From Verrucomicrobiota bacterium (GTDB taxonomy: Bacteria > Verrucomicrobiota > Verrucomicrobiia > Limisphaerales > J093), in contig JAKLFY010000002.1 of assembly GCA_022710935.1 (NCBI GenBank), positions 62,001 to 126,000 on the forward strand: a stretch of DNA of 64,000 nucleotides, read 5' to 3'. Positions 1 through 64,000 of this stretch are shown piece after piece (within the stretch, counting starts at the first letter, position 1; every line of letters starts with the position of its first letter). The translations under genes were made by a program, and so were the position numbers. The notes under the pieces were generated by a model. That model had not been told where the DNA came from and ran no database searches. It saw only the letters and a program-made list of their open reading frames with translations.

Positions 1-169
1 TGCGCAGCGGGTAGTTCAAGTCCAGTCCGGCCAACCCAACGCGCAGAACCGCTTCCAAGTCGCCGCCCGCGAGGAAGAAATCAGGCGTGTCATGCAGTGC
101 ATCGTAGATGCTCTTGCCAGACCTGGCGATGCAACCGCTACTACCGACGACGGACGAGCAATCTGGCAT
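1..169 (-). CDS. Partial gene downstream of XRE controller; possible type II restriction endonuclease
   Basis: An open frame reads on the minus strand from an ATG at 169 to the window edge (about 56 residues) without a stop. It starts only 6 bases after the stop of the XRE regulator, so the two are very probably co-transcribed. The visible part contains DFFLAGGDLEAVLRVGL and ends near LDLNYPLR. Its wording resembles N-termini that I recall from restriction enzymes encoded next to small XRE controllers, but I cannot confirm the family. The gene is truncated by the window, not by mutation. The restriction role is inferred from the controller-then-effector order and the C-box-like sequences upstream of the controller. 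Confidence 0.5.
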   Translation of the reverse strand, partial: MPDCSSVVGSSGCIARSGKSIYDALHDTPDFFLAGGDLEAVLRVGLAGLDLNYPLR

Positions 170-175
170 CACGTG

Positions 176-394
176 TCACTCCTTGGTCAGCAAGGCCACG
201 GGTGAGACACCAAAAGCAGATGCGATGGTATCGAGCGTGGCGAGAGTGATGTTCCGCTCACCGCGTTCCACGGCACCGATGTATGTCCGGTGCAAGTCGC
301 ATTCTTCAGCGCAGACCTCCTGCGACCATTTCCTCTGGAGCCTGAGCCGCTTCACATTTGCGGCCACAATGCTGGCAGAATTCTGACGTGGCAT
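176..394 (-). CDS. XRE-family helix-turn-helix regulator, probable R-M controller (C) protein
   Basis: A 72-residue protein that is almost entirely one Cro/C1-type helix-turn-helix (residues about 10-65). The recognition region is visible as WSQEVCAEECDLHRTYIGAVERG, followed by the usual NITLATLDTIASAFGVSP tail. The small size and the tight coupling to the next gene are typical of controller proteins of type II restriction-modification systems, which bind C-boxes at their own promoter and switch on the endonuclease. The ATG at 394 follows an AT-rich CATAAA about 6 bases upstream, so the mRNA may be leaderless. The fold is clear; the R-M role is inferred from context. Confidence 0.85.
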   Translation of the reverse strand: MPRQNSASIVAANVKRLRLQRKWSQEVCAEECDLHRTYIGAVERGERNITLATLDTIASAFGVSPVALLTKE

Positions 395-416
395 GTCGGC
401 TTTATGCCGGAATGAT

Positions 417-442
417 GACTTTATAGCTACAGACTAGAAGTA
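417..442. promoter_or_regulatory. Candidate controller-protein operator (two C-box-like sites)
   Basis: Two GACT-started half-site pairs lie 15 bases apart: GACTTTATAGC at 417 and GACTAGAAGTA at 432. They sit 23-48 bases upstream of the XRE start. Known C-boxes have the form GACT-N3-AGTC in tandem about 16 bases apart. The match here is imperfect but in the expected place. Confidence 0.4.
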
Positions 443-758
443 GCAGAGACAGGCCGTAGAGAAACCCCGCAGAGTCAGCAACGGACGGTAGGAAATGTGG
501 TGGAACGCGGCGGTGTTCACCGCCAAGGCGGGCGGCAAGTGCGGGCTGTTCATTCACGAACTCGCGAAGGGGCGGATGCCAACTTGATCCCTTTTCTTGC
601 CGAATCAACGATCCAGCGGCGTGACACCGTGCCACTGCGAGGGGTGCGTCCTGGCCCACGGGACCCCTTTCCGGTGATTGGTCTCGTTCGGCACGTCAGC
701 GCGGCCCCGTTGAAACCATCGCTTCCAGATGCGATCGGAGCCTTGGCCCACGGCCTCT
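443..758. other. Intergenic stretch without a supported gene
   Basis: Short open frames exist on both strands. These include a 30-codon frame beginning MWWNAAVFTAK at 494 that could be a gene scrap. None has a recognisable family, ribosome binding site or consistent neighbour. I see no RNA gene here. Confidence 0.5.
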
Positions 759-778
759 CCGCGCTCACGTGAGCGCGG
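759..778 (-). terminator. Perfect 20-base palindrome after the DUF5703 gene
   Basis: CCGCGCTCACGTGAGCGCGG is an exact inverted repeat. It begins 11 bases beyond the stop codon of the minus-strand DUF5703 gene. It has no spacer and no T-tract, so it may act as a Rho-type or processing hairpin, or as a protein-binding site. Confidence 0.4.
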
Positions 779-789
779 CGACCGACACC

Positions 790-3723
790 CTATCGGGGCC
801 AGACGCTGACGACATCGTTGGCGCGGGAGGAGGGGGTGATTTTCAGACGTTCCAGGCGGCCCTGGCGATAGACGCCTTCGACGGTGGTCTGGAACGGGGC
901 GTGGAGTTTGAAGGCGACATCCCAGTCCTCGGGCCAGGCCGGCAAGAGCAGAATGCGCCGTCCTTCGCATTGGAGCAGCATGGTCTGGAGCGCCATCAGC
1001 CCGTTCGCCCCGTGATCCTGGTCGGGAATCCAGTCGAAGTTGGGTCCCCAGAAGGCGGGAAAGCGGCTGCCGTCATGTTTGGTGGCGAGGCGATTGACGA
1101 GCATCCGCCGCGCTTCCCCGGTCAAGCCCAGGTACGCCGCCTGGGTCTCGTCCTGCTGCCACCCGCGGTTGCCCTTGAACAGGCGGGCGGCGAAGGTGCG
1201 CCGGGCCACTTCGAGTTCGGGCTTGCCCAATCCGAACGCGCGGAATGGGAAGATGGCGTAAAGCTCGGGATTCTCCATGTTCGACCGCACGGCGAACGTC
1301 TGGGCCGGCGCGATCAGGTCCTGATCGTCAAGCTGCCGTCGGGGAATGGGCGGCAGCGCGGCCCGGAGCGATTGCCAGGCGGTGCGGCGGGACGTTCCCA
1401 CGACCTCGGAGGGGAGGCTCAGCAGCCGATCAAGCGTCACGTGCAGACCGGCGATCTCGGGTGTCGGGTTTTCGCATTCCCACCATGTCTCCAGGGCCTG
1501 GGAGGGCTTGAGCCACAGGCGGCCACCCGCATCGCGCGGATAATGGCGGTCGTAAAATCCAATCACGGCCTCGGCGTGATCGAGCAGCGTGTGGCGCAGG
1601 AACTCGTCATCCCCCGTGAACGCGTGGTAATCGAGCATCAGGGCGAGCAGTTCCAACCCGCTGGACCAGTGGTAACGGATGTAGCGGTTCTCGGTGACGC
1701 CGAGCGGCAGGTCGGCGCGATTCCAGCCGTAGCCCATGCCCCCGTTGTGATAGACGCCCCAGAAGTGCATCGTCTCCGGAAAGAAAGCGCCGTCGTGCTG
1801 GTGATAGACCCGTGTGCGCGCGCGGGCCAGCGGGAGGGCGTCCCGGTACATCCTGAAGAGCGGTTGCAGCAGATCGAAGTCGCCGCTGGCCAGCATGGGC
1901 CAGTAGAGGAGGCGGGTATTCTGGAACCAGTAACATCCACCCCACTGACGGTAGTCGGGGTCGAACTGGCCCGGCACCTCGACGGTGAAGAGCGAGCCGT
2001 TGAACTTGATCGGCAACGCGCCGCGTCCGGCACAGGCCTGGAGGAAGCGCTGGAGGGTGTAGCCGCGCGTCACGGTCTCATGCTCCGGCGCCGCCGGCGG
2101 CTGGGTCTGACCCGAGGCGACCATCTGGCCATCGAGATAGAGTCTCTTCTCGCCGGTGCGCGCATCAAAGATACCGGCCACGTGCGACCAGCGGTTCGTG
2201 GGCAGCTTGGCGTCGTAAGCCAGCGCCCCGTCGGCGACGATCAACCGCAGCGAGTTGCCGGGGTGAGTGTCGAGGAGGTACCCGTTTGACGTCCCGGCCT
2301 GCGATTTGTCGAGGATCCGCGCCCCCCCGCCAGGCAATGCCTCGGGCCGCACCCACGCGGCGAGGGTGACGGCATCGACGAGATCGAGCCCGGGGCCGTG
2401 GGCGGCTTCGAGAAAGCCCTGGCCGGAGAAGCGCAGCGCCGGTGAGCCCGCTGAGTCGGAGGCGGCGACTGTTTCCAGGGAGCCGACGACACGCATCGGC
2501 AATGGAGCGGGTCCCCGACTCGGCAGCACTCCTTCGGTTGGCGGGCAGCCCTCCCATTCGGCGACGCACCCGGTCAGGTCGGATGCGCAAACCGACGGGG
2601 ACTCGGCCAGGCGCCGCACCTCGTCAGCCGTCAAGGCGCGCCTGAAGACGGTCGCCCGCGCGATCTCCCCCTGGAACCGATTCGCACCTTCGCTGTCGGC
2701 GCCGAGACGCAACGGAAGCTCGTTGCGCTCGAGCTGCCGCGCGACAGCCGTTCCCGCCGGACCGCCCGCACGGTGCGCGTCGCGCGAACCGGTCACCCGA
2801 ATCCAACTGCGCTCCCAGAACGCGGCCCACCAATCGGCGTGTTCGGCGCGGGCCTTGTCCAGCGACACCGCCTCCGCGCGCGCGACGGTTTCGTCGAGTT
2901 GCCGTGTCCAGGCGTCGGCCGAGTCCGTTTGCGCGGTCAGGGCGACAATCGAAATGGCGAAGCGCCGTCCAGGCCGTTCGGACTGCAGGGTGGTTGCGCC
3001 TGTTTTGACTAGGCCGGTCCCGCGCAGGACGCCGCCGAAGGTGCGCCCGAGCAGAGGGTCGGTGAATTGCGGGATCAGGCTTTCGAGGTCTTGATGCTCG
3101 AGCGTCGCCGGCCAGATCGAGCGCTCGTTGCGATGATACCAGACGATGGCGTCGCCGGGTTCGCCGAGCACGGTGTCCGGGTAGACCCGGTGCGGTTCGT
3201 CCGCGGCGAACTGATCGGCGCCGGAGGCTTCCGCGGCGCTCAACACCCTTTCCGCGGCGCGCCATACCTCAAGTTCTGTGCGCAATGCAAATGGGCGTCG
3301 GCCGGCCAACTCGACATGGACGACCGGGCGGTGGGCATCGACCCACACCCGGACACCGACCGGCGCATCCGCTTCGCCGGCGCGGATGGCGATCTCGCCT
3401 GTGCGCAGCTTGAGTTCCTGATGGAAGGGCGCGCCCTGGCGGAAGGGATTCGGTTCGAGATGGACGCGGACGCGGCCCAGCTTGAGCAGTTCGTCCTTGT
3501 GATCACGGGCGTCGGACTTGCTGATGTAGAAAAGCAGGTCGCCGTCCGCCTCGACCCAGAGGTTGAGCGCGAGGTCGCCGTTGCCCAACGGCATCGAGCC
3601 GGACGCGTTCGTGCTCGGGGTGGACCAGACGACGTTGCAGGCATCGAGCGAATGCGGCGCGCCGAGGCACAGGACAGAGGCGGCGACCGCCAGCGCCACG
3701 GTGAGGAGCGCGGGTGTGTTCAT
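790..3723 (-). CDS. Secreted DUF5703 glycoside-hydrolase-like protein with an inserted LamG domain
   Basis: A 977-residue exported protein with a signal peptide (residues 1-22, LLTVALAVAASVLCLGA). The N-terminal part has the DUF5703 opening (VVWSTPSTNASGSMPLGNGDLALNLW), which is shared with GH95-like enzymes. The C-terminal part is an alpha/alpha-barrel-like region (TRGYTLQRFLQACAGRGALPIKFNGS, then GGCYWFQNTRLLYWPML and later DQDHGANGLMALQTMLLQ). Between about residues 310 and 550 lies a LamG/concanavalin-type lectin module (VDAVTLAAWVRPEALPGG, RWSHVAGIFD, LYLDGQMVAS). The expected role is cleavage of a plant or algal polysaccharide outside the cytoplasm; the substrate is unknown. It is the last gene of a three-gene run, 45 bases after the alpha-galactosidase-like gene. 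Confidence 0.8.
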   Translation of the reverse strand: MNTPALLTVALAVAASVLCLGAPHSLDACNVVWSTPSTNASGSMPLGNGDLALNLWVEADGDLLFYISKSDARDHKDELLKLGRVRVHLEPNPFRQGAPFHQELKLRTGEIAIRAGEADAPVGVRVWVDAHRPVVHVELAGRRPFALRTELEVWRAAERVLSAAEASGADQFAADEPHRVYPDTVLGEPGDAIVWYHRNERSIWPATLEHQDLESLIPQFTDPLLGRTFGGVLRGTGLVKTGATTLQSERPGRRFAISIVALTAQTDSADAWTRQLDETVARAEAVSLDKARAEHADWWAAFWERSWIRVTGSRDAHRAGGPAGTAVARQLERNELPLRLGADSEGANRFQGEIARATVFRRALTADEVRRLAESPSVCASDLTGCVAEWEGCPPTEGVLPSRGPAPLPMRVVGSLETVAASDSAGSPALRFSGQGFLEAAHGPGLDLVDAVTLAAWVRPEALPGGGARILDKSQAGTSNGYLLDTHPGNSLRLIVADGALAYDAKLPTNRWSHVAGIFDARTGEKRLYLDGQMVASGQTQPPAAPEHETVTRGYTLQRFLQACAGRGALPIKFNGSLFTVEVPGQFDPDYRQWGGCYWFQNTRLLYWPMLASGDFDLLQPLFRMYRDALPLARARTRVYHQHDGAFFPETMHFWGVYHNGGMGYGWNRADLPLGVTENRYIRYHWSSGLELLALMLDYHAFTGDDEFLRHTLLDHAEAVIGFYDRHYPRDAGGRLWLKPSQALETWWECENPTPEIAGLHVTLDRLLSLPSEVVGTSRRTAWQSLRAALPPIPRRQLDDQDLIAPAQTFAVRSNMENPELYAIFPFRAFGLGKPELEVARRTFAARLFKGNRGWQQDETQAAYLGLTGEARRMLVNRLATKHDGSRFPAFWGPNFDWIPDQDHGANGLMALQTMLLQCEGRRILLLPAWPEDWDVAFKLHAPFQTTVEGVYRQGRLERLKITPSSRANDVVSVWPR

Positions 3724-3768
3724 GGAGTGTGCGAACTGGACTGAGCGGCATGAATCAACAACGCCGGG

Positions 3769-5985
3769 TCAGGGGACCCAGCCCACAGGGCTTTGTAGGC
3801 CGCGTGCCCTCACGCGGCGTTCCTTCTGAGTTTGTGTGTCGCGGGAAGCGACAGGTTCGTCGGCGAAACGCACCGACCACCGGACTTCGCGATTCGCAGG
3901 AGCACCCAGGGTGACGCGGACCAGCCCACCATCCTCCTTCAGGGACGCCGTCGCACCGGCTTCGCGGTCGGCTGAGGCGACGTCCGCGGCCACTGGTTTC
4001 CACGCACCGCGCGTCGAGGCCAGGGCAATGCGCAGTTCCGTCGGGTCGCCCCCCACCACCTTGCATGTCCCCGAGAGAACCGGGCGGGTCCATTGGTCCG
4101 CTCCCACATCGACGAAGCACTGGGCGATGTGACGGGAGGTGCCGAGGAGTTGGGGACGGTCGCGGAGCGGGGCGAGCGCGACAATGCCGCAGCCCGAGGG
4201 CGGGAGTTCGACCGAGAGGGCAGCGCCGTCGATGGGGACCGGCCCGCCGCTCCAGTAGTCCACGCCGACGAATCGCGCGCCGGCGGTTTCGAGGCCGAGT
4301 TGTTCGAGTTTCACGCGGGCGGTGATGGGCTTGCCGGCGTCCCAGTTGAAGAGGCCCACCACGTGGCGTTGTCCGTCGGTCAGATGCCAGACCCGGGCGG
4401 GCATGTTCTCGAACAGGTCGAGCGGACGGGCTGCCAGGCCGGTGTTTGGCATCGAGCGCTTGATGCAGTCGATGCGGTCGGCGGGCAGCCCGGGCAGCCA
4501 TTCGCTGACCAGATTGAGCGAACCGGAAACGGCGATCCACGACGCGAAGGAGCGGGCCTGGGTCAGGGTCAACGGCGCGCGGACCATCAGGCAATCGGGA
4601 TCGTTGTGCCAGACGCGGTTGTGGAGGAAGTAGAGGCGGGTGCCCAGATGAAAGTTCGGCAGGACCGCGCCCCAGTCGGCGCCGGTGTCGGGACCGATCC
4701 GCATCGCATCCACCAGGCCGATGGAACCTCCCATCGAGCGGAAGTTCTGGGCCACGTTGCACGCGGCGATGTAGGTGTCCGGCCCCGCCGCGGCGCGCAG
4801 CGTGCGAAGCCCGGCGCGATACGCTTCGAGGTTGGTCTGGTAAGGATCGCCAAACACGGCGTCGCCGAACTGGTCGTCCACGTAGGCCGTGCCCGGGTAG
4901 GTGCATTTGGCCGCCAGGCCGCACCACATCGCGTCCGGCTTCAGGTAACGGTACCCCCAGTCCCGCGTGATCCGGAGGATGGCGTCCGACAGAAAGGCGC
5001 GGGCCTCGGGCCGGGTCATGTCCAGGCACCAACCGGCCCAGAGCACTTCGTACAAGGAACCGTCCGTCTTCTTCACGAACCAGTCCTGATGGTCGCGGAA
5101 CAACGGATCGCGCGGGTCCCACGAGAAGGGGGTGAACCACAACCCCGGACGCAGTCCGTGTCGTGCGAGTTGGTCGGCGTTGGCCTTCATGCCGGACGGA
5201 TAGGGGCCTTGGGGATCGTGCCGGGTGAAGTTGCCCGTGGGGCCGCTCCCGATGATCCCGCCCTTCCTGATGGCGGGCCCCTGCCACTGGTCGTCCACCA
5301 GAATCGTGTCGAATCCGTATCGGGTCAGCTCCTTCGCGCAGAACGCGGCGAGTTCGGCCAACGCCTTTTCGTCGGACGCACCGCCATGCGGCTGCGAATA
5401 CCAGGTGCAGTAGCCGTTGGGAATCCGCGGCAGCGTGATCCGGTGCGTTTGGGCAATGGCGTCGGCGTAGGCCTCGAGTCCGCGCCGCGCGTCGGCAAAC
5501 CGACCCAGCACAAACGCGTCGGTGACGACCCTCTGGCCGGGCTTGAGACGCAGCCGGCCGAACTCGAGGCGGGCCGTAATGACGAGCCCCGAGGCGTTGG
5601 TGCGGCTGTGGACACTGCCGCTGCCGCGTTCCTGCGTGAGCCAACCCCCCACCGCCCCGTCGGTGGCGTCGGGACGGGCCACGCCCAGGAACAAGTAGCT
5701 CGCCGCGGGCGCTTCAGCCCCTTTCAAGCCGTCTACACCAAGCGTGCGATACGCCGAGGCGGGCGCGTCGAGGGGCACTTCCCGAATGAACTCGACCATG
5801 CGGACCTCGCGGTCGGCGGCGCCCGGGTTGCGGAGTTCGCGCCGGTAGCTTGTAAATGGCGTTCCCGCCAGCGGTTCGATGAGGTCAATGTCGCCATCCG
5901 GGCGCGGCATCCGTTCGCCGGCGTTCGAGGCGGCAAGAGGCGACAGCAGAAGGACAAAAGCGAGGGTGCGAGACGTAGCATTCAT
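3769..5985 (-). CDS. Secreted GH36/GH27-like alpha-galactosidase
   Basis: A 738-residue protein with an N-terminal signal peptide (TLAFVLLLSPLAASNAG). The melibiase-type TIM barrel is visible as YGFDTILVDDQWQG, GLRPGLWFTPFSW, YLKPDAMW and MRIGPDTGADWG. By position the probable nucleophile is Asp351 (in KPD) and the acid/base is Asp433 (in GPD). NDPDCLMVR and the beta-sandwich that follows are also typical. It is expected to release terminal alpha-galactosides from oligosaccharides in the periplasm or outside the cell. It lies 47 bases after the Gfo/Idh gene and 45 before the DUF5703 gene, which suggests one operon. The last residues (ERRVRARGLQSPVGWVP) are encoded by a dispersed palindromic repeat at 3799-3818 and are probably not part of the fold. 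Confidence 0.85.
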   Translation of the reverse strand: MNATSRTLAFVLLLSPLAASNAGERMPRPDGDIDLIEPLAGTPFTSYRRELRNPGAADREVRMVEFIREVPLDAPASAYRTLGVDGLKGAEAPAASYLFLGVARPDATDGAVGGWLTQERGSGSVHSRTNASGLVITARLEFGRLRLKPGQRVVTDAFVLGRFADARRGLEAYADAIAQTHRITLPRIPNGYCTWYSQPHGGASDEKALAELAAFCAKELTRYGFDTILVDDQWQGPAIRKGGIIGSGPTGNFTRHDPQGPYPSGMKANADQLARHGLRPGLWFTPFSWDPRDPLFRDHQDWFVKKTDGSLYEVLWAGWCLDMTRPEARAFLSDAILRITRDWGYRYLKPDAMWCGLAAKCTYPGTAYVDDQFGDAVFGDPYQTNLEAYRAGLRTLRAAAGPDTYIAACNVAQNFRSMGGSIGLVDAMRIGPDTGADWGAVLPNFHLGTRLYFLHNRVWHNDPDCLMVRAPLTLTQARSFASWIAVSGSLNLVSEWLPGLPADRIDCIKRSMPNTGLAARPLDLFENMPARVWHLTDGQRHVVGLFNWDAGKPITARVKLEQLGLETAGARFVGVDYWSGGPVPIDGAALSVELPPSGCGIVALAPLRDRPQLLGTSRHIAQCFVDVGADQWTRPVLSGTCKVVGGDPTELRIALASTRGAWKPVAADVASADREAGATASLKEDGGLVRVTLGAPANREVRWSVRFADEPVASRDTQTQKERRVRARGLQSPVGWVP
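3799..3818. repeat. REP-like palindrome, copy 1
   Basis: GCCGCGTG-CCCT-CACGCGGC is a perfect 8-base stem with a 4-base loop. The same stem occurs at 42089-42108 and 59593-59612. This copy lies inside the 3' end of the alpha-galactosidase reading frame and supplies part of its C-terminus. Confidence 0.85.
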
Positions 5986-6032
5986 GGTTCGACGGGTTCG
6001 GGGCAGATTTCATCCATTGAGGACATAGGCGT

Positions 6033-7388
6033 TCATGCCGTCAGGTAGTCGCTTGGGAACTTCCAGGGCGCGCGGTATTCCGGAATCGCCCGACGGGCCG
6101 CTTCGTCGTCGCCAACGATGCGCTCGCCTTCCGGATCGAAGCGGACCGAGCGGCCCAATTGCAGCGAGAGCAGGCTGAGCACGATCGGAACATCCACCTT
6201 GACGTGGTGGAAGACGCTGCAACTGGGCTGCTGACGCGACATGATGCAGTCGAGCCACTCGCGCTCCTGGCCGGGGGAAGGAGGGATGGACATTGGCGGG
6301 ACGGGCTTGCCCTTCAAGGCTTCACCCTCGGGCACCAGTGTCGAGGCGCCGAGGTAATCGGCGTAGAACGTGCCGTTGGCTCCATGGAAATACACGCCCA
6401 GGCGCGTCCGCGGCTTGGGGTCGCCCTGCAGATCAAAACCATAACTGTTGGTGAGCGACATCATCCAGGTGAGCGTGAGGTTGGGGTAGCGCCAAAGCAC
6501 CTCCTGATGATCATAGGCGTCGCCGTCGTCGCGCACCACGAAACGACCGCCGGAGGCGCTGGTCACCAGCGGGTAACCCAAGTCCAGCGCCGTGATCGGA
6601 AGATCGAGCATGTGCGGCCCGTTGCCGGGAGTCCAACCGCCGCTGAAATCCATCCAGGAACAGTGATGATACGCGTCCATCGCCAGCAACCGGTTGTAAG
6701 GCACAAGCGGCCCGGGTCCGCACCACAGATCCCAGTCCATCCCTTCCGGAACGTTCTGTTGGCCCCCGGACCCGATCCCGCGAGGCGTCTGGTTCATGAC
6801 GTTGAACGCACGCGCCACGCCGATCGGTCCGAGGTTCCCGGACCGGACGTATTCAATGACACGGTGATGCTCTTCCCGGGCGTGGTGCTGGGTGCCCACC
6901 TGGCTGATGCGCCCGTGTTTCCTGATGGCGTTGCGGACCGCAAGGCTTTCGGCCAGATGCAAGGTCATCGGTTTCTGAATGTAAATGTCCTTGCCCGCCT
7001 CGCAGGCGGCGATGGCCTGGAGCGCATGCCAGTGCGGCAGCGTGCCGATGATCACCGCATCGAGATCCTTCCGTTCGAGCATCTCGCGGTAGTCCCGGTA
7101 CCCGCGGCAACCCTTGAACCGGTCGACAACCGGTTCGAGTCGGTTCTCGTCCACATCACAAACCGCGGTCACCACCACGTCCGGATGCACGGCGCAGTTG
7201 CTCAGATTCACGCGCCCCATGTTGCCGCAGCCAATCAGACCGACGTGAATCCGGCTGTTTGGACGTGGCCTGGCCGAGGGCGTCGGATCGGCCGCCGAGG
7301 CCAAATGCGGCGCGGCAAAGCCGATGGCCGTGATGGTGGCGGCCTTCTGGATAAAGGCGCGGCGCGGAACGGAGGAGGCGGTGTTCAT
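6033..7388 (-). CDS. Tat-exported Gfo/Idh/MocA family oxidoreductase
   Basis: A 451-residue NAD(P)-dependent dehydrogenase family member. The start at 7388 gives a Tat-like leader (RRAFIQKAATITAIGFAAPHLASA); the open frame runs 20 codons further upstream but loses that leader. The Rossmann motif is VGLIGCGNMGRVNLSN, and the conserved EKP-like motif appears as DIYIQKPMTLHLAES, followed by GRISQVGTQHH. The C-terminal half has the usual HCSWMDFSGGWTPGNGPHMLD pattern. Exported proteins of this family are abundant in Verrucomicrobiota and Planctomycetota and probably oxidise or isomerise sugars or inositols. It is first of three minus-strand genes with the two glycosidases, so a role in processing the released sugar is inferred. 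Confidence 0.9.
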   Translation of the reverse strand: MNTASSVPRRAFIQKAATITAIGFAAPHLASAADPTPSARPRPNSRIHVGLIGCGNMGRVNLSNCAVHPDVVVTAVCDVDENRLEPVVDRFKGCRGYRDYREMLERKDLDAVIIGTLPHWHALQAIAACEAGKDIYIQKPMTLHLAESLAVRNAIRKHGRISQVGTQHHAREEHHRVIEYVRSGNLGPIGVARAFNVMNQTPRGIGSGGQQNVPEGMDWDLWCGPGPLVPYNRLLAMDAYHHCSWMDFSGGWTPGNGPHMLDLPITALDLGYPLVTSASGGRFVVRDDGDAYDHQEVLWRYPNLTLTWMMSLTNSYGFDLQGDPKPRTRLGVYFHGANGTFYADYLGASTLVPEGEALKGKPVPPMSIPPSPGQEREWLDCIMSRQQPSCSVFHHVKVDVPIVLSLLSLQLGRSVRFDPEGERIVGDDEAARRAIPEYRAPWKFPSDYLTA

Positions 7389-7548
7389 AGCAGGGTGCTT
7401 GGCTCGTGCATGATCGAGTTCATCAGACATGGCGCATGGGCGCCGCATCGGCCGGCAGTCTCGCGTTCGGCTGCCCTCACCGCAAGCCCCAATGCCCGCG
7501 CCCGGCCGCCGCCGGCTGAAGGCAAAGGGCGTTGACGGTCCGGCGCGT

Positions 7549-7569
7549 CATGATAGTTTACCTATCATG
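7549..7569. promoter_or_regulatory. Inverted repeat over the antitoxin start: candidate autoregulatory operator
   Basis: CATGATAG (7549-7556) and CTATCATG (7562-7569) form a perfect 8-base inverted repeat with a TTTAC spacer. The right arm contains the antitoxin start codon. Phd/VapB-type antitoxins usually bind such palindromes at their own promoter. Confidence 0.6.
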
Positions 7570-7812
7570 AAAACCGCCACGGTTGCCGATTTGCGGAACA
7601 AGTTCGCCACCGTCTCGAAGTGGATTCAGGATGGGCAAGCCATCACGATCACGAAGCGAGGACTCCCCTTTGCCACGCTCGTCCCGGCACGGCGGAGAAG
7701 CGTGCCGCACCCGCCGATTGACCGGCTGGCCCGGCTACGCCGCATGTTCCCTGGCGGTCCGGCCAGCGGTGATGTGCAATCCGTGATTGACTACGACCGG
7801 GGGAATACATGA
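7567..7812 (+). CDS. Type II antitoxin, Phd/YefM family
   Basis: An 81-residue protein starting at the ATG at 7567. The N-terminal half is the classical Phd/YefM DNA-binding fold (MKTATVADLRNKFATVSKWIQDGQ, then ITITKRGLPFATLVPA). The basic/proline-rich C-terminal half should bind and neutralise the PIN toxin encoded next. The stop overlaps the toxin start in an ATGA. A longer upstream reading frame exists, but it would run through the operator palindrome and has no family resemblance. Confidence 0.85.
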   Translation: MKTATVADLRNKFATVSKWIQDGQAITITKRGLPFATLVPARRRSVPHPPIDRLARLRRMFPGGPASGDVQSVIDYDRGNT

Positions 7813-8279
7813 TCGCCGAGACCTACATTGACACCGGAATCATGGTCAAGAGCTACGTGTTCGAGGCCGATTCCCCCGCGGCCATTGCCATCATCGAGGC
7901 AGCGGGCGAACCTCTGATCTTCTCCCATGTTCACGCTCTGGACATACCCAACGCGATCCGCCTGAAGCGATTTCGTGGAGAGATCACGGCGGGCGAAGAA
8001 ACGGCGGCGGTCCGGGCTTTCCGGGCGGATGTGGACGCGGGAAGGCTGGCCCGGCTCGACTATGACTTGGCGGCGGTCTTCATCCGGGCGGAGGCGCTGT
8101 CGGCCAAGCACTCCGGCGGCATCGGAAGTCGGAGCCTTGACCTGTTGCACGTGGCCGAGGCCTTGGAAGCCGGTTGCACCGCGTTCGCCTCTTTCGATGA
8201 CCGGCAACGCAAGCTCGCCGCCCTGGCCGACCTGAAACTCATTCCCGCCAAGCACGTCGCACCCGCCACGGTTCGCTGA
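7809..8279 (+). CDS. PIN-domain toxin, VapC-like ribonuclease
   Basis: A 156-residue PIN-domain protein. The acidic metal-binding residues can be read as Asp8 (YIDTG), Asp45 (HALDIPNAIRL, where most VapC proteins have Glu), Asp111 (RSLDLLHVAEA) and Asp130/131 (FASFDDRQ). VapC toxins cleave tRNA or rRNA when freed from the antitoxin. The 4-base overlap with the Phd-type antitoxin gene is typical of a coupled toxin-antitoxin operon. Target RNA unknown. Confidence 0.87.
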   Translation: MIAETYIDTGIMVKSYVFEADSPAAIAIIEAAGEPLIFSHVHALDIPNAIRLKRFRGEITAGEETAAVRAFRADVDAGRLARLDYDLAAVFIRAEALSAKHSGGIGSRSLDLLHVAEALEAGCTAFASFDDRQRKLAALADLKLIPAKHVAPATVR

Positions 8280-8337
8280 TCCGCACCAGGACCAGGCAGG
8301 CCAGTGAAGTCGGACATCATGCCACGGGACGACAACC

Positions 8338-10596
8338 ATGAGCTTGGCTGAGATGCTTCCTGGTGCCAAAGCGCGCACGCCCGGTCGGCGCCCATCCGCT
8401 CCCAGAGCCTCGTTTGTCTGGCAGGCGGCGCTCATCATCCTTCCCGTGGTGATCCTGACCGTGCTCGGCCTGCTCTCTCTCCGTCAAGACCGCCTGCTGG
8501 CCGAGCAGGCCGCCCGCGAGCGCGCAGGACGGCTCGCCCGGGAAGTCGCCGACCGGGTTTTCGGGATGCTCTTCGAGTCCGACCCGGCGCCGCCAACAAA
8601 CCGGACAACCGTCAGTCCCGGAATCGACCTCGACCGCCCGGTCTTCGAGATCACGCCGCAACTCGAACTCGCCTGGCCGCGGCCGATGGAATCGCCCCCG
8701 CGACCGCGACCGCTCGACCCCACCGAATTGTCGGAGCCCTCGCGCGCCGCCTGGGAATCCGCCCGACGCGCCACTCTCGATGGAGACGCCGCCGTCGTGT
8801 CGAGAAGCTGGGCGGATTTTCTCGCCTCCGAACCTCCGGCGGAGTTTGCGGCCTGTGCCCAGTTCGAGTGGGCGCAGACCGCGGTTCGTGCAGGGCAAAC
8901 AAATGAAGCCGCGGACCGCTTCGAGCAACTGGCCGCCGCATTCCCCGACGCCACGCTCGAAAGCGGTTTGCCAGTCGCGCCTTTGGCGGCATGGAAGGCG
9001 GCGGAGCTAAGGCTGGCCTTGGCGACGAACTCGACCGACCGGATCACCGCGGTGCTGCGCGCCTGCTCGAACCTGGTCTTCCAGCCCAGCGCGCTGACCC
9101 CGGACCTGCTCGACCGGCTCGAAGAACTCACCAGCCACCCGCGTGACCAGGGCCTTCTTCCCGCGCAGCGGGAGGACGGCGGTTCGGATCTGCGGGTGTG
9201 GCGAGGGCGCGCTTCGATTCTCGCCTGGCGGCAGCTCTGGGAAACCACGGAGATCTCGCGCGGGCTGTTCGGTGCTGCGCGATATGCTTGGCAAACGCGC
9301 GGCCTGATCCGTGCCACCGAAGCGGGCGGCATCGAGTTCTCGACTCGAACCGCCGCGCCGATCTGGGTGGACTTGCCGGTTCCCGAATCCTCGAGCACGC
9401 CCAACCCGGGCTGCGTGAGTTCCGTCTGGCTGCTCACGCGGTTCCCTCCCGACAGCCTCCGCTTTCACGGTTGGACCGAGTGCCAGGTGACGAATCTGCT
9501 GGCCCGCGCCCGGAGCCAACTGGCGGAATGGCCATCGTATTTCGGTCTGGTCGTCTCCATCGCCGGCCGCGCGCTGCCGGCGCCGTCGACCCTGCCGTTG
9601 CTGGCGGAGCGGGCCGCGGGTGGCCCGGTTGCACCCGGGCTCGAGGGGCCGGCGGTCAGCGCCGCCGTGTACCTCGCGGACGCCCCGGCTCTGTATGCCC
9701 ACCAGCGGCAGCGCACCTGGTGGTTCGTGGCGGTGGTGCTGGCCGCGGCGGCAACGGCGGGGATCGGCCTGCTCGCCGCCCATCGCGCCTTCCGACGCCA
9801 ACTCCGGCTCAGCGAGATGAAATCGAACTTCGTGTCGAGTGTGTCGCACGAACTGCGCGCGCCCATCGCCTCCGTGCGCCTCCTGGCCGAGAGCCTGGAT
9901 CGGGGCCGGATCACCGAGGAAACGAAGCGGCGCGAGTACTTTCGGCTGATTGGCCAGGAATGTCGGCGGCTGTCGGCTTTGGTCGAGAACGTGCTCGATT
10001 TTTCGCGCATCGATCAGGGGCGCAAACAATATGAGTTCGAGCCGACCGATCTGCCCGCTCTCGTCACCCAAACCGTCAAGCTGATGCAGCCGTATGCGGC
10101 GGAGCGCCAGGTCGCCCTGGAAGCGCTCCTCCCCGCCGCCCTCGGCGCGCAACCCACTCTCGACGGCAAAGCCATCCAGCAGGCGCTGGTCAACCTGATC
10201 GACAACGCCGTCAAGCACGCCCCCGCCGGCACCGTCGTCAGTGTCGCGCTCTCGTGTCCGGCGCCCCCCCAGCCAGGCCGCAACGCCACTCCCGATGCCC
10301 CGGCGGTCGCCTCACCGGCCGCGGATCCTGCGGCACGGTCCACGGACGACGGCTCGCGCCTCGCTCTCTCCGTGACCGACGAAGGCCCGGGCATTCCCGC
10401 CGCCGAACACGCGCGCATTTTCGAGCCGTTCTACCGCCGCGGATCCGAGCTGCGCCGCGAGACGAGCGGGGTGGGCATCGGGCTGACCATTGTGAAGCAC
10501 GTCGTCGACGCCCACGGCGGCGCGGTGCGTGTTGAAAGCGAGTTGGGCAAAGGCAGCCGCTTTGTGATCGAACTCCCCGTATGTCACGCATCCTGA
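8338..10596 (+). CDS. Membrane-bound sensor histidine kinase
   Basis: A 752-residue kinase. A first membrane helix lies near residues 27-48 (AALIILPVVILTVLGLLSL). It is followed by about 400 residues of extracytoplasmic sensor region without a recognised domain, apart from a TPR-like helical stretch near residues 180-215. The second helix lies near 460-482 (WWFVAVVLAAAATAGIGLLAA). The HisKA phospho-acceptor is His504 in SSVSHELRAPIASVRLL. The ATPase domain has the N box (NLIDNAVKHA), G1 (DEGPGIP), F (FEPFYRRG) and G2 (GVGIGLTIVKHVVDAHGG) motifs. The gene overlaps the response-regulator gene by 16 bases, so the pair is certainly coupled. The signal is unknown. Confidence 0.93.
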   Translation: MSLAEMLPGAKARTPGRRPSAPRASFVWQAALIILPVVILTVLGLLSLRQDRLLAEQAARERAGRLAREVADRVFGMLFESDPAPPTNRTTVSPGIDLDRPVFEITPQLELAWPRPMESPPRPRPLDPTELSEPSRAAWESARRATLDGDAAVVSRSWADFLASEPPAEFAACAQFEWAQTAVRAGQTNEAADRFEQLAAAFPDATLESGLPVAPLAAWKAAELRLALATNSTDRITAVLRACSNLVFQPSALTPDLLDRLEELTSHPRDQGLLPAQREDGGSDLRVWRGRASILAWRQLWETTEISRGLFGAARYAWQTRGLIRATEAGGIEFSTRTAAPIWVDLPVPESSSTPNPGCVSSVWLLTRFPPDSLRFHGWTECQVTNLLARARSQLAEWPSYFGLVVSIAGRALPAPSTLPLLAERAAGGPVAPGLEGPAVSAAVYLADAPALYAHQRQRTWWFVAVVLAAAATAGIGLLAAHRAFRRQLRLSEMKSNFVSSVSHELRAPIASVRLLAESLDRGRITEETKRREYFRLIGQECRRLSALVENVLDFSRIDQGRKQYEFEPTDLPALVTQTVKLMQPYAAERQVALEALLPAALGAQPTLDGKAIQQALVNLIDNAVKHAPAGTVVSVALSCPAPPQPGRNATPDAPAVASPAADPAARSTDDGSRLALSVTDEGPGIPAAEHARIFEPFYRRGSELRRETSGVGIGLTIVKHVVDAHGGAVRVESELGKGSRFVIELPVCHAS

Positions 10597-11270
10597 TTGT
10601 CGAAGACGAGCTGGCCATGCGCACCGCCTTGGCTGATGTGCTCGAAGACGAAGGCTATCGGGTCATCACCGCCGCGGACGGCGCGGCGGGCCTGGATCGG
10701 GCGATCAAGGAGAAGCCCGATCTCGTGCTCCTGGACATCATGATGCCCAAGCTCGACGGCTTCGCCGTGTGCGCCGAACTGCGCCGCCTCGGGCACACCG
10801 AGCCGATCCTCATGCTCACCGCGAAAGGACAGGTCGAGGACCGTGTCACCGGCCTCGATGTTGGCGCCGACGACTACCTGGTCAAGCCGTTCAGCACGGA
10901 TGAGCTCCTGGCCCGGGTCCGGGCCGCGCTGCGCCGCACGCAGCGTCAGGCCAAAACCGTGCGTGAACTGCAGCTCGGCCCGACGCGAATCGATCTCCTC
11001 CTCCAGCGCGCCTGGCGCGGCGCGGAAGAACTGCATCTCACCGCCAAAGAGTTCGCCATGCTCCGCCTGCTGGCCGAAGCCGAGGGCGAACCGATCACAC
11101 GCGAGCGCTTCCTCGATTTGGTCTGGGGCTACGGCGCCTTCCCCACCACGCGCACGGTGGACAACCACATCGCCAGCCTCCGCGCCAAGCTCGAGCCGGA
11201 CCCGGCCCAACCGCGCTGGATCAAGACCGTTCACGGCGTGGGCTATCGCCTCGAACTTGCAGAATGGTGA
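10581..11270 (+). CDS. OmpR/PhoB-type response regulator
   Basis: A 229-residue protein with a receiver domain (phospho-acceptor Asp52 in LVLLDIMMPKLDG; acidic patch VEDE; conserved Lys in LVKPFSTDELL) and a C-terminal winged helix (LTAKEFAMLRLLAE, TRTVDNHIASLRAKLEPDP, IKTVHGVGYRL). It should be phosphorylated by the overlapping histidine kinase and bind DNA. The ankyrin-repeat gene follows after 36 bases on the same strand and is a likely partner or target. Confidence 0.95.
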   Translation: MSRILIVEDELAMRTALADVLEDEGYRVITAADGAAGLDRAIKEKPDLVLLDIMMPKLDGFAVCAELRRLGHTEPILMLTAKGQVEDRVTGLDVGADDYLVKPFSTDELLARVRAALRRTQRQAKTVRELQLGPTRIDLLLQRAWRGAEELHLTAKEFAMLRLLAEAEGEPITRERFLDLVWGYGAFPTTRTVDNHIASLRAKLEPDPAQPRWIKTVHGVGYRLELAEW

Positions 11271-11306
11271 CAACTCGCCCCCTTGGCTCTTGATTAAAGT
11301 CGCCGC

Positions 11307-14300
11307 ATGAAGACCGTATTCTCACTCTCCCTTCTGTGTGTTTCGCGTGTTTCGTGGTTCCTCTCCCTGGTTCCGTGCCTCCTCTGCGCCCTGGCAGCCG
11401 ACCCTTTGACCGAGTCGTTCCAGAAGGGCCTGCTCGAAGAGGACGTGAACCGCGATCTCGAGGCCGCGGCCCAGGCCTACGAAAGCGCCGTCAAACAGTC
11501 GGATCTCCAGCGCCGCACCGCGGCCACAGCCCTGTTCCGTCTCGCCGAAGTCTACCACAAGCTCGGACGCACCAACGAGGCCGCCGCCCAGTACGAACGC
11601 GTGCTCATGGACTTCGCCGACCAGACCAATCTCGTGTCGCTGGCCCGACAGAACCTGATCGCCTCGGGCTCGGGTTTCGCTGCCGCAGGCAGGGTCCCGG
11701 ATTTCCAGCGGGCGGCGCTCGATCGCGAGGTGGCCCTGCAGACAGCCGAACTCACGCGCCTGACGGCTCTACGAAACCAGTTGGCCAGTCTCCCGCCCGG
11801 CGAACTGGCACCGGCTCTGTCGGTTGCCACACCGGATACCCAACTGGCCGGCTTGCTCGAGCGGCGCGCCAAGGAACAACAACAGCTCGCAGTCTTGCGG
11901 ACGCGGTATGCCGAGGATCACCCGACGATGAAGGAGACCCAGCTTCTCCTCAGCCGGCTCGAGGAACAGATCGGTGAACGCGCCAACGCGGTCTTGACCG
12001 GGTTGCAGGCCAAAGCCGAGGCGCTCAAGGCCAGCGTCGATCTCATCCTCAAGACCCAGCAAGCGCGCCTGCAAGCGATCGAGACCGAAGCCGCCCTGGC
12101 CTCCGCCGCCACGCCCACGGGCGGCGTGCTGACCTCCGCGGCCCAACGCCAAAGAGAACTCCTCGAACAGGAGCTGGCCCTGGTCGACGAGCAGTTGAAG
12201 CACAAGAAGCTCCTGTTCGACAGCGGTCGTGCCCCGAAGGATGATCTCCTCGCCCTGCAACGCGAGGCATTGTCTCTCAAACGGCAAATGGCCGCGATCG
12301 AGTCTCAAGGCCGTCTTTTGGACATCGTCCTGCCCGCGTCTGAGTCGACCGCCGCTCCGGCACCCGCGGTCTCGACCAGCTTCGCTCCAACCATCGATCC
12401 GGCCGATGCCGAATCGCTGCGCGAGGAAATCAAGCTGGTCGAAGAGGAGCTGCAGGTGGTGCGCAAGAAGCTCGAGAACGGCAAGGCCGACGAGGCCGAG
12501 GTGCGCCGCGTGCGGCGCGAGTCGTTGCGACTTCAGCGCAAGCTGCCCGAAAACGCCCTCATCGACCGCCAGATCGCCTTGCTCCAGGAAGAGCTGAAGC
12601 TCGCCGAGGACAGCCTGACCGAGGTCCGCAAGAAGATCCAGGTAGGGGTGGCGCCGCCGCTCGATGAGATCGCCGTGCGCCGCGAGCTGCTCGGGGTGCA
12701 GAGGGAGGTGGCAGCGGCGGAACGGGCCGCGACCGCGCTCCGCCAGTCCGACTCGTCCGAGCGCCCGGCCGCTCGAAACGGAGCGGGCGCCGCCCCGGCC
12801 ACCAACGAAGAAGCCGCCGAAATCCAGCGCATCCAGGCAATCATCAAGAACAGCCCGGACCTGGTGAATGCCCGAAACGCGACCCCGGTCGGCGGCACCC
12901 CGCTCCACAGCGCCGCGGCCAACGGGTATCTGGCCGTTGCCGAGTTCCTGCTCGCAAACCGCGCCGAGGTGAAGGCCACCGACAACGAAGGCGACACGCC
13001 GCTCCACACCGCCGCCGCCGCCGGCCACAAGCGGTTTTGCGAACTCCTCCTCGCCAAGGGCGCCGAGGTCAATGCGCCCAACAAGAACAGCTACACAGCC
13101 CTGCACCACGCCGTGCTGGGCGGCTACCGGGCCGTGGCCGAAACCCTCATCGCGGCTGGGGCGGACGTGAATGCCAAGGGCTACGTCCCACCAATCGAGC
13201 GTCAGCCTCAGCCAAGTCAGTCCAACTGGAGCGAGATGGAGAGCACGCCCCTCCACTTGGCGGCCGACAAAGGCTATCCCTCGGTGGCGGAATTGCTCGC
13301 GCAGCATGACGCCGATCTCAATGCCCGGGATCGCGGCGGGCGGACCCCGCTGGTCCGTGCCATCCTCAGGAGGCAGCCAGCGGTCGCCCGGCTGCTCCTC
13401 GAAAGAAAGGCGGATCCGAACGTCCTGGATGAGGAGGGGAGTTCAGCGCTCGTCCAAGCCCTTCTCCAGAAACAGGAGTCCCTTGTCGAGTTGCTCCTCG
13501 ACCACCAGGCAAACGTCGATGCCCGCGTGCGCGCGCCGGACCCGGAGGGGGATTGGACGGTGCTGTTTCGGGCCGTGTGGGACGGGGAAGTGGCCTTGGC
13601 CCGCCGGTTGCTCGACGCCGGGGCTGAGGTCAATGCCCGAGCGACCAGCGGCATCACTCCCGTGCATTGGGCGGTGATCCAGAATCGGCCTGCCATGCTC
13701 GAACTGCTGCTCGAACGCAAAGCGGGCGTGAACGCGCGCGACAGCGGGGACAACACCCCCCTGCATTATGCCCTGAGCAATGGCCAACCCAATGCCGAGA
13801 TGATCGAGGCCCTGTTGACCGCCGGCGCAGACCCGAACGCGCTGGGTTGGGGCGGCACTTGGCCCCCGCTCGCTTATCTTGCCGGATACGATCCAAAGAA
13901 CGGTCCGGCCGCCCTCGCCGGGATCCTCCTCGAACATGGTGCGGATGTGAACGGATCCTGCACCAACGGCTGGACGGCGCTTCACCGGGCGGCCCAGTCC
14001 AACCGACCGGATCTCGCCGAGTTGTTCGTGGCCAACAAGGCGAAGGTCGATGCCCGCGGATCACGACCGTCGCAGGAGCCGAAGCTCGGCGAGCGCGAAG
14101 CCCAACCGCTTGCCCGTCCCAGTTCGACTGTCGGAACGCGCGCCGTTCCAACCCGAGCCATCCGCACGGCCCAACCCGGTGCGCCCATGCTCCCGACGTT
14201 CCAGATGCAGCTCAGCATGGGTGACAACACCCTGTCGGCCGACAACGACGTGACCCCCCTCCATGTGGCCGTGGCCAACCAGAACGTCGCGCTCGCCCGG

Positions 14301-15335
14301 TTCCTGCTCGAACATGGCGCCGACGTGAATGCGCGCGACGCCGAGGGACGCACGCCGCTCCACTTCGCCGTGAACCGCCGCGACCTCGACCTGATGGGGC
14401 TTCTCCTCGAAAAGAAAGCCGATCCGAATGCGAAAGACAGAGCCGGCCAGACGCCGCTGGCCATGGCCAACACCATTCGGGACCTGAACCAGCCCCATTT
14501 TTACACAGGCGCCTCGACACCCGACCGGGGCAACGTCATTATGGCCAAGCCCAACGAGGTCGTCGCCCTCCTGCGCGAGCGCGGCGCGAAAACGGTCCTG
14601 TCCGACCCGAACGCCATCACCGTCGTTCGCGGCTCGACTGGTTACTCCGCGAAGGTCCTGACACGCGGGAAACCGGACTGGAACCGGTTCAAGCTGCTCG
14701 AGTTGCTGGCGGTTCATTACGGGCTGCTCGCTCAGTCGGGAGTGCAACAGGCGGTTCCCGCACGGCCCCTGCCCCTGGGCGGACCGGGGATGAGGCGCCC
14801 CAGCGATCCGCTCGCCTTTCCCGACCTCGCGCGCATCCGCATCATGCGCCCGCTGCCCGAGGGGGCCGAGCAAGTCATGCCGGTCGACCTCAGCCCGGTC
14901 GTGAAGGGCGAGGATTGCGCGGCGGATGTTTGGCTGGAATGGGGTGATGTCGTCGAAATCCCCGAGGAGGACCATCCGCTGAGCCAGCAATGGACCCTTC
15001 CCGATGACCTGCGAGAGGCTTTGAAGAGATGCCTCGACCGCAAGGTGCGGATTCAGGTGAAAGGCGAAGAGAAGACGTTCGATCTCCAATTGTCTTCCAG
15101 CTTCGCAGCGTATCCGGCCCAACCCCAACGCCTGGGATGGGATCTGAAGACCACCCTGGATCGATCAGGCTTGCTCCGCACCTCGTCCGATCGTTCGCGC
15201 GTGGGCGTGATCCGCATCGATCCGGTCACCGGCGTCCGCCAGGAATGGCTGGTGGACTGCACGGCGGCCGACGACGGACCAGGCCTTTGGCTGCGCGACG
15301 GCGACCGGATTGAAGTCCCCGACAAGGCGGAGTGA
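11307..15335 (+). CDS. Exported coiled-coil/ankyrin-repeat protein with an SLBB-like C-terminal part
   Basis: A 1342-residue protein. Residues 1-31 are a signal peptide. Residues about 35-120 look like TPR helices (ALFRLAEVYHKLGRTNEAAAQYERVLMDF). Residues about 135-480 are charged coiled coil; the stretch LAVLRTRYAEDHPTMKETQ resembles Wzz/GumC-type chain-length proteins. From about 515 to 1060 there are roughly a dozen ankyrin repeats (for example TPLHTAAAAGHKRFCELLLA), interrupted by a linker near residues 915-965. The last 230 residues contain FPDLARIRIMRP, WLEWGDVVEIPEEDHP and LWLRDGDRIEVPDK, which resemble the SLBB/beta-grasp segments of polysaccharide-export proteins. It lies 36 bases after the response regulator. 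A scaffold or envelope role is inferred; the function is unknown. Confidence 0.8.
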   Translation: MKTVFSLSLLCVSRVSWFLSLVPCLLCALAADPLTESFQKGLLEEDVNRDLEAAAQAYESAVKQSDLQRRTAATALFRLAEVYHKLGRTNEAAAQYERVLMDFADQTNLVSLARQNLIASGSGFAAAGRVPDFQRAALDREVALQTAELTRLTALRNQLASLPPGELAPALSVATPDTQLAGLLERRAKEQQQLAVLRTRYAEDHPTMKETQLLLSRLEEQIGERANAVLTGLQAKAEALKASVDLILKTQQARLQAIETEAALASAATPTGGVLTSAAQRQRELLEQELALVDEQLKHKKLLFDSGRAPKDDLLALQREALSLKRQMAAIESQGRLLDIVLPASESTAAPAPAVSTSFAPTIDPADAESLREEIKLVEEELQVVRKKLENGKADEAEVRRVRRESLRLQRKLPENALIDRQIALLQEELKLAEDSLTEVRKKIQVGVAPPLDEIAVRRELLGVQREVAAAERAATALRQSDSSERPAARNGAGAAPATNEEAAEIQRIQAIIKNSPDLVNARNATPVGGTPLHSAAANGYLAVAEFLLANRAEVKATDNEGDTPLHTAAAAGHKRFCELLLAKGAEVNAPNKNSYTALHHAVLGGYRAVAETLIAAGADVNAKGYVPPIERQPQPSQSNWSEMESTPLHLAADKGYPSVAELLAQHDADLNARDRGGRTPLVRAILRRQPAVARLLLERKADPNVLDEEGSSALVQALLQKQESLVELLLDHQANVDARVRAPDPEGDWTVLFRAVWDGEVALARRLLDAGAEVNARATSGITPVHWAVIQNRPAMLELLLERKAGVNARDSGDNTPLHYALSNGQPNAEMIEALLTAGADPNALGWGGTWPPLAYLAGYDPKNGPAALAGILLEHGADVNGSCTNGWTALHRAAQSNRPDLAELFVANKAKVDARGSRPSQEPKLGEREAQPLARPSSTVGTRAVPTRAIRTAQPGAPMLPTFQMQLSMGDNTLSADNDVTPLHVAVANQNVALARFLLEHGADVNARDAEGRTPLHFAVNRRDLDLMGLLLEKKADPNAKDRAGQTPLAMANTIRDLNQPHFYTGASTPDRGNVIMAKPNEVVALLRERGAKTVLSDPNAITVVRGSTGYSAKVLTRGKPDWNRFKLLELLAVHYGLLAQSGVQQAVPARPLPLGGPGMRRPSDPLAFPDLARIRIMRPLPEGAEQVMPVDLSPVVKGEDCAADVWLEWGDVVEIPEEDHPLSQQWTLPDDLREALKRCLDRKVRIQVKGEEKTFDLQLSSSFAAYPAQPQRLGWDLKTTLDRSGLLRTSSDRSRVGVIRIDPVTGVRQEWLVDCTAADDGPGLWLRDGDRIEVPDKAE

Positions 15336-15637
15336 GCCCAGGCCCCCCCGCCAGCCGACGCTGACCGGTCAGATGACATCAAAAGTTGGTGAGAAATGCG
15401 GGCTAAAGAGCGCTCAGCCAAAAGCAACTCGTCAAGAGCCGCTCTCCGCTACCAGGATCGCACACACCCGGCCAGGCCCACGGTCGTTCCTTTCTGGAAC
15501 GAGCTTGGCAGTGCGCTGGGGTTGTGCGATGGGTACGTCAGATACGCACATCCGCCACGAACTGCTGACTCGCTTCGAGTTCAGCCAACGACCCGCGTGC
15601 AAGGAAGTTGGGGAAACAACCATCAACTCATGCCGTC
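15336..15637. other. Intergenic region before the SUMF1 pseudogene
   Basis: No supported gene. A 12-base perfect palindrome CTGACCGGTCAG lies at 15361-15372, shortly after the ankyrin gene. It has no loop or T-tract, so a binding site is as likely as a terminator. I see nothing else. Confidence 0.45.
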
Positions 15638-16561
15638 ATGAAGACACGATGTTCGAAAGAGGCTCGATTGCTCACAATTCTGTGCGGTGGCCTTGCTCTG
15701 TGGGCAATGGGGCCACCGGCTGGGGCGCAGGAAGCCCCGCTGCTGGAGATCGCCCTGCACCCTGGAATCCGGGTGACTGGTGAAGTCGGGTCGACGTACG
15801 CGATCGAGAGCAAGGCGGAGGTGGAGGACGATTTCTGGCTGACGCGGGTGACGTTGACGAGAGGTTTCTGAATGGGGAAGCACGAGGTGACGGTGGGCGA
15901 GTACCTGGCAGTGATGGAACAGAACCCGTGCGTCGACCCGGGCGATCCGGGCGAACTGGACCGGCCGGTGTTCTGTGTAGGCTGGCATGACGCGGTCGCG
16001 TACTGCCAGAGGCTGACGGAGCAAGAGCGGGCGGCGGGGCGGATCGGGACCAATGCGGTATATCGGCTGCCGACGGAGGCGGAGTGGGAGTATGCGTGTC
16101 GGGCGGGGACGACGACGCGGTATTCGTTTGGGGATACGCTGGAGTGCTCTGACGAATGTGATTACTGTGCTTTGTTCGATTCGTACATGCGGTGGTGCGG
16201 GAACGAAGGGCCTGGCGGAGTAGGGCAGAAGTTGCCGAATCCGTGGGGATTGTACGACATGCTCGGGAATGTATGGGAATGGTGCCAGGACTGGATGGAC
16301 TCCTATTCCGGTGGAGCGGTCGTTGACCCCCAGGGGCCGACCGAAGGCTCGGACCGTGTGTTCCGCGGCGGTGCCTGCTGGACCGGCTGGCACGGCCTCG
16401 CCTGGAACTGCCGGTCAGTGCCTGCGGAGGGGCAGCGGGGCGGGGGCCAGCGAAAAGAAGGAAAACCCTGCGCAGCAGCGCCAATTGGCGAGGCGTCGGG
16501 CGTCGGTGATGTTGGCGGCTGCCCGGCACAAGCGAGTTGTTCATGCGCCGCCCCGGTCTGA
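15638..16561 (+). pseudogene. Broken secreted formylglycine-generating-enzyme-like (SUMF1) gene
   Basis: An ATG at 15638 opens a signal peptide and a short beta-rich domain (IALHPGIRVTGEVGSTYAIES). The frame then jumps to the SUMF1 core. An in-frame TGA at 15869-15871 interrupts TRGF*MGKHEV, exactly where the family has Trp or Phe before MGK. The SUMF1 core follows (VTVGEYLAVM, YRLPTEAEWEYACRAGTTTRYSFGD, NPWGLYDMLGNVWEWCQDWMDSY, RVFRGGACW). The usual lead-in with IPPGTFxMGS is missing between AEVEDD and TRVTLTRGF, which suggests an internal deletion. After WNCRS the normal GFRVV ending is replaced by unrelated Gly/Arg-rich residues, which suggests a frameshift or replacement. The homologous core is probably lost near 16440; the frame runs on to 16561. 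Confidence 0.8.
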
Positions 16562-16578
16562 GGCGAAGCCTCGCTAAT
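16540..16578. repeat. Dispersed repeat carrying a minus-strand stop codon, copy 1
   Basis: The stretch from CATGCGCC to CGCTAATG resembles 45148-45182 base for base in most positions, sharing GGTCTGAG, then C-G-AGC, then CGCTAA. It holds a small GAGGC-GAA-GCCTC hairpin. The TAG stop codon of the M28 peptidase gene (16574-16576) lies inside it, as the clpB stop lies inside the other copy. Confidence 0.55.
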
Positions 16579-17668
16579 GAGCCTGATCAAGCGTCAGGAT
16601 GGCCGCGAGTGTGGCTCGAACGGTCATGGCTGCGTTGGGGACATCGCAGCGTTCAGGCACATCGCCTGCGACGTGGTAATTGGGATCGCTGTAGGGCCAG
16701 GAGCCGATGTTGACGACCGCCGCCCCGAAGCCGGCCCGGACGAACGAACCGTCGTCGTCGCCGGGGCTCGGCCGCTTGACCGCGCGTTGCTCCAGACCGA
16801 GGGCAAAGCGCGCGTTGACGGCGCTCATCAATCCCGCCAAGCGTTCACCGGCCGGTTCCGTGTACGCCGTGATGTTGGCCTTCCTGCCAGCCGCAGTCTC
16901 CGCCGCCGACTTGGCTCCGATGCTGTCCAGATTGAAGACCGCGACAATGTGGTCTCTGCGTGCCTTGGCGTTTTGTGCGGCCGTCACACTGGTCCAGGGC
17001 GTGTGCTCTTCGTTGCAGAACAGAAAGCGGATCGTCCGCTCGGAGGGATGCTCGGCGAGCACGCACGCCAACTCCAGGACGCCGACCGTGCCGATCGCGT
17101 TGTCGTTCGCTCCGGGACTATCGACCCAGCTCTGCGAGTCCTTGTGCGCCAAGACAAGCACGATCTCGTTTGCCCGCGAACGGCCTTTGCGTTCGGCGTA
17201 GAGATTGTAGGCCGTGTACCACGGGTCTTCGGGCATCGGTTGCGAGTACTGGTGTTGCAGCGGCTTGGTTGTATCCCGGCGATAGGCCTGGACCGGCACC
17301 GCCTCGCGCTGGACGAGGTATCCCCATGACTCGAGTCGGCCAGCCAGGTAGTCGTCTGCCTCATGCAATGTGCTCTTGGTGTGGCCGGGCAGAGTGTAGT
17401 TGAGCTTGCGAAACGGCAGCGGATCCTTCGCCAGGTAGAACAACTGATCCGACATCCGCCGCGGGTTGATGGCATCAATCAGGCGCGCGATGTCCGCGCG
17501 ACTTTGCGCGCTTTCCCAGACCTTGATCCAGATCGGGTCCGGCTGGCCTTCCTCGGGGTCTGCGGGGGAAGCACGGCTCACGAGGGCCAGACATGTCAGC
17601 AGTAGAATGCTGACGGCGGCTTTCGTACAACGTCTGAGGACCGGTGCAGTGGGGGTTTGGCGTTTCAT
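16574..17668 (-). CDS. Secreted M28-family zinc aminopeptidase
   Basis: The ATG at 17668 gives a 364-residue protein with a signal peptide (AAVSILLLTCLALVSRASPA). The frame continues upstream as an overlap with the neighbouring gene but has no family match there. M28 metal-ligand motifs can be read in order: LAHKDSQSW (HxD), SPGANDNAIGTVGVLELA, FLFCNEEHTPWTS (catalytic Glu), FNLDSIGAKSA and PNYHVAGDVPE (last His). This family removes N-terminal residues from peptides in the periplasm or outside. It lies 128 bases after cstA on the same strand. cstA imports peptides or pyruvate in other bacteria, so joint peptide use is a reasonable inference. Confidence 0.88.
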   Translation of the reverse strand: MKRQTPTAPVLRRCTKAAVSILLLTCLALVSRASPADPEEGQPDPIWIKVWESAQSRADIARLIDAINPRRMSDQLFYLAKDPLPFRKLNYTLPGHTKSTLHEADDYLAGRLESWGYLVQREAVPVQAYRRDTTKPLQHQYSQPMPEDPWYTAYNLYAERKGRSRANEIVLVLAHKDSQSWVDSPGANDNAIGTVGVLELACVLAEHPSERTIRFLFCNEEHTPWTSVTAAQNAKARRDHIVAVFNLDSIGAKSAAETAAGRKANITAYTEPAGERLAGLMSAVNARFALGLEQRAVKRPSPGDDDGSFVRAGFGAAVVNIGSWPYSDPNYHVAGDVPERCDVPNAAMTVRATLAAILTLDQAH

Positions 17669-17796
17669 AGGCGGTGGCGCATTGTGCGAATGCGAATTTA
17701 CCACCTCCTCGGGCCGAATGCACGCCTCGACGATCCGCCCCTCGCTGCCAGTTGCAACGGCAAGCGAGCAACTGCCTCGGTTCACCCGCGCAGCTT

Positions 17797-19728
17797 TCAA
17801 GCCGACGGCCGAGTGGAACTGCTGCACCGCAAAACGGACGGTTCGTTGGCCGGCGCAACTGGGGGACGGCGAAAGACGCGGACGGACAGGATGACCATCC
17901 CGACGGCGAGACACAGGAGAACGAGGCAGGCGAAGGAAAGCACGAAGTTCTTCTGTTCGAGGTTGAGGCTCAGACTCATGGCGGTGGAGGCGACTGTGGT
18001 GACGAACATGAAGATGGAGGGGATCAGGGCGAACAGGAACTTGCGCCGGTGAGCCCGCATCCAGACCGCGACAACCAGCAGGGCCATCGCGGCCATCATC
18101 TGGTTGGCTGAGCCGAACACACGCCACAAGACCGGCAAGACGTTCCACCGCGACAGGGCATACATGCCGAGGGCGGCGAGCGCGGTATTGAACCAGACGT
18201 TGAGCATCCACGCAGGCGGCTGGCGCAATGCAATCTTCCAGAGTTCCTCGAGCAGATAACGGTTGAGCCGCACCGCGACGTCGAGGGTGGTCACGACGAA
18301 ACCCTCCAGCAGGAGGATGCCGAACACCGTGCCCATCCAAACAGGAGAGCCGAACGCTTGGTGAGCCAGGTTGCCGGTGGCGAGCGAGATGGCGAGGATC
18401 GGGTTTTTTTCCCGATGAGTGATCTGGAGGTAATCGCCGTGGCCCAGTCCGACATAGAGCGTGAGGATGACGGTGACGGCCAGCAACGATTCGAGCAGCA
18501 TGCCGTTGTAGCCGATGCGCCGCGCGTGGGTTTCATTGGACAGTTGTTTTGCCGATGTCCCCGTGGCCACCAGACAGTGGAAGCCGGAGATCGCGCCGCA
18601 GGAGACCGTAATCAGCATGAGCGGCCACAGAGCTCCGACGTATTGGACGCCTTCGGCATAGCTGAAATACGGTGCCTCGGCGGCGGCGGTCGAGGGCGGT
18701 GCGCCTGTGGCGACGGAGCCGAAGGCCGTGACCAGGAGAGCGATGAAGATGCCCACAATGCCGGCATACAGGATCTGAACGTTCACAAAATCCCGTGGCA
18801 TGAGGAGCATCCAGACGGGGATTGTCGAGGCCGCCACCACATAGATCGTCATGAACCCCCGCCAGGTTTCCGCGGAGACGAGGACGGGGTGTTTGAGCCC
18901 CAGCAGTACCGAGATGGCGCAGAGGACGGTCGCCAGGGGGTAGGCGTAGCGGGCGAGGAGACTCCTGCGGTAGATCAACCATCCCAGGAACGGGGCGCAC
19001 AGTGTGATGAACAGGACGCTTGTGGACGCAATGCCTCCGATGCGCGCCATCAAGGTGTAACTGCGGGTGGCTGTTGCGGCCAGCACCTCGCCCTGGGGCA
19101 CGCCGGCATCCGTCGCCTCGATCGCCCTGACCGATATGGTGGTGGGCATCCATGGATGGGCTCGGTAGTTGACGAACGCCGCCCCCGGATGCTGGTCAGC
19201 AATCTCCCGCAGCGTCTCTTCGGCAGGCGGCGTCAAGCCGACCTTTGCGGCGGGGTAACTGCTGGTGAGAGCGACCACGCTCAGGTTCAAGAAGGTGGCG
19301 GTGATCATCAGCAGTGAGACCAGGAGGAGCCCGAGGATGAGTCCATAACCGGCCTCGCCGAACACGCGGCGCGCGACCTCGGCGATGGAACGGCCCCCCT
19401 CACGCACGGAGACCACCAAGCTCGACATGTCGTGCACGGCACCGATGAAGATCGCCCCCACAACCACCCAGATCAGCGCCGGCATCACGCCGAAGGCAAA
19501 CGCCAACGTCGGCCCCACAATCGGGCCGGCACCGGCAATCGCGGCGAAGTGATGGGCAAAGAGGACAAATGGTCTGGCGGGAACGTAATCCCGCCCGTCG
19601 TTCAGTCGCACGGCGGGTGTCGGCCGGTCCTGGCGGACGTCCAGCCATTTCTCCAACTGCCCACCGTAGAACCGGCTGCCAGCCCAATAGCAGGTCGCCG
19701 CCGAAAACAGGACCAGTAACACGAACAT
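17797..19728 (-). CDS. cstA: CstA-family peptide/pyruvate transporter
   Basis: A 643-residue polytopic membrane protein. The family signature near the N-terminus is clear (HHFAAIAGAGPIVGPTLAFAFG, then GAVHDMSSLVVSVREGGRSIAEVARRVFG). Later conserved parts are GFHCLVATGTSAKQLSNETHARRIGYNGMLLES and WRVFGSANQMMAAMALL. Around 15 hydrophobic segments are visible. CstA proteins import peptides or pyruvate under carbon limitation. The length is a little below E. coli CstA (about 700). It is divergent from the OPA transporter gene and upstream of the M28 peptidase gene. Confidence 0.93.
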   Translation of the reverse strand: MFVLLVLFSAATCYWAGSRFYGGQLEKWLDVRQDRPTPAVRLNDGRDYVPARPFVLFAHHFAAIAGAGPIVGPTLAFAFGVMPALIWVVVGAIFIGAVHDMSSLVVSVREGGRSIAEVARRVFGEAGYGLILGLLLVSLLMITATFLNLSVVALTSSYPAAKVGLTPPAEETLREIADQHPGAAFVNYRAHPWMPTTISVRAIEATDAGVPQGEVLAATATRSYTLMARIGGIASTSVLFITLCAPFLGWLIYRRSLLARYAYPLATVLCAISVLLGLKHPVLVSAETWRGFMTIYVVAASTIPVWMLLMPRDFVNVQILYAGIVGIFIALLVTAFGSVATGAPPSTAAAEAPYFSYAEGVQYVGALWPLMLITVSCGAISGFHCLVATGTSAKQLSNETHARRIGYNGMLLESLLAVTVILTLYVGLGHGDYLQITHREKNPILAISLATGNLAHQAFGSPVWMGTVFGILLLEGFVVTTLDVAVRLNRYLLEELWKIALRQPPAWMLNVWFNTALAALGMYALSRWNVLPVLWRVFGSANQMMAAMALLVVAVWMRAHRRKFLFALIPSIFMFVTTVASTAMSLSLNLEQKNFVLSFACLVLLCLAVGMVILSVRVFRRPPVAPANEPSVLRCSSSTRPSA

Positions 19729-19894
19729 ACGCGCAACACCGGCTTGGCCGAGGGAAATCGCACGTCAACCTTTGGTGAAGCCAGGAACGCGGTCAAGTTC
19801 AGAATGGACTCCTGCCGGCAGGCCGTGTCCAGAAAAGCCCAAGACCCCTTTTGGCTCGACGGGCCGTGGGGCCGCCGGCTTAATATCCGCCCTC

Positions 19895-21337
19895 ATGCTG
19901 GATTCAGACCCCACGACGACTCCCTCAGCACCGCCGCGGCCGGGTTCGTTTCAGCGTTCCCCGAAACACAGTGCGTTGGCGACTCCATTCAGACCGATCG
20001 CGGACTTCTTCAAGACCGGCCCGGACGCCGTGCCGCTGACGGATGAATCCGAAATCAGGCACCAATACCGGGCGCGTCGGGTCTCGGTCTTTCTGTCCAT
20101 CACCCTGGGCTACGCGATGTATTACGTGGTTCGCCAGGGTTTCGCGGTGGTGAAGAAGCCCCTGTTGGAAACCGGGGTGTTCGATGCGATGCAGATCGGC
20201 TCCATCGGGTCGGTGTTCTTTGTGACCTACATGTTAGGCAAATGCTTCAACGGGTTCCTGGCCGACCGTTTGAACATCAAGCGTTTCATGGCGATGGGGC
20301 TGCTCGGGTCGGCCACGATCCTGGTGTTCCTGGGTTTCTGTTCGAGCTTCCATCTGTTCGCCGTGCTGTGGGGCTTGTGTGGATGGTTCCAGACGTTCGG
20401 CGCCGCGCCCTCCGTGGTTTCATTGAACCAGTGGTTTTCAAGCAAGGAGCGCGGCACGCTTTACGGGATCTGGTTTTCCGCCCACAATATCGGCACGGGG
20501 CTGACATATATCATCACGGCCGTGATCGTGAGCGCGTTCGGATGGCGCATGGGGTTCTTTGCGCCGGGTTTGCTGGGGATGAGTGCGGCGGTGCTGCTTT
20601 ACCTCTTCATGTATGATCGCCCGCAGGTGTACGGGCTTCCGCCGATCGCCGTCTACTCGGGCGAACAGACGCGCGAGGAACTCAAGGCCAGGGACAAGCC
20701 TTTGTTCAAAGCGCAATTCGCGGTTGTGACCCGGCCCGCGGTCTGGATCCTGGGGCTGTCGTCCGCCGCCTGTTACGTGACCCGCTACGCCTTCGAGTCG
20801 TGGGGCGTGGTGTTTCTCTCCGAGGCAAAGGGGCACAGCCTGCTGAAGGCCAGCGGCATCATTTCGATTTCGCAGTTCGCCGGGATTGTGGGCGCGGTGA
20901 CCTGCGGCTGGATCTCGGACCGGTTTTTCAACCACCAGCGCAGCGTCCCCTGCCTGCTGTTCGGGGTGTTCTTCGTGTTGTCCACCGCCGCCTTCGTGTA
21001 TGCGCCGCCGGAATACGTCTGGGTCGACTACGTCAGCATGGTGTTGTTCGGCTACACCGTCTACGCGCTGGTGACCTACCTGGGAGGCTTGATGGCGGTG
21101 GATATCTGCTCCAAGAAGGCAACAGGCGCCGCGATGGGCGTCATCGGATTGTTCAGTTACGCCGGGGCGTCGCTGCAGGAAGGCGTGGGCGGCTATCTGA
21201 TCAACTCCCACAAGACGATCGGAATTGACGGGCAAGCGGTCTACGATTTCACCGCCGTCGGGCATTTCTGGGTCGTCGCTTCGCTTCTGGCGCTGGCTCT
21301 CCCATTGCTCGTGTGGAACGTCCGGCACGAGGACTGA
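19895..21337 (+). CDS. OPA-family (GlpT/UhpT-like) organophosphate transporter, MFS
   Basis: The ATG at 19895 gives 480 residues, close to the usual 450. A TAATAT at 19881-19886 sits 8 bases upstream, which favours this start over the upstream ATG at 19772. Twelve membrane helices can be traced. OPA features are GYAMYYVVRQGFAVVKKPLLE, the loop GFLADRLNIKRFMAMG, WGLCGWFQTFGAAPSVVSLNQWFSSKERGTLYGIW and DRPQVYGLPP. Family members exchange sugar phosphates or glycerol 3-phosphate for phosphate. The substrate cannot be told from sequence alone. Confidence 0.9.
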   Translation: MLDSDPTTTPSAPPRPGSFQRSPKHSALATPFRPIADFFKTGPDAVPLTDESEIRHQYRARRVSVFLSITLGYAMYYVVRQGFAVVKKPLLETGVFDAMQIGSIGSVFFVTYMLGKCFNGFLADRLNIKRFMAMGLLGSATILVFLGFCSSFHLFAVLWGLCGWFQTFGAAPSVVSLNQWFSSKERGTLYGIWFSAHNIGTGLTYIITAVIVSAFGWRMGFFAPGLLGMSAAVLLYLFMYDRPQVYGLPPIAVYSGEQTREELKARDKPLFKAQFAVVTRPAVWILGLSSAACYVTRYAFESWGVVFLSEAKGHSLLKASGIISISQFAGIVGAVTCGWISDRFFNHQRSVPCLLFGVFFVLSTAAFVYAPPEYVWVDYVSMVLFGYTVYALVTYLGGLMAVDICSKKATGAAMGVIGLFSYAGASLQEGVGGYLINSHKTIGIDGQAVYDFTAVGHFWVVASLLALALPLLVWNVRHED

Positions 21338-21517
21338 GCCCCTGTGCCCGGCCACAGGGCTGGGGCGGACTATTACCCGGACGCTATCGAGGCCATTGAT
21401 TACCTGACCTCCCTCAAGACCCGGAACTCGTGGGTTGTGGGAAAACCGCTAAGGAATCGGTCGATCGTGTGTCATACTCATGGACCAGCGACATCCACGA
21501 TCCGAAGAAGCCACGCT

Positions 21518-24500
21518 ATGAGCGCACAACGGGACTCCCTGACCCTGGCGATGCGCCAGGTCGCCGCAACCGCGGCCTTCATCTTCTGCCTGACCGTGTG
21601 TTTGGGCGCCACTGAACCGTCACAACTCGATCCGTTGCGGGCGGAGATGAGGGCGGAGCATCGCGAGCAGGCGCTAGCGCTGGCGGACAAGCTCATCGCC
21701 GCCGAGCACGCCCAGGCGGACGAGGCGCATTACCTCAAGGCGGTCGCCCTCTTCAACGCGAAGAAGTTCGCCGAGGCCGCCGCCGCCGCCGACCAACTCG
21801 CCGCAGCCTTCCCAAAATCTGACTGGCGCCATAAGGCGACTTTCCTCAAGGCGCAAGCGCTGGTCGAGCGGAAGCAGTTTCAGCCGGCCGCGGCGATCTA
21901 CCAGAACGAGGCAGCGCGGTTGCTGGCCGCCGAGCGCAAGCAGGAGTTGGTGGGCGTGATCGTTCAGTTCGCCGACAAGCTTGCCGCCAAGCCGGACTCG
22001 AACATGCCGGACCCGCCGCAGCCGGACTTCCAGAAAGCCTACAATCTCTACGGCAAGGCGTTGGGCCTGGAAATCTCCCGCGACCTTCGCGACGACTTGC
22101 TTTTCAAGAAGTCCCGCGCCATTCAGCAGGCGGGCAATGTCGGCCAGGCAGTGCAGGATTTTCAGGCTTACCTGACTGAGTTCGATCCGGCGTGGACCGG
22201 TCCCGCCGGCTCGGGCACCGCGCGGTTGCCGATGCAGAATCCGCCGCCGGCCGGCAAGCACATCGCGATGGCCCGCTACCGGCTGGCGGAGTCGCAGATT
22301 CAGGCGGGCAACCTCGCTGCCGGGCGCATGGAGTTGGAGGATTTACTGAAGCGCGTCGACAAGCCGTCGGCGGCAAGTGACGCGCTGAAGGCCGAGCTGG
22401 AGACAGTCGAAGGCGCGAAGCTCCCGGCGGAGATCCGCTGGCTGATGGTGGAGTCCTACTTCCGCCAATCCGACGCGGCGGCTGGCGGCCCAAACACGGT
22501 GGCTCAGCAAGCGAAGCAAACCATCGGCAACACAGGCGGACTGCCGAGCACGGACGCCACGCTTTACGTCTTGCGCGACGGCGATCTGGACGCCGCGCTC
22601 AAATCCTGTCGCGACTATCTCGCCGCCTTACCCGAGGGCAGTCGGGCCGTTCGCGCCGCGTGGATGATTGCCGAGGCGAATCAGACCGCGGGCCGGGCCG
22701 ACGACGCGATCGAGGCGTTCCGCGAGTTCATCGCGGGCCAGGGCTTCCGCCTGCCGGACGGCGAAGAGGCGCTGAGGTTCGACGAAGAACTCCGCGCCGC
22801 GCCGGCCACGCATCGTGCGAATCTGAAGATGCGCGCCGTGTTCCGCGTCGGCACGATCCTGAACCAGCAGAAGAAACGCACCGAAGCCATCGCCACGTGG
22901 CAGAGTTACGTGAAGGATTTTCCCAATGGCCCGCAATGGTCCGACAGCCAAAACGCGATCATCGACGCCGAGTTTCAGATGGGCATGGACGCGCTCGCCG
23001 AGCAGAACGAGACGCTCGCCTTGCGGAGATTCGAGGCGTTCCTGCGCGCTCATCCGCTCGACCGCTCCGCACCGCGCATCCTTTACATCTTCGGCGCCGT
23101 GCCGGAGGCGAAGGCGCGCTCGCTTGAAGAAGCCAGGGGCGACAGGGCGTCCATCGAAGCCAGCTATCGCCAGGCGATTGACGAGTGGAGCAAGCTCGTC
23201 AGCAAGTATCCGCAGAGCGCGGAAGCCCGCTCCGCGCTGATGAAGAGCGCCGGCATCCACGAGGAGAAACTCGGCGAGTTCGAGAAGGCGCTGCAGATCT
23301 ACCGGAAGCTTGTCGTCGACTTCAGTTTCGGCGAAGCGAGCGCCGCCATCGCGCGGCTGACCCGGAAGTCGCTCGAGCTTTCCGCCGAGCGCACGTTCCG
23401 CACCCGCGAGAAGCCGGTCGTGAAACTCAAGCTGCGCAATATCGAGAAGTGCACCTTCCGGCTGCACACGATCGATCTGCAGGCGTACTTCCGAAAGATG
23501 CACGGCATCACCGGCGTCGAGGGGCTGGACGTGTCGCTCATCCAGCCGGACAAGACCTGGGATCTCAAGCCGGAGGGCTACGCCAAATACAAACCGTTCG
23601 AGCAGGACGTGGAAATACCGTTCCCCGGCAGCGAGCCGGGGGCGTTCGTCGTGACGGCGGGCGACGACGATTGGGAATCCACCGTGCTGGTGCTGCGCTC
23701 GGACCTCGAAGTGATCGTGAAATCGAGCCGGCGCGAGGTGCTGGCGTTCGTGCAGAACATGCTCACCGGCCAGCCCGTGGCCGACGCCGACATCCTCGTC
23801 AGCGACGGCAAAGCCGTGGCCGCCACGGGCAGGACGGGCGGCGACGGCGTCTTCAAGGCGCCGCTGGAATCGCTCAAGGACCTCAACGACGTGCGTCTCT
23901 TCGCGCTCGGCACAGGCCACGCGGCGTCGTTCAACCTCGGCTTGAGCGGGCTGCGACTGTCTTCCGGGCTGACGGCGAAGGGCTATCTCTACACGGACCG
24001 GCCCGCCTATCTGCCAGGCGAAACCGTCTCGCTGCGCGGCATTCTCCGCGAGGTGCGCGACACGGGCTATGCCGTGCCGGAGAACAGCGAGTTCAAGGTC
24101 AGCATCACCGATCCGCAGGGCCGGCTGTTGTCCGAGCAGACGGTGAAGGTCAGCCGGTTCGGCACGTTCGACTCGACGCTCACGCTGCCTGCGGCCGCGG
24201 CAAGCGGCCCATATGTCATCGCGGCGCATCAGGAGCGAAAGGGCAGGGAGCCGCTGCATTTCCAAGGCGGCTTCGAGGTGCTCGAGTTCAAGCTCGAGAA
24301 GATCAAGCTGGCGATGGAATTCCCGCGCCGCGTCTGGTTCCGGGGCGAGACGATCGAGGCCAGCCTGCACGCCGCTTTCTACTGGGGCGAGCCGCTGGCG
24401 GGCCGTCCGGTGCGCTGCGCGTTGCCCGACGGCCGCAGCCAGACCGTCACCACCGATGCCGAGGGCAAGGCCAAGCTGTCGTTCGACACGACCGGCATGA

Positions 24501-27500
24501 GGCCGGGCACGGCGCTGACGTTTAGCGCGTCGCTCGACGGCGAAAACGTCACGGCGACCGAATCGGTGACGCTGGCGCGGCTGGGCTTCGGCATCGCGGC
24601 GAAGCCGAGTCAGCCGGTGGTCATCGCGGGCGAGCCGTTTGATCTGAAAGTCACCACGACCGGTGCCGACGGCAAACCGACCAGCGAGACTCTCAAGATT
24701 GCCGTGCTGCGCCTCGAGAAGGCCAAGACCAATCTCGTCCTCGCGTTGCTGCCGTCGAGCGAAGGCCCCGGCCCGCAGCCCGCCGAAGTCTCGGTGTCGG
24801 AGTCCGAGCTCAAGACCGACGCCGCCACGGGCGAAGCCACCGTGCCGCTCAAGCTCGAACAAGGGGGCATTTACCGGCTGCGCGCCACCGGCACGGATCG
24901 TTTCGGCCAGACCATCACCCACCAGTGCCAGGTCGAGGTCTCCGATGCCACCGACGCGACCAAGCTCCGCCTCTTCGCCGAGACCGCGACGCTCAAGGTC
25001 GGCACGACAATCACGGTGCGGCTGCATTCGCGGATGGAGAAGGGGCTCGCGCTGGCGACGTTCGAGGGCGAGACGATTCTGCGGCACCGGATCCTCGAAC
25101 TGAGGAAGGACGACAACGACATCGCGGTGGACGTGGGCCACGACCTCTTCCCGAATTTCCGCCTGGCCGTCGCCGCGATGGACGGGCGTGAACTGCGGAG
25201 CGCGGCGAAGGACTTCACGGTCGAGCGCGAACTCAAGGTCGCGGTCAAGCCGCTCAAGGAGGCTTTCGCGCCCGGCGAGGAAGGCAAGATCGAGATCACG
25301 GTCACCGACCAAACCGGCATGCCGGTCGAGGCGGAGTTGAGCCTGGCGCTGGTGAACGAAGCGCTGTTCGCCGTCGTTCCCGACACGCTCACGCCGATCC
25401 TGGATTTTTTCCAGAAAGACGCGCGGCGTCACGCGGAGTTCCACCTCGGCGCGACATGCGCCTTTCGCTATCCGGGCAAGACGCGGCCGGTGTCGAAGGA
25501 GATCGTGGAGGAAAGCAGTCGTGTGCTGCGGGTGCAGGCCGAGGCGGAGACACTGGACGAATTGCGCCAGCAAATGGTCGTCAACGCACCGGCACCGGCT
25601 CCCACTTTGGTTCCCGCCGGCGGGCGGGTCGCCGGCTCATCCGCGGCCCGAGGTGTTGTGGCCCTTGGCGACGAGGCGGCTTTTCGTGATGGCGACCGTG
25701 TGCAGGCGTTCTTCGCCCGGGCCGACGCCAGTGGCAAGCAGGCCATGCCGGAGTCAGGTGCGCTTCGCAGTCTGAGCCTGAAGCGTGAAGAGGCGCAGGC
25801 GCCGCGGCGCGAGATCCAAGGCGAGGGCCGTTGGCTGCCTGCGATCGTGACCGGCGCTGACGGCAAGGCGGTGGCCACGGTGCCCATGCCGGAGACGACG
25901 ACGGCGTGGCGGTTGACGGCACACGGCTGCACGGTCGAAACGCTCGTCGGCCAGGCCAAGGCCGAGACGCTGACGCGGAAGGACTTCTTCGTGGAACTCA
26001 AGACGCCGCCGTTTCTGCGCGAGGGCGACGAGCTCCGCGCCGTGGGGCGCGTTCACAATCTCACGGATTTCTCCGGCCCGGTGACGCTCAAGTTTCGCCT
26101 GCTCGATGCGAAGGACAAGACCAGGGTGCTCGCCGAGCGCGAAAAGTCGGTTGAAGTCAAAGCGAACTCCGGCGTCGAGGTCACGTTCGACGCGGTGACC
26201 ATGCCGGCCACGCTGGAAATCTCGACCGAACTGACCGGCACCGCCGGGACGAATCGCGACGCGCTGAGTCTCGACCTGCCGGTGAAGCCGTGGGGATTCC
26301 AATACGTCGCTCACGCCGGCGGCACGACCGACGCGGACACGGCGGCGGTGGTCGGACTTTCGGACGAGCGGACGTATTCGTCGCTCTGGATGAGCGTTGC
26401 GATCGGGCCAAACGTGCGCACCGCCGTGCTCGACCTGGCGCTGCGGCGCGGTTGGGCCGGCCCGTGCGACGCGATGGCCCGGCTGAGTCCGCCCGGTTGG
26501 GGCGACACGCCCGCGAACGATCTGCTCGCCGCCGCCGCGGCGCTCCGCTACGCCCAAAGCGGCAAGGTGGACGAGACCTACTCGCGCCAACTCTCGGCCC
26601 GCGCCCGGGCGATGGTGGCGTCGTTGGTCGCCAGCCAGGCCGCCGACGGGAATTGGGGCTGTCAGTCGCTCGCCCACCTCACAACGGCCCGTGTCTTCTG
26701 GGCGCTGATCGAGGCGCGCAACAGCGGCATCGTCGTGAACAAGGACACACTCGACAAGGCCGCGGCCGCGTTGCTCAAGCAGTTCGAGGCGTGCGACGCC
26801 GACGACAACGACAGCAAGGCGGTCATCCTCCACGCGCTGTCGACCGACAAACGCGCCGACTTCGCGCATTGCAATCGCCTCTACCGCGACCGCAATACGC
26901 TCGGCAACTCCGCGCTCGCTCATCTGGCCCGCGCGTTCTTCAACCTCGACCGCCGCGAGATCGCCGGGGAATTGGCCGGCTTGCTCGAAGGCAAAGTGAG
27001 ACTCGGCGGCGACAGATCGGTCCTCTGGGAAGGCGGCTGCAAGACGATCTGGTTGAACGACACCGACGAAACCACCGCGATGGCGCTCCTGGCGCTCGCG
27101 GAAACGAAGCCCACCGCCAAAGTCACCGCCGGCGCCGCCGATGCGCTCCTGCGGGCGCATGGCTGCTTCGGCTTGCGGTCTTCGCGCGCTCACGGTCCAG
27201 CCGTCGCCGCGCTGGCGACGTTTTTCGGTCAGGGCGTCCAACAATCGACCGACGTGGAAATCGCTGTGGTCGTCAACGGCAAGGAAATCGGCACGGCGAA
27301 GAGCATCGCCACGCTGGGCCAGCATTTGCTGCCCGTGGCCAGTGGCTTGCTCAAGGCCGACAAGAACGTCGTCGAGTTCAAAATGAAGGGGCGCGGACGC
27401 TACGCCTACGCCGCGACGCTGTTCGGCTTCTCGCCGGACGTGAAGGCGTCCGGCCCGGAGGTCACGCCCTGCGCGGAAATTGTCGAGCAGATGCACGCCG

Positions 27501-29620
27501 AACTCGAGTATCGCGGGCGCCGCATCGGGGCCGGCAGTTCCTCGCCGGTGAAGAACCTCGAAAACGGCCAGCGCGTGCGCATGTCCTACCGCACGCACCG
27601 CGGCTATCGCGGAGACGGCCACCGGTATTCGCTCGAAATCGCCCTGCCGCCGGGCGCGCGCCTGGATGAGTCGTCGCTTTCCACGGACCAGAATCTCATC
27701 ACCGGCAAAGAGATCACCGACTCGACGATCACCCTCTTCTTCAACCGCTGGTTCTCGTCCGTGAACTTCGAACTCACCGGCTACTCGCCGGGCAAGTTCC
27801 GCGTGTTGCCGCCCGTGATTCGTGAGTTGGGCGATCCTGCGTTCATCAGCGTCGGCCCGGTCACGGAACTCACCGTGCTCGCCGCGGGCGAGGAGTCCCC
27901 CGACGCTTACCAGATGAACAACGGCGAGCGCTTCGCCCTCGGCAAGTGCTGCTTCGACGACGGCGACCATGCCACCGCGCTCGAGCACCTGGCGCAACTG
28001 CACACGAGCGACCCGCGCCACGCCGAGAGCGAGCAGGCGCGGATGCTGTTGTGGATTTACACCAGCCCGAAGTTCTACGACGCCCGCAAGATCGTCGATT
28101 TGTTCGAAGTGCTGCGCGAGCGCTATCCGCAGTTGGAGATTCCGTTCGAGAAGATCCTCGTCGTGGGCCGCGCCTACGGCGACATCAGCGAGTTCGAGCG
28201 GTCGTGGCTGGTCTATCGCGCGGCCATCGCGGCGAGTTTCAACAACGACTCCGGCATCAGCGCGGTCCTCGAGGACGCAGGCCGCTTCCTCGGCTCGATT
28301 GACTTCCAGGAACGCGTCTGGCTCGAGTACCCGGACACGGCGGAGGTGGTGTCGAGTTACTTCGCGCTGTCGCAGTTGCTCGACCAGAAGGCGCCCAAGG
28401 CGCACGCACTGCCGAAGGAAGACGGCGTGCAGCCCGAGCGCATCGCCATGCTCAAGCGCACGGCGGACATGCTGTTCGCGTTCCTCGCGATGTATCCGAA
28501 AGACCCGCTGGCCGACAACGCCGGCTTCAGCCTCGCGAACTGCCTGCTGACGCTGAAGAACTACCCGCTCGTCGTCGCGCTGGGCAACGAGTTCGCGAAG
28601 AGGTACTCGGAGAGCCCGCTGGCCCCCAGCTTCCAATACATGACCGCGCTCGGCCTGTTCTGGCAGAACAACCATGCCGACGCCCTCGCCGCCGCGAAGG
28701 TCGTGGCCGACGGCGACAGCAAGGATCGCGACTTCGCCCGCTACATCGTTGGTCAGATCTACCACGCCGAAGGCAAGCCCAAGGAGGCCATCGATTGGTA
28801 CGCGAAGGTGAAGCAACTCTACCCCGATGCCGCCGAAGCCATCGCTTACTTCGAGAAGAAGAGCATCGCCCTGGACGAGGTGCACGTGATCGCGCCCGGC
28901 CAGCCAGTGGAAGTGACATTGAAATATCGCAACATCAAGGAAGCTTCGCTGCAGGTCTATCGCGTGGACTTGATGAAACTCTACCTCGAACAAAAGAACC
29001 TCAGCGCCATCACCAGCGTCCAACTCGCCGGCATCACGCCTGAGCTCGAGCAGACGACCGCTCTAGGCGACGGCATGGACTACGTCGAGAAGGAGCGCAC
29101 GGTCCCGCTGGCATTGAAAGACGAAGCGGCCTACCTCATCATCTGCCGCGGCGACGATCTCTTCACCAGCGGCATGATCCTGATCACCCCGCTGAAGATC
29201 GAAGTGCAGGAGGACACCACCAGCGGACGCGTCCGCGCCAACGTGCTCGACACCGCGAAGGGCGGCTATCGTCCCGAAGTCCACGTCAAAGCCATCGGCA
29301 GCGCCGACAAGGAGTTCCGCGGCGGCGAGACCGACCTGCGCGGCCTGTTCATCGCCGACGCGATCCGCGGCAAAGCCACCGTCATCGCACGCGAAGGGGA
29401 GTCGCGGTATGCGTTCTATCGCGGAGAGAGTTGGCTTGGCGCGCCGTCGCGTGCCCGCCCCGCATCCGCCCCGACACCGGCGATGCAGCAGCAGTCGTTC
29501 GATTTCCGAGGCAACCTGGATGTCCAGAGCGGGGTGATCCAGGAGTCCAACCGCGAGCGGTTCAACCTGCAACGCCGCCAGGCCCCGAGCAAAGGCGTCG
29601 AAGTCAAGAAGGCCTTTTGA
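21518..29620 (+). CDS. Giant alpha-2-macroglobulin-family protein flanked by TPR arrays
   Basis: The ATG at 21518 gives 2700 residues with a signal peptide (AATAAFIFCLTVCLGA). TPR-like helices fill residues about 30-620. A macroglobulin-like domain (LKLRNIEKCTFRLHTIDLQAYF) lies at about 635-800. MG2 (GYLYTDRPAYLPGETVSLRGILREV) is near 816. The A2M core (RWLPAIVTGADGKAVATVPMPETTTAWRL, then FFVELKTPPFLREGDELRAVGRVHNLTD) is near 1436. A helical thioester-domain-like region begins near 1645, but the GCGEQ thioester motif is absent; the corresponding place reads GWAGPCDAMARL. A second TPR set (about 2130-2430) and a second copy of the first macroglobulin-like domain (KYRNIKEASLQVYRVDLMKLYLEQ, about 2466-2635) close the protein. 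It probably acts as a periplasmic protease trap or envelope-guard protein. Confidence 0.88.
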   Translation: MSAQRDSLTLAMRQVAATAAFIFCLTVCLGATEPSQLDPLRAEMRAEHREQALALADKLIAAEHAQADEAHYLKAVALFNAKKFAEAAAAADQLAAAFPKSDWRHKATFLKAQALVERKQFQPAAAIYQNEAARLLAAERKQELVGVIVQFADKLAAKPDSNMPDPPQPDFQKAYNLYGKALGLEISRDLRDDLLFKKSRAIQQAGNVGQAVQDFQAYLTEFDPAWTGPAGSGTARLPMQNPPPAGKHIAMARYRLAESQIQAGNLAAGRMELEDLLKRVDKPSAASDALKAELETVEGAKLPAEIRWLMVESYFRQSDAAAGGPNTVAQQAKQTIGNTGGLPSTDATLYVLRDGDLDAALKSCRDYLAALPEGSRAVRAAWMIAEANQTAGRADDAIEAFREFIAGQGFRLPDGEEALRFDEELRAAPATHRANLKMRAVFRVGTILNQQKKRTEAIATWQSYVKDFPNGPQWSDSQNAIIDAEFQMGMDALAEQNETLALRRFEAFLRAHPLDRSAPRILYIFGAVPEAKARSLEEARGDRASIEASYRQAIDEWSKLVSKYPQSAEARSALMKSAGIHEEKLGEFEKALQIYRKLVVDFSFGEASAAIARLTRKSLELSAERTFRTREKPVVKLKLRNIEKCTFRLHTIDLQAYFRKMHGITGVEGLDVSLIQPDKTWDLKPEGYAKYKPFEQDVEIPFPGSEPGAFVVTAGDDDWESTVLVLRSDLEVIVKSSRREVLAFVQNMLTGQPVADADILVSDGKAVAATGRTGGDGVFKAPLESLKDLNDVRLFALGTGHAASFNLGLSGLRLSSGLTAKGYLYTDRPAYLPGETVSLRGILREVRDTGYAVPENSEFKVSITDPQGRLLSEQTVKVSRFGTFDSTLTLPAAAASGPYVIAAHQERKGREPLHFQGGFEVLEFKLEKIKLAMEFPRRVWFRGETIEASLHAAFYWGEPLAGRPVRCALPDGRSQTVTTDAEGKAKLSFDTTGMRPGTALTFSASLDGENVTATESVTLARLGFGIAAKPSQPVVIAGEPFDLKVTTTGADGKPTSETLKIAVLRLEKAKTNLVLALLPSSEGPGPQPAEVSVSESELKTDAATGEATVPLKLEQGGIYRLRATGTDRFGQTITHQCQVEVSDATDATKLRLFAETATLKVGTTITVRLHSRMEKGLALATFEGETILRHRILELRKDDNDIAVDVGHDLFPNFRLAVAAMDGRELRSAAKDFTVERELKVAVKPLKEAFAPGEEGKIEITVTDQTGMPVEAELSLALVNEALFAVVPDTLTPILDFFQKDARRHAEFHLGATCAFRYPGKTRPVSKEIVEESSRVLRVQAEAETLDELRQQMVVNAPAPAPTLVPAGGRVAGSSAARGVVALGDEAAFRDGDRVQAFFARADASGKQAMPESGALRSLSLKREEAQAPRREIQGEGRWLPAIVTGADGKAVATVPMPETTTAWRLTAHGCTVETLVGQAKAETLTRKDFFVELKTPPFLREGDELRAVGRVHNLTDFSGPVTLKFRLLDAKDKTRVLAEREKSVEVKANSGVEVTFDAVTMPATLEISTELTGTAGTNRDALSLDLPVKPWGFQYVAHAGGTTDADTAAVVGLSDERTYSSLWMSVAIGPNVRTAVLDLALRRGWAGPCDAMARLSPPGWGDTPANDLLAAAAALRYAQSGKVDETYSRQLSARARAMVASLVASQAADGNWGCQSLAHLTTARVFWALIEARNSGIVVNKDTLDKAAAALLKQFEACDADDNDSKAVILHALSTDKRADFAHCNRLYRDRNTLGNSALAHLARAFFNLDRREIAGELAGLLEGKVRLGGDRSVLWEGGCKTIWLNDTDETTAMALLALAETKPTAKVTAGAADALLRAHGCFGLRSSRAHGPAVAALATFFGQGVQQSTDVEIAVVVNGKEIGTAKSIATLGQHLLPVASGLLKADKNVVEFKMKGRGRYAYAATLFGFSPDVKASGPEVTPCAEIVEQMHAELEYRGRRIGAGSSSPVKNLENGQRVRMSYRTHRGYRGDGHRYSLEIALPPGARLDESSLSTDQNLITGKEITDSTITLFFNRWFSSVNFELTGYSPGKFRVLPPVIRELGDPAFISVGPVTELTVLAAGEESPDAYQMNNGERFALGKCCFDDGDHATALEHLAQLHTSDPRHAESEQARMLLWIYTSPKFYDARKIVDLFEVLRERYPQLEIPFEKILVVGRAYGDISEFERSWLVYRAAIAASFNNDSGISAVLEDAGRFLGSIDFQERVWLEYPDTAEVVSSYFALSQLLDQKAPKAHALPKEDGVQPERIAMLKRTADMLFAFLAMYPKDPLADNAGFSLANCLLTLKNYPLVVALGNEFAKRYSESPLAPSFQYMTALGLFWQNNHADALAAAKVVADGDSKDRDFARYIVGQIYHAEGKPKEAIDWYAKVKQLYPDAAEAIAYFEKKSIALDEVHVIAPGQPVEVTLKYRNIKEASLQVYRVDLMKLYLEQKNLSAITSVQLAGITPELEQTTALGDGMDYVEKERTVPLALKDEAAYLIICRGDDLFTSGMILITPLKIEVQEDTTSGRVRANVLDTAKGGYRPEVHVKAIGSADKEFRGGETDLRGLFIADAIRGKATVIAREGESRYAFYRGESWLGAPSRARPASAPTPAMQQQSFDFRGNLDVQSGVIQESNRERFNLQRRQAPSKGVEVKKAF

Positions 29621-29633
29621 ACTTGCCCGCGCC

Positions 29634-29720
29634 CAGCTTCCGTCATCCGTACAGATCGGTCCTGACGGCCACTCCGCGTGCATGAGTGAGGGACCAAGAC
29701 GCTGGACAGGCTCGGTTTCA
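29634..29720. repeat. Dispersed repeat, copy 1 (GGCCACTCCGCGTGCATGAG)
   Basis: This stretch aligns with 36638-36723. Both contain CAGCTTC-GTCATCC, GATCGG-CCTG and the identical GGCCACTCCGCGTGCATGAG, and then GGCTCG-TT. It lies between the converging A2M and subtilase genes. I see no coding function. Confidence 0.7.
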
Positions 29721-29829
29721 TGACGGAAACGGGATTGCGGGAGGGCCGGTTGCGCAACTCCTTCTCGACAGGCGAACAATGCCCAAATTCTCCACGCCTT
29801 GACTTGTCCGCGGATGACCTGGCGGTAGG

Positions 29830-32800
29830 CTATTCCAACAACAGAATCCGGTAGAACCGGGTTTCAACGGGCGTGCCGGAATCCCAGGTAAAAGCTGTGT
29901 CGGTAACTGCCGTGATGGGGGTGCCGACGTTGTTCCATCCGGCTCCTCCCAGCCCATCGCGGCACTGCAGTTGGTATTGTCTGCCGGGAACACTCTGCCA
30001 AGTGAGTTTTTGGTCCGTTTGCGTGGACAGGCACTCGCGCAAGATGAAAACAGAGGCTCTATTGAGCGGATCGGTGCCTGCCCGAACCTCCAAGCCATCC
30101 ACCATGGTATCGCCATCTGAGTCGGGTTTGGCGGGATCGGTGTGAAAGACGGACACTTCGTCGAAGTCGATGAGACCGTCGTGGTCAGTGTCAAACGCGG
30201 AGAAGTCGGTTAAGTTCGTAACCGGAAGACGAATCTCGTTGACCTTAAGCTCAAGCAGACTCAAGGCAACAGGCTCCGAACCAGAGAACTTTACGAGCAA
30301 CAGCGGGCCGTTGAAGGCCTTCGGCTGTGCCGAGGCGAGACCGATCCGAAGGCAACCGGGAGGATTTGTGTTGACCGCGAGAGAAAAACCCGTGTCGGGG
30401 CCAGGAAACACACCCAGGACCGAGCGATTCGTGGGACTGAAACTGATCACTGTATCCACGGCGCATCCGTCCGTGTTCGTTGTCATCAAAAGCAATCGGT
30501 AAGAGCGCTCTCCATCTGCGACGACCGGAGGGCTGTCAAACGCCACCACACAGCCTGCTGGAGAGAAAAACCTCGGACCGGCCTCGGGCGGACCCGGAGG
30601 CGCCCAGTTGCCGGACACATCCCCGATGAGCACTGCAGTGAAATCCTGGGCACTTAGGTCACTGTTCAGCAAGCCGTAGGAACGAGTTCCGGGCACGAAA
30701 TCCCACACCTTGCCGGCGCCCGGAAATGGCCCTTCGATGAGACCCACCGCCTTCTCCAAGATGTGGGCGGCATCCATAGCTGACACGGTGCCGTTGCGGT
30801 TGACATCGGCAGCCAAAAACTCGTTGGGAGAGAGCGTGAGCAGCCCGGCAGCCGCCTGCAGGACTAAAGACGCGTCGTAGGCACTGATTGCGCCCACGTC
30901 GTTGGTCTTGGACACAGTCAGGCTGTAGGCGCCGGTGGGGACATTTGTGAACGAAAAGGAACCGTTCGTGGTCGAGGTCGTGGAAAACGCTCCGCTGCCC
31001 ACCAGTGCAAGATCAGCACCAGGAACTGCGCTGCCCCCGGTGAAATAACTGACCCCGCCATCGAGCCTGAAGAATCCATTGACGGTGAAAGCACCGTCGC
31101 TGCAGGCGGCGGCAATAGCCCCGTCGTTGAGCGAGAGGCTCGAAACACTGAGACTCGTTGAGGCTGGAGGCACACCCACCACATTGAACTTAAGAACGGC
31201 CAGGGAGCCGCTGCCGGTAACCCCACTACCGCTGGCGAGGGTTAACACGATGTTTCCGGGAATGCCGACATTCGCCGACACCGCCCAACCCGCGGTCAGC
31301 GAACCTACCCGCACACTTTGAGCGGAGAGGACGCTGGAATCGAAAGCGATTGTGGCGTCCACGGCACGCAGGCCATCCACGTTCGCCGCGGATAACGCCA
31401 ACTCCACCTGGGTGCCGGCGTTTCCGTTGGTGTTGGGCATCGAGACCACCACGCCCGTGTCCTCAAAACGGAATGCGTTCAACAGCGTGCTTTGTGTGCC
31501 ATTCGTGTTGATGACAGTGACATCGACCATCGCAGGATAGTGCGGCGGCGTCAGGCACGTGAGTTGATTCGCGGTCAATAAAACCACATTCGTGGATAAG
31601 GCGCCGCCAAACAAAACGCCGATTCCGGGCTCGAACATCATCCCGCTGAGGGTGACCACAGTCCCGCCGGATGCCGAACCACGATTGGGTGTCACGGAAC
31701 TGAGCGTCGGCACGTTACTGACCTGCACCAGGTGCGGCAGCTCGGGGGTGCCGCTGAAGACCTGGCTGATACCGTCACTCGCGATCAGATAATACTGAAC
31801 ACCCGGAGGTTGAACATCAAAGCCTGGGATGCTCGCAGTCCAGTCATTACTGGAAACATTGATCATTGAGACACTGGCGTAATCAGATCCGCCGGTTGAG
31901 AGCCGATGAAAGAGAGTGACGGTCTGGACCCTGACGTTGTCTGTTGCGCTGGCAGTGATGCGCAAGCCGCGAGCAGGCGGAGCGCTGGTCACGGGCGCAT
32001 GGGCCATCACCGGCGGAATCGTGTCAAGCGCTGCCGCGGAAGCGAGGTTGGAAGGCTCCGATTCCGCCATATCGGTCGTGAGCACCGTAAACCTGTAGAA
32101 CAGTGGAACGGCAGGAACCACGTTCGTGTCGCTGAAAACCTCGCTGCCGGGGGGAATGACAGTGTCATTGAGCTTCAGCCACGGCCCGTTGGTGCCATCC
32201 GATCGATACAAATTATAGCCCGCCAACAAGTCGTAATCGTTCTGCTGCCAGGACAAGCGGATGGCACCCTCCTGGCCACTGGCCTGCAGAGTCATGGCAG
32301 CAAACCCCATTGTGCGGACTTCGAACCGGATCCGCCCGACATCATAACCGGAAATGAGCCATGGGTCGTCGGCAGCAACAGCACCGGAAATACGCATCAG
32401 TTGGTAACCATCTCCAGTAACTGGCGTTATCCACGCAGAGCCCTGCCACGTCCTCGCAGTCGTCCACCCACTCGTGAGCGCATGGAAATCCGCATCGCGG
32501 GGGAGAACCGAAAAATCCGTGTGTGGCGGGCTCGGACCGAAGGTGACAAAGGGCTCTACGTTCGTGTTCATGTCACGATTGAACCTCACGGCGAACTCCA
32601 AACGTCCAGCACTGACTTGCGGCACAGTCTCCGCGGACACTTCGCCAATCAGCACTTTATCCGCGAATGGGTATGTCGAGGAGAAACCACCCGTCGGAGC
32701 AGGCTTATAATCCGCTTCCGCACTCATAAAGTCATCGTTATAGTCCACAATTGCATGATCAATGAGCGTCTCGCTCGCCGTGCCCCAATAATTGGAATTT

Positions 32801-35800
32801 AGCGACGAGTAGCTGACGAGCCTGGCGCCATCCATGAAGGGGCTGAGAGTGACGGGAGCGTAGAAGCGCATCCAATGACTTACGTTTGGGTCCCAATATG
32901 TGCTCAGGAAAGCGTTGTACCTCAGATCGCCCAGTGAGCGCGGTCGGACGTAGTTAAGCACTTGCCCGCTTCCCACGGCGGCATTGAGCTGCGTTTCGGT
33001 CCAAACACCAGGGAGTTTCAAAATAAACGCAGGTCCCCCGGCGTAAAGGGCGCCACTCAAATAAGCACCAAATGCCTCGTTGTTTCGCCAGGCGCCATAC
33101 CAGCTTGGCACGCCTCCCGTAGCGTCATACGTGCTGAAAAGAACCACGTTATCACTGCAAGGGAGTGATGCGGCCGGGTAAGCAGGCGCCCAGTTCGCAT
33201 AATTCACTGTCGTGCCATCTAGCCAGTGATACGCACCGGGGTGTCCGTCATCCGTCAGCCCAATAAGGCAGCTAAAGCCGACCCCGGGTTGAGCGTAGAT
33301 GCTCCAAGTCTGTTGATTTACATAAGCTTCTAAAAACTGCTGCTCTTGCTGATCGGTAATGCTGGCAACATGGCCGCCAAAGTACTGCGCGATCAATTCC
33401 GCTTGCTGGAGGTTGCTGAACTCGACTGGCAAGATAGCGTAGGTCTGGTTGTTTCGAGTCACGACATGAGAGATTCCACACCAGCCGGACCCATCGTTTA
33501 TGGTGCCCCAGGTTGTTTTACCAAATATGTTATTAAAGACTCCCCCAAACGCCCTTTCCATGATCGTCCATGAAGTGTTGAGACTCAGCGGGCGTATGTT
33601 TTCGTTATCCTGGAGGAATGTGCAATTCACGATCCGCGGGGTATATGCCGCATGCGAAGGAGCTAACCAGCCTGCGTCAAACAGACAACGGTTAAAGCAC
33701 CGTGCCGAAAGAGCGCCGCCACCACGCAGCTTGTGAAAAGCGGTATCGGAAATGTAATTGGCGGTGATGGTTGAAGCACCAAAGTCCCAATCGAAATACG
33801 CATGGGCGATAGTGTTAAAGCCGCGCAAGGCAGGATTCCGAACTTTGACATACGCCATATCGGCGCTGCCCGCTTTGACCGTCTGTGTCTCTGCCTGGAC
33901 TTCAATTTCTACAACCTGGCCCGCCACCAGATAAGAGGGAAACAAGTTGACCGGCTGGTCAGGAGTGCCTTGAACGACCAGCCTGCCACGCACGATTATG
34001 TTCCCGGCTTGTGGTCCAGGATTGTAGGGATCGTCGCTGATTCCACCCCACTGAACCTGAGTGCCAGCCGCAATCGTAAGCGTTGCGCCCGATTCGATTA
34101 GCACAGGACCCGGAATCATCCAGTACTCGTCCGAGGAAAGAACCGTGTCTGTGCTAATAATCCTGGGTACGTTTTTGCCGCGCTGAACGACGTAGTTGAA
34201 CCGGCTTACCCGAGTGTAAGGACCTGGATTGCTTGGATTCCAGCCGTCTTCGAACTCGATCGTGAGTTCGAAAGGGATCACGTGGTCATTCGGACAATTG
34301 GTTGCGACCTGAAAAACAAACGGGCGCTCCACTCCGGTTATAACACCTTCGTTGTTATAAATAAAACCATTGTCCTCGGTATTGAATGGCCCGATATTGC
34401 CGTAGCTCACTCTATTCGTGATAAACGTGACGTAGGGATCATTGGATTCTGCTCCTTCGGCATGTGCGGCCAAAGTTGCCACTACGTTCTCCGCTTCTCC
34501 CGAACGGTTCATTACCTCAATCGCTAGACCGATGGTCTCACCGGAGTCCACCCGTCCGTCCACATCGTTCCGCGGGCTGATGCCCTTGTCGTCGAAAAGC
34601 CAGCTTTCCAGCATTGTAACACCCGGTTTAGGCAATTCGGACAAAGCCTTGAATGCGTTCACAACCATTACGCCTTGAAAATCGTCCCACCCGCTGGAAA
34701 ACAGGGCACCCATCAGAAACCGCGATGAATAAATGTCGCGCTGCCAATAGAACGAACGCATCAAGGCAGCTATGCCTGAAACGATGGGCGCCGCCATGGA
34801 GGTGCCGCTCCATGCGGCGTATCGGTTTCCGGGCAAAGTGCTGTAAATGCTCTCACCGGGAGCGGCCATGTCATAACCATAATTCGAAAACCAGGTTTGC
34901 GAGTCCTGGAATGGCGGAGGGTTGTTTGCCATCACCCCATGGACCATAGGCAGAGCGGCTGGATAGAAGGGATAATCGTATGAATAGAGTCCATCATTTC
35001 CCGCAGCAGCAACGAGGACGGCGCGGTTAAGGGCCACCTCGAGGGCGTCGATTTCAATCTGGGAGCGCTGGTAACCTCCAAAGCTCATGTTGACCACCTC
35101 CGCTCCGTTATCCACCGCGTAAAGAATCGCCTCGGAAATGTCCGTAGTCGTAAGGTTCCCCGAATACTGGGCCGCACGCACGGACATAATCTGCACGTTG
35201 AAGGCTGTGCCTACACCGCCCAGGTGATTGAAAGCCGTCGCTGCAATGATGCCGGCAACGTGCGTCCCGTGACCGTAATAGTCCGTCGAATCGCCGGAGT
35301 GGCTGCGAGCATCAGAAACCACACTGCCCCCGTGAATGTCATCAATAAACCCGTTGCCGTCATCGTCGATGCCGTTGGCAGCGATCTCTCGCGGGTTGGC
35401 CCACATGTTTCCGACCAACTCGGGGTGAGAGGCGTCTACACCGCTGTCAATGACCGCCACGACGACGTCATGGCTCCCGCCAACTGAAACGCCGTTTTGT
35501 TTGAGATAGTTCCACGCCGCTTGAGCTCGAACCACAGCATGGTGCCATTGGAACCCTATGTCTGGGTCGGTACTAGCATCGGGGAGCCCGGTGATAGGCG
35601 GATCGATGATTTGGGCAAGCCCACGTTCGTAAACCAACTCAGCGCATTCCACTGCCGGATGAGATTCGAGCTCTGAGAGAGCCCGTTTCACCTCAGCTTC
35701 CACCGGCAGCTCGACCTTACACCAACGCAGGAGCGCTTCGCGTTTGCTCTGGTCCACTCCTGAGGTGGTTTTTGCCTTGGGCTTCAGTCCAAAGGCGGCA

Positions 35801-36168
35801 CGGAACGCCGGGCTGAAGGCTTTGACAGCATGATTGCTCAAAAAAGCGCCGAATTCCGAGTTTCTCCCGAGTTGACCACGGATGGCTTTGTCAGCCCCGG
35901 CCATTTGCTTAAGCTGCTTGGCAGTGGCCGAATCGCTTTTCAGTTTGACCGCGATCTGCCCCGGCACCGTGCGCGTCGGCGGAGGTTTCGAGCGCAACGC
36001 GCCTTGTGCGCCGGAACTGGCGTTCGTCGTAAGGGAAAACGGGGCCACCGACACGGCGTTAGTTGGCTTGTTTGCGGGCAGTGGTCGAAGCCCGGCTTGG
36101 GCGGAACTGCCGGCGAGCAAAATCAGAGCTGCGCTCAGGTACAGCTGCTCACAGAAAAAGAGCTTCAT
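29830..36168 (-). CDS. Secreted subtilase with C-type lectin, TIG, cohesin-like and dockerin-like domains
   Basis: A 2112-residue protein with a signal peptide (residues 1-25). The S8 catalytic residues are Asp241 (VIDSGVDASHPEL), His300 (GHGTHVAG) and Ser457 (WSGTSMAAP); AAAGNDG holds the oxyanion Asn. Later parts are a C-type-lectin-like domain at about 905-1045 (AELIAQYFGGHVASI, YHWLDGTTVNYANWAPAYP), fibronectin-like segments, an IPT/TIG domain at about 1486-1570 (SSVTPNRGSASGGTVVTLSG), a cohesin-like domain at about 1571-1690 (VDATIAFDSSVLSAQSVRVG), a dockerin-like calcium loop near 1780-1815 (AADVNRNGTVSAMDAAHILE) and DTDHDGLIDFDE-type calcium repeats near 1990-2035. GC content is visibly lower than in the neighbours, which suggests a different origin. 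It is probably surface-located or released. Confidence 0.88.
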   Translation of the reverse strand: MKLFFCEQLYLSAALILLAGSSAQAGLRPLPANKPTNAVSVAPFSLTTNASSGAQGALRSKPPPTRTVPGQIAVKLKSDSATAKQLKQMAGADKAIRGQLGRNSEFGAFLSNHAVKAFSPAFRAAFGLKPKAKTTSGVDQSKREALLRWCKVELPVEAEVKRALSELESHPAVECAELVYERGLAQIIDPPITGLPDASTDPDIGFQWHHAVVRAQAAWNYLKQNGVSVGGSHDVVVAVIDSGVDASHPELVGNMWANPREIAANGIDDDGNGFIDDIHGGSVVSDARSHSGDSTDYYGHGTHVAGIIAATAFNHLGGVGTAFNVQIMSVRAAQYSGNLTTTDISEAILYAVDNGAEVVNMSFGGYQRSQIEIDALEVALNRAVLVAAAGNDGLYSYDYPFYPAALPMVHGVMANNPPPFQDSQTWFSNYGYDMAAPGESIYSTLPGNRYAAWSGTSMAAPIVSGIAALMRSFYWQRDIYSSRFLMGALFSSGWDDFQGVMVVNAFKALSELPKPGVTMLESWLFDDKGISPRNDVDGRVDSGETIGLAIEVMNRSGEAENVVATLAAHAEGAESNDPYVTFITNRVSYGNIGPFNTEDNGFIYNNEGVITGVERPFVFQVATNCPNDHVIPFELTIEFEDGWNPSNPGPYTRVSRFNYVVQRGKNVPRIISTDTVLSSDEYWMIPGPVLIESGATLTIAAGTQVQWGGISDDPYNPGPQAGNIIVRGRLVVQGTPDQPVNLFPSYLVAGQVVEIEVQAETQTVKAGSADMAYVKVRNPALRGFNTIAHAYFDWDFGASTITANYISDTAFHKLRGGGALSARCFNRCLFDAGWLAPSHAAYTPRIVNCTFLQDNENIRPLSLNTSWTIMERAFGGVFNNIFGKTTWGTINDGSGWCGISHVVTRNNQTYAILPVEFSNLQQAELIAQYFGGHVASITDQQEQQFLEAYVNQQTWSIYAQPGVGFSCLIGLTDDGHPGAYHWLDGTTVNYANWAPAYPAASLPCSDNVVLFSTYDATGGVPSWYGAWRNNEAFGAYLSGALYAGGPAFILKLPGVWTETQLNAAVGSGQVLNYVRPRSLGDLRYNAFLSTYWDPNVSHWMRFYAPVTLSPFMDGARLVSYSSLNSNYWGTASETLIDHAIVDYNDDFMSAEADYKPAPTGGFSSTYPFADKVLIGEVSAETVPQVSAGRLEFAVRFNRDMNTNVEPFVTFGPSPPHTDFSVLPRDADFHALTSGWTTARTWQGSAWITPVTGDGYQLMRISGAVAADDPWLISGYDVGRIRFEVRTMGFAAMTLQASGQEGAIRLSWQQNDYDLLAGYNLYRSDGTNGPWLKLNDTVIPPGSEVFSDTNVVPAVPLFYRFTVLTTDMAESEPSNLASAAALDTIPPVMAHAPVTSAPPARGLRITASATDNVRVQTVTLFHRLSTGGSDYASVSMINVSSNDWTASIPGFDVQPPGVQYYLIASDGISQVFSGTPELPHLVQVSNVPTLSSVTPNRGSASGGTVVTLSGMMFEPGIGVLFGGALSTNVVLLTANQLTCLTPPHYPAMVDVTVINTNGTQSTLLNAFRFEDTGVVVSMPNTNGNAGTQVELALSAANVDGLRAVDATIAFDSSVLSAQSVRVGSLTAGWAVSANVGIPGNIVLTLASGSGVTGSGSLAVLKFNVVGVPPASTSLSVSSLSLNDGAIAAACSDGAFTVNGFFRLDGGVSYFTGGSAVPGADLALVGSGAFSTTSTTNGSFSFTNVPTGAYSLTVSKTNDVGAISAYDASLVLQAAAGLLTLSPNEFLAADVNRNGTVSAMDAAHILEKAVGLIEGPFPGAGKVWDFVPGTRSYGLLNSDLSAQDFTAVLIGDVSGNWAPPGPPEAGPRFFSPAGCVVAFDSPPVVADGERSYRLLLMTTNTDGCAVDTVISFSPTNRSVLGVFPGPDTGFSLAVNTNPPGCLRIGLASAQPKAFNGPLLLVKFSGSEPVALSLLELKVNEIRLPVTNLTDFSAFDTDHDGLIDFDEVSVFHTDPAKPDSDGDTMVDGLEVRAGTDPLNRASVFILRECLSTQTDQKLTWQSVPGRQYQLQCRDGLGGAGWNNVGTPITAVTDTAFTWDSGTPVETRFYRILLLE

Positions 36169-36508
36169 GGAGATCCCCCTGGAAACCCTGGTCAGTTACC
36201 AACCAATAGGAATTTGCTTTTCGACGTGGATGGAGTGTGCCTGGCCGGGTGCAGCCAGTCAAGGCGAAACGCGGCAGAATTGAATTCGCGGGCGCATCTC
36301 AGATGTTTCCGGGGGGGTGCCATTTGTGAACGACCGGTCAGGTGATTGTGGCGTGGGGGAGCGGTGGTTGGTGAGCTAACGGGTTGGGTTTTCGGGCTGG
36401 CTCTGGTGGTCCTGAACCGGCTGTTCCAAGGGGAGCAAAAATAGGTCCAGATTGTGCGGGACTCCAGACTTCCCCCGCGTCATACTCCGCCCGGTGAACG
36501 AACCGAAT

Positions 36509-36809
36509 ACGGGTCAGTTGTTGATTATGTCACATTATCTCCCTGCCGGCCTTGGTGCTGACAGGACAGCAAGTGATCGACGTACCCCGCAGCGCGGCGC
36601 AGACGTCACCGCGCCGCGACCGCCGCCCCACGCGCGTCCAGCTTCTGTCATCCCCAAGGATCGGGCCTGTTGGCCACTCCGCGTGCATGAGTGTTGGACT
36701 GCGCCAGCAGGCTCGATTCGAGGCTTGTGCGCCCTGGCGGCCGGGAGGCTGAGTTGTCCTGCTGATATGTTATTATCAAGAACTGACCCGTTTAAGAACT
36801 GACCCGTTT
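36509..36809. mobile_element. Small non-autonomous element with inverted ends
   Basis: The left end ACGGGTCAGTTGTTGATTAT (36509-36528) matches the reverse complement of 36772-36791 in 18 of 20 positions. The right end is tandemly duplicated: AAGAACTGACCCGTTT occurs at 36778-36793 and again at 36794-36809. There is no transposase inside. GGGTCAGTTCTT-like ends are known around IS200/REP-associated tyrosine transposases; that link is inferred. Confidence 0.55.
36638..36723. repeat. Dispersed repeat, copy 2 (GGCCACTCCGCGTGCATGAG)
   Basis: This is the second copy of the repeat at 29634-29720, inside the inverted-repeat element. The identical core is GGCCACTCCGCGTGCATGAG. The two copies diverge elsewhere by substitutions and short indels. 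Confidence 0.7.
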
Positions 36810-36999
36810 ACGAAGGCCGTGGGTCCAGCTCGGCGAAGGCGGTTGGGCCAACCTCGCAGGGAAACCGAAAGGCGCACGACCAGGTCAGCAGCGCCATTGC
36901 TTCCGCCGAGTTCGAGTTCCAGGGCGGGACCGTGCGCGTGAGCAGGCAATGGATTCGTTGGGCTTGCCGGCGCGCTCCGAGGAGTATAGCTTTCGGCTC

Positions 37000-37227
37000 A
37001 TGTCGGTCGCAGACATCAAGCGTGTGGTGGCCGGATTGCCGGAGCAGGAGCGGGCTGAGCTGGCGGCTTGGCTGCTGGATTCGCTCCCGGCTCCAAGCAG
37101 TGCTGACGAGGACGATCTTCAAGAAGCCGTGCGTCGGCGCGAGGACCTCGATTCGGGCCGCGTGGCACCGCTGGCTGCCGCGCAGTTCTGGTCCGACTTG
37201 GACCGCGCGCGGGCGCAATGGAAGTAG
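37000..37227 (+). CDS. Antitoxin, addiction-module component family
   Basis: The ATG at 37000 gives 75 residues that begin MSVADIKRVVAGLPEQERAE and continue with LAAWLLDSLP, the typical form of the short 'addiction module component' antitoxins paired with RelE/ParE toxins. The reading frame extends 17 codons upstream, but that part shows no family resemblance. The 3' end overlaps the toxin gene by 10 bases. It should bind and neutralise the toxin. Confidence 0.82.
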   Translation: MSVADIKRVVAGLPEQERAELAAWLLDSLPAPSSADEDDLQEAVRRREDLDSGRVAPLAAAQFWSDLDRARAQWK

Positions 37228-37508
37228 AATTCCATCCGCTCGTGCGGGGGGACGTTCTGGAAGCTGCCCGGAAATACTACGACATTTCCCCGCGTCTCGC
37301 CGGGGAGTTCGACGTGGAACTCAAAGCCACGATCGCCAAGGCGGCTGAAAACCCGCTGCGATTTCATCCCACGGGTGAAGGATTCCGGCGAGCCAACTTG
37401 AAGCGCTTCCCTTACCATTTCCTCTACGATGTCCAACCCGCCCGTATCCGCATCCTGGTCGTTCGCCACCATCGGCGGCATCCTGACTTTGGATTGGATC
37501 GGAGATGA
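37218..37508 (+). CDS. RelE/ParE-family toxin
   Basis: A 96-residue basic protein with the ParE/RelE plan: EVEFHPLVRGDVLEAARKYYDISPRLAGEFDVELKATI at the N-terminus, then FRRANLKRFPYHFLYDV and IRILVVRHHRRHPDF at the C-terminus. The conserved arginine of the last strand (VVRHHRR) is present. Family toxins inhibit gyrase or cleave ribosome-bound mRNA; which applies cannot be told here. It overlaps its antitoxin gene. Confidence 0.88.
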   Translation: MEVEFHPLVRGDVLEAARKYYDISPRLAGEFDVELKATIAKAAENPLRFHPTGEGFRRANLKRFPYHFLYDVQPARIRILVVRHHRRHPDFGLDRR

Positions 37509-37555
37509 AGAGGGCACCAATTCTTTCACGTCCATCAAAACCCGCACCCACGCGT

Positions 37556-39811
37556 TCACTCCTTGTCGGAATCGCCAGCCGGTCCGGTGAAGACAAGCCT
37601 GCGCAGGCCGATCCAAGCGTAACTCGAGTTGCGGTTTTCATCGACGAGTCTCACGCGCACCGTGCGTCCGCGCAGCGGACCGATCGCCACGCGCTGAGCG
37701 CGCAGCTCGTGGATCCCGGGCGGCACAAGCTCGAGGAGCACCGCGCCGCTGTCGGCGTCGAGAAACTGGAGGACGAGATTCTCGCGACCGTTGGTGGCCT
37801 CGCTCCAGCCGCCCTGGATGAGCACCTCCGCCCGATCGAACCGGGTGTCGATAGCAAACGCCGGGGACAGCGCCGAGCCGGTGGCGGTCTCGCCGGCCGC
37901 GGCGAGCGAGTTCAGAGTCGGCCTCGAGAACAGGCCGGGCACCGCATTCACGGTGAACGCCCCGCCCGCGCACTTCCAGCCCTGCAGATCGGACGGAGAG
38001 GCGAGGTTGAAGATGACCCGGCGAATGCGACCCGGATCCGAGGGGCCGTCCAGACTCTCGACAGTCGCTTCTCCCGGTTCGGCAAAGGCCGGTTGCCACG
38101 CCGGACAAGCCGCCCGCAACGGGCATCGGTCGAAAATGTCCGCGGGGCAAGTCGGGCTCAGATCGATCGCGTGGTCCCAGACCGTGTCAGTCGTGACTGT
38201 GAACCCCGGTTGAACGGCGCGACAGGCGGCGCGAATCGCGCGCAGGCATTCCAGTCCGCCTTCCCAAGACGCGCGGTCGGGCGTGCGCCCGAGCCCGGGG
38301 TTGAAATCGAGCGGCGTGCCGAAGAAGTCCTGCACGTGGATGGCGTCGACGCCCATTTGGGCCAGAGCCACAAGATCGCCGACGAGCCTTTGTCGCAACT
38401 CCGGATGCGCCGGGTTCAGTCGCACGCGGCGTTCGCCGGCGCCCAAGCCGCCGGTCAGCGGGCTTGGGACCGACGCACCCACGGTGGTGTACGGGATGCC
38501 CCAGCGATCCCGGCAGGCGAGTGGGTGCAGGTCGCTCGTGAATTCGCTGGTCCAGTGTTTGACGGGCGGCAGGCTGACGACGAGCGCCACCTGCACCCCG
38601 AGCGTGTGACATTGCCGAACGGCTTCGGCAAATTCCTCGAGGGTTCCAAGGCGCGGATCCGGTGCGAACCGCGGAAAGACGCCGCTGTCTCCCGCCACAT
38701 TCCATCGGCGCAACAGTAGACCGGCGGCGCCGGCCTGCGCGGCCGCTTTGGCCCGGGCCGCCAAATCCCTGAACGGCACGGCATCGCATGGCTCGAACAC
38801 CGGAGTCCGGCCGGATCGCTCGCCCGGCAGATCGGCCAGGTGCGGCTGTGTGCTCAGCCATTCGCCGTACACGCGCGCGGCCGTTTGCCAATCGCCATCG
38901 TGAAAACGCAGCACCACGGGCGCAGCCTCGAAGTTCTGCCCGGCGGGCTGATAAGGGAAATGCACGAAGCAGAACTTGACGCCGGCCGGCGCTCCGTCGA
39001 GTTCCTCCCGCCGCGGCCAGTTGCCGTCGGCGCGCCCCGGAGCGATGCCGGGCGACATCTCGATGTGGATCACCTTGTAGCGCGGCACGGGGTCGTGCGC
39101 GCCGAAATAGACGCTGCGGTTCCGTTCCGTCTCGTGGAGGGCGAGCCACGGCATCGAGAGCTTGTCGGGGTAGCTGTAGAACTGCTCGGGGCCGAACACG
39201 CCCAGCCAGGACATGTTGGCAAAGGTATGGAAGATGCCGGCGGAGCGGACGCCGAGCGTCTCGGGGACCACGAACTGTGTCTGCCGCCGCGCCTCCGCCG
39301 TGCCGCCCAAACCGAGCGCACCGCCAAGAATCGGATAGAACACCTCCCCGACCTCGAGCTTCGATGCGTTTCGGATTTCGAGCCCAAAACGCAGATCCGC
39401 CCCATCGAGTTTGAGTGTCATCGCCGCCGAGACGGCGTAGCGCTTGCCCAGAACGCTCCGGAGCGGCGCGTCCCAGACCAAAACCAGCCCTGTGTCCGTC
39501 TGCCGGTGCGACGTCAGGCGTTGGTCGCGTCCCAGAATGGCGTTGGCTTCGGTCGATTGCCACGCGTGGTCATGCCGAATCGGCAGCGTGAACTTGAAAT
39601 TGTCCGCCAGGCCCGGTTCTTCGAGCAGTTCGAGCCCGCCCATCCTGTCGCAGATGCGGAGGATCGCGCCGTTGGTGGGAGAGACTTCGACGATGAGGTG
39701 GGCATTCTCGAGGCGCAGGTTCGGCGAGGCGGCACGGCCCGGCGTCCGGTCCGCAGCCAGTCCGAGACAGGCGCCCGAGAGCAACCAGAGCGCGAGCATG
39801 GGCACTTTCAT
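37556..39811 (-). CDS. Secreted DUF6259 family protein (glycosidase-like), copy 1
   Basis: A 751-residue protein with a signal peptide (MLALWLLSGACLGLAADRT). It has a beta-rich N-terminal domain (residues about 30-260: LRLENAHLIVEVSPTNGAILRICDRMGGLELLEEPG) and a TIM-barrel-like middle (LLLRRWNVAGDSGVFPRFAPDPRLGTLEEFAEAVRQCHTLGVQVALVVSLPP, then MGVDAIHVQDFFGTPLDFNPGLGRTPD). A C-terminal beta domain reads LQFLDADSGAVLLELVPPG. It is clearly paralogous to the next upstream gene, from which it is separated by 15 bases. DUF6259 proteins are predicted extracellular glycosidases; the substrate is unknown. Confidence 0.78.
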   Translation of the reverse strand: MKVPMLALWLLSGACLGLAADRTPGRAASPNLRLENAHLIVEVSPTNGAILRICDRMGGLELLEEPGLADNFKFTLPIRHDHAWQSTEANAILGRDQRLTSHRQTDTGLVLVWDAPLRSVLGKRYAVSAAMTLKLDGADLRFGLEIRNASKLEVGEVFYPILGGALGLGGTAEARRQTQFVVPETLGVRSAGIFHTFANMSWLGVFGPEQFYSYPDKLSMPWLALHETERNRSVYFGAHDPVPRYKVIHIEMSPGIAPGRADGNWPRREELDGAPAGVKFCFVHFPYQPAGQNFEAAPVVLRFHDGDWQTAARVYGEWLSTQPHLADLPGERSGRTPVFEPCDAVPFRDLAARAKAAAQAGAAGLLLRRWNVAGDSGVFPRFAPDPRLGTLEEFAEAVRQCHTLGVQVALVVSLPPVKHWTSEFTSDLHPLACRDRWGIPYTTVGASVPSPLTGGLGAGERRVRLNPAHPELRQRLVGDLVALAQMGVDAIHVQDFFGTPLDFNPGLGRTPDRASWEGGLECLRAIRAACRAVQPGFTVTTDTVWDHAIDLSPTCPADIFDRCPLRAACPAWQPAFAEPGEATVESLDGPSDPGRIRRVIFNLASPSDLQGWKCAGGAFTVNAVPGLFSRPTLNSLAAAGETATGSALSPAFAIDTRFDRAEVLIQGGWSEATNGRENLVLQFLDADSGAVLLELVPPGIHELRAQRVAIGPLRGRTVRVRLVDENRNSSYAWIGLRRLVFTGPAGDSDKE

Positions 39812-39826
39812 GGGTTCTGATCCGTG

Positions 39827-41941
39827 TCACTCCTCGGCGACAAACACCAGGCGCTCGGCCTCCACGGTGATTTCCGCGGGCAGGCTCAGAGTGACCGGCG
39901 CGGTTGCGGGCCGATACAGCCGCACCGGACGGCCCGTTGAGCCGGTGAATCCGGCGAAGGTCAGCGTGGCGGGTGTTGCGCCGCGCTGGGTGACGATGCA
40001 CGCCCGCCGGCCGTTGCTCGGATTGCGATACGCCGCGTGGTCGACGCCCTCGGGGAGACTCGAGAGTTCCAGCAGCGCTTCGCCCGGATCGATCGGTTCC
40101 CCGGTGAACACGCAGTCGGCCAGATCGTCGCGGATCGTCTTGACCTCGCGAATATAGCGCGCCAGGCCGCGCCACGGCCCGCTGTCCATCGAGCGGTTGA
40201 AGTGGAATGGGGCCACCATGACGGCGTGGCCGAGGCGGACGGCGTCGTTCACGCCGATGTAATCGTAGGGTTGATAGAGGCCGACGGTCTCAACCAGTTC
40301 CGGGAAGACCTTGCGCGCCACAGTCATGTTGCCCGCCCACCACGTCGCCGCGCCAAATGACAGCGCGCGGTCCCAGGTGGTTTCCATCGAGAAACGGAAA
40401 TGCGGCTGGATTGCCCTGCAGCCGCGGTCGATCCGATCGAGGAGCCGTAGGGTGCCTTCCCACGGCGATCGGTCCGGACCGAGCGGGGTGCTCGGATTGA
40501 AGTTCATCGCGGACGGAAACAGCTTGTCGATGTGCAAGCCGTCCGCGCCGATTTGCGCCAGCTTCGTGAAGTAGCGCAGGTGCGCGTCGGCCAGAGCCGG
40601 GAATGCGACATCCGCGAAGGTCATGAGCGGGGTGGTCAGTTTCATCCGCGACGCCAGCGTGCCCATGCCCCACCCGTCGATCCAGGCAGGATGCCCCTGG
40701 ATCGTCTCGAAGTTGTAGTGCTTGAGTTCGCGCCGATACCAGGCGGTATCGAGATTGTTGACGTGGATGTTGACGAAGAAATAGACCTTCACCCCCTGCG
40801 CATGGCAATCGCGCAACGCCCGCTCGAGGTCGTCCCAAGTCCCCAACCGCGGGTCCGGCTCGTAATACGGATAGCCGTTGTCGTGCCCGCCGCGCTGCCA
40901 ACCCGCGACCTGCAGCGAGGTGACCCCGTACTTCAGGCCGTCCCGAGCCAGTTGCGGGATTTGGTCGATGCGATAGTTCACGTTCCCCTCCGGCAGCATG
41001 ATCATGATCATCTGGTAGAAGCTTTGCTGCCGGATCCAATCGTCTCCGGGTTTCACCAGCCCGAAGGTCCGAATGAACCACGGGCGGTAGATCTCCCGGC
41101 CCGCCCGGATCCAGTCGCCGTGATGGAATTGCGCGACCAGGGGCGCCCCCTCGAACGTCCCGTCCGGCGGCATGGAAGGATAGTGAACCAGCCACAGTGC
41201 GGCGTTCCGCTCTTCGCCGGCGCCCTCCTCGAGAAAGAGAAACCCCTTGAGCCGGGCGATGGGATCGTGCGCGCCCAGGTACAGGCCGCGGCTCAATGCC
41301 CGGTTGCCAACCTCGACGAACCCCATGTTCTGTGACGGATAGTGGATCAGGTGCTGTCCAAACCCCCTGTTGAAGCGCTTACCGCCGTGCGGAGGCGGGT
41401 TCAACGCCGTCTGCGCCGCGGTCTCCGACGGGCCGAAACGATTCAGTCCGCCCAGCGCCGGATACCAGATCTCCGGGATCCGGATGGCGGTGCGGTTGGT
41501 GAGCGAGAACCGGAACTCGATCGCCTGGTCTCTCAACTCGATGCTCAAGCGCGCACCCAGGTTGTGCGTGTTGCCGCGCTCGTCCTTCATCGGACCGTCC
41601 CAATGCAGATCGAGACGGTCTGCGGCAACTTCGAACCGCGCGAGTGGTTGGTCTTTGCCATGGATGAAATTGCGGGGCACGTCCGGCAGAGGGACCAGCA
41701 CGCGAAAGTTGCCCGCGAATCCGGGCGGCGATTCGAGATCGACACCCCCAAGTCGATCCTGGACCCGCAGCAGACGTCCGTGCTGGCGGTCCACCTCGAC
41801 GCGGCAGGCGGCGTTCTCGAGAACCAATGACTCGAGCGCCACCGGCGGTCCGTTGTGGGATTCGGCGATTTGGACTGCCTCCGCAGACGCGGCGATCTGC
41901 ATCCAAAGAGGCAGGGTAAAGGCCGACACCCATGCCCTCAA
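39827..41941 (-). CDS. Secreted DUF6259 family protein (glycosidase-like), copy 2
   Basis: A 704-residue paralogue of the neighbouring DUF6259 gene. Shared elements are LVLENAACRVEVDRQHGRLLRVQDRLGGVDLESPPGF, the barrel motifs GYPYYEPDPRLGTWDDLERALRDCHAQGVKVYFFVNIHV and IGADGLHIDKLFPSAMNFNPSTPLGPDRS, and a C-terminal beta domain. No upstream ATG gives a sensible N-terminus. I chose a TTG at 41941 because AAAAGG lies about 8 bases before it and the result is a good signal peptide (RAWVSAFTLPLWMQIAASA). The alternative ATG at 41902 would remove that peptide. The open frame continues upstream through a dispersed repeat, which is not coding. Confidence 0.78.
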   Translation of the reverse strand: MRAWVSAFTLPLWMQIAASAEAVQIAESHNGPPVALESLVLENAACRVEVDRQHGRLLRVQDRLGGVDLESPPGFAGNFRVLVPLPDVPRNFIHGKDQPLARFEVAADRLDLHWDGPMKDERGNTHNLGARLSIELRDQAIEFRFSLTNRTAIRIPEIWYPALGGLNRFGPSETAAQTALNPPPHGGKRFNRGFGQHLIHYPSQNMGFVEVGNRALSRGLYLGAHDPIARLKGFLFLEEGAGEERNAALWLVHYPSMPPDGTFEGAPLVAQFHHGDWIRAGREIYRPWFIRTFGLVKPGDDWIRQQSFYQMIMIMLPEGNVNYRIDQIPQLARDGLKYGVTSLQVAGWQRGGHDNGYPYYEPDPRLGTWDDLERALRDCHAQGVKVYFFVNIHVNNLDTAWYRRELKHYNFETIQGHPAWIDGWGMGTLASRMKLTTPLMTFADVAFPALADAHLRYFTKLAQIGADGLHIDKLFPSAMNFNPSTPLGPDRSPWEGTLRLLDRIDRGCRAIQPHFRFSMETTWDRALSFGAATWWAGNMTVARKVFPELVETVGLYQPYDYIGVNDAVRLGHAVMVAPFHFNRSMDSGPWRGLARYIREVKTIRDDLADCVFTGEPIDPGEALLELSSLPEGVDHAAYRNPSNGRRACIVTQRGATPATLTFAGFTGSTGRPVRLYRPATAPVTLSLPAEITVEAERLVFVAEE

Positions 41942-42088
41942 AACGTGCCTTTTCGTAATGCGCGCAGATTGAGCAAAGGAGAGAGACCCGGCAAGGCCAA
42001 AGGGGAAAGGGGTGCATCCGGCTGTTGTCGGTGTCCTGTCGCCCGGTGAGGGCACCGGGCCTACAACGGATGGAGATTGCCGGTGGAG

Positions 42089-42108
42089 GCCGCGTGCCCC
42101 CACGCGGC
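42089..42108. repeat. REP-like palindrome, copy 2
   Basis: GCCGCGTG-CCCC-CACGCGGC has the same 8-base stem as at 3799-3818, with one loop base changed. It lies in the divergent region upstream of a DUF6259 gene. Confidence 0.85.
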
Positions 42109-42182
42109 GCAAACTCGATTCCCACCGACAACCTCCAGATGCACTGAGCGGAAAGGGGCGTTGAGCGGCGGAAGGTGCCGGC

Positions 42183-42294
42183 ACAGATTCCTGAATTCCG
42201 GGACCGACCCCTTTGCGGGACCGACCCCTTTGTGAAGTGTGCGATGAAGATCCTGCAACCACATCAACAAGCATCGAGAATGTCCAAACTCCAG
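42183..42294. repeat. 112-base dispersed repeat, copy 1, with an internal 17-base duplication
   Basis: This runs from CAGATTCCTGAATTCC to TGTCCAAACTCCAG and matches 50043-50139 almost exactly. The unit GGGACCGACCCCTTTGC is present twice in tandem here (42200-42216 and 42217-42233, the second ending in T) but once in the other copy. Confidence 0.85.
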
Positions 42295-42447
42295 CCGCGG
42301 ACGTCAGTCCGCGCCATCTCGCTCCGCTGAAGACTGAGGACCGGGTTCGGGCGTCAAAGCCCTGCACGCGATGTGAGAACCGCGGGGATTTTGCTGGCTC
42401 TGAGCCCCGGAGGCGCACTATAAGCTCACTGCTGATCCGGAGGACAC

Positions 42448-43206
42448 ATGATTGATCTGCCAGGTATGAAGGGCGAACGCGGCGCGCGCGGGGCGCGATG
42501 GGCGGCGGGAGCGTTCGTGGGGTTCACTTTGATCGAGTTGTTGGTGGTGATCGCCATCATCGCGATCCTGGCCGCGATGTTGTTGCCTGGGCTGAGCATG
42601 GCGAAGGAGAAGGCCCGCCGCGTTTCCTGCCAGAGCGGACTGCGCCAGCTCGGTCTGGCCCTCCAGATGTACGGCAACGACAACAACGATCGCCTCCCGC
42701 AAGGCTATCGCGACGACGGATTCACTCACACGATCTGGATCAGCACAAACACCTTCAACGCCATCCAGCAGTACAGCGGGACCAACATGAGCACCTGTCC
42801 GAGCCTCGCCGGCACGTTCCAGTATTACCGGGCGCCGCACGGCCATGTCATCGGCTACAGCTACAATGGCGGACACAAGAAGCCGTGGCCGGGCGAACCC
42901 TCGCCCCGCTGGGTCTCGCCTCAGCGTTTCACCGACGATCCGCAGTTGACCTTGGCATGCGATCTGAACGCGTGGGCTGAACCGATGGGCGGCGTCGGTT
43001 GGGTCATCGCCCCGCATTGTGCCGGCGGCGCGGCCAAAGACAAAGGTGTTCCCTTCTTATGGGTCTCGAAACTGACCAAACCTCAGGATCTCCGTGCCCA
43101 GGGCGGCAACGTCCTCTTGCTCGCCGGGTCGGTGCACTGGAAAAACCTCAAGCAAATGACCAATTACTGGGCCGCCGAAGCGGGCGGTTACTGGAACGCC
43201 TGGTAG
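42448..43206 (+). CDS. Type IV prepilin-like secreted protein (N-terminal methylation domain)
   Basis: A 252-residue protein with the prepilin cleavage/methylation signature [26 protein letters not shown] at residues about 28-53, followed by [32 protein letters not shown]. The Glu five residues after the cleavage site is present. The C-terminal part ([19 protein letters not shown]) takes the place of the HxxxDG-type ending common in this family. Hundreds of such pseudopilin-like proteins occur per genome in Verrucomicrobiota and Planctomycetota. They pass through the type II secretion/pilin peptidase route; individual roles are unknown. Confidence 0.88.
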
Positions 43207-43295
43207 CCGGCCGCCCGCCATCTCCGGCGCCCGCCTCTCGCCGATCATCGGCCACACGCCCACACGCCGCGCATCGGCCGGTTGCCCGGCGCGCG

Positions 43296-44993
43296 GTGCG
43301 CGGTGGGCGCCGCACCATCGTTTTCCAGCATCTGGCGGCCTTGCTGCTGGTCGGGGCAAGCGTCGGTTGCGCGCCGTCCCAATCGCTCTCGCAGCGCCCG
43401 AAGACCGCGGATGCCGATGTCGTCATCTACGGCGGAACATCGGCCGGCGTGGCCGCGGCCGTCCAGACGGCGCGGATGGGAAAGCGCGCTGTGCTGATCG
43501 AGCCGGGCATGCATCTGGGCGGACTGAGCGCGGGCGGATTGGGGGCGACTGACATTGGCAACAAGGGGGCCATCGGCGGGATCGCGCGCGAGTTCTATGA
43601 GCGGATTGCCCGTCATTACGCCGCGGACGGCGCCTGGCGCCAGGAAACGCGCGCCGATTACCTGACCGTTCGGGGCGCCACCCGGAATCGGGCCAAGGAT
43701 CCGGTTGCCGAGGCCCGCGGGATTGCGGCCCAATGGACCTTCGAGCCGCATGTGGCGGAGCGCGTGTTCCGGGACCTTGTATCGGAGGCAGGAATCGAGG
43801 TTGTTCTGGGCGAGCGGCTCGATCTCAACCGCGGCGTCCGCGCACGGGGAGGGCGCATCCTCGCCATTCGGATGGAAAGCGGCAGGGTGTTCGCCGGCCG
43901 CATGTTCATCGACGCCACCTACGAGGGCGATTTGATGGCGAAAGCTGGGGTGTCTTATCACGTCGGGCGCGAGGCCAATGCCGTGTACGGCGAAACGCTC
44001 AATGGGGTGCAGACCACGAACGCCGTCTATCATCAGTTCACCCGCCCGGTCGACCCGTACCGAATCCCGGGAGATCCCGCCAGCGGGCTCCTGCCCGGGG
44101 TGCAGAGCGGCGGACCTGGCGAGGAGGGTTCGGGCGATCGGCGGGTGCAAGCGTACAATTTCCGACTCTGCCTCACGGACGCGGCCGAGAACCGGCGCCC
44201 GATCCCCCAGCCCGCGGGCTACGACCCCAATCGCTACGAATTGCTCCGGCGTTACATCGCGGCGGGAGTCTTCGATGCCCTTCGGCTGAACACGCCCATG
44301 CCCAATCGGAAGACCGATATCAATAACTATGGCGCCTTCTCGAGCGATCACATCGGCGCCAACTACGAGTATCCGGACGGCGACCATGCCACGCGCGAAC
44401 GCGTCTTCCGCGATCATGTGGACTATCTCATGGGGATGTGGTGGTTCCTGCAGAACGATCCGCGACTGCCCGACACCGTGCGCCTCGAGGCAGGGCGCTG
44501 GGGGCTCTGTCGCGACGAATTCCCCGACACAGGCGGCTGGCCCCATCAACTCTACGTGCGCGAGGCCCGCCGCATGGTGTCGTCGTACATCATGACCGAG
44601 AAGCATTGTCGCGGGCAGGAGACGGCCAGCGATCCGGTGGGCCTGGCCGCCTACGGCATGGACTCGCACAACGTGCAGCGCTACGTCAAAGACCATGCCG
44701 CCATCAACGAGGGCGACGTCGAAGTGGGAGTGCCGCGGCCCTACCCGGTTTCCTATCGCGCCATCGTGCCCAGGGCGGGCGAGTGCGAGAACCTGCTGGT
44801 GCCTGTTTGCCTGTCAGCCTCTCACATCGCGTACGGATCGATCCGCATGGAGCCTGTGTTCATGGTGCTTGGGCAGTCCGCGGCCACGGCGGCCGCCCTG
44901 GCCATCGACGGAGCCGCGCCCCTGCAACGGATCGAGTACGACAAACTGCGTGCGCGGCTCCAGGCCGACGGGCAGATCCTCGAGTGGCGCTGA
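43296..44993 (+). CDS. Exported FAD-dependent oxidoreductase, probable lipoprotein
   Basis: I chose the GTG at 43296, giving 565 residues, because it starts just before a lipoprotein-like signal (HLAALLLVGASVGCAPS) and clears the previous gene. The longer frame overlaps that gene out of frame. The FAD-binding motif is DVVIYGGTSAGVAAAVQTARMGKRAVLIEPG, followed by HLGGLSAGGLGATDIGN; the family is the FAD-dependent oxidoreductase group (PF12831) that includes xanthan-lyase-like annotations. Later conserved parts are MFIDATYEGDLMAKAGVSYHVGRE and YGSIRMEPVFMVLGQSAATAAALA. It lies 89 bases after the prepilin-like gene and near two DUF6259 genes, which suggests sugar or polysaccharide oxidation outside the cytoplasm. 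Confidence 0.85.
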   Translation: MRGGRRTIVFQHLAALLLVGASVGCAPSQSLSQRPKTADADVVIYGGTSAGVAAAVQTARMGKRAVLIEPGMHLGGLSAGGLGATDIGNKGAIGGIAREFYERIARHYAADGAWRQETRADYLTVRGATRNRAKDPVAEARGIAAQWTFEPHVAERVFRDLVSEAGIEVVLGERLDLNRGVRARGGRILAIRMESGRVFAGRMFIDATYEGDLMAKAGVSYHVGREANAVYGETLNGVQTTNAVYHQFTRPVDPYRIPGDPASGLLPGVQSGGPGEEGSGDRRVQAYNFRLCLTDAAENRRPIPQPAGYDPNRYELLRRYIAAGVFDALRLNTPMPNRKTDINNYGAFSSDHIGANYEYPDGDHATRERVFRDHVDYLMGMWWFLQNDPRLPDTVRLEAGRWGLCRDEFPDTGGWPHQLYVREARRMVSSYIMTEKHCRGQETASDPVGLAAYGMDSHNVQRYVKDHAAINEGDVEVGVPRPYPVSYRAIVPRAGECENLLVPVCLSASHIAYGSIRMEPVFMVLGQSAATAAALAIDGAAPLQRIEYDKLRARLQADGQILEWR

Positions 44994-45147
44994 AGGGCCG
45001 GCAGCGGACATTCGTCCGCGGCGCGTCGCAGGGAGACATCCGCCGCAATCGCAGCAGGCGCCGCGGCTTTCGCGGCTGCGGGGGCCACTCCGGGCACGGC
45101 GATCTGACCGCCAGCCTCCATCGGTGTCCCGCAGGGCTTGGGCGCGG

Positions 45148-45177
45148 CATGCTCCGTCGGTCTGAGACGGAGCTCCG

Positions 45178-45182
<5 letters not shown>
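45148..45182. repeat. Dispersed repeat carrying a minus-strand stop codon, copy 2
   Basis: The counterpart of 16540-16578, with GGTCTGAG, then ACGGAGCTCCGCTAAC. The clpB stop codon TAG (45178-45180) lies in it. It includes the hairpin at 45151-45173. Confidence 0.55.
45151..45173 (-). terminator. Hairpin after clpB
   Basis: GCTCCGTC (45151-45158) and GACGGAGC (45166-45173) form a perfect 8-base stem with a 7-base loop. It begins 4 bases past the clpB stop on the minus strand. There is no T-tract, so termination is inferred from position. Confidence 0.5.
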
Positions 45183-47796
<2,614 letters not shown>

Positions 47797-47798
47797 GG

Positions 47799-48815
47799 TC
47801 ACTTGCTTCTTGGGTCAAATCGGGATTCGCGGGCCAACTGCTGCCATAAGGCCTTCTCGGACGCGCTGACCTCGCCCGGCACCTGGATCGCGAGCACAAC
47901 ATACAGGTCCCCGCGTCCGCCGTCCGCACCGCGCGGCAGCCCGCGGCCTCGCACGCGGAGCTGCTGCCCGGAGGCGGCGCCGGGCGGGATGCGGAGCGAC
48001 ACCCCCCCGTCGAGGGTGGGAACGGATACAGTCGCGCCGAGCACGGCTTCCCACGGGGCCAGGTCGAGGTCGTGATAGAGGTCGTGTCCCTGGATGCGAA
48101 AATCCGGGTGCGCGGCCAACCGCACGCGCAGGTAGAGGTCGCCGGCGCCGCCGCCGCCAATGCCGGTCTCGCCCCGGCCGGCCACGCGAATGCGCTGCCC
48201 CTCGCCCACACCCGGCGGGATGCGCACCTTGATGGTTCGCGACTCCGCCCCGCCCGTGTGCGGGTTGGTCCAGCGCAGCGAGATGGAACGGACCGACCCG
48301 CGCAGCACTTCCTCGAGCGTCACGAGGATGCTCCCCTCGACGTCCGCGCCGCGATGGGCCGAAGAAGCGGATTCAAACTCGCCCTCGAAACCGTCTGGCT
48401 CGAAATCGCCGAATCCGCCGGCCTGGCGGAACCGCCCCGACCGGCCGAAGAACTGCTCGAAGAAATCGCTGAACCCCGTGCCTCCAAACCGGAACTCGAA
48501 CGGCGAGCCGCCCCCGAATCCGCCGGTCCCGTTCGCCCCGCGTCCGCCCGGACGCCATCCGGGCGGCGGACGAAACTCCGCCCCGGCGCGCCAATCGGCG
48601 CCGAGTCGGTCGTACTTCTTGCGGTTGTGCGGGTTGCCGAGAACTTCGTAGGCCTCGTTGATCTCCTTGAACCGCTCCTCGGCGCCCCGCTTGTCCTTGG
48701 CCACATCCGGATGGTGCTGGCGCGCCAGGCGCCGGAACGCGCGCTTGATGTCCGCGTCGCTCGCGCCACGCGGAACGCCCAGGATCTGATAATAGTCTTT
48801 GTACTGGATTGCCAT
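47799..48815 (-). CDS. DnaJ-family co-chaperone (CbpA-like)
   Basis: The ATG at 48815 gives 338 residues. The J domain is at residues 1-70 ([36 protein letters not shown], with the HPD motif). A Gly/Phe-rich linker follows ([28 protein letters not shown]). The C-terminal substrate-binding domains lack the zinc-finger cysteines of DnaJ proper, so this is a type B or CbpA-like J protein. It probably delivers substrate to DnaK and works with ClpB, whose gene follows immediately. The frame extends 55 codons upstream without family resemblance. Confidence 0.93.
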
Positions 48816-49179
48816 CGACTGCGCCGCCGCGCCGGATCGGACACGGGGCGATCGCCGGCTCACACAGTCTATGCACCCGCCCTCATCCGCGCAGAGGCGA
48901 CCGTAACCATAGCGAATCCGCGGCGGATTTCCAGTCGGACTGAGCTGTGAAAGCTCACAGCCGTCCAGCTCGGCGCTCACGCTGAAGGAAGTCGCCTGGC
49001 GTCAGCACCTGCGCGTCGAAAAACGAACCATCCATTATATCCAAACCGGCTGCACTCTCCAAGGCCGACTTGCGATTACGATCACGATTACGAGAATGCC
49101 AGAGCGAAAACCGTGAGATGCGCCCGTGGCGGTCGATTTCCCTTTGTGGCACGAGTCGGACCTGCTAAACACCGGGACG
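48816..49179. other. Divergent promoter region, dnaJ-like/glycosyltransferase
   Basis: No gene seen. A hairpin GCTGTGA-AAGC-TCACAGC lies at 48944-48961. The direct repeat CGATTACGA lies near 49072 and 49084. No CIRCE element (TTAGCACTC-N9-GAGTGCTAA) is present, so heat-shock control would need another mechanism. Confidence 0.5.
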
Positions 49180-50022
49180 ATGAACCTGCCCTCGGTGCTA
49201 TTGCTGATTCCGGCCTACAACGAGGAGGGGCGAATCGGCCCCACGCTGCGCCACTACGCATCCCATGTGCGGGATCATTACGCGGGGCGATTCGAGATTG
49301 TGGCTGTGGTCAACGGGTGTCGGGACAACACGCTCGGGGTGGTCGAGAGCGTGGCTCGCGATTTCTCAAACATCCGCTGGCTGGTCATTCCCGACCGTGT
49401 GGGCAAGGGCGGCGCGCTGATTGAAGGACTGCGCCTGGCGCCGGAAGCGGACATCATCGGATACGCCGACGCCGACGCGGCGACGTCGCCGGCCTCGCTG
49501 CTCGAGTTGGCGGCCCGGTGCCGGGACTACGACTGCGCGGTCGGCTCGCGCCGGGTGCCGGGCGCCGTCATCCACCAGTCGCAGCCCAGCCACCGCCAAC
49601 TGGCCAGCAAGGTCTTCCATTGCATCGTCGAGTTCCTGTTCGGGATGGGGATTCACGACACCCAGTGCGGAGCGAAATTCCTGCGCCAACACATGGCTTT
49701 GAAAATCCAGGATCGCCTGCTCATCGCGGACATGGCCTTCGATGTGAACCTGCTCTATGCCGTCAAACACGCGGGCGGCACGATGATCGAGGTGCCGGTG
49801 GATTGGACCGACCACCTCGGTTCCACGGTCCGGTACTTCCGGACCTCGCTGGTCATGCTCCTCTCCGTTGTCCGACTCCGGCTCGTTTACTCGCCCTTCT
49901 ACTCCTGGCTGGGGCCCATCCGCCCTCTCGAAGCCTGGATCTACAAGGCATTGCGCAATCCGCCGCCGCTCGCCGTGCCTCCGCCTGACCGTTCGGCAAC
50001 CCGAAGACCACCCGGGCGGTAA
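49180..50022 (+). CDS. Family 2 glycosyltransferase, dolichyl-phosphate-sugar-synthase-like
   Basis: A 280-residue protein from the ATG at 49180. It has the GT2 nucleotide-sugar fold: LLIPAYNEEGRIGPTLRHY, GKGGALIEGLRLAPEADIIGYADADAATSP (the DAD metal site), then CAVGSRRVPGA and GMGIHDTQCGAKFLR. The C-terminal part VPVDWTDHLGSTVRYFRTS-LVMLLSVVRLRL is typical of DPM1/ALG5-like enzymes that load a polyprenyl phosphate with a sugar. An in-frame GTG at 49126 could add 18 residues without family match. Acceptor and donor are unknown. Confidence 0.88.
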   Translation: MNLPSVLLLIPAYNEEGRIGPTLRHYASHVRDHYAGRFEIVAVVNGCRDNTLGVVESVARDFSNIRWLVIPDRVGKGGALIEGLRLAPEADIIGYADADAATSPASLLELAARCRDYDCAVGSRRVPGAVIHQSQPSHRQLASKVFHCIVEFLFGMGIHDTQCGAKFLRQHMALKIQDRLLIADMAFDVNLLYAVKHAGGTMIEVPVDWTDHLGSTVRYFRTSLVMLLSVVRLRLVYSPFYSWLGPIRPLEAWIYKALRNPPPLAVPPPDRSATRRPPGR

Positions 50023-50042
50023 GGCGTGAGAGGACGCGGGCG

Positions 50043-50139
50043 CAGATTCCTGAATTCCGGGACCGACCCCTTTGCGATGAAGTGTGCGATGAAGATCCTG
50101 CAACCACATCGACAAGCATCGAGAATGTCCAAACTCCAG
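50043..50139. repeat. Dispersed repeat, copy 2 (about 97 bases)
   Basis: Second copy of the repeat at 42183-42294, from CAGATTCCTGAATTCC to TGTCCAAACTCCAG, with the GGGACCGACCCCTTTGC unit once. It lies between the converging glycosyltransferase and anti-sigma genes. Confidence 0.85.
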
Positions 50140-50170
50140 TGTCCGGCGCGAAGCGACCGGGCATGCCGGC

Positions 50171-50437
50171 TCATGAATTCGGCGGTGGAGACGCCGCAGG
50201 GGTGTGGGTTTGTTGCCAACGCGCGCGAAGCGCGGCATGCAGTTGGTCCCGAAAGGCGAGGGGCAAGTCGTACGGCTCCCCCGCCTTGTAGAGCGTGATC
50301 GTTTTGCGAATGTTGTCCACGACAACCTGGCAGGGATTGCATCCGGCGAGATGCCGCTCGAACTCGACGCACAACCCGGCGGCGGTCTCGCCGTCGACAT
50401 ACTCATTCAAAAGAGACAGCAGCTCGTCACAGTTCAT
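50171..50437 (-). CDS. Putative zinc-finger anti-sigma factor
   Basis: An 88-residue protein with the ZAS zinc motif: Cys3 and His29-x3-Cys33-x2-Cys36 (FERHLAGCNPC). It lacks a membrane helix, so it is a soluble short form. It lies 37 bases after the ECF sigma gene on the same strand. ZAS proteins bind and hold their cognate sigma factor, often releasing it on redox or zinc change. Confidence 0.82.
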   Translation of the reverse strand: MNCDELLSLLNEYVDGETAAGLCVEFERHLAGCNPCQVVVDNIRKTITLYKAGEPYDLPLAFRDQLHAALRARWQQTHTPAASPPPNS

Positions 50438-50474
50438 AAACGGCTTCTATCAGGAGCCACCATCGGGCAGAAGG

Positions 50475-51164
50475 TTACAGGGCCGGCGCCGGGTCCCCAT
50501 CGTGCCGATGCGGGGCCAACCGCCGGGCCGGGTCTCCAAACACCTTCGTCAGCCGTTCCCGCAACTGGAGCCGGGCGCGGAGCAGGCGGACCTTCACGTT
50601 GACCTCGCTGATCCCCAGAAACTCGGCCGTCTCGCGCACCGAAAACCCCTCGACATCCCGAAGCAGAAACACGAGGCGATGCTTCTCATCCAGCTCCGCA
50701 AGAGCGGCTTCAATCAGTTCCCGTGTTTCGTTGCGCTCGGCCAGTCTCTCCGGGCTCTGCCGCCAGTCGGCGATGTACTCCGGATGAGGGATCGCCTCGC
50801 CCCCGGCGGAAGGGTCCATGGCGTGGTCGAACGACACCACGTCGAGCCCCTCGCGTTTGCGGATGACTTTCAAGGCGGCGTGCGTGGCAATGCGCGCCAA
50901 CCACGTGGCGAACGAAGCCTCCCCCCGAAAGCCCGCCAGGCTCTCGAGCGCGCTCAGGAAAGCCGTCTGCGTCACATCCTCCGCGTCCTGTTCCTGGCGC
51001 AGAATGCGCAGGGCAAGCGAGAAGATGTGGCGCTCGTGCCGATTCACCAGCAGCTCGAAAGCAGCCAGTTCGCCCGCCTGGGCGCGGCGCACCAACTCGA
51101 TGTCCGCGGGTGAATCACCCGCCTCGGTCGGTGATGGCTTGGGTCGCGGCTCTTCCGATCTCAC
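50475..51164 (-). CDS. ECF-type RNA polymerase sigma factor
   Basis: A 229-residue sigma-70-family protein with region 2 (AFELLVNRHERHIFSLALRILRQEQDAEDVTQTAFLSAL, then FATWLARIATHAALKVIRKR) and region 4 (LDEKHRLVFLLRDVEGFSVRETAEFLGISEVNVKVRLLRARLQLRERL). The start is a GTG at 51164, because no ATG precedes region 2 at a fitting distance. It lies 36 bases after yggS and 37 before the anti-sigma gene. The target regulon is unknown. Confidence 0.93.
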   Translation of the reverse strand: MRSEEPRPKPSPTEAGDSPADIELVRRAQAGELAAFELLVNRHERHIFSLALRILRQEQDAEDVTQTAFLSALESLAGFRGEASFATWLARIATHAALKVIRKREGLDVVSFDHAMDPSAGGEAIPHPEYIADWRQSPERLAERNETRELIEAALAELDEKHRLVFLLRDVEGFSVRETAEFLGISEVNVKVRLLRARLQLRERLTKVFGDPARRLAPHRHDGDPAPAL

Positions 51165-51200
51165 AAAGGATTGAAACCCAACACGCTCGAATCCGGGCCG

Positions 51201-51884
<684 letters not shown>

Positions 51885-51890
51885 GCCGGC

Positions 51891-51918
51891 GAGGGTAAGA
51901 GGCCGGGAGCGAAAGACA
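51891..51918 (-). promoter_or_regulatory. Candidate promoter for yggS
   Basis: On the minus strand TTGTCT and TACCCT are separated by 16 bases. The -10-like hexamer ends 7 bases before the ATG at 51884, so the transcript may be leaderless. Confidence 0.35.
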
Positions 51919-52066
51919 AGTGCCATGCGCCTTAGCCCGACCTTTGTCGACCGCCCTCGGGCTTGACATCCCGCGGAGTGAGGTCAGAGTTTCGTGTGTG
52001 TATTCCAGTTTGTGACAGGAGTTTGTTGCGCTCATTGCAGCCACAACGTGTGAAGATCAGAGTCTT

Positions 52067-55000
52067 ATGAAAACAAGGAACATCTCCCAAAGCGTCTTGA
52101 TCGGCGCGCTCGCCTGGCTGGGAATCGGCCAGGGCAATCTGGCGCAGTCGGCTGAGATCGCGAATTCGATCACGGAATTCTCCGGCAACCAGGGCCAGAA
52201 CGGCTGGTTCCACGGCTATCGTTACTTCTATGACGGCCTCACCGTCGACTACGACGTATCGACGGAGTTCCTCCCGTTCGCCGGCGGGGTGGGCCAGGGG
52301 GATTGGGACGGCTTCGGCCAGCAGTGGACCGGGAGCGCCTGGGACCTGAACACCTCGGGGGCGCCCTGGACATATCTGGCGGCCGAAGGGGTTCATCCCA
52401 ACGGCATCAACAACGGCGAGGAGCATTGGGTCATCCGCCGCTGGACAGCGAGCGAACTGGGCGGCAATACCTGGCTGGGCGTCCAGTGGAACGTCCGCAA
52501 GGAGAACCTCAACGGCGCGGGCGTGACCGGCGCCCTGCACGTCAACGGCGTGCGTGTTCAAAGCGCTGCCGTGGCCGGCAACGACGGCGTTGGAGTCACG
52601 CAGACCTACTGGGTCGTCGCGAAATCCACCGACGTTTTCGACGTGATTCTCAGCCCGGTGGGCCCGAGCGGGGACACAGGCGACGGCGCGGATGGTTCGT
52701 TCACGTGGATGGTGGTGACCGCCACGGCTGACACCGATGGCGACGGTCTCCCGGATGCATGGGAGGAGGTTTACTTCCCGGGCGACCTCACCAAGCTGAG
52801 CGGCGGCGGGGACTACGACGCGGACGGGCTCAAGGACCTTGCCGAACTGCAGCGCGGCACCGATCCGACCAAGTCCGACACCGATGCCGACGGCCTGGTC
52901 GATGGCGTCGAGACGGACACGGGCACCTATGTGAGTCCGACCGACACCGGGACCAGCGCGATCCGGGCTGATACGGATGGCGACGGTCGCACCGACGGCG
53001 ACGAGGTCAATGGCGATCCGAAGACCGATCCCACCGACCCGGACAGCGACGACGACAACTACAGCGACGGTTCGGAGGTCGGCTCAGGCCATGACCCGAA
53101 CGACGGGACCAACAACCCCGACACCACGTGGATCGCGCACTCGAGACTCGAGTTCAGCACGGACGGCTCGCAAGGAGCGAATGACTGGTACGGCGGCTAC
53201 CGCAACTACACGGCCGACGGCGGCGGAATCAACTACAATCCCGACACCGCCTTCATTCCTTTCACGCCCGATGTCTGGACCGGCGCGGGGTGGGATCTTG
53301 CCCCGAGCACCGCGCCCTGGACCGAACTCGGTGCCGAGTCGACGCATCCGGCCGGCGCATCGCCCACGCACTGGACGGTTCGTCGCTGGGTGGCTACGGA
53401 ACTGACGCAGACCACGCCGCTGGCCCTCCGCTGGCACGTCCGCAAATCCAACGTGAGCTGCGGCAATGGCGTGACGGGCGCCCTGTACATCAATGGCGAG
53501 CGCATGGACGCGGTCACAAACGCCTTCGACAACGGCACGGGCTTCACACGCACCTTCTTCGCCAATGTCGAGGTCGGCGATAAGATCGATCTGATCCTCA
53601 GCCCCCGGGGCACGGACAACGGCGACGCCGATGGCTGCGACGGAAGCGCCAATTGGCTCGTGGTCGACCCGACCATTCCGCCCAACCCGAAGCAGCCGGA
53701 CGGCTCGCCCTTCATCCCGGTGGGCGCCGGCGACACCGACGCCGACGGCATGCCGGATGCGTGGGAGGAGATCTACTTCCCGGGTGACCTGACGAAACTC
53801 ACCCTGGACGGCGACTATGACGCCGATGGTTTGAAAGATCCGGGCGAATACGCACGCGGCTCTGATCCGACAAACCCCGACACGGACGGCGACGGCCTCG
53901 GCGACCTGGTCGAGACCGGCACCGGCGTGTACGTCAGTCCGACCGATACGGGCAGCAGCCCCACCAAGACGGACGGCGACGGCGACGGCATTGACGATTA
54001 CGCCGAGGTGACCGGCGTCCCGCCGACCGATCCGAACAAGGCCGACACCGACGGCGATGGATTCTCGGATCTCGCCGAGTTCGAGTGGGGCACGAACCCT
54101 GTCGACCCCGCCGACAATCCGCTGGCCCAGGTGATCGCCAATTCCGAAAAGGAGTTCTCCGGCACCCAGGGGCAGGACGGCTGGTACAACGGCTATCGGA
54201 TCTACACCGACGGAGTCAGCACCGTCGATTACGACCCGAACGTCGAGTTCATTCCGTTCGATGAATGGATGTGGACAGGCGCCCTTTGGGACCTGGATTC
54301 GGGCGGTGCGGCGCCCTGGACGACGATCGGCGCGCTCGATCTGCATCCCAACGGCATCAACAACGGCGAGGAACACTGGCCCATCCGCCGCTGGGTTGCC
54401 GCCGAGGTCACCCAGACCATCCCGGTCGCGCTCATCTGGAATGCGCGCAAGGGCAATGCCAACCCAACCGGTGTGACCGGATCGCTCCATGTCAATGGCG
54501 TCCAGGTGGACCACCTCACCATCTCCGGCACCGACACCACCGGTCAAATCCGGCGTTTCTACGTCAACCTCAAACCGAACGACATCGTCGATCTCGCCTT
54601 GACGCCCGAAGGTCTGAATGGCGATCGGGGCGACAGCTACGACGGCTCGATCACCTGGCTCTGGGTGGACAAGAAGATCCCCAAAGAACCGCGCCAGCCC
54701 GATGGTTCGCTCTTCATCCCCATCGACGCGAAGGATACCGACGCGGACGGTCTGCTCGACTTCTGGGAATTGATCTACGCCGCCGATCTCACTGTGCTCA
54801 CGGGCACGGGCGACAACGACAGCGACGGAGTGGCCAACACGGTGGAATTGGCTCGCGACAGCAATCCGCTGGAGTCTGACACGGACGGTGACGGCCTGGG
54901 CGACGCCGTCGAGACCAAGACGGGGACGTTCGTCGGCGCCGCCGACACCGGCACCGATCCGCGCAAGGCGGATACCGATGGCGATGGGCGCACGGATGGC

Positions 55001-55942
55001 GAGGAAGTCAACGGAACGCCCAAGACCAATCCGCTTCTGTTCGATACGGACGGCGACGGTTTCAGCGACGGCGCCGAGGTCGCGTCGGGCCACGATCCGA
55101 ACGATCCGGATCACAATCCAAACACCACGGTGATCGCCGATTCGATCGTCGAGTTCACCACGACGGGCGAGCAGGGCGTCAACGGCTGGTTCTACGGGTA
55201 TCGCAACCTGACCGCGGATGGCGGCGCCCAGAACTACAATCCGGACACGGCCTTCATTCCGTTCCCCGCGGAGGTCTGGACGGGCGCGCAGTTTGATCTG
55301 AACACCAGCGGAGCGCCCTGGACCGAACTCGGTCGGGAGACCACCCATCCGAATGCCGGGACCGGCGACACGCACTGGACCATCCGCCGCTGGGTGGCCA
55401 CCGAGTTGACCAAACTGACGCCGCTGGGCGTCCGTTGGCATACGCGGCACGTCAACGTGGCGTGCGGCGGCAACGGCATCACCGGCCTGCTGTACGTGAA
55501 CGGCGTGCTCCAGGATTCGGTGGTGATCGCCTTCACGGACGGCACCGGGGTCATCCGCACCTATTACATCAACGCCCAACCGGGCGATAAGATCGATCTC
55601 GCGCTCAGCGCCAAGGGAACCGATGGCATCGAGACCGACGGTTGCGACGCTTCGGCCAACTGGTTCCAGGTCGATCCGACCATCCCGCCCAACCCGAAGC
55701 AACCGGATGGCACGCCGTTCATCCCGGCCGGCAGCCAGATCACGGTGACCACCGCTTACAACGCGGCCCAAAGCCAGCTCACGTTGAACTGGAATGCGGT
55801 CGCCGGATCCACCTACACGGTCTGGGGGACCATGGATCTCAAGGCGTGGGTCCAGGTCCAGACAGGCATTGCCACTGGCAGCCACACCATCCAGATCGGC
55901 GCGACCCCCGCTTATCAGTTCTATCGCGTTTCGCAGCCTTAA
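52067..55942 (+). CDS. Secreted 1291-residue modular protein: four repeat modules joined by Ca-binding repeats
   Basis: A signal peptide (residues 1-27) is followed by four related modules of about 190 residues. They start near residues 31 (EFSGNQGQNGWFHGYR), 357 (EFSTDGSQGANDWYGGYR), 690 (EFSGTQGQDGWYNGYR) and 1023 (EFTTTGEQGVNGWFYGYR). Modules 1 and 3 share HPNGINNGEEHW; modules 2 and 4 share NYNPDTAFIPF and DPTIPPNPKQPDG, giving an ABAB order. Between modules lie thrombospondin-type-3-like DTDGDG calcium repeats. The last 70 residues form a fibronectin-like sandwich (QLTLNWNAVAGSTYTVWGT). The modules look like carbohydrate-binding or jelly-roll domains, but I cannot name the family. No catalytic motif is seen. 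Confidence 0.82.
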   Translation: MKTRNISQSVLIGALAWLGIGQGNLAQSAEIANSITEFSGNQGQNGWFHGYRYFYDGLTVDYDVSTEFLPFAGGVGQGDWDGFGQQWTGSAWDLNTSGAPWTYLAAEGVHPNGINNGEEHWVIRRWTASELGGNTWLGVQWNVRKENLNGAGVTGALHVNGVRVQSAAVAGNDGVGVTQTYWVVAKSTDVFDVILSPVGPSGDTGDGADGSFTWMVVTATADTDGDGLPDAWEEVYFPGDLTKLSGGGDYDADGLKDLAELQRGTDPTKSDTDADGLVDGVETDTGTYVSPTDTGTSAIRADTDGDGRTDGDEVNGDPKTDPTDPDSDDDNYSDGSEVGSGHDPNDGTNNPDTTWIAHSRLEFSTDGSQGANDWYGGYRNYTADGGGINYNPDTAFIPFTPDVWTGAGWDLAPSTAPWTELGAESTHPAGASPTHWTVRRWVATELTQTTPLALRWHVRKSNVSCGNGVTGALYINGERMDAVTNAFDNGTGFTRTFFANVEVGDKIDLILSPRGTDNGDADGCDGSANWLVVDPTIPPNPKQPDGSPFIPVGAGDTDADGMPDAWEEIYFPGDLTKLTLDGDYDADGLKDPGEYARGSDPTNPDTDGDGLGDLVETGTGVYVSPTDTGSSPTKTDGDGDGIDDYAEVTGVPPTDPNKADTDGDGFSDLAEFEWGTNPVDPADNPLAQVIANSEKEFSGTQGQDGWYNGYRIYTDGVSTVDYDPNVEFIPFDEWMWTGALWDLDSGGAAPWTTIGALDLHPNGINNGEEHWPIRRWVAAEVTQTIPVALIWNARKGNANPTGVTGSLHVNGVQVDHLTISGTDTTGQIRRFYVNLKPNDIVDLALTPEGLNGDRGDSYDGSITWLWVDKKIPKEPRQPDGSLFIPIDAKDTDADGLLDFWELIYAADLTVLTGTGDNDSDGVANTVELARDSNPLESDTDGDGLGDAVETKTGTFVGAADTGTDPRKADTDGDGRTDGEEVNGTPKTNPLLFDTDGDGFSDGAEVASGHDPNDPDHNPNTTVIADSIVEFTTTGEQGVNGWFYGYRNLTADGGAQNYNPDTAFIPFPAEVWTGAQFDLNTSGAPWTELGRETTHPNAGTGDTHWTIRRWVATELTKLTPLGVRWHTRHVNVACGGNGITGLLYVNGVLQDSVVIAFTDGTGVIRTYYINAQPGDKIDLALSAKGTDGIETDGCDASANWFQVDPTIPPNPKQPDGTPFIPAGSQITVTTAYNAAQSQLTLNWNAVAGSTYTVWGTMDLKAWVQVQTGIATGSHTIQIGATPAYQFYRVSQP

Positions 55943-55986
55943 GCGATTCAGCGCGCCGCGAGGCGCGCGCAGTCGATTCGATCACG

Positions 55987-56023
55987 CCGCGCCCGCCGGG
56001 GGTCCGATCCCCGGCGGGCGCGG
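55987..56023 (+). terminator. 15-base-pair hairpin after the modular repeat gene
   Basis: The arm CCGCGCCCGCCGGGG (55987-56001) and its exact complement (56009-56023) enclose a 7-base loop. It is 44 bases past the stop codon. No T-tract follows, so it may be a termination or mRNA-stabilising hairpin. Confidence 0.6.
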
Positions 56024-56030
56024 CCCCTTG

Positions 56031-56128
56031 GGAGTTGGGAGTTCGGAGTTGGGAGTTCGGAGTTGGGAGTTCGGAGTTGGGAGTTCGGAGTTGGGAGTTC
56101 GGAGTTGGGAGTTCGGAGTTGGGAGTTG
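56031..56128. repeat. Tandem repeat, 14-base unit x7 (14 heptamers)
   Basis: GGAGTTGGGAGTTC is repeated six times exactly (56031-56114) and once with the last base changed (56115-56128). The unit is itself two heptamers, GGAGTTG and GGAGTTC. Confidence 0.95.
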
Positions 56129-56207
56129 GGGGTTGGACGTTTCCGGGTCCTGGCCGGGAGGCGCCTCGAGGCCTTGAGTCGAGTGGCGAGCGCGTTGGAT
56201 TAATTAT

Positions 56208-56236
56208 TTGACTCGCCGGGGGGCTCCTTCTAATGT
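56208..56236 (+). promoter_or_regulatory. Sigma-70-type promoter of the leuA leader
   Basis: TTGACT (56208-56213) and TAATGT (56231-56236) are separated by exactly 17 bases. Expected transcription start is near 56243, only a few bases before the leader-peptide ATG at 56247. Confidence 0.65.
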
Positions 56237-56246
56237 GGCCTCAACG

Positions 56247-56315
56247 ATGAACGGGATTGTGAATCTGGCTCTGCGGGCGCTGCTGCTGTTGCGCGGCGTG
56301 GCGGTCGGGTTCTAG
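56247..56315 (+). CDS. leuL: Leucine-rich leader peptide of leuA attenuator
   Basis: A 22-residue frame, ATG at 56247 and TAG at 56313. It contains six Leu codons within ten, four of them consecutive (LALRALLLL; codons 56265-56291), followed by a Val-rich tail (RGVAVGF) and one Ile near the start. It sits just after the promoter and just before a terminator, with leuA next, which is the exact arrangement of leu-operon leader peptides in other bacteria. Translation should sense charged leucine tRNA. No ribosome binding site is seen, so initiation would be leaderless. The symbol is used by analogy. Confidence 0.7.
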   Translation: MNGIVNLALRALLLLRGVAVGF

Positions 56316-56375
56316 AGCAATCCCCAGGATTTCCGGAGCCCCACTGCCACGAACGGCGGTGGGGCTTTCTGTTTT
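56300..56375 (+). promoter_or_regulatory. leuA attenuator: antiterminator segment and intrinsic terminator
   Basis: The terminator stem is 56337-56348 (AGCCCCACTGCC) with 56355-56366 (GGCGGTGGGGCT): 12 pairs with one G-U, loop ACGAAC, then TTTCTGTTTT. An earlier segment GGCGGTCGGG (56300-56309, inside the leader frame) mimics the 3' arm and can pair with the 5' arm in 9 of 10 positions, one of them a G-U wobble. It lies 8 bases beyond the last Leu codon. A ribosome stalled on the Leu run would leave it free to form an antiterminator; a ribosome reaching the stop would cover it. Confidence 0.7.
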
Positions 56376-56480
56376 GGGCCTGCATCGTCGTCGGCATCGG
56401 TGGTTATGCTCCGGGGAATGGAATGGGCAGATTGCCCAGACAACAACATGCAGAGAACGAACGGAAAGTGCAGGAACACC

Positions 56481-58052
56481 ATGAAGAACGAGCGCATCGT
56501 CATTTTTGACACGACACTCCGCGATGGCGAACAATGCCCGGGGGCCTCGATGAATCTCCGCGAGAAACTCGAAGTGGCCCGCCAACTGGCCCGGCTGAAG
56601 GTGGACGTGATTGAGGCCGGATTCCCCATCACCAGCGAGGGCGACTTCGCCGCCGTGCAGACCATTGCGCGCGAGATCAAGGGCCCTGTGATTGCCGGCC
56701 TGGCCCGATGCGTGCCGGCGGACATCGACCGCGCCGCCGCGGCCGTGAAGCCGGCGGGCAAGCGGGCGCGGATTCATGTCTTTCTCGCGACGTCGAAGAT
56801 CCACCGCGAGTTCAAGCTCAACAAGGCGCAGAGCGAGATCATTCGCCTTTCAGTCGAGGGCGTGAAGCGGGCGAGATCCTACGTGACGGATGTCGAGTTC
56901 TCCCCGGAGGACGGTTCCCGCACCGAGCCGGAGTTTCTCGTGCAGGTGTGTCAGGCCGTTGTGGCGGCGGGCGCCACTACGGTGAACATCCCGGACACGG
57001 TCGGCTGGGCGATGCCCGACCAGTTCGGCGCGCTCATCAAGCAGCTTCACGATGCGGTTCCCGAGTTCCAGTCGGGCAAGGCGGTGATCAGCGTGCATTG
57101 CCACGACGACCTCGGCCTGGCGGTCGCGAACTCCCTTGCCGCGGTCCGGGCCGGCGCGCGGCAGATCGAGTGCACGGTCAACGGCATCGGCGAGCGGGCC
57201 GGGAACGCTTCGCTCGAGGAGGTGGTCATGGCGTTGCGCACCCGCGGGGATTGGTTTCGGGGTTTCCAGTGCGGCGTCAACCCGCGCGAAATCGTCCGGT
57301 CATCGAGGCTTGTCTCCCGGATGAGCGGTTTGGGGGTCCAGCGCAACAAGGCGATTGTCGGCGAGAACGCCTTCGCCCATTCCAGCGGCATCCACCAGGA
57401 CGGCATCCTCAAGAAGCGCGAGACCTACGAGATCATGGATCCGCAAGACGTCGGGTGGGGCACCACCGAGTTGCCGCTGACCAAGCACAGCGGGCGCGCC
57501 GCGGTCGCGGCCCGGCTGCGGCAGCTCGGGTTTCGGATGAGCGACGCCGAGGTGCAGGCCATCTTCACGCGGTTCAAGGAGATCGGCGACAAGAAGAAGT
57601 TCGTGTACGACGACGATCTCACGGCGCTGGTCGAGGACCGCATCACCGAGGTGCCGGAAACCTGGTCGCTCGATTATCTTCATGTCACCAGCGGCAGCCG
57701 GACCGTGCCGACGGCCACAATCCAATTGCGCACCGCGGGGCGCGGAAAGGCCGTCGAGACGGTCCAGGATGCGAGCATCGGCGACGGCCCGGTGGACGCC
57801 GTTCTCAAGGCCATCGACCGCCTGACCCGCACAAAGGGGAAACTGCTCGACTACGCCTTGCGCGCGGTGTCCCAGGGCATGGATGCCTTGGGCGAGGTCA
57901 CAACCAAGGTGGATTTCGGGGACGGCCAGGTGGTGACCGGCAAGGGCGCGAGCACCGATGTCATCGAGGCGAGCGCGCGGTCGTATCTGAACGCCGTGAA
58001 CCGATACCTGGGCAGCCATGCCAAGTGTTCGGGCGGCAATCGTCAGCCGTGA
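56481..58052 (+). CDS. leuA: 2-isopropylmalate synthase
   Basis: A 523-residue enzyme from the ATG at 56481, with AGGAA 7 bases upstream. It condenses acetyl-CoA with 2-oxoisovalerate, the first committed step of leucine synthesis. Motifs are FDTTLRDGEQCPG near the N-terminus, the metal site HCHDDLGLAVANSLAAV, and GERAGNASLEEVVMAL, which marks the bona fide IPMS type. HSSGIHQDGILK follows, with the LeuA dimer regulatory domain at about 390-515 for leucine feedback. It is preceded by the leader peptide and terminator, so both transcription attenuation and feedback inhibition are expected. Confidence 0.96.
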   Translation: MKNERIVIFDTTLRDGEQCPGASMNLREKLEVARQLARLKVDVIEAGFPITSEGDFAAVQTIAREIKGPVIAGLARCVPADIDRAAAAVKPAGKRARIHVFLATSKIHREFKLNKAQSEIIRLSVEGVKRARSYVTDVEFSPEDGSRTEPEFLVQVCQAVVAAGATTVNIPDTVGWAMPDQFGALIKQLHDAVPEFQSGKAVISVHCHDDLGLAVANSLAAVRAGARQIECTVNGIGERAGNASLEEVVMALRTRGDWFRGFQCGVNPREIVRSSRLVSRMSGLGVQRNKAIVGENAFAHSSGIHQDGILKKRETYEIMDPQDVGWGTTELPLTKHSGRAAVAARLRQLGFRMSDAEVQAIFTRFKEIGDKKKFVYDDDLTALVEDRITEVPETWSLDYLHVTSGSRTVPTATIQLRTAGRGKAVETVQDASIGDGPVDAVLKAIDRLTRTKGKLLDYALRAVSQGMDALGEVTTKVDFGDGQVVTGKGASTDVIEASARSYLNAVNRYLGSHAKCSGGNRQP

Positions 58053-58059
58053 GCGGACA

Positions 58060-58563
58060 ATGAACCTGCACCTCCTGCGGCACGGCATCGCGGTCAAGCG
58101 CAATGCGTCCCGGTACCGCGGCGACGCCGAGCGGCCGCTGGCGCCCGAGGGGCGCCAGAAGCTGGTCCGCATCGCCCGGGCGCTGCAGGCGATGGAACTC
58201 GAGTTCGATCTCATTCTCTCGAGCCCCGCGGTCCGCGCGCGGGAGACCGCCGAACTCGTTGTCAAGACGCTGGGCACGAATCAGCGCATCGAGTTCTCGG
58301 AGCACCTGGGGACCGACGGCGATTCGAGGCGGTTGATCGAGGACTTGAGCGCGCGGCGTCCGTTGCCCCGGAGTGCGCTGTTGGTGGGCCATGAGCCGCA
58401 TCTCAGCGGCCTGGCCTCGCTTCTCCTGACGGGCGGCCCGGGGCTCGATCTTGTGTTGAAGAAAGGGGGTCTTTGCACGCTCAGCGTCTCGAAGCTGCGG
58501 GCTGGACGTTGCGCCGGCATCGACGCGCTGCTGACGCCCCGCCAGATGGCCCTGATGGGTTGA
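58060..58563 (+). CDS. sixA: Phosphohistidine phosphatase SixA-like
   Basis: A 167-residue histidine-phosphatase-superfamily protein. The phospho-acceptor is in MNLHLLRHGIAV (RHG). Other catalytic residues are in LDLILSSPAVRARETAELV-type sequence (here FDLILSSPAVRARETAE) and VGHEPHLSGLASLL. SixA removes phosphate from histidine-containing phosphotransfer domains. The ATG at 58060 begins 7 bases after the leuA stop. An upstream frame overlaps leuA without family resemblance. Confidence 0.9.
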   Translation: MNLHLLRHGIAVKRNASRYRGDAERPLAPEGRQKLVRIARALQAMELEFDLILSSPAVRARETAELVVKTLGTNQRIEFSEHLGTDGDSRRLIEDLSARRPLPRSALLVGHEPHLSGLASLLLTGGPGLDLVLKKGGLCTLSVSKLRAGRCAGIDALLTPRQMALMG

Positions 58564-58613
58564 GAACTCATGGGAGAGTTGCGGAGGCGGCGGAAGTCGA
58601 TAGAGTAGACGGC

Positions 58614-59036
58614 ATGATGACCAAGAAGCGTGGCACTTTCAGGTTCGGTGTTGGGATTCGAGCGCTCGCGGCCGCGTGCCTCGTTGTCCTCACCGGATGC
58701 ACCTCGTTGTCCAGCCGCGGTCTGGAGTACGTTGGCGCGCCCCGATTCGGGCCGACCGATCCGGCGGGCATCGAGATTCTGCAGGCGGAGCCGGAGCGGG
58801 CGCACGACAAACTGGGGGAGGCGGTGGTCAATGCGTCGGTGGATCCGGCCCCGTCGGTCGACAAGATCGAGGCCCGGCTGCGCCGCGAGGCGGCCCGCAT
58901 GGGCGCGGACGCCGTCTACCTGGTGCACGACCGCACGGAAGCGGTCGGCGCCGTTGCCATGGGGCCGTGGTGGAGCCAGAGTTTCAGTCCGATCCAGGGT
59001 CGAATCGTCGTGGCTGTGGCGATCAAGTACAAGTGA
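58614..59036 (+). CDS. Small lipoprotein of unknown function
   Basis: A 140-residue protein with a lipoprotein signal (AAACLVVLTGC, lipobox cysteine near residue 29). The mature part includes EILQAEPERAHDKLGEAVVNASV and LRREAARMGADAVYLVHDR, the pattern of small YbjQ/RcsF-like or Rz-like envelope proteins that build 'MGADAV' folds. I do not recognise a specific family. It probably sits in the outer membrane facing the periplasm. Confidence 0.75.
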   Translation: MMTKKRGTFRFGVGIRALAAACLVVLTGCTSLSSRGLEYVGAPRFGPTDPAGIEILQAEPERAHDKLGEAVVNASVDPAPSVDKIEARLRREAARMGADAVYLVHDRTEAVGAVAMGPWWSQSFSPIQGRIVVAVAIKYK

Positions 59037-59142
59037 GGCGCTCGCCCGCGGATTCCAGCCCGCACGTTTCATGGAGTTGTGCCCGCTGTGAAGCCGGAAA
59101 CTCCAAGACGTGAACCCATGCGGCCCAGAACTGACAAGCTTC

Positions 59143-59520
59143 ATGGCCCTTGAGTTCAAACAGTTGCGCGCACTGGCCCAGTCCGAGGTGCGCGCCACGA
59201 TCGCCCATTTGCCGGCCCGCCTGCGCCGGCACGCCGAGAGGCTGCCCGTGACCTACGAGCCGCGTCCCAACAGGGCGATCGTGTCAGACGGTTTCGATCC
59301 CGATCTGCTCGGGTTGTTTGTGGGCATCCCCTTCGGCGAGGAGGAATCCGGGGCCATCGATGTGCCGGCGCAGATCATTCTCTTCCTGGAAAGCCTCTGG
59401 GAGTTCTCCGAGGAAGAGGAGGAGGTTTTCCGCGACGAGGTCGTGACGACCTACTTGCACGAACTGGGCCATTACCTGGGTCTGGACGAGATCGACATCG
59501 AGGAGCGGGGACTCGAGTAA
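59143..59520 (+). CDS. Minimal zinc metallopeptidase (zincin, PF06262-like)
   Basis: A 125-residue protein starting at the ATG at 59143. The HExxH motif is HELGHYLGLDE near the C-terminus, preceded by the acidic stretch FSEEEEEVFRDEVVTTYL. The N-terminal part (LPARLRRHAERLPVTYEPRP) matches the short 'minimal zincin' family seen in Actinobacteria and other phyla. Substrate unknown. No signal peptide, so cytoplasmic. Confidence 0.85.
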   Translation: MALEFKQLRALAQSEVRATIAHLPARLRRHAERLPVTYEPRPNRAIVSDGFDPDLLGLFVGIPFGEEESGAIDVPAQIILFLESLWEFSEEEEEVFRDEVVTTYLHELGHYLGLDEIDIEERGLE

Positions 59521-59592
59521 GCGCCGGACTCGACCGGCTGCCTGGGGCCGGCTGGGCGGATTTCGCGACATATACGAGGCACCAGAGGTTTC

Positions 59593-59612
59593 GCCGCGTG
59601 AGGGCACGCGGC
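59593..59612. repeat. REP-like palindrome, copy 3 (opposite orientation)
   Basis: GCCGCGTG-AGGG-CACGCGGC is the same 8-base stem as the copies at 3799 and 42089, with the complementary loop. It lies between the converging metallopeptidase and STAS genes and could act as a bidirectional transcription stop. Confidence 0.85.
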
Positions 59613-59635
59613 CTGGAGGCTCGCAGCAGGCCGTG

Positions 59636-60145
59636 TCAGCCCTGCCCGTTCAGTCTCCGGAGGTCTTGTTCGAGGAACTCGGAGACCTGTTTGAACTTCG
59701 GGACATTGGCGGCGTGGACATCCATGAGCGCCTGGTGGGCTTCGATCATGAGGCGGCACAACTGGCTCTTGTTGGGCGGACCGGCCTGGACCGGTTCGAA
59801 GGCCGCTCCGGGCTCGAGCTGGCACTCGGTGAGCGTGAAGTGATCGAGCACAAAGAGGTCGTCCAACTGCCGCCGGACCTGCGGGGTGGTGTTGACCAAC
59901 TCGATCGGGCCGGGCTGACCCCGATCGCGCCGCAGCCGGCGGCTCAATCCGACGAGCACACCGATGAAGGTGCTGTCCATGGACTGGCACTCCGTCAAGT
60001 CGATCACGAAGCTCGGCAGCCCCTGGGAACGGAGGGTTTCGGCGGCCGTCTTGAAGCCGGTGGATTGGGCGGCGGTGGCCTGACCGCGCAGGCGGAAGAA
60101 CGCCGTGTCAGCGGCGACAGCGACCATGACTTGATTGGCAGGCAT
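59636..60145 (-). CDS. STAS-domain protein (anti-sigma antagonist-like)
   Basis: The ATG at 60145 gives 169 residues. The STAS fold is visible: AADTAFFRLRGQATAAQSTGFKTAAETLRSQG, FVIDLTECQSMDSTFIGVLVGLSRRL and PIELVNTTPQVRRQLDDLFVLDHF. The Ser of DSTFIG is the usual phosphorylation site. Such proteins bind serine kinases or other partners in partner-switch regulation. The C-terminal 50 residues are an extra helical part without a recognised family. It follows topB by 32 bases on the same strand; no kinase is nearby. Confidence 0.85.
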   Translation of the reverse strand: MPANQVMVAVAADTAFFRLRGQATAAQSTGFKTAAETLRSQGLPSFVIDLTECQSMDSTFIGVLVGLSRRLRRDRGQPGPIELVNTTPQVRRQLDDLFVLDHFTLTECQLEPGAAFEPVQAGPPNKSQLCRLMIEAHQALMDVHAANVPKFKQVSEFLEQDLRRLNGQG

Positions 60146-60177
60146 GCGGATGAGGAGCAGGTCGCGGGCGGACGCGG

Positions 60178-63015
60178 TCAGTTCGCTTCCACCTCCCTGG
60201 CCGGGAACTCGAAGCCGACCTTGCCGTTTTCGTCGAGGACCAGGTAGGCCGAGAAGGGGCGTCCGGACTTGGAGATAAACTGGGTCAACAACTCGGTGCG
60301 TCCGTTGGCCAGGAGCGCCGCGACTTCCGCCCGCTCGATCGGGCGCTGCAGAATCACGCGTCCGGTCTTGAACTTGCAGGCCCTGGTCGTCGCCTGGGTT
60401 CGCTCGCAAAGATAATGGGTGTCGGATTCGAACACCTTGCCGCCGCATTTCGGGCATGTGCCGATCGGTGTTCGACCCGTGAAATCGATCGGCACGGGCG
60501 GTTCCGCCCCCTTCTTCCGAGCGCCGCTGCCCATGGCACGCGGCGGGCGGGGGGCGAACTCGAAACGGACCTGGCCGTCCTTCAACACGAGAAACGCCTC
60601 GAATCTTCGTCCTGTCTTCTTCGAGACGAAGCCCTTGAGGAGGTCGGTCTTCCCCTCCGCAAGGAGCTTTGCGAACTGGGCCCGATCGACCGTCTGTTGG
60701 AGAATCACCGCGCCGGCCCGGAAATCGCAGTCGCGTTTGGGGCCGACGGCCTTTTCGCAGACATAGTTCATCCCGTTTTCGAAAACCCGGTGGCGGCACT
60801 TGGGGCACGCCCCCACCGGTTCCTTGCCGGTGAAATCGACCGCCGCGGCAGGGCCGCCGATGTCGGATGCCTGGCTGTCCTTGCCGAAGTCGAACTCGAT
60901 CCGGTATTCCGGGTTCAGCCGGATGACCGCCGCGAAGGTCTTGCCCAGCTTGCTGCGAAAACCCTGCAGCGGACCAATCTGCCGCTCCGCGATCAACCGG
61001 CCGATTTCGTCCGGCTCGAACTGGCGTCCGGAGATAATCTTCCACAGGCCGAAGTCGCAGGCGGGGTTCTGGCATTGGAACTTCTTGTAGTTCTCGTGCA
61101 CTTCGCCGCCGCACTTCGGGCAGCGGGCGCTCAAGACACCGAAGTCGCCTGGGATGGTGTCATGCTCGTACGACTTGGCCCGTCGCACGATGTCCCCGGC
61201 CAGCCCCCGGATTTCCTCCATGAAAGCGGCGCGCGGCAGCCGGCCCCGTTCCATCTGCTTGAGCTTGTACTCCCAATCGCCGGTCAACTCGGGCTTGGTG
61301 AGCGCCTCGACACCCAGCCCATTAAGCAGAACCATCAGCGAAAAGGCCTTCGCCGTCGGGTGCAGCTCCTTGCCGTGCCGGAGCAGGTAGTTTTCCGAGA
61401 GCAGGCCCTCGATGATTTGGGCCCGGGTGGCGGGTGTTCCGAGGCCCTTCTCGGCCATCGCCTCGCGAAGCTCGTCGTCCTCGACCAGTTTTCCGGCGCC
61501 TTCCATGGCCGACAAGAGCGTGGCTTCGGTGAATCGCGCCGGGGGTTTGGTCTGGCAGGCTTGGACGGCAATATCGACGGTGGCCACCTGTTCGTTGGGC
61601 GCGATCGAGGGCAGGCTCGGCGCATCCTCGTCCTGGACCTGGCGCCCGTAGACCTCGAGCCAGCCGGGTCGGACCATGACCTTGCCTTCACTCTTGAACG
61701 GCTCGGTCTCGACACGCGTGATCCGGGTGGTGACGAGGAACTCGGCGGCGGGATAGAACACGGCCAGAAACCGCCTGGCCACCATGTCGTAGATCTTCTG
61801 TTCGGCTTCGGTCAGATGCTTGGGTGGCAAGGGCGTGGGAATGATGGCGAAGTGGTCCGAGACTTTGGCGTTGTTGAAGATCCGCCTGTTGGGCCGCACC
61901 CAGCCCTGGTCCAGAATCCGATGGGCGAAAGCGCCATAGGCGCCGTCACGGAAGGACTCGAGAGTGCCCCGGACCGTGGGGACGTAATCCTCCGGGAGCG
62001 CTCGGGAGTCGGTGCGCGGATAGGTCAGCACCTTGTGTTTTTCATAGAGGGCCTGGGCGATCTTCAGCGTGCTGGCTGCCGCGAACCCGAACCGGTTGTT
62101 GGCCTCCCGTTGCAGACTGGTCAGGTCGTACAGGAGCGGCGAAAGCTGGGTGGTCGGCTTGCTCTCCTCCGTGACCGTCCCCGCCCGTCCAAGGCACTTG
62201 GCTCGGATTGCCTCGGCCTTGGCCTGCTCCCAAATCCGTTCCGGCTTGAGATCGTCCTTCTCCCCATTCGCGCCGGCGGTGTCCTTGCTGAAACGCTCGT
62301 CGAACCAGCGGCCTTCGTAGCGCCCGGTGGCCGCTTCGAACGTCCCGTGCACTTCCCAGTAGTCCTTGGGCCGAAATGCTCGAATCCGCTGCTCCCGCTC
62401 GACCACGACGGCCAGGGTCGGCGTCTGCACGCGCCCGACGGTGGTCTTGTTGAACCCGCCGGTCTTGTTGTTGAACGCCGTCATCGCGCGCGTGCCATTG
62501 ATCCCCACCAGCCAATCCGCCTCCGCCCGGCAGATCGAGGCGTCCGCCAGCGGCCGCATCTGGGCATCCGTGCGGAGCCGCGCGAAGGCATCGCGGATGG
62601 CCGCGGGCGTCATGGACTGCAACCAAAGACGGCGGATGGGCTGTTTGGCCTGGGTGTACCCGGCGATATTGCGGAAGATGAGTTCCCCCTCGCGCCCCGC
62701 ATCGCACGCATTGATCAGCCCCTCGATGTCCTTCCGCCGAATCAGTTTCTGAAGCACTTTGAGCCGGTTCTCGTTCCTCTCGATCGGCGCCAGGCTGAAT
62801 CGTGGCGGCAGATGCGGCAGATGCGCAAAGGTCCATTTGCCGCGCGCAATCTCGAACTCCTCGGGCACCGCCAATTCGAGCAGATGCCCGACCGCCGACG
62901 AAAGAACGAACTGATCGCTCTCGTAGTAGTCCTCATGCCGTTTGAAGCCGCCCAGCGCCTTCGCGATGTCGGCAGCCACCGACGGCTTCTCGGCAATGAT
63001 CAATTCCTTTCCCAT
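60178..63015 (-). CDS. topB: Topoisomerase III (type IA) with three C-terminal zinc-ribbon/repeat units
   Basis: A 945-residue enzyme, far longer than E. coli TopB (653). The TOPRIM domain is at the N-terminus (KELIIAEKPSVAADIAKAL, then NACDAGREGELIFRN). The catalytic Tyr332 is in VLTYPRTDSRALPED. After the core, three copies of a unit follow, each with a zinc-ribbon (for example CPKCGGEVHENYKKFQC) and a topoisomerase C-terminal repeat (for example GFVSKKTGRRFEAFLVLKDG). The third copy ends the protein. It nicks and reseals single strands to relax negative supercoils or separate replication intermediates. Confidence 0.95.
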   Translation of the reverse strand: MGKELIIAEKPSVAADIAKALGGFKRHEDYYESDQFVLSSAVGHLLELAVPEEFEIARGKWTFAHLPHLPPRFSLAPIERNENRLKVLQKLIRRKDIEGLINACDAGREGELIFRNIAGYTQAKQPIRRLWLQSMTPAAIRDAFARLRTDAQMRPLADASICRAEADWLVGINGTRAMTAFNNKTGGFNKTTVGRVQTPTLAVVVEREQRIRAFRPKDYWEVHGTFEAATGRYEGRWFDERFSKDTAGANGEKDDLKPERIWEQAKAEAIRAKCLGRAGTVTEESKPTTQLSPLLYDLTSLQREANNRFGFAAASTLKIAQALYEKHKVLTYPRTDSRALPEDYVPTVRGTLESFRDGAYGAFAHRILDQGWVRPNRRIFNNAKVSDHFAIIPTPLPPKHLTEAEQKIYDMVARRFLAVFYPAAEFLVTTRITRVETEPFKSEGKVMVRPGWLEVYGRQVQDEDAPSLPSIAPNEQVATVDIAVQACQTKPPARFTEATLLSAMEGAGKLVEDDELREAMAEKGLGTPATRAQIIEGLLSENYLLRHGKELHPTAKAFSLMVLLNGLGVEALTKPELTGDWEYKLKQMERGRLPRAAFMEEIRGLAGDIVRRAKSYEHDTIPGDFGVLSARCPKCGGEVHENYKKFQCQNPACDFGLWKIISGRQFEPDEIGRLIAERQIGPLQGFRSKLGKTFAAVIRLNPEYRIEFDFGKDSQASDIGGPAAAVDFTGKEPVGACPKCRHRVFENGMNYVCEKAVGPKRDCDFRAGAVILQQTVDRAQFAKLLAEGKTDLLKGFVSKKTGRRFEAFLVLKDGQVRFEFAPRPPRAMGSGARKKGAEPPVPIDFTGRTPIGTCPKCGGKVFESDTHYLCERTQATTRACKFKTGRVILQRPIERAEVAALLANGRTELLTQFISKSGRPFSAYLVLDENGKVGFEFPAREVEAN

Positions 63016-63147
63016 GTGTTGTTCCCTCGATCCGCACCCGCCGCAGGCTGGTGGGCTGCGGCCCTTTCGCTTAAAAGCGGAGGGAACCTCGCCAAAAAGA
63101 CGCGGGAAGTCAAAGGCGGAGTGCAGGCCGGCGCGAGATTCCCCGGG

Positions 63148-64000
63148 TTACGGGCGAGGCCGATTGACCGTCAGCCAGCGACGAATGGCCGCCGCCTGAG
63201 GATGCCGGGGATCCAACTGCAGCACCTTCGTGTAGTGCACGCGCGCCTTGTCGGGATCGCCCAGTTTCTCGGCGCACAGACGGGCGAGCGTGGCGTGGGC
63301 ATCGACCGTCTCGGGGGCGCGTGCCAGCAGGAGATCGAGTTCGCGGGCCGAGTCCACAGGATAATCCGCCCGATCGAGGGACAATGCGAAGTTGAGCCGC
63401 GCATCGGGATCGTCCGGCTTCAACACCAGGGCCCGCTCGAATGCGGCGAGGGCTTCCGCCCAATCGCCGGCGTCAAACGCGGCCACTCCGAGATTGTACT
63501 GCGCCTCGAAGAACGACGGATCCGCGCCGACGGCTTGTTTGTAAGCGGCCACGGCTTGGTCGTGCCGCCCTGCCGTGTGGGACTGGACGCCCCGCGTCAG
63601 CGCCTCCTGGGCTCGAACCCGATCGCCGGACACCGGCGTTTCGGGGCGCAGATACGTGTATCGCAGAAAAACCGGTGGTTCGGGTTTCGGAGGCGCGACG
63701 GCGGGCGTTGCCGCCACGGGCAGAGCGGCTTGGGCTGGCCTGGGCGCCGCCGCAGTCTCGCGCGCGAGCGGTCCCAGATCCCTCAAAGGTGTCGTCGCGT
63801 TCTCCACCCTCGGCGCGGACTCCTTTTCCGCCTTGTCCTTGCCGCCAAACCAGCCCAGCGGATTGAGCCTCTGAACGAGAGTCTTCTTCTTCGGTTGTTG
63901 CGGCCGGCTGGCTGTCGGAATTGAGTCCGGGGCTGATCTTGCTGGCGGAGGCGCGGATGCTGTTGTCGCCTCCGGGACGGCGGCGGGTGTGGGGGTTGGT
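63148..64000 (-). CDS. TPR protein, N-terminus beyond the window
   Basis: The minus-strand frame is open from the window end to the stop at 63148 (284 residues visible). The first about 110 residues are Pro/Ala-rich with a basic patch (QPKKKTLVQRLNPLGWFGG) and continue to PPKPEPPVFLRYTYL. At least three TPR units follow (DQAVAAYKQAVGADPSFFEAQYNLGVAAFDAG, DWAEALAAFERALVLKPDDP, LDLLLARAPETVDAHATLARLCAEKLG). A protein-protein interaction scaffold is likely. No signal peptide can be judged because the start is missing. Confidence 0.8.
   Translation of the reverse strand, partial: PTPTPAAVPEATTASAPPPARSAPDSIPTASRPQQPKKKTLVQRLNPLGWFGGKDKAEKESAPRVENATTPLRDLGPLARETAAAPRPAQAALPVAATPAVAPPKPEPPVFLRYTYLRPETPVSGDRVRAQEALTRGVQSHTAGRHDQAVAAYKQAVGADPSFFEAQYNLGVAAFDAGDWAEALAAFERALVLKPDDPDARLNFALSLDRADYPVDSARELDLLLARAPETVDAHATLARLCAEKLGDPDKARVHYTKVLQLDPRHPQAAAIRRWLTVNRPRP

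Follow-up and report, generated by a model that had tools for sequence, protein, structure and literature searches.

The window, by which we mean the whole 64,000-nucleotide stretch of Verrucomicrobiota DNA analyzed here, encodes a 1291-residue protein in which four copies of a domain without a named family are joined by TSP3-type calcium repeats. This domain is a family, new here, of Verrucomicrobiota, Planctomycetota, and Kiritimatiellota, and its strongest context is with LTD-CotH and CRTAC1-like partners. We lean toward reading it as a multivalent protein that is exported, stiffened by calcium, and placed at the surface or in a matrix, with modules resembling glycan-binding ones, and that comes from a cassette linked to CotH and CRTAC1.

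Results

The open reading frame (52067–55942, forward strand) spans exactly the interval singled out by the initial annotation and is laid out as four modules of 190–203 residues, three TSP3-type linkers of 132–133 residues, and one 69-residue C-terminal domain (Table 1). The four related modules of about 190 residues described in that annotation are borne out, since all six module pairs align (z of 28–55 against 100 shuffles) and the motifs are found. M1 has the W-rich strand WTGSAWDLNTSG, and every module has one HW-RRW strand (HWVIRRW, HWTVRRW, HWPIRRW, and HWTIRRW) and one GVTG strand (GVTGALHVNG, GVTGALYING, GVTGSLHVNG, and GITGLLYVNG). M1 also carries an 11-column insert, and M2, M3, and M4 are without it. 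The C-terminal domain has 55 matches in its own genome at E ≤ 1e-3, is common to other secreted proteins there, and perhaps has an anchoring or sorting role. The stem 3′ of the gene is at most a possible intrinsic terminator because two such sites were found where 2.8 are expected by shuffling.

Table 1. Features of the gene and its 3′ flank, in window positions
Feature	Position	Strand	Details
Predicted N-terminal export signal	52067..52153	+	residues 1-29; Sec-type by eye: MKTRNISQ, hydrophobic stretch, AQSA
Module M1, subtype A	52154..52723	+	residues 30-219
Linker K1, TSP3-type calcium repeats	52724..53122	+	133 aa; PF18884 match
Module M2, subtype B	53123..53725	+	residues 353-553
Linker K2, TSP3-type calcium repeats	53726..54124	+	133 aa
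Module M3, subtype A	54125..54727	+	residues 687-887
Linker K3, TSP3-type calcium repeats	54728..55123	+	132 aa
Module M4, subtype B	55124..55732	+	residues 1020-1222
C-terminal 69-aa domain and stop codon	55733..55942	+	pattern Y.V..S.DL..W ... FYR; alignment of 11 tails
Possible intrinsic terminator	56335..56368	+	14-pair stem

In a Pfam profile search of the full protein, TSP3_bac (PF18884) was the sole family above its cut-off (E 1.9e-15, 56.8 bits against a cut-off of 25, eight stretches). The three linkers match this family, and the DTDGDG repeats are thus confirmed as joining the modules; M4 is followed by the different 69-residue domain. K1 is 24% Asp with a net charge of −31, and the linkers probably bind calcium, judging from their family. 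Asp-rich calcium repeats likewise serve as linkers in bacterial TSP3 surface proteins. The NCBIfam models for the myxococcal proteins CglD and MtsD match the window protein within its linkers, but it falls short of both (70.3 bits against a cut-off of 400 and 39.5 against 800). A single-sequence search of solved structures matched 8dj2 (E 0.0051), the aligned part being a TSP3 linker and not a module. The repeat unit K1 plus M2 gives a confidently folded model (pLDDT 94.7).

The modules alternate in two subtypes, as the initial annotation had it (1 with 3, 2 with 4): M2 and M4 are 66.7% identical and M1 and M3 53.1%, against 46.7–50.0% for the four cross pairs. The further claim, a block duplication of one pair, fares less well. 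It is favored by the alternation of the modules and by a 47-row tree, built from rows hand-picked from the 110-row set plus nine modules of L100, L101, and L103, which includes relatives with three modules and has an A clade (M1 and M3; 95/89) and a B clade (M2 and M4; 98/87). The three-module relatives read A-B-A, and their m1 and m3 group with M1 in this tree. Against the claim, the linkers show no alternation (pairwise identity 57.6–60.9%), and the 110-row tree, from which L037 (the same record as L094) and rows more than 80% alike were left out, sets M1 apart from M3 and groups it with M2 and M4. Because the two trees conflict on M1 and M3, the M1+M3 grouping is not rejected in an AU test (p 0.42), and the linkers do not alternate, we do not adopt a single duplication of the A-B pair, which is possible but unproven.

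The absence of a named family for the modules, noted initially by eye, was upheld by profile searches. In the full protein, the modules reach the cut-off of no family in Pfam or NCBIfam, and DUF4183 stays at 13.4 bits against 25.1. When 92 modules were searched, no family recurred in Pfam or NCBIfam, and there were only scattered one- or two-member matches (best E 0.0074 and 0.046, respectively). Profile and single-sequence searches gave no solved structure that matches the module; the only profile-search match, staphopain 1cv8 at E 0.054, was taken as chance. The 92 modules (alignment A3) comprise the four of the window and 88 of 98 deduplicated modules, those of two additional L063 tandem genes and two truncated modules being omitted; alignment A4 holds the three window units and 33 of 45 other units. 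Four residues (W22, P76, R88, and G116) are invariant in all 92 modules, and 22 more, many of them polar or aromatic and including D170, are kept in at least 83. Among the near-invariant positions are H75 (90/92), H83 (83/92), W84 (86/92), R87 (89/92), W89 (88/92), and D173 (90/92). The signature reads HPNG, a short gap, HW-x-[IV]-RRW, and then NG, GD-x-x-D, and D-G-x-D.

Publicly available sequences hold 138 modules of good length in 44 loci, and a genome scan gave a match at E ≤ 1e-20 in 30 of 293 genomes. Copy counts per genome are lower bounds because the scans with A3 score limited candidates per genome (11 in most). In the open-licence PMC literature, we found neither the module nor a CotH/CRTAC1 cassette described for these phyla.

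An AlphaFold2 model of M2 is all-beta (pLDDT 96.6, pTM 0.92). The initial annotation had proposed comparing a predicted module with carbohydrate-binding-module (CBM) folds, and the solved structures nearest to the model are jelly-roll CBMs. The best of these, CBM51, reaches Z 9.2 over 118 residues at 2.6–2.7 Å, which is only a little above the 7–8 commonly reached by models free of a clear match. Foldseek TM-scores to the query are just 0.27–0.39 in the 50 matches listed, so the likeness is at the level of the fold only. In the Z-scored VIA comparison, most of the best 50 matches are CBMs, MAM, or C1q-like jelly rolls (Z 9.2–7.3), the viral structures matched are generic tail-fibre and C1q-like jelly rolls, and a search with the repeat unit gave, among the 50 matches listed, only the kinds of chain already found with the module alone. 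The jelly-roll CBMs (CBM51 nearest; CBM36, CBM61, CBM22, CBM4, and CBM35) share the predicted beta-sandwich over ~110–137 aligned residues, but identity is 6–15% and the module has ~60–80 residues outside the aligned core. By sequence, the module matches neither a CBM profile nor a solved CBM, and no glycosidase partner occurs among the module carriers scanned. The jelly-roll fold is also used by TNF/C1q-like scaffolds and Stig-cyclase enzymes.

Among the 44 loci, an LTD-CotH protein of Verrucomicrobiota or Planctomycetota is fused with the module in 14 and encoded by the next gene in 13, there on the same strand as the multi-module gene, with either arrangement in 18. A CRTAC1-like FG-GAP gene lies within 1.5 kb in 17 loci. 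An LTD-CotH and/or a CRTAC1-like partner is thus found in 29 of the 44 loci and neither in 15. These counts are not independent, as the loci are mutually related; a single arrangement recurs in eight Roseibacillus/Akkermansiaceae loci. L049 and L080, two of the 15 partnerless loci, stop inside the module gene or immediately past it. These genomes are rich in CotH and ASPIC genes, with 15–64 CotH places per genome in the 12 genomes examined, and the background density in such genomes (8.1 CotH and 4.95 UnbV_ASPIC per Mb) gives a chance expectation per locus of ~6% for CotH and ~2.5% for UnbV_ASPIC.

A profile search found neither an LTD nor a CotH (PF08757) domain in the window protein, and neither its locus nor that of a congener has a CotH or CRTAC1 neighbor. 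The only other strong module copy in the window's genome lies inside a 2631-residue LTD-CotH frame. In other proteins, the module is mostly accompanied by domains of adhesive or spacer types (Laminin_G_3, CBM9, cadherin, Ig, Big_9, and FG-GAP). A distant-tier link to hydrazine synthase was rejected, there being no matching solved structure for L014.

Discussion

In the reading that we favor, the protein would be exported and extracellular, and its four lectin-like jelly-roll modules would be carried by Asp-rich TSP3-type linkers, which would fold and become rigid upon binding Ca2+. Together, the four modules would bind a surface ligand multivalently, with a polysaccharide as the likeliest candidate, and the C-terminal domain would hold the protein to the cell surface or within the matrix. 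A protein of the same kind is co-encoded with an LTD-CotH and/or CRTAC1-like pair in most relatives, and the module therefore probably provides an extracellular assembly of these proteins with a common domain for docking or binding. The initial suggestion of a carbohydrate-binding or adhesive role fits the predicted fold and the partner domains, but a jelly-roll fold is by itself no proof that sugars are bound; the suggestion of a fibre is plausible, given the confidently folded linker in the model.

The generic fold match would also suit beta-sandwich spacers that, like Ig or cadherin repeats, give a stalk length and spacing and bind no specific ligand, other domains of the spacer kind (Big_9, cadherin, and TSP3) are frequent partners, and module copy number varies from one to five. 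The residue-specific conservation across the 92 modules argues against mere spacing, as does the single module built into LTD-CotH proteins that have no spacer array, and we consider this reading rather unlikely. An enzymatic role for the modules, on the pattern of Stig cyclases or hinokiresinol synthase, in which a jelly roll is catalytic, is very improbable. The Foldseek matches listed include HpiC1 (TMq 0.39), FilC, and hinokiresinol synthase, and His, Arg, Trp, and Asp residues are conserved, but many other jelly rolls match at least as well, no biosynthetic genes were recognized beside the window gene, and a small-molecule cyclase would not usually come as four tandem copies joined by calcium linkers.

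A different role for the CotH partner is that of a secreted kinase whose client or substrate is the adjoining module protein, so that the surface layer would be assembled under the control of phosphorylation and not of sugar binding. The same-strand adjacency and the fusions described above are what this predicts, and all 24 CotH frames examined have the Asp / K-N / W-D-x-D stretch, which we take to be the CotH active site. In Bacillus spores, CotB and CotG are CotH substrates. PMC7821199 describes the cotB, cotH, and cotG genes of Bacillus subtilis as clustered, so there too a CotH gene lies with genes for surface-layer proteins. The likeness is one of analogy only, since the coat proteins are different and the window protein lacks the Ser/Lys/Arg-rich repeats of CotB and CotG: it has no run of at least four S/K/R residues anywhere. 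With 11 of the 17 CRTAC1-like loci lacking a CotH gene within reach, and the window locus lacking one as its neighbor, we regard a kinase client as distinctly unlikely.

The recurrence of the module in and beside secreted kinase-like proteins is a hint of a bacterial system for building the cell surface that would be new to science. Tentatively, and with considerable doubt, we suggest one of Verrucomicrobiota, Planctomycetota, and relatives in which multi-module, calcium-linked fibres, a secreted LTD-CotH kinase with the module as its docking domain, and a CRTAC1-like FG-GAP/ASPIC pair would build and perhaps phosphorylate an extracellular matrix, in bacteria that are not known to form endospores, with the jelly-roll module as signature domain. 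In the open-licence PMC literature, nothing was found on the role of CotH in these genomes, and a domain that occurs both within CotH proteins and repeated in an adjoining secreted protein offers a concrete, testable CotH partner. The new domain family would also annotate many "hypothetical" secreted giants. One of its carriers, L064, also holds a beta-lactamase-fold domain.

Module architecture and naming

The frame at 52067-55942 (+) encodes 1291 residues, and every pair of its four modules gives a shuffle z-score of 28-55. Pairwise identity is 66.7% for M2 and M4, 53.1% for M1 and M3, and 46.7-50.0% for the remaining pairs. Because third codon positions agree at 46-59% between the modules, the copies must be old. 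The linkers K1-K3 are 57.6-60.9% identical to one another, and their pairwise identities reveal no alternation. A long antisense frame at 53084-55885 (-) looks like a shadow of the module and linker repeats, and a tandem repeat of GGAGTTGGGAGTTC (56028-56136; period 14, 7.6 copies, 97% matches) lies between the module gene and the next gene.

Features of the module protein and arrangements of module and partner genes
Feature	Location	Strand	Remark
Export signal	N-terminus	+	judged by eye
M1	residues 30-219
K1 (linker)	residues 220-352
M2	residues 353-553
K2 (linker)	residues 554-686
M3	residues 687-887
K3 (linker)	residues 888-1019
M4	residues 1020-1222
C-terminal domain	last 69 residues
Arrangement, Roseibacillus type	L041, L054, L056-L059, L061, L062
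Arrangement, second group	L048, L053, L055
Arrangement, Planctomycetota	L047, L075
Arrangement, divergent	L066, L068, L069, L071

In a Pfam scan of the protein, only the calcium-type repeat TSP3_bac exceeds its cut-off, in the linkers, and an NCBIfam scan matches the CglD and MtsD models, both far below their own cut-offs. When 92 modules were scanned singly against Pfam and NCBIfam, no family recurred in more than two of them, and a sequence search of solved structures matched no module. Since no recurrent family and no solved structure matches the modules by sequence, the view of the initial annotation that they are unnamed is borne out, and we conclude that the module is a real unnamed domain family within an otherwise familiar kind of protein.

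Predicted fold and subtypes

We modeled M2 together with 91 aligned relatives, and the model is all-beta (pLDDT 96.6, pTM 0.92). The matches listed by Foldseek include CBM35, CBM6, C1q-like, GITRL, and MAM-bearing chains, with 21 chains among those listed at E<=0.001. VIA-align places CBM51 at the top (118 aligned residues, Z 9.2). By the program's own guidance, Z 7-8 is common even for models that lack a clear match, so we claim no more than a predicted jelly-roll-like fold. In a model of the K1+M2 unit (pLDDT 94.7, pTM 0.84), K1 forms short helices separated by loops (block means 91-98), which fits ordered calcium loops. The conserved positions (M2 numbering: P65-W66-T67, H75-P76, H83-W84, R87-R88-W89, N124-G125, G152-D153, D156, D170, and D173) would be the first place to seek a candidate site.

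In a tree of 110 modules, one clade (branch supports 100/92) unites the M2 and M4 modules from three genomes, M3 groups with the third modules of L038 and L093 and the second of L042, and M1 joins the M2/M4 group (94/85); an AU test does not reject a clade of M1 and M3 from the window protein and its congener L094 (p-AU 0.42). When three-module relatives were added in a 47-module tree, M1, M3, and the relatives' first and third modules form a clade A (95/89, ten rows), with M1 of L093 and M1 of L103 outside it, and M2, M4, and the relatives' second modules form a clade B (98/87, ten rows). Because this tree splits the M1/M3 and M2/M4 types, it supports the two alternating subtypes proposed earlier, with the order A-B-A in the relatives and A-B-A-B in the window protein, whose fourth (B) module may have arrived with a block or alone.

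Range of the family

A profile search of the own genome finds the four window modules, one further strong copy (C252, within a 2631-aa frame), and one weak copy; with relatives included, 14 of 58 genomes match. A one-genome-per-species scan yields 44 loci, with record titles of Verrucomicrobia(les), Planctomycetota, one Kiritimatiellia, and one "uncultured bacterium." In the order-level sample, 123 of 293 genomes match at E<=1e-8, but 30 reach E 1e-20 by our count from the results table; the weaker matches are a diverged tier spanning about positions 16-165, and the loci examined from it are large frames holding a module-like stretch. In the phylum-level sample, 4 of 288 genomes match at 1e-20, the own genome among them. 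The distribution is patchy, not universal.

A diverged-tier frame of the own genome (L014, 1363-3375) has a weak PD40 propeller match and retains HP...RRF in its module-like stretch (residues 46-170). L024-L027 likewise hold diverged relatives in large frames, and the tier is widespread in the order. The Planctomycetota loci L063, L072, and L074 have two or three module genes in tandem, with 3-5 modules each.

CotH and FG-GAP partners

The interest of the family lies in an unexpected link to CotH kinases and CRTAC1-like proteins. To label frames at the 44 loci, we ran one-sequence HMMER searches (E<=1e-5) whose queries were a CotH and an LTD stretch from L056 together with two L044 genes of the FG-GAP type; Pfam assigns the former to LTD and CotH, and the latter to FG-GAP_3 and to UnbV_ASPIC with AhpC-TSA and TPR. 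The FG-GAP/ASPIC genes are referred to as "CRTAC1-like," a name that PMC12758564 likewise gives to proteins of this type.

The module is fused into a CotH frame at 14 of the 44 loci, a CotH frame adjoins a multi-module gene on the same strand at 13, and one or the other holds at 18. An FG-GAP gene of the pair lies within 1.5 kb at 17 loci. Either partner is present at 29, both at 6, and neither at 15, and the stop-to-frame distance to a same-strand next gene is -59 to 403 bases. Background densities (442 CotH places in 54.8 Mb of 12 genomes; 229 UnbV_ASPIC places in 46.3 Mb of 10 genomes) lead us to expect CotH at about 6% and UnbV_ASPIC at 2.5% of loci by chance. The chance of 13/44 for CotH is 8e-7 and that of 17/44 for FG-GAP is 2e-16 if loci are taken as independent, though they are not; because at least four arrangements occur in separate groups, the association seems unlikely to be a lineage artefact. 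The stretch D-x-x-[HRYCF]-K-N ... W-D-x-D, presumably the CotH active site, is retained in 24/24 CotH frames examined. By the same frame labeling, CotH and FG-GAP neighbors are absent at the window locus, its congener (L037/L094), and the family relative L093; the own genome has 28 CotH places.

The frame of C252 (L095, 354-8246 (-)) combines LTD, one module, and CotH, and in L013 the module starts directly after YLNGFPIAQRN, as if set into another beta domain. Six marine Verrucomicrobiales loci (L043, L046, L049, L050, L051, and L080) have two more conserved genes upstream of the multi-module gene; going by the L046 copies, cluster c6 encodes a YdjY-domain protein and cluster c4 one that is squalene-hopene-cyclase-like.

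C-terminal domain and proposed mechanism

An alignment of the window protein's tail with ten others shows Y28, L36, W39, and Y64 to be invariant, and a profile of the domain has 55 matches in the own genome at E<=1e-3. In these 55 places the unnamed domain (Y.V..S.DL..W...FYR) occurs on many large frames, and in this group it may serve for sorting or anchoring. Planctomycetote module carriers end instead in dockerin-like repeats, judged by eye, with Pfam dockerin scores below the cut-off of 22.9 (L072, 21.9; L076, 18.1), and the planctomycetote CotH carriers L066, L068, L069, and L071 have this tail type too. Within a lineage, module and CotH proteins thus tend to have tails of one type, as might be expected if both were delivered to one place.

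The best-supported mechanism of those considered runs from export to binding. The protein would be exported on its signal, its Asp-rich linkers would fold on Ca2+ as expected of TSP3_bac, and the four displayed modules, lectin-like in their predicted fold, would bind a surface glycan multivalently, perhaps acting together with CotH and FG-GAP proteins whose genes lie elsewhere in the own genome.

One own-genome match of the C-terminal domain sits at the extreme end of another window protein (29830-36168 (-), 2112 aa), which is secreted, subtilase-like by eye (DSGVDASHPEL, GHGTHVAG, GTSMAAP), and has TSP3-like repeats. Beside its gene, a 2758-aa frame at 21344-29620 (+) seems by eye to have TPR and alpha-2-macroglobulin-type domains.
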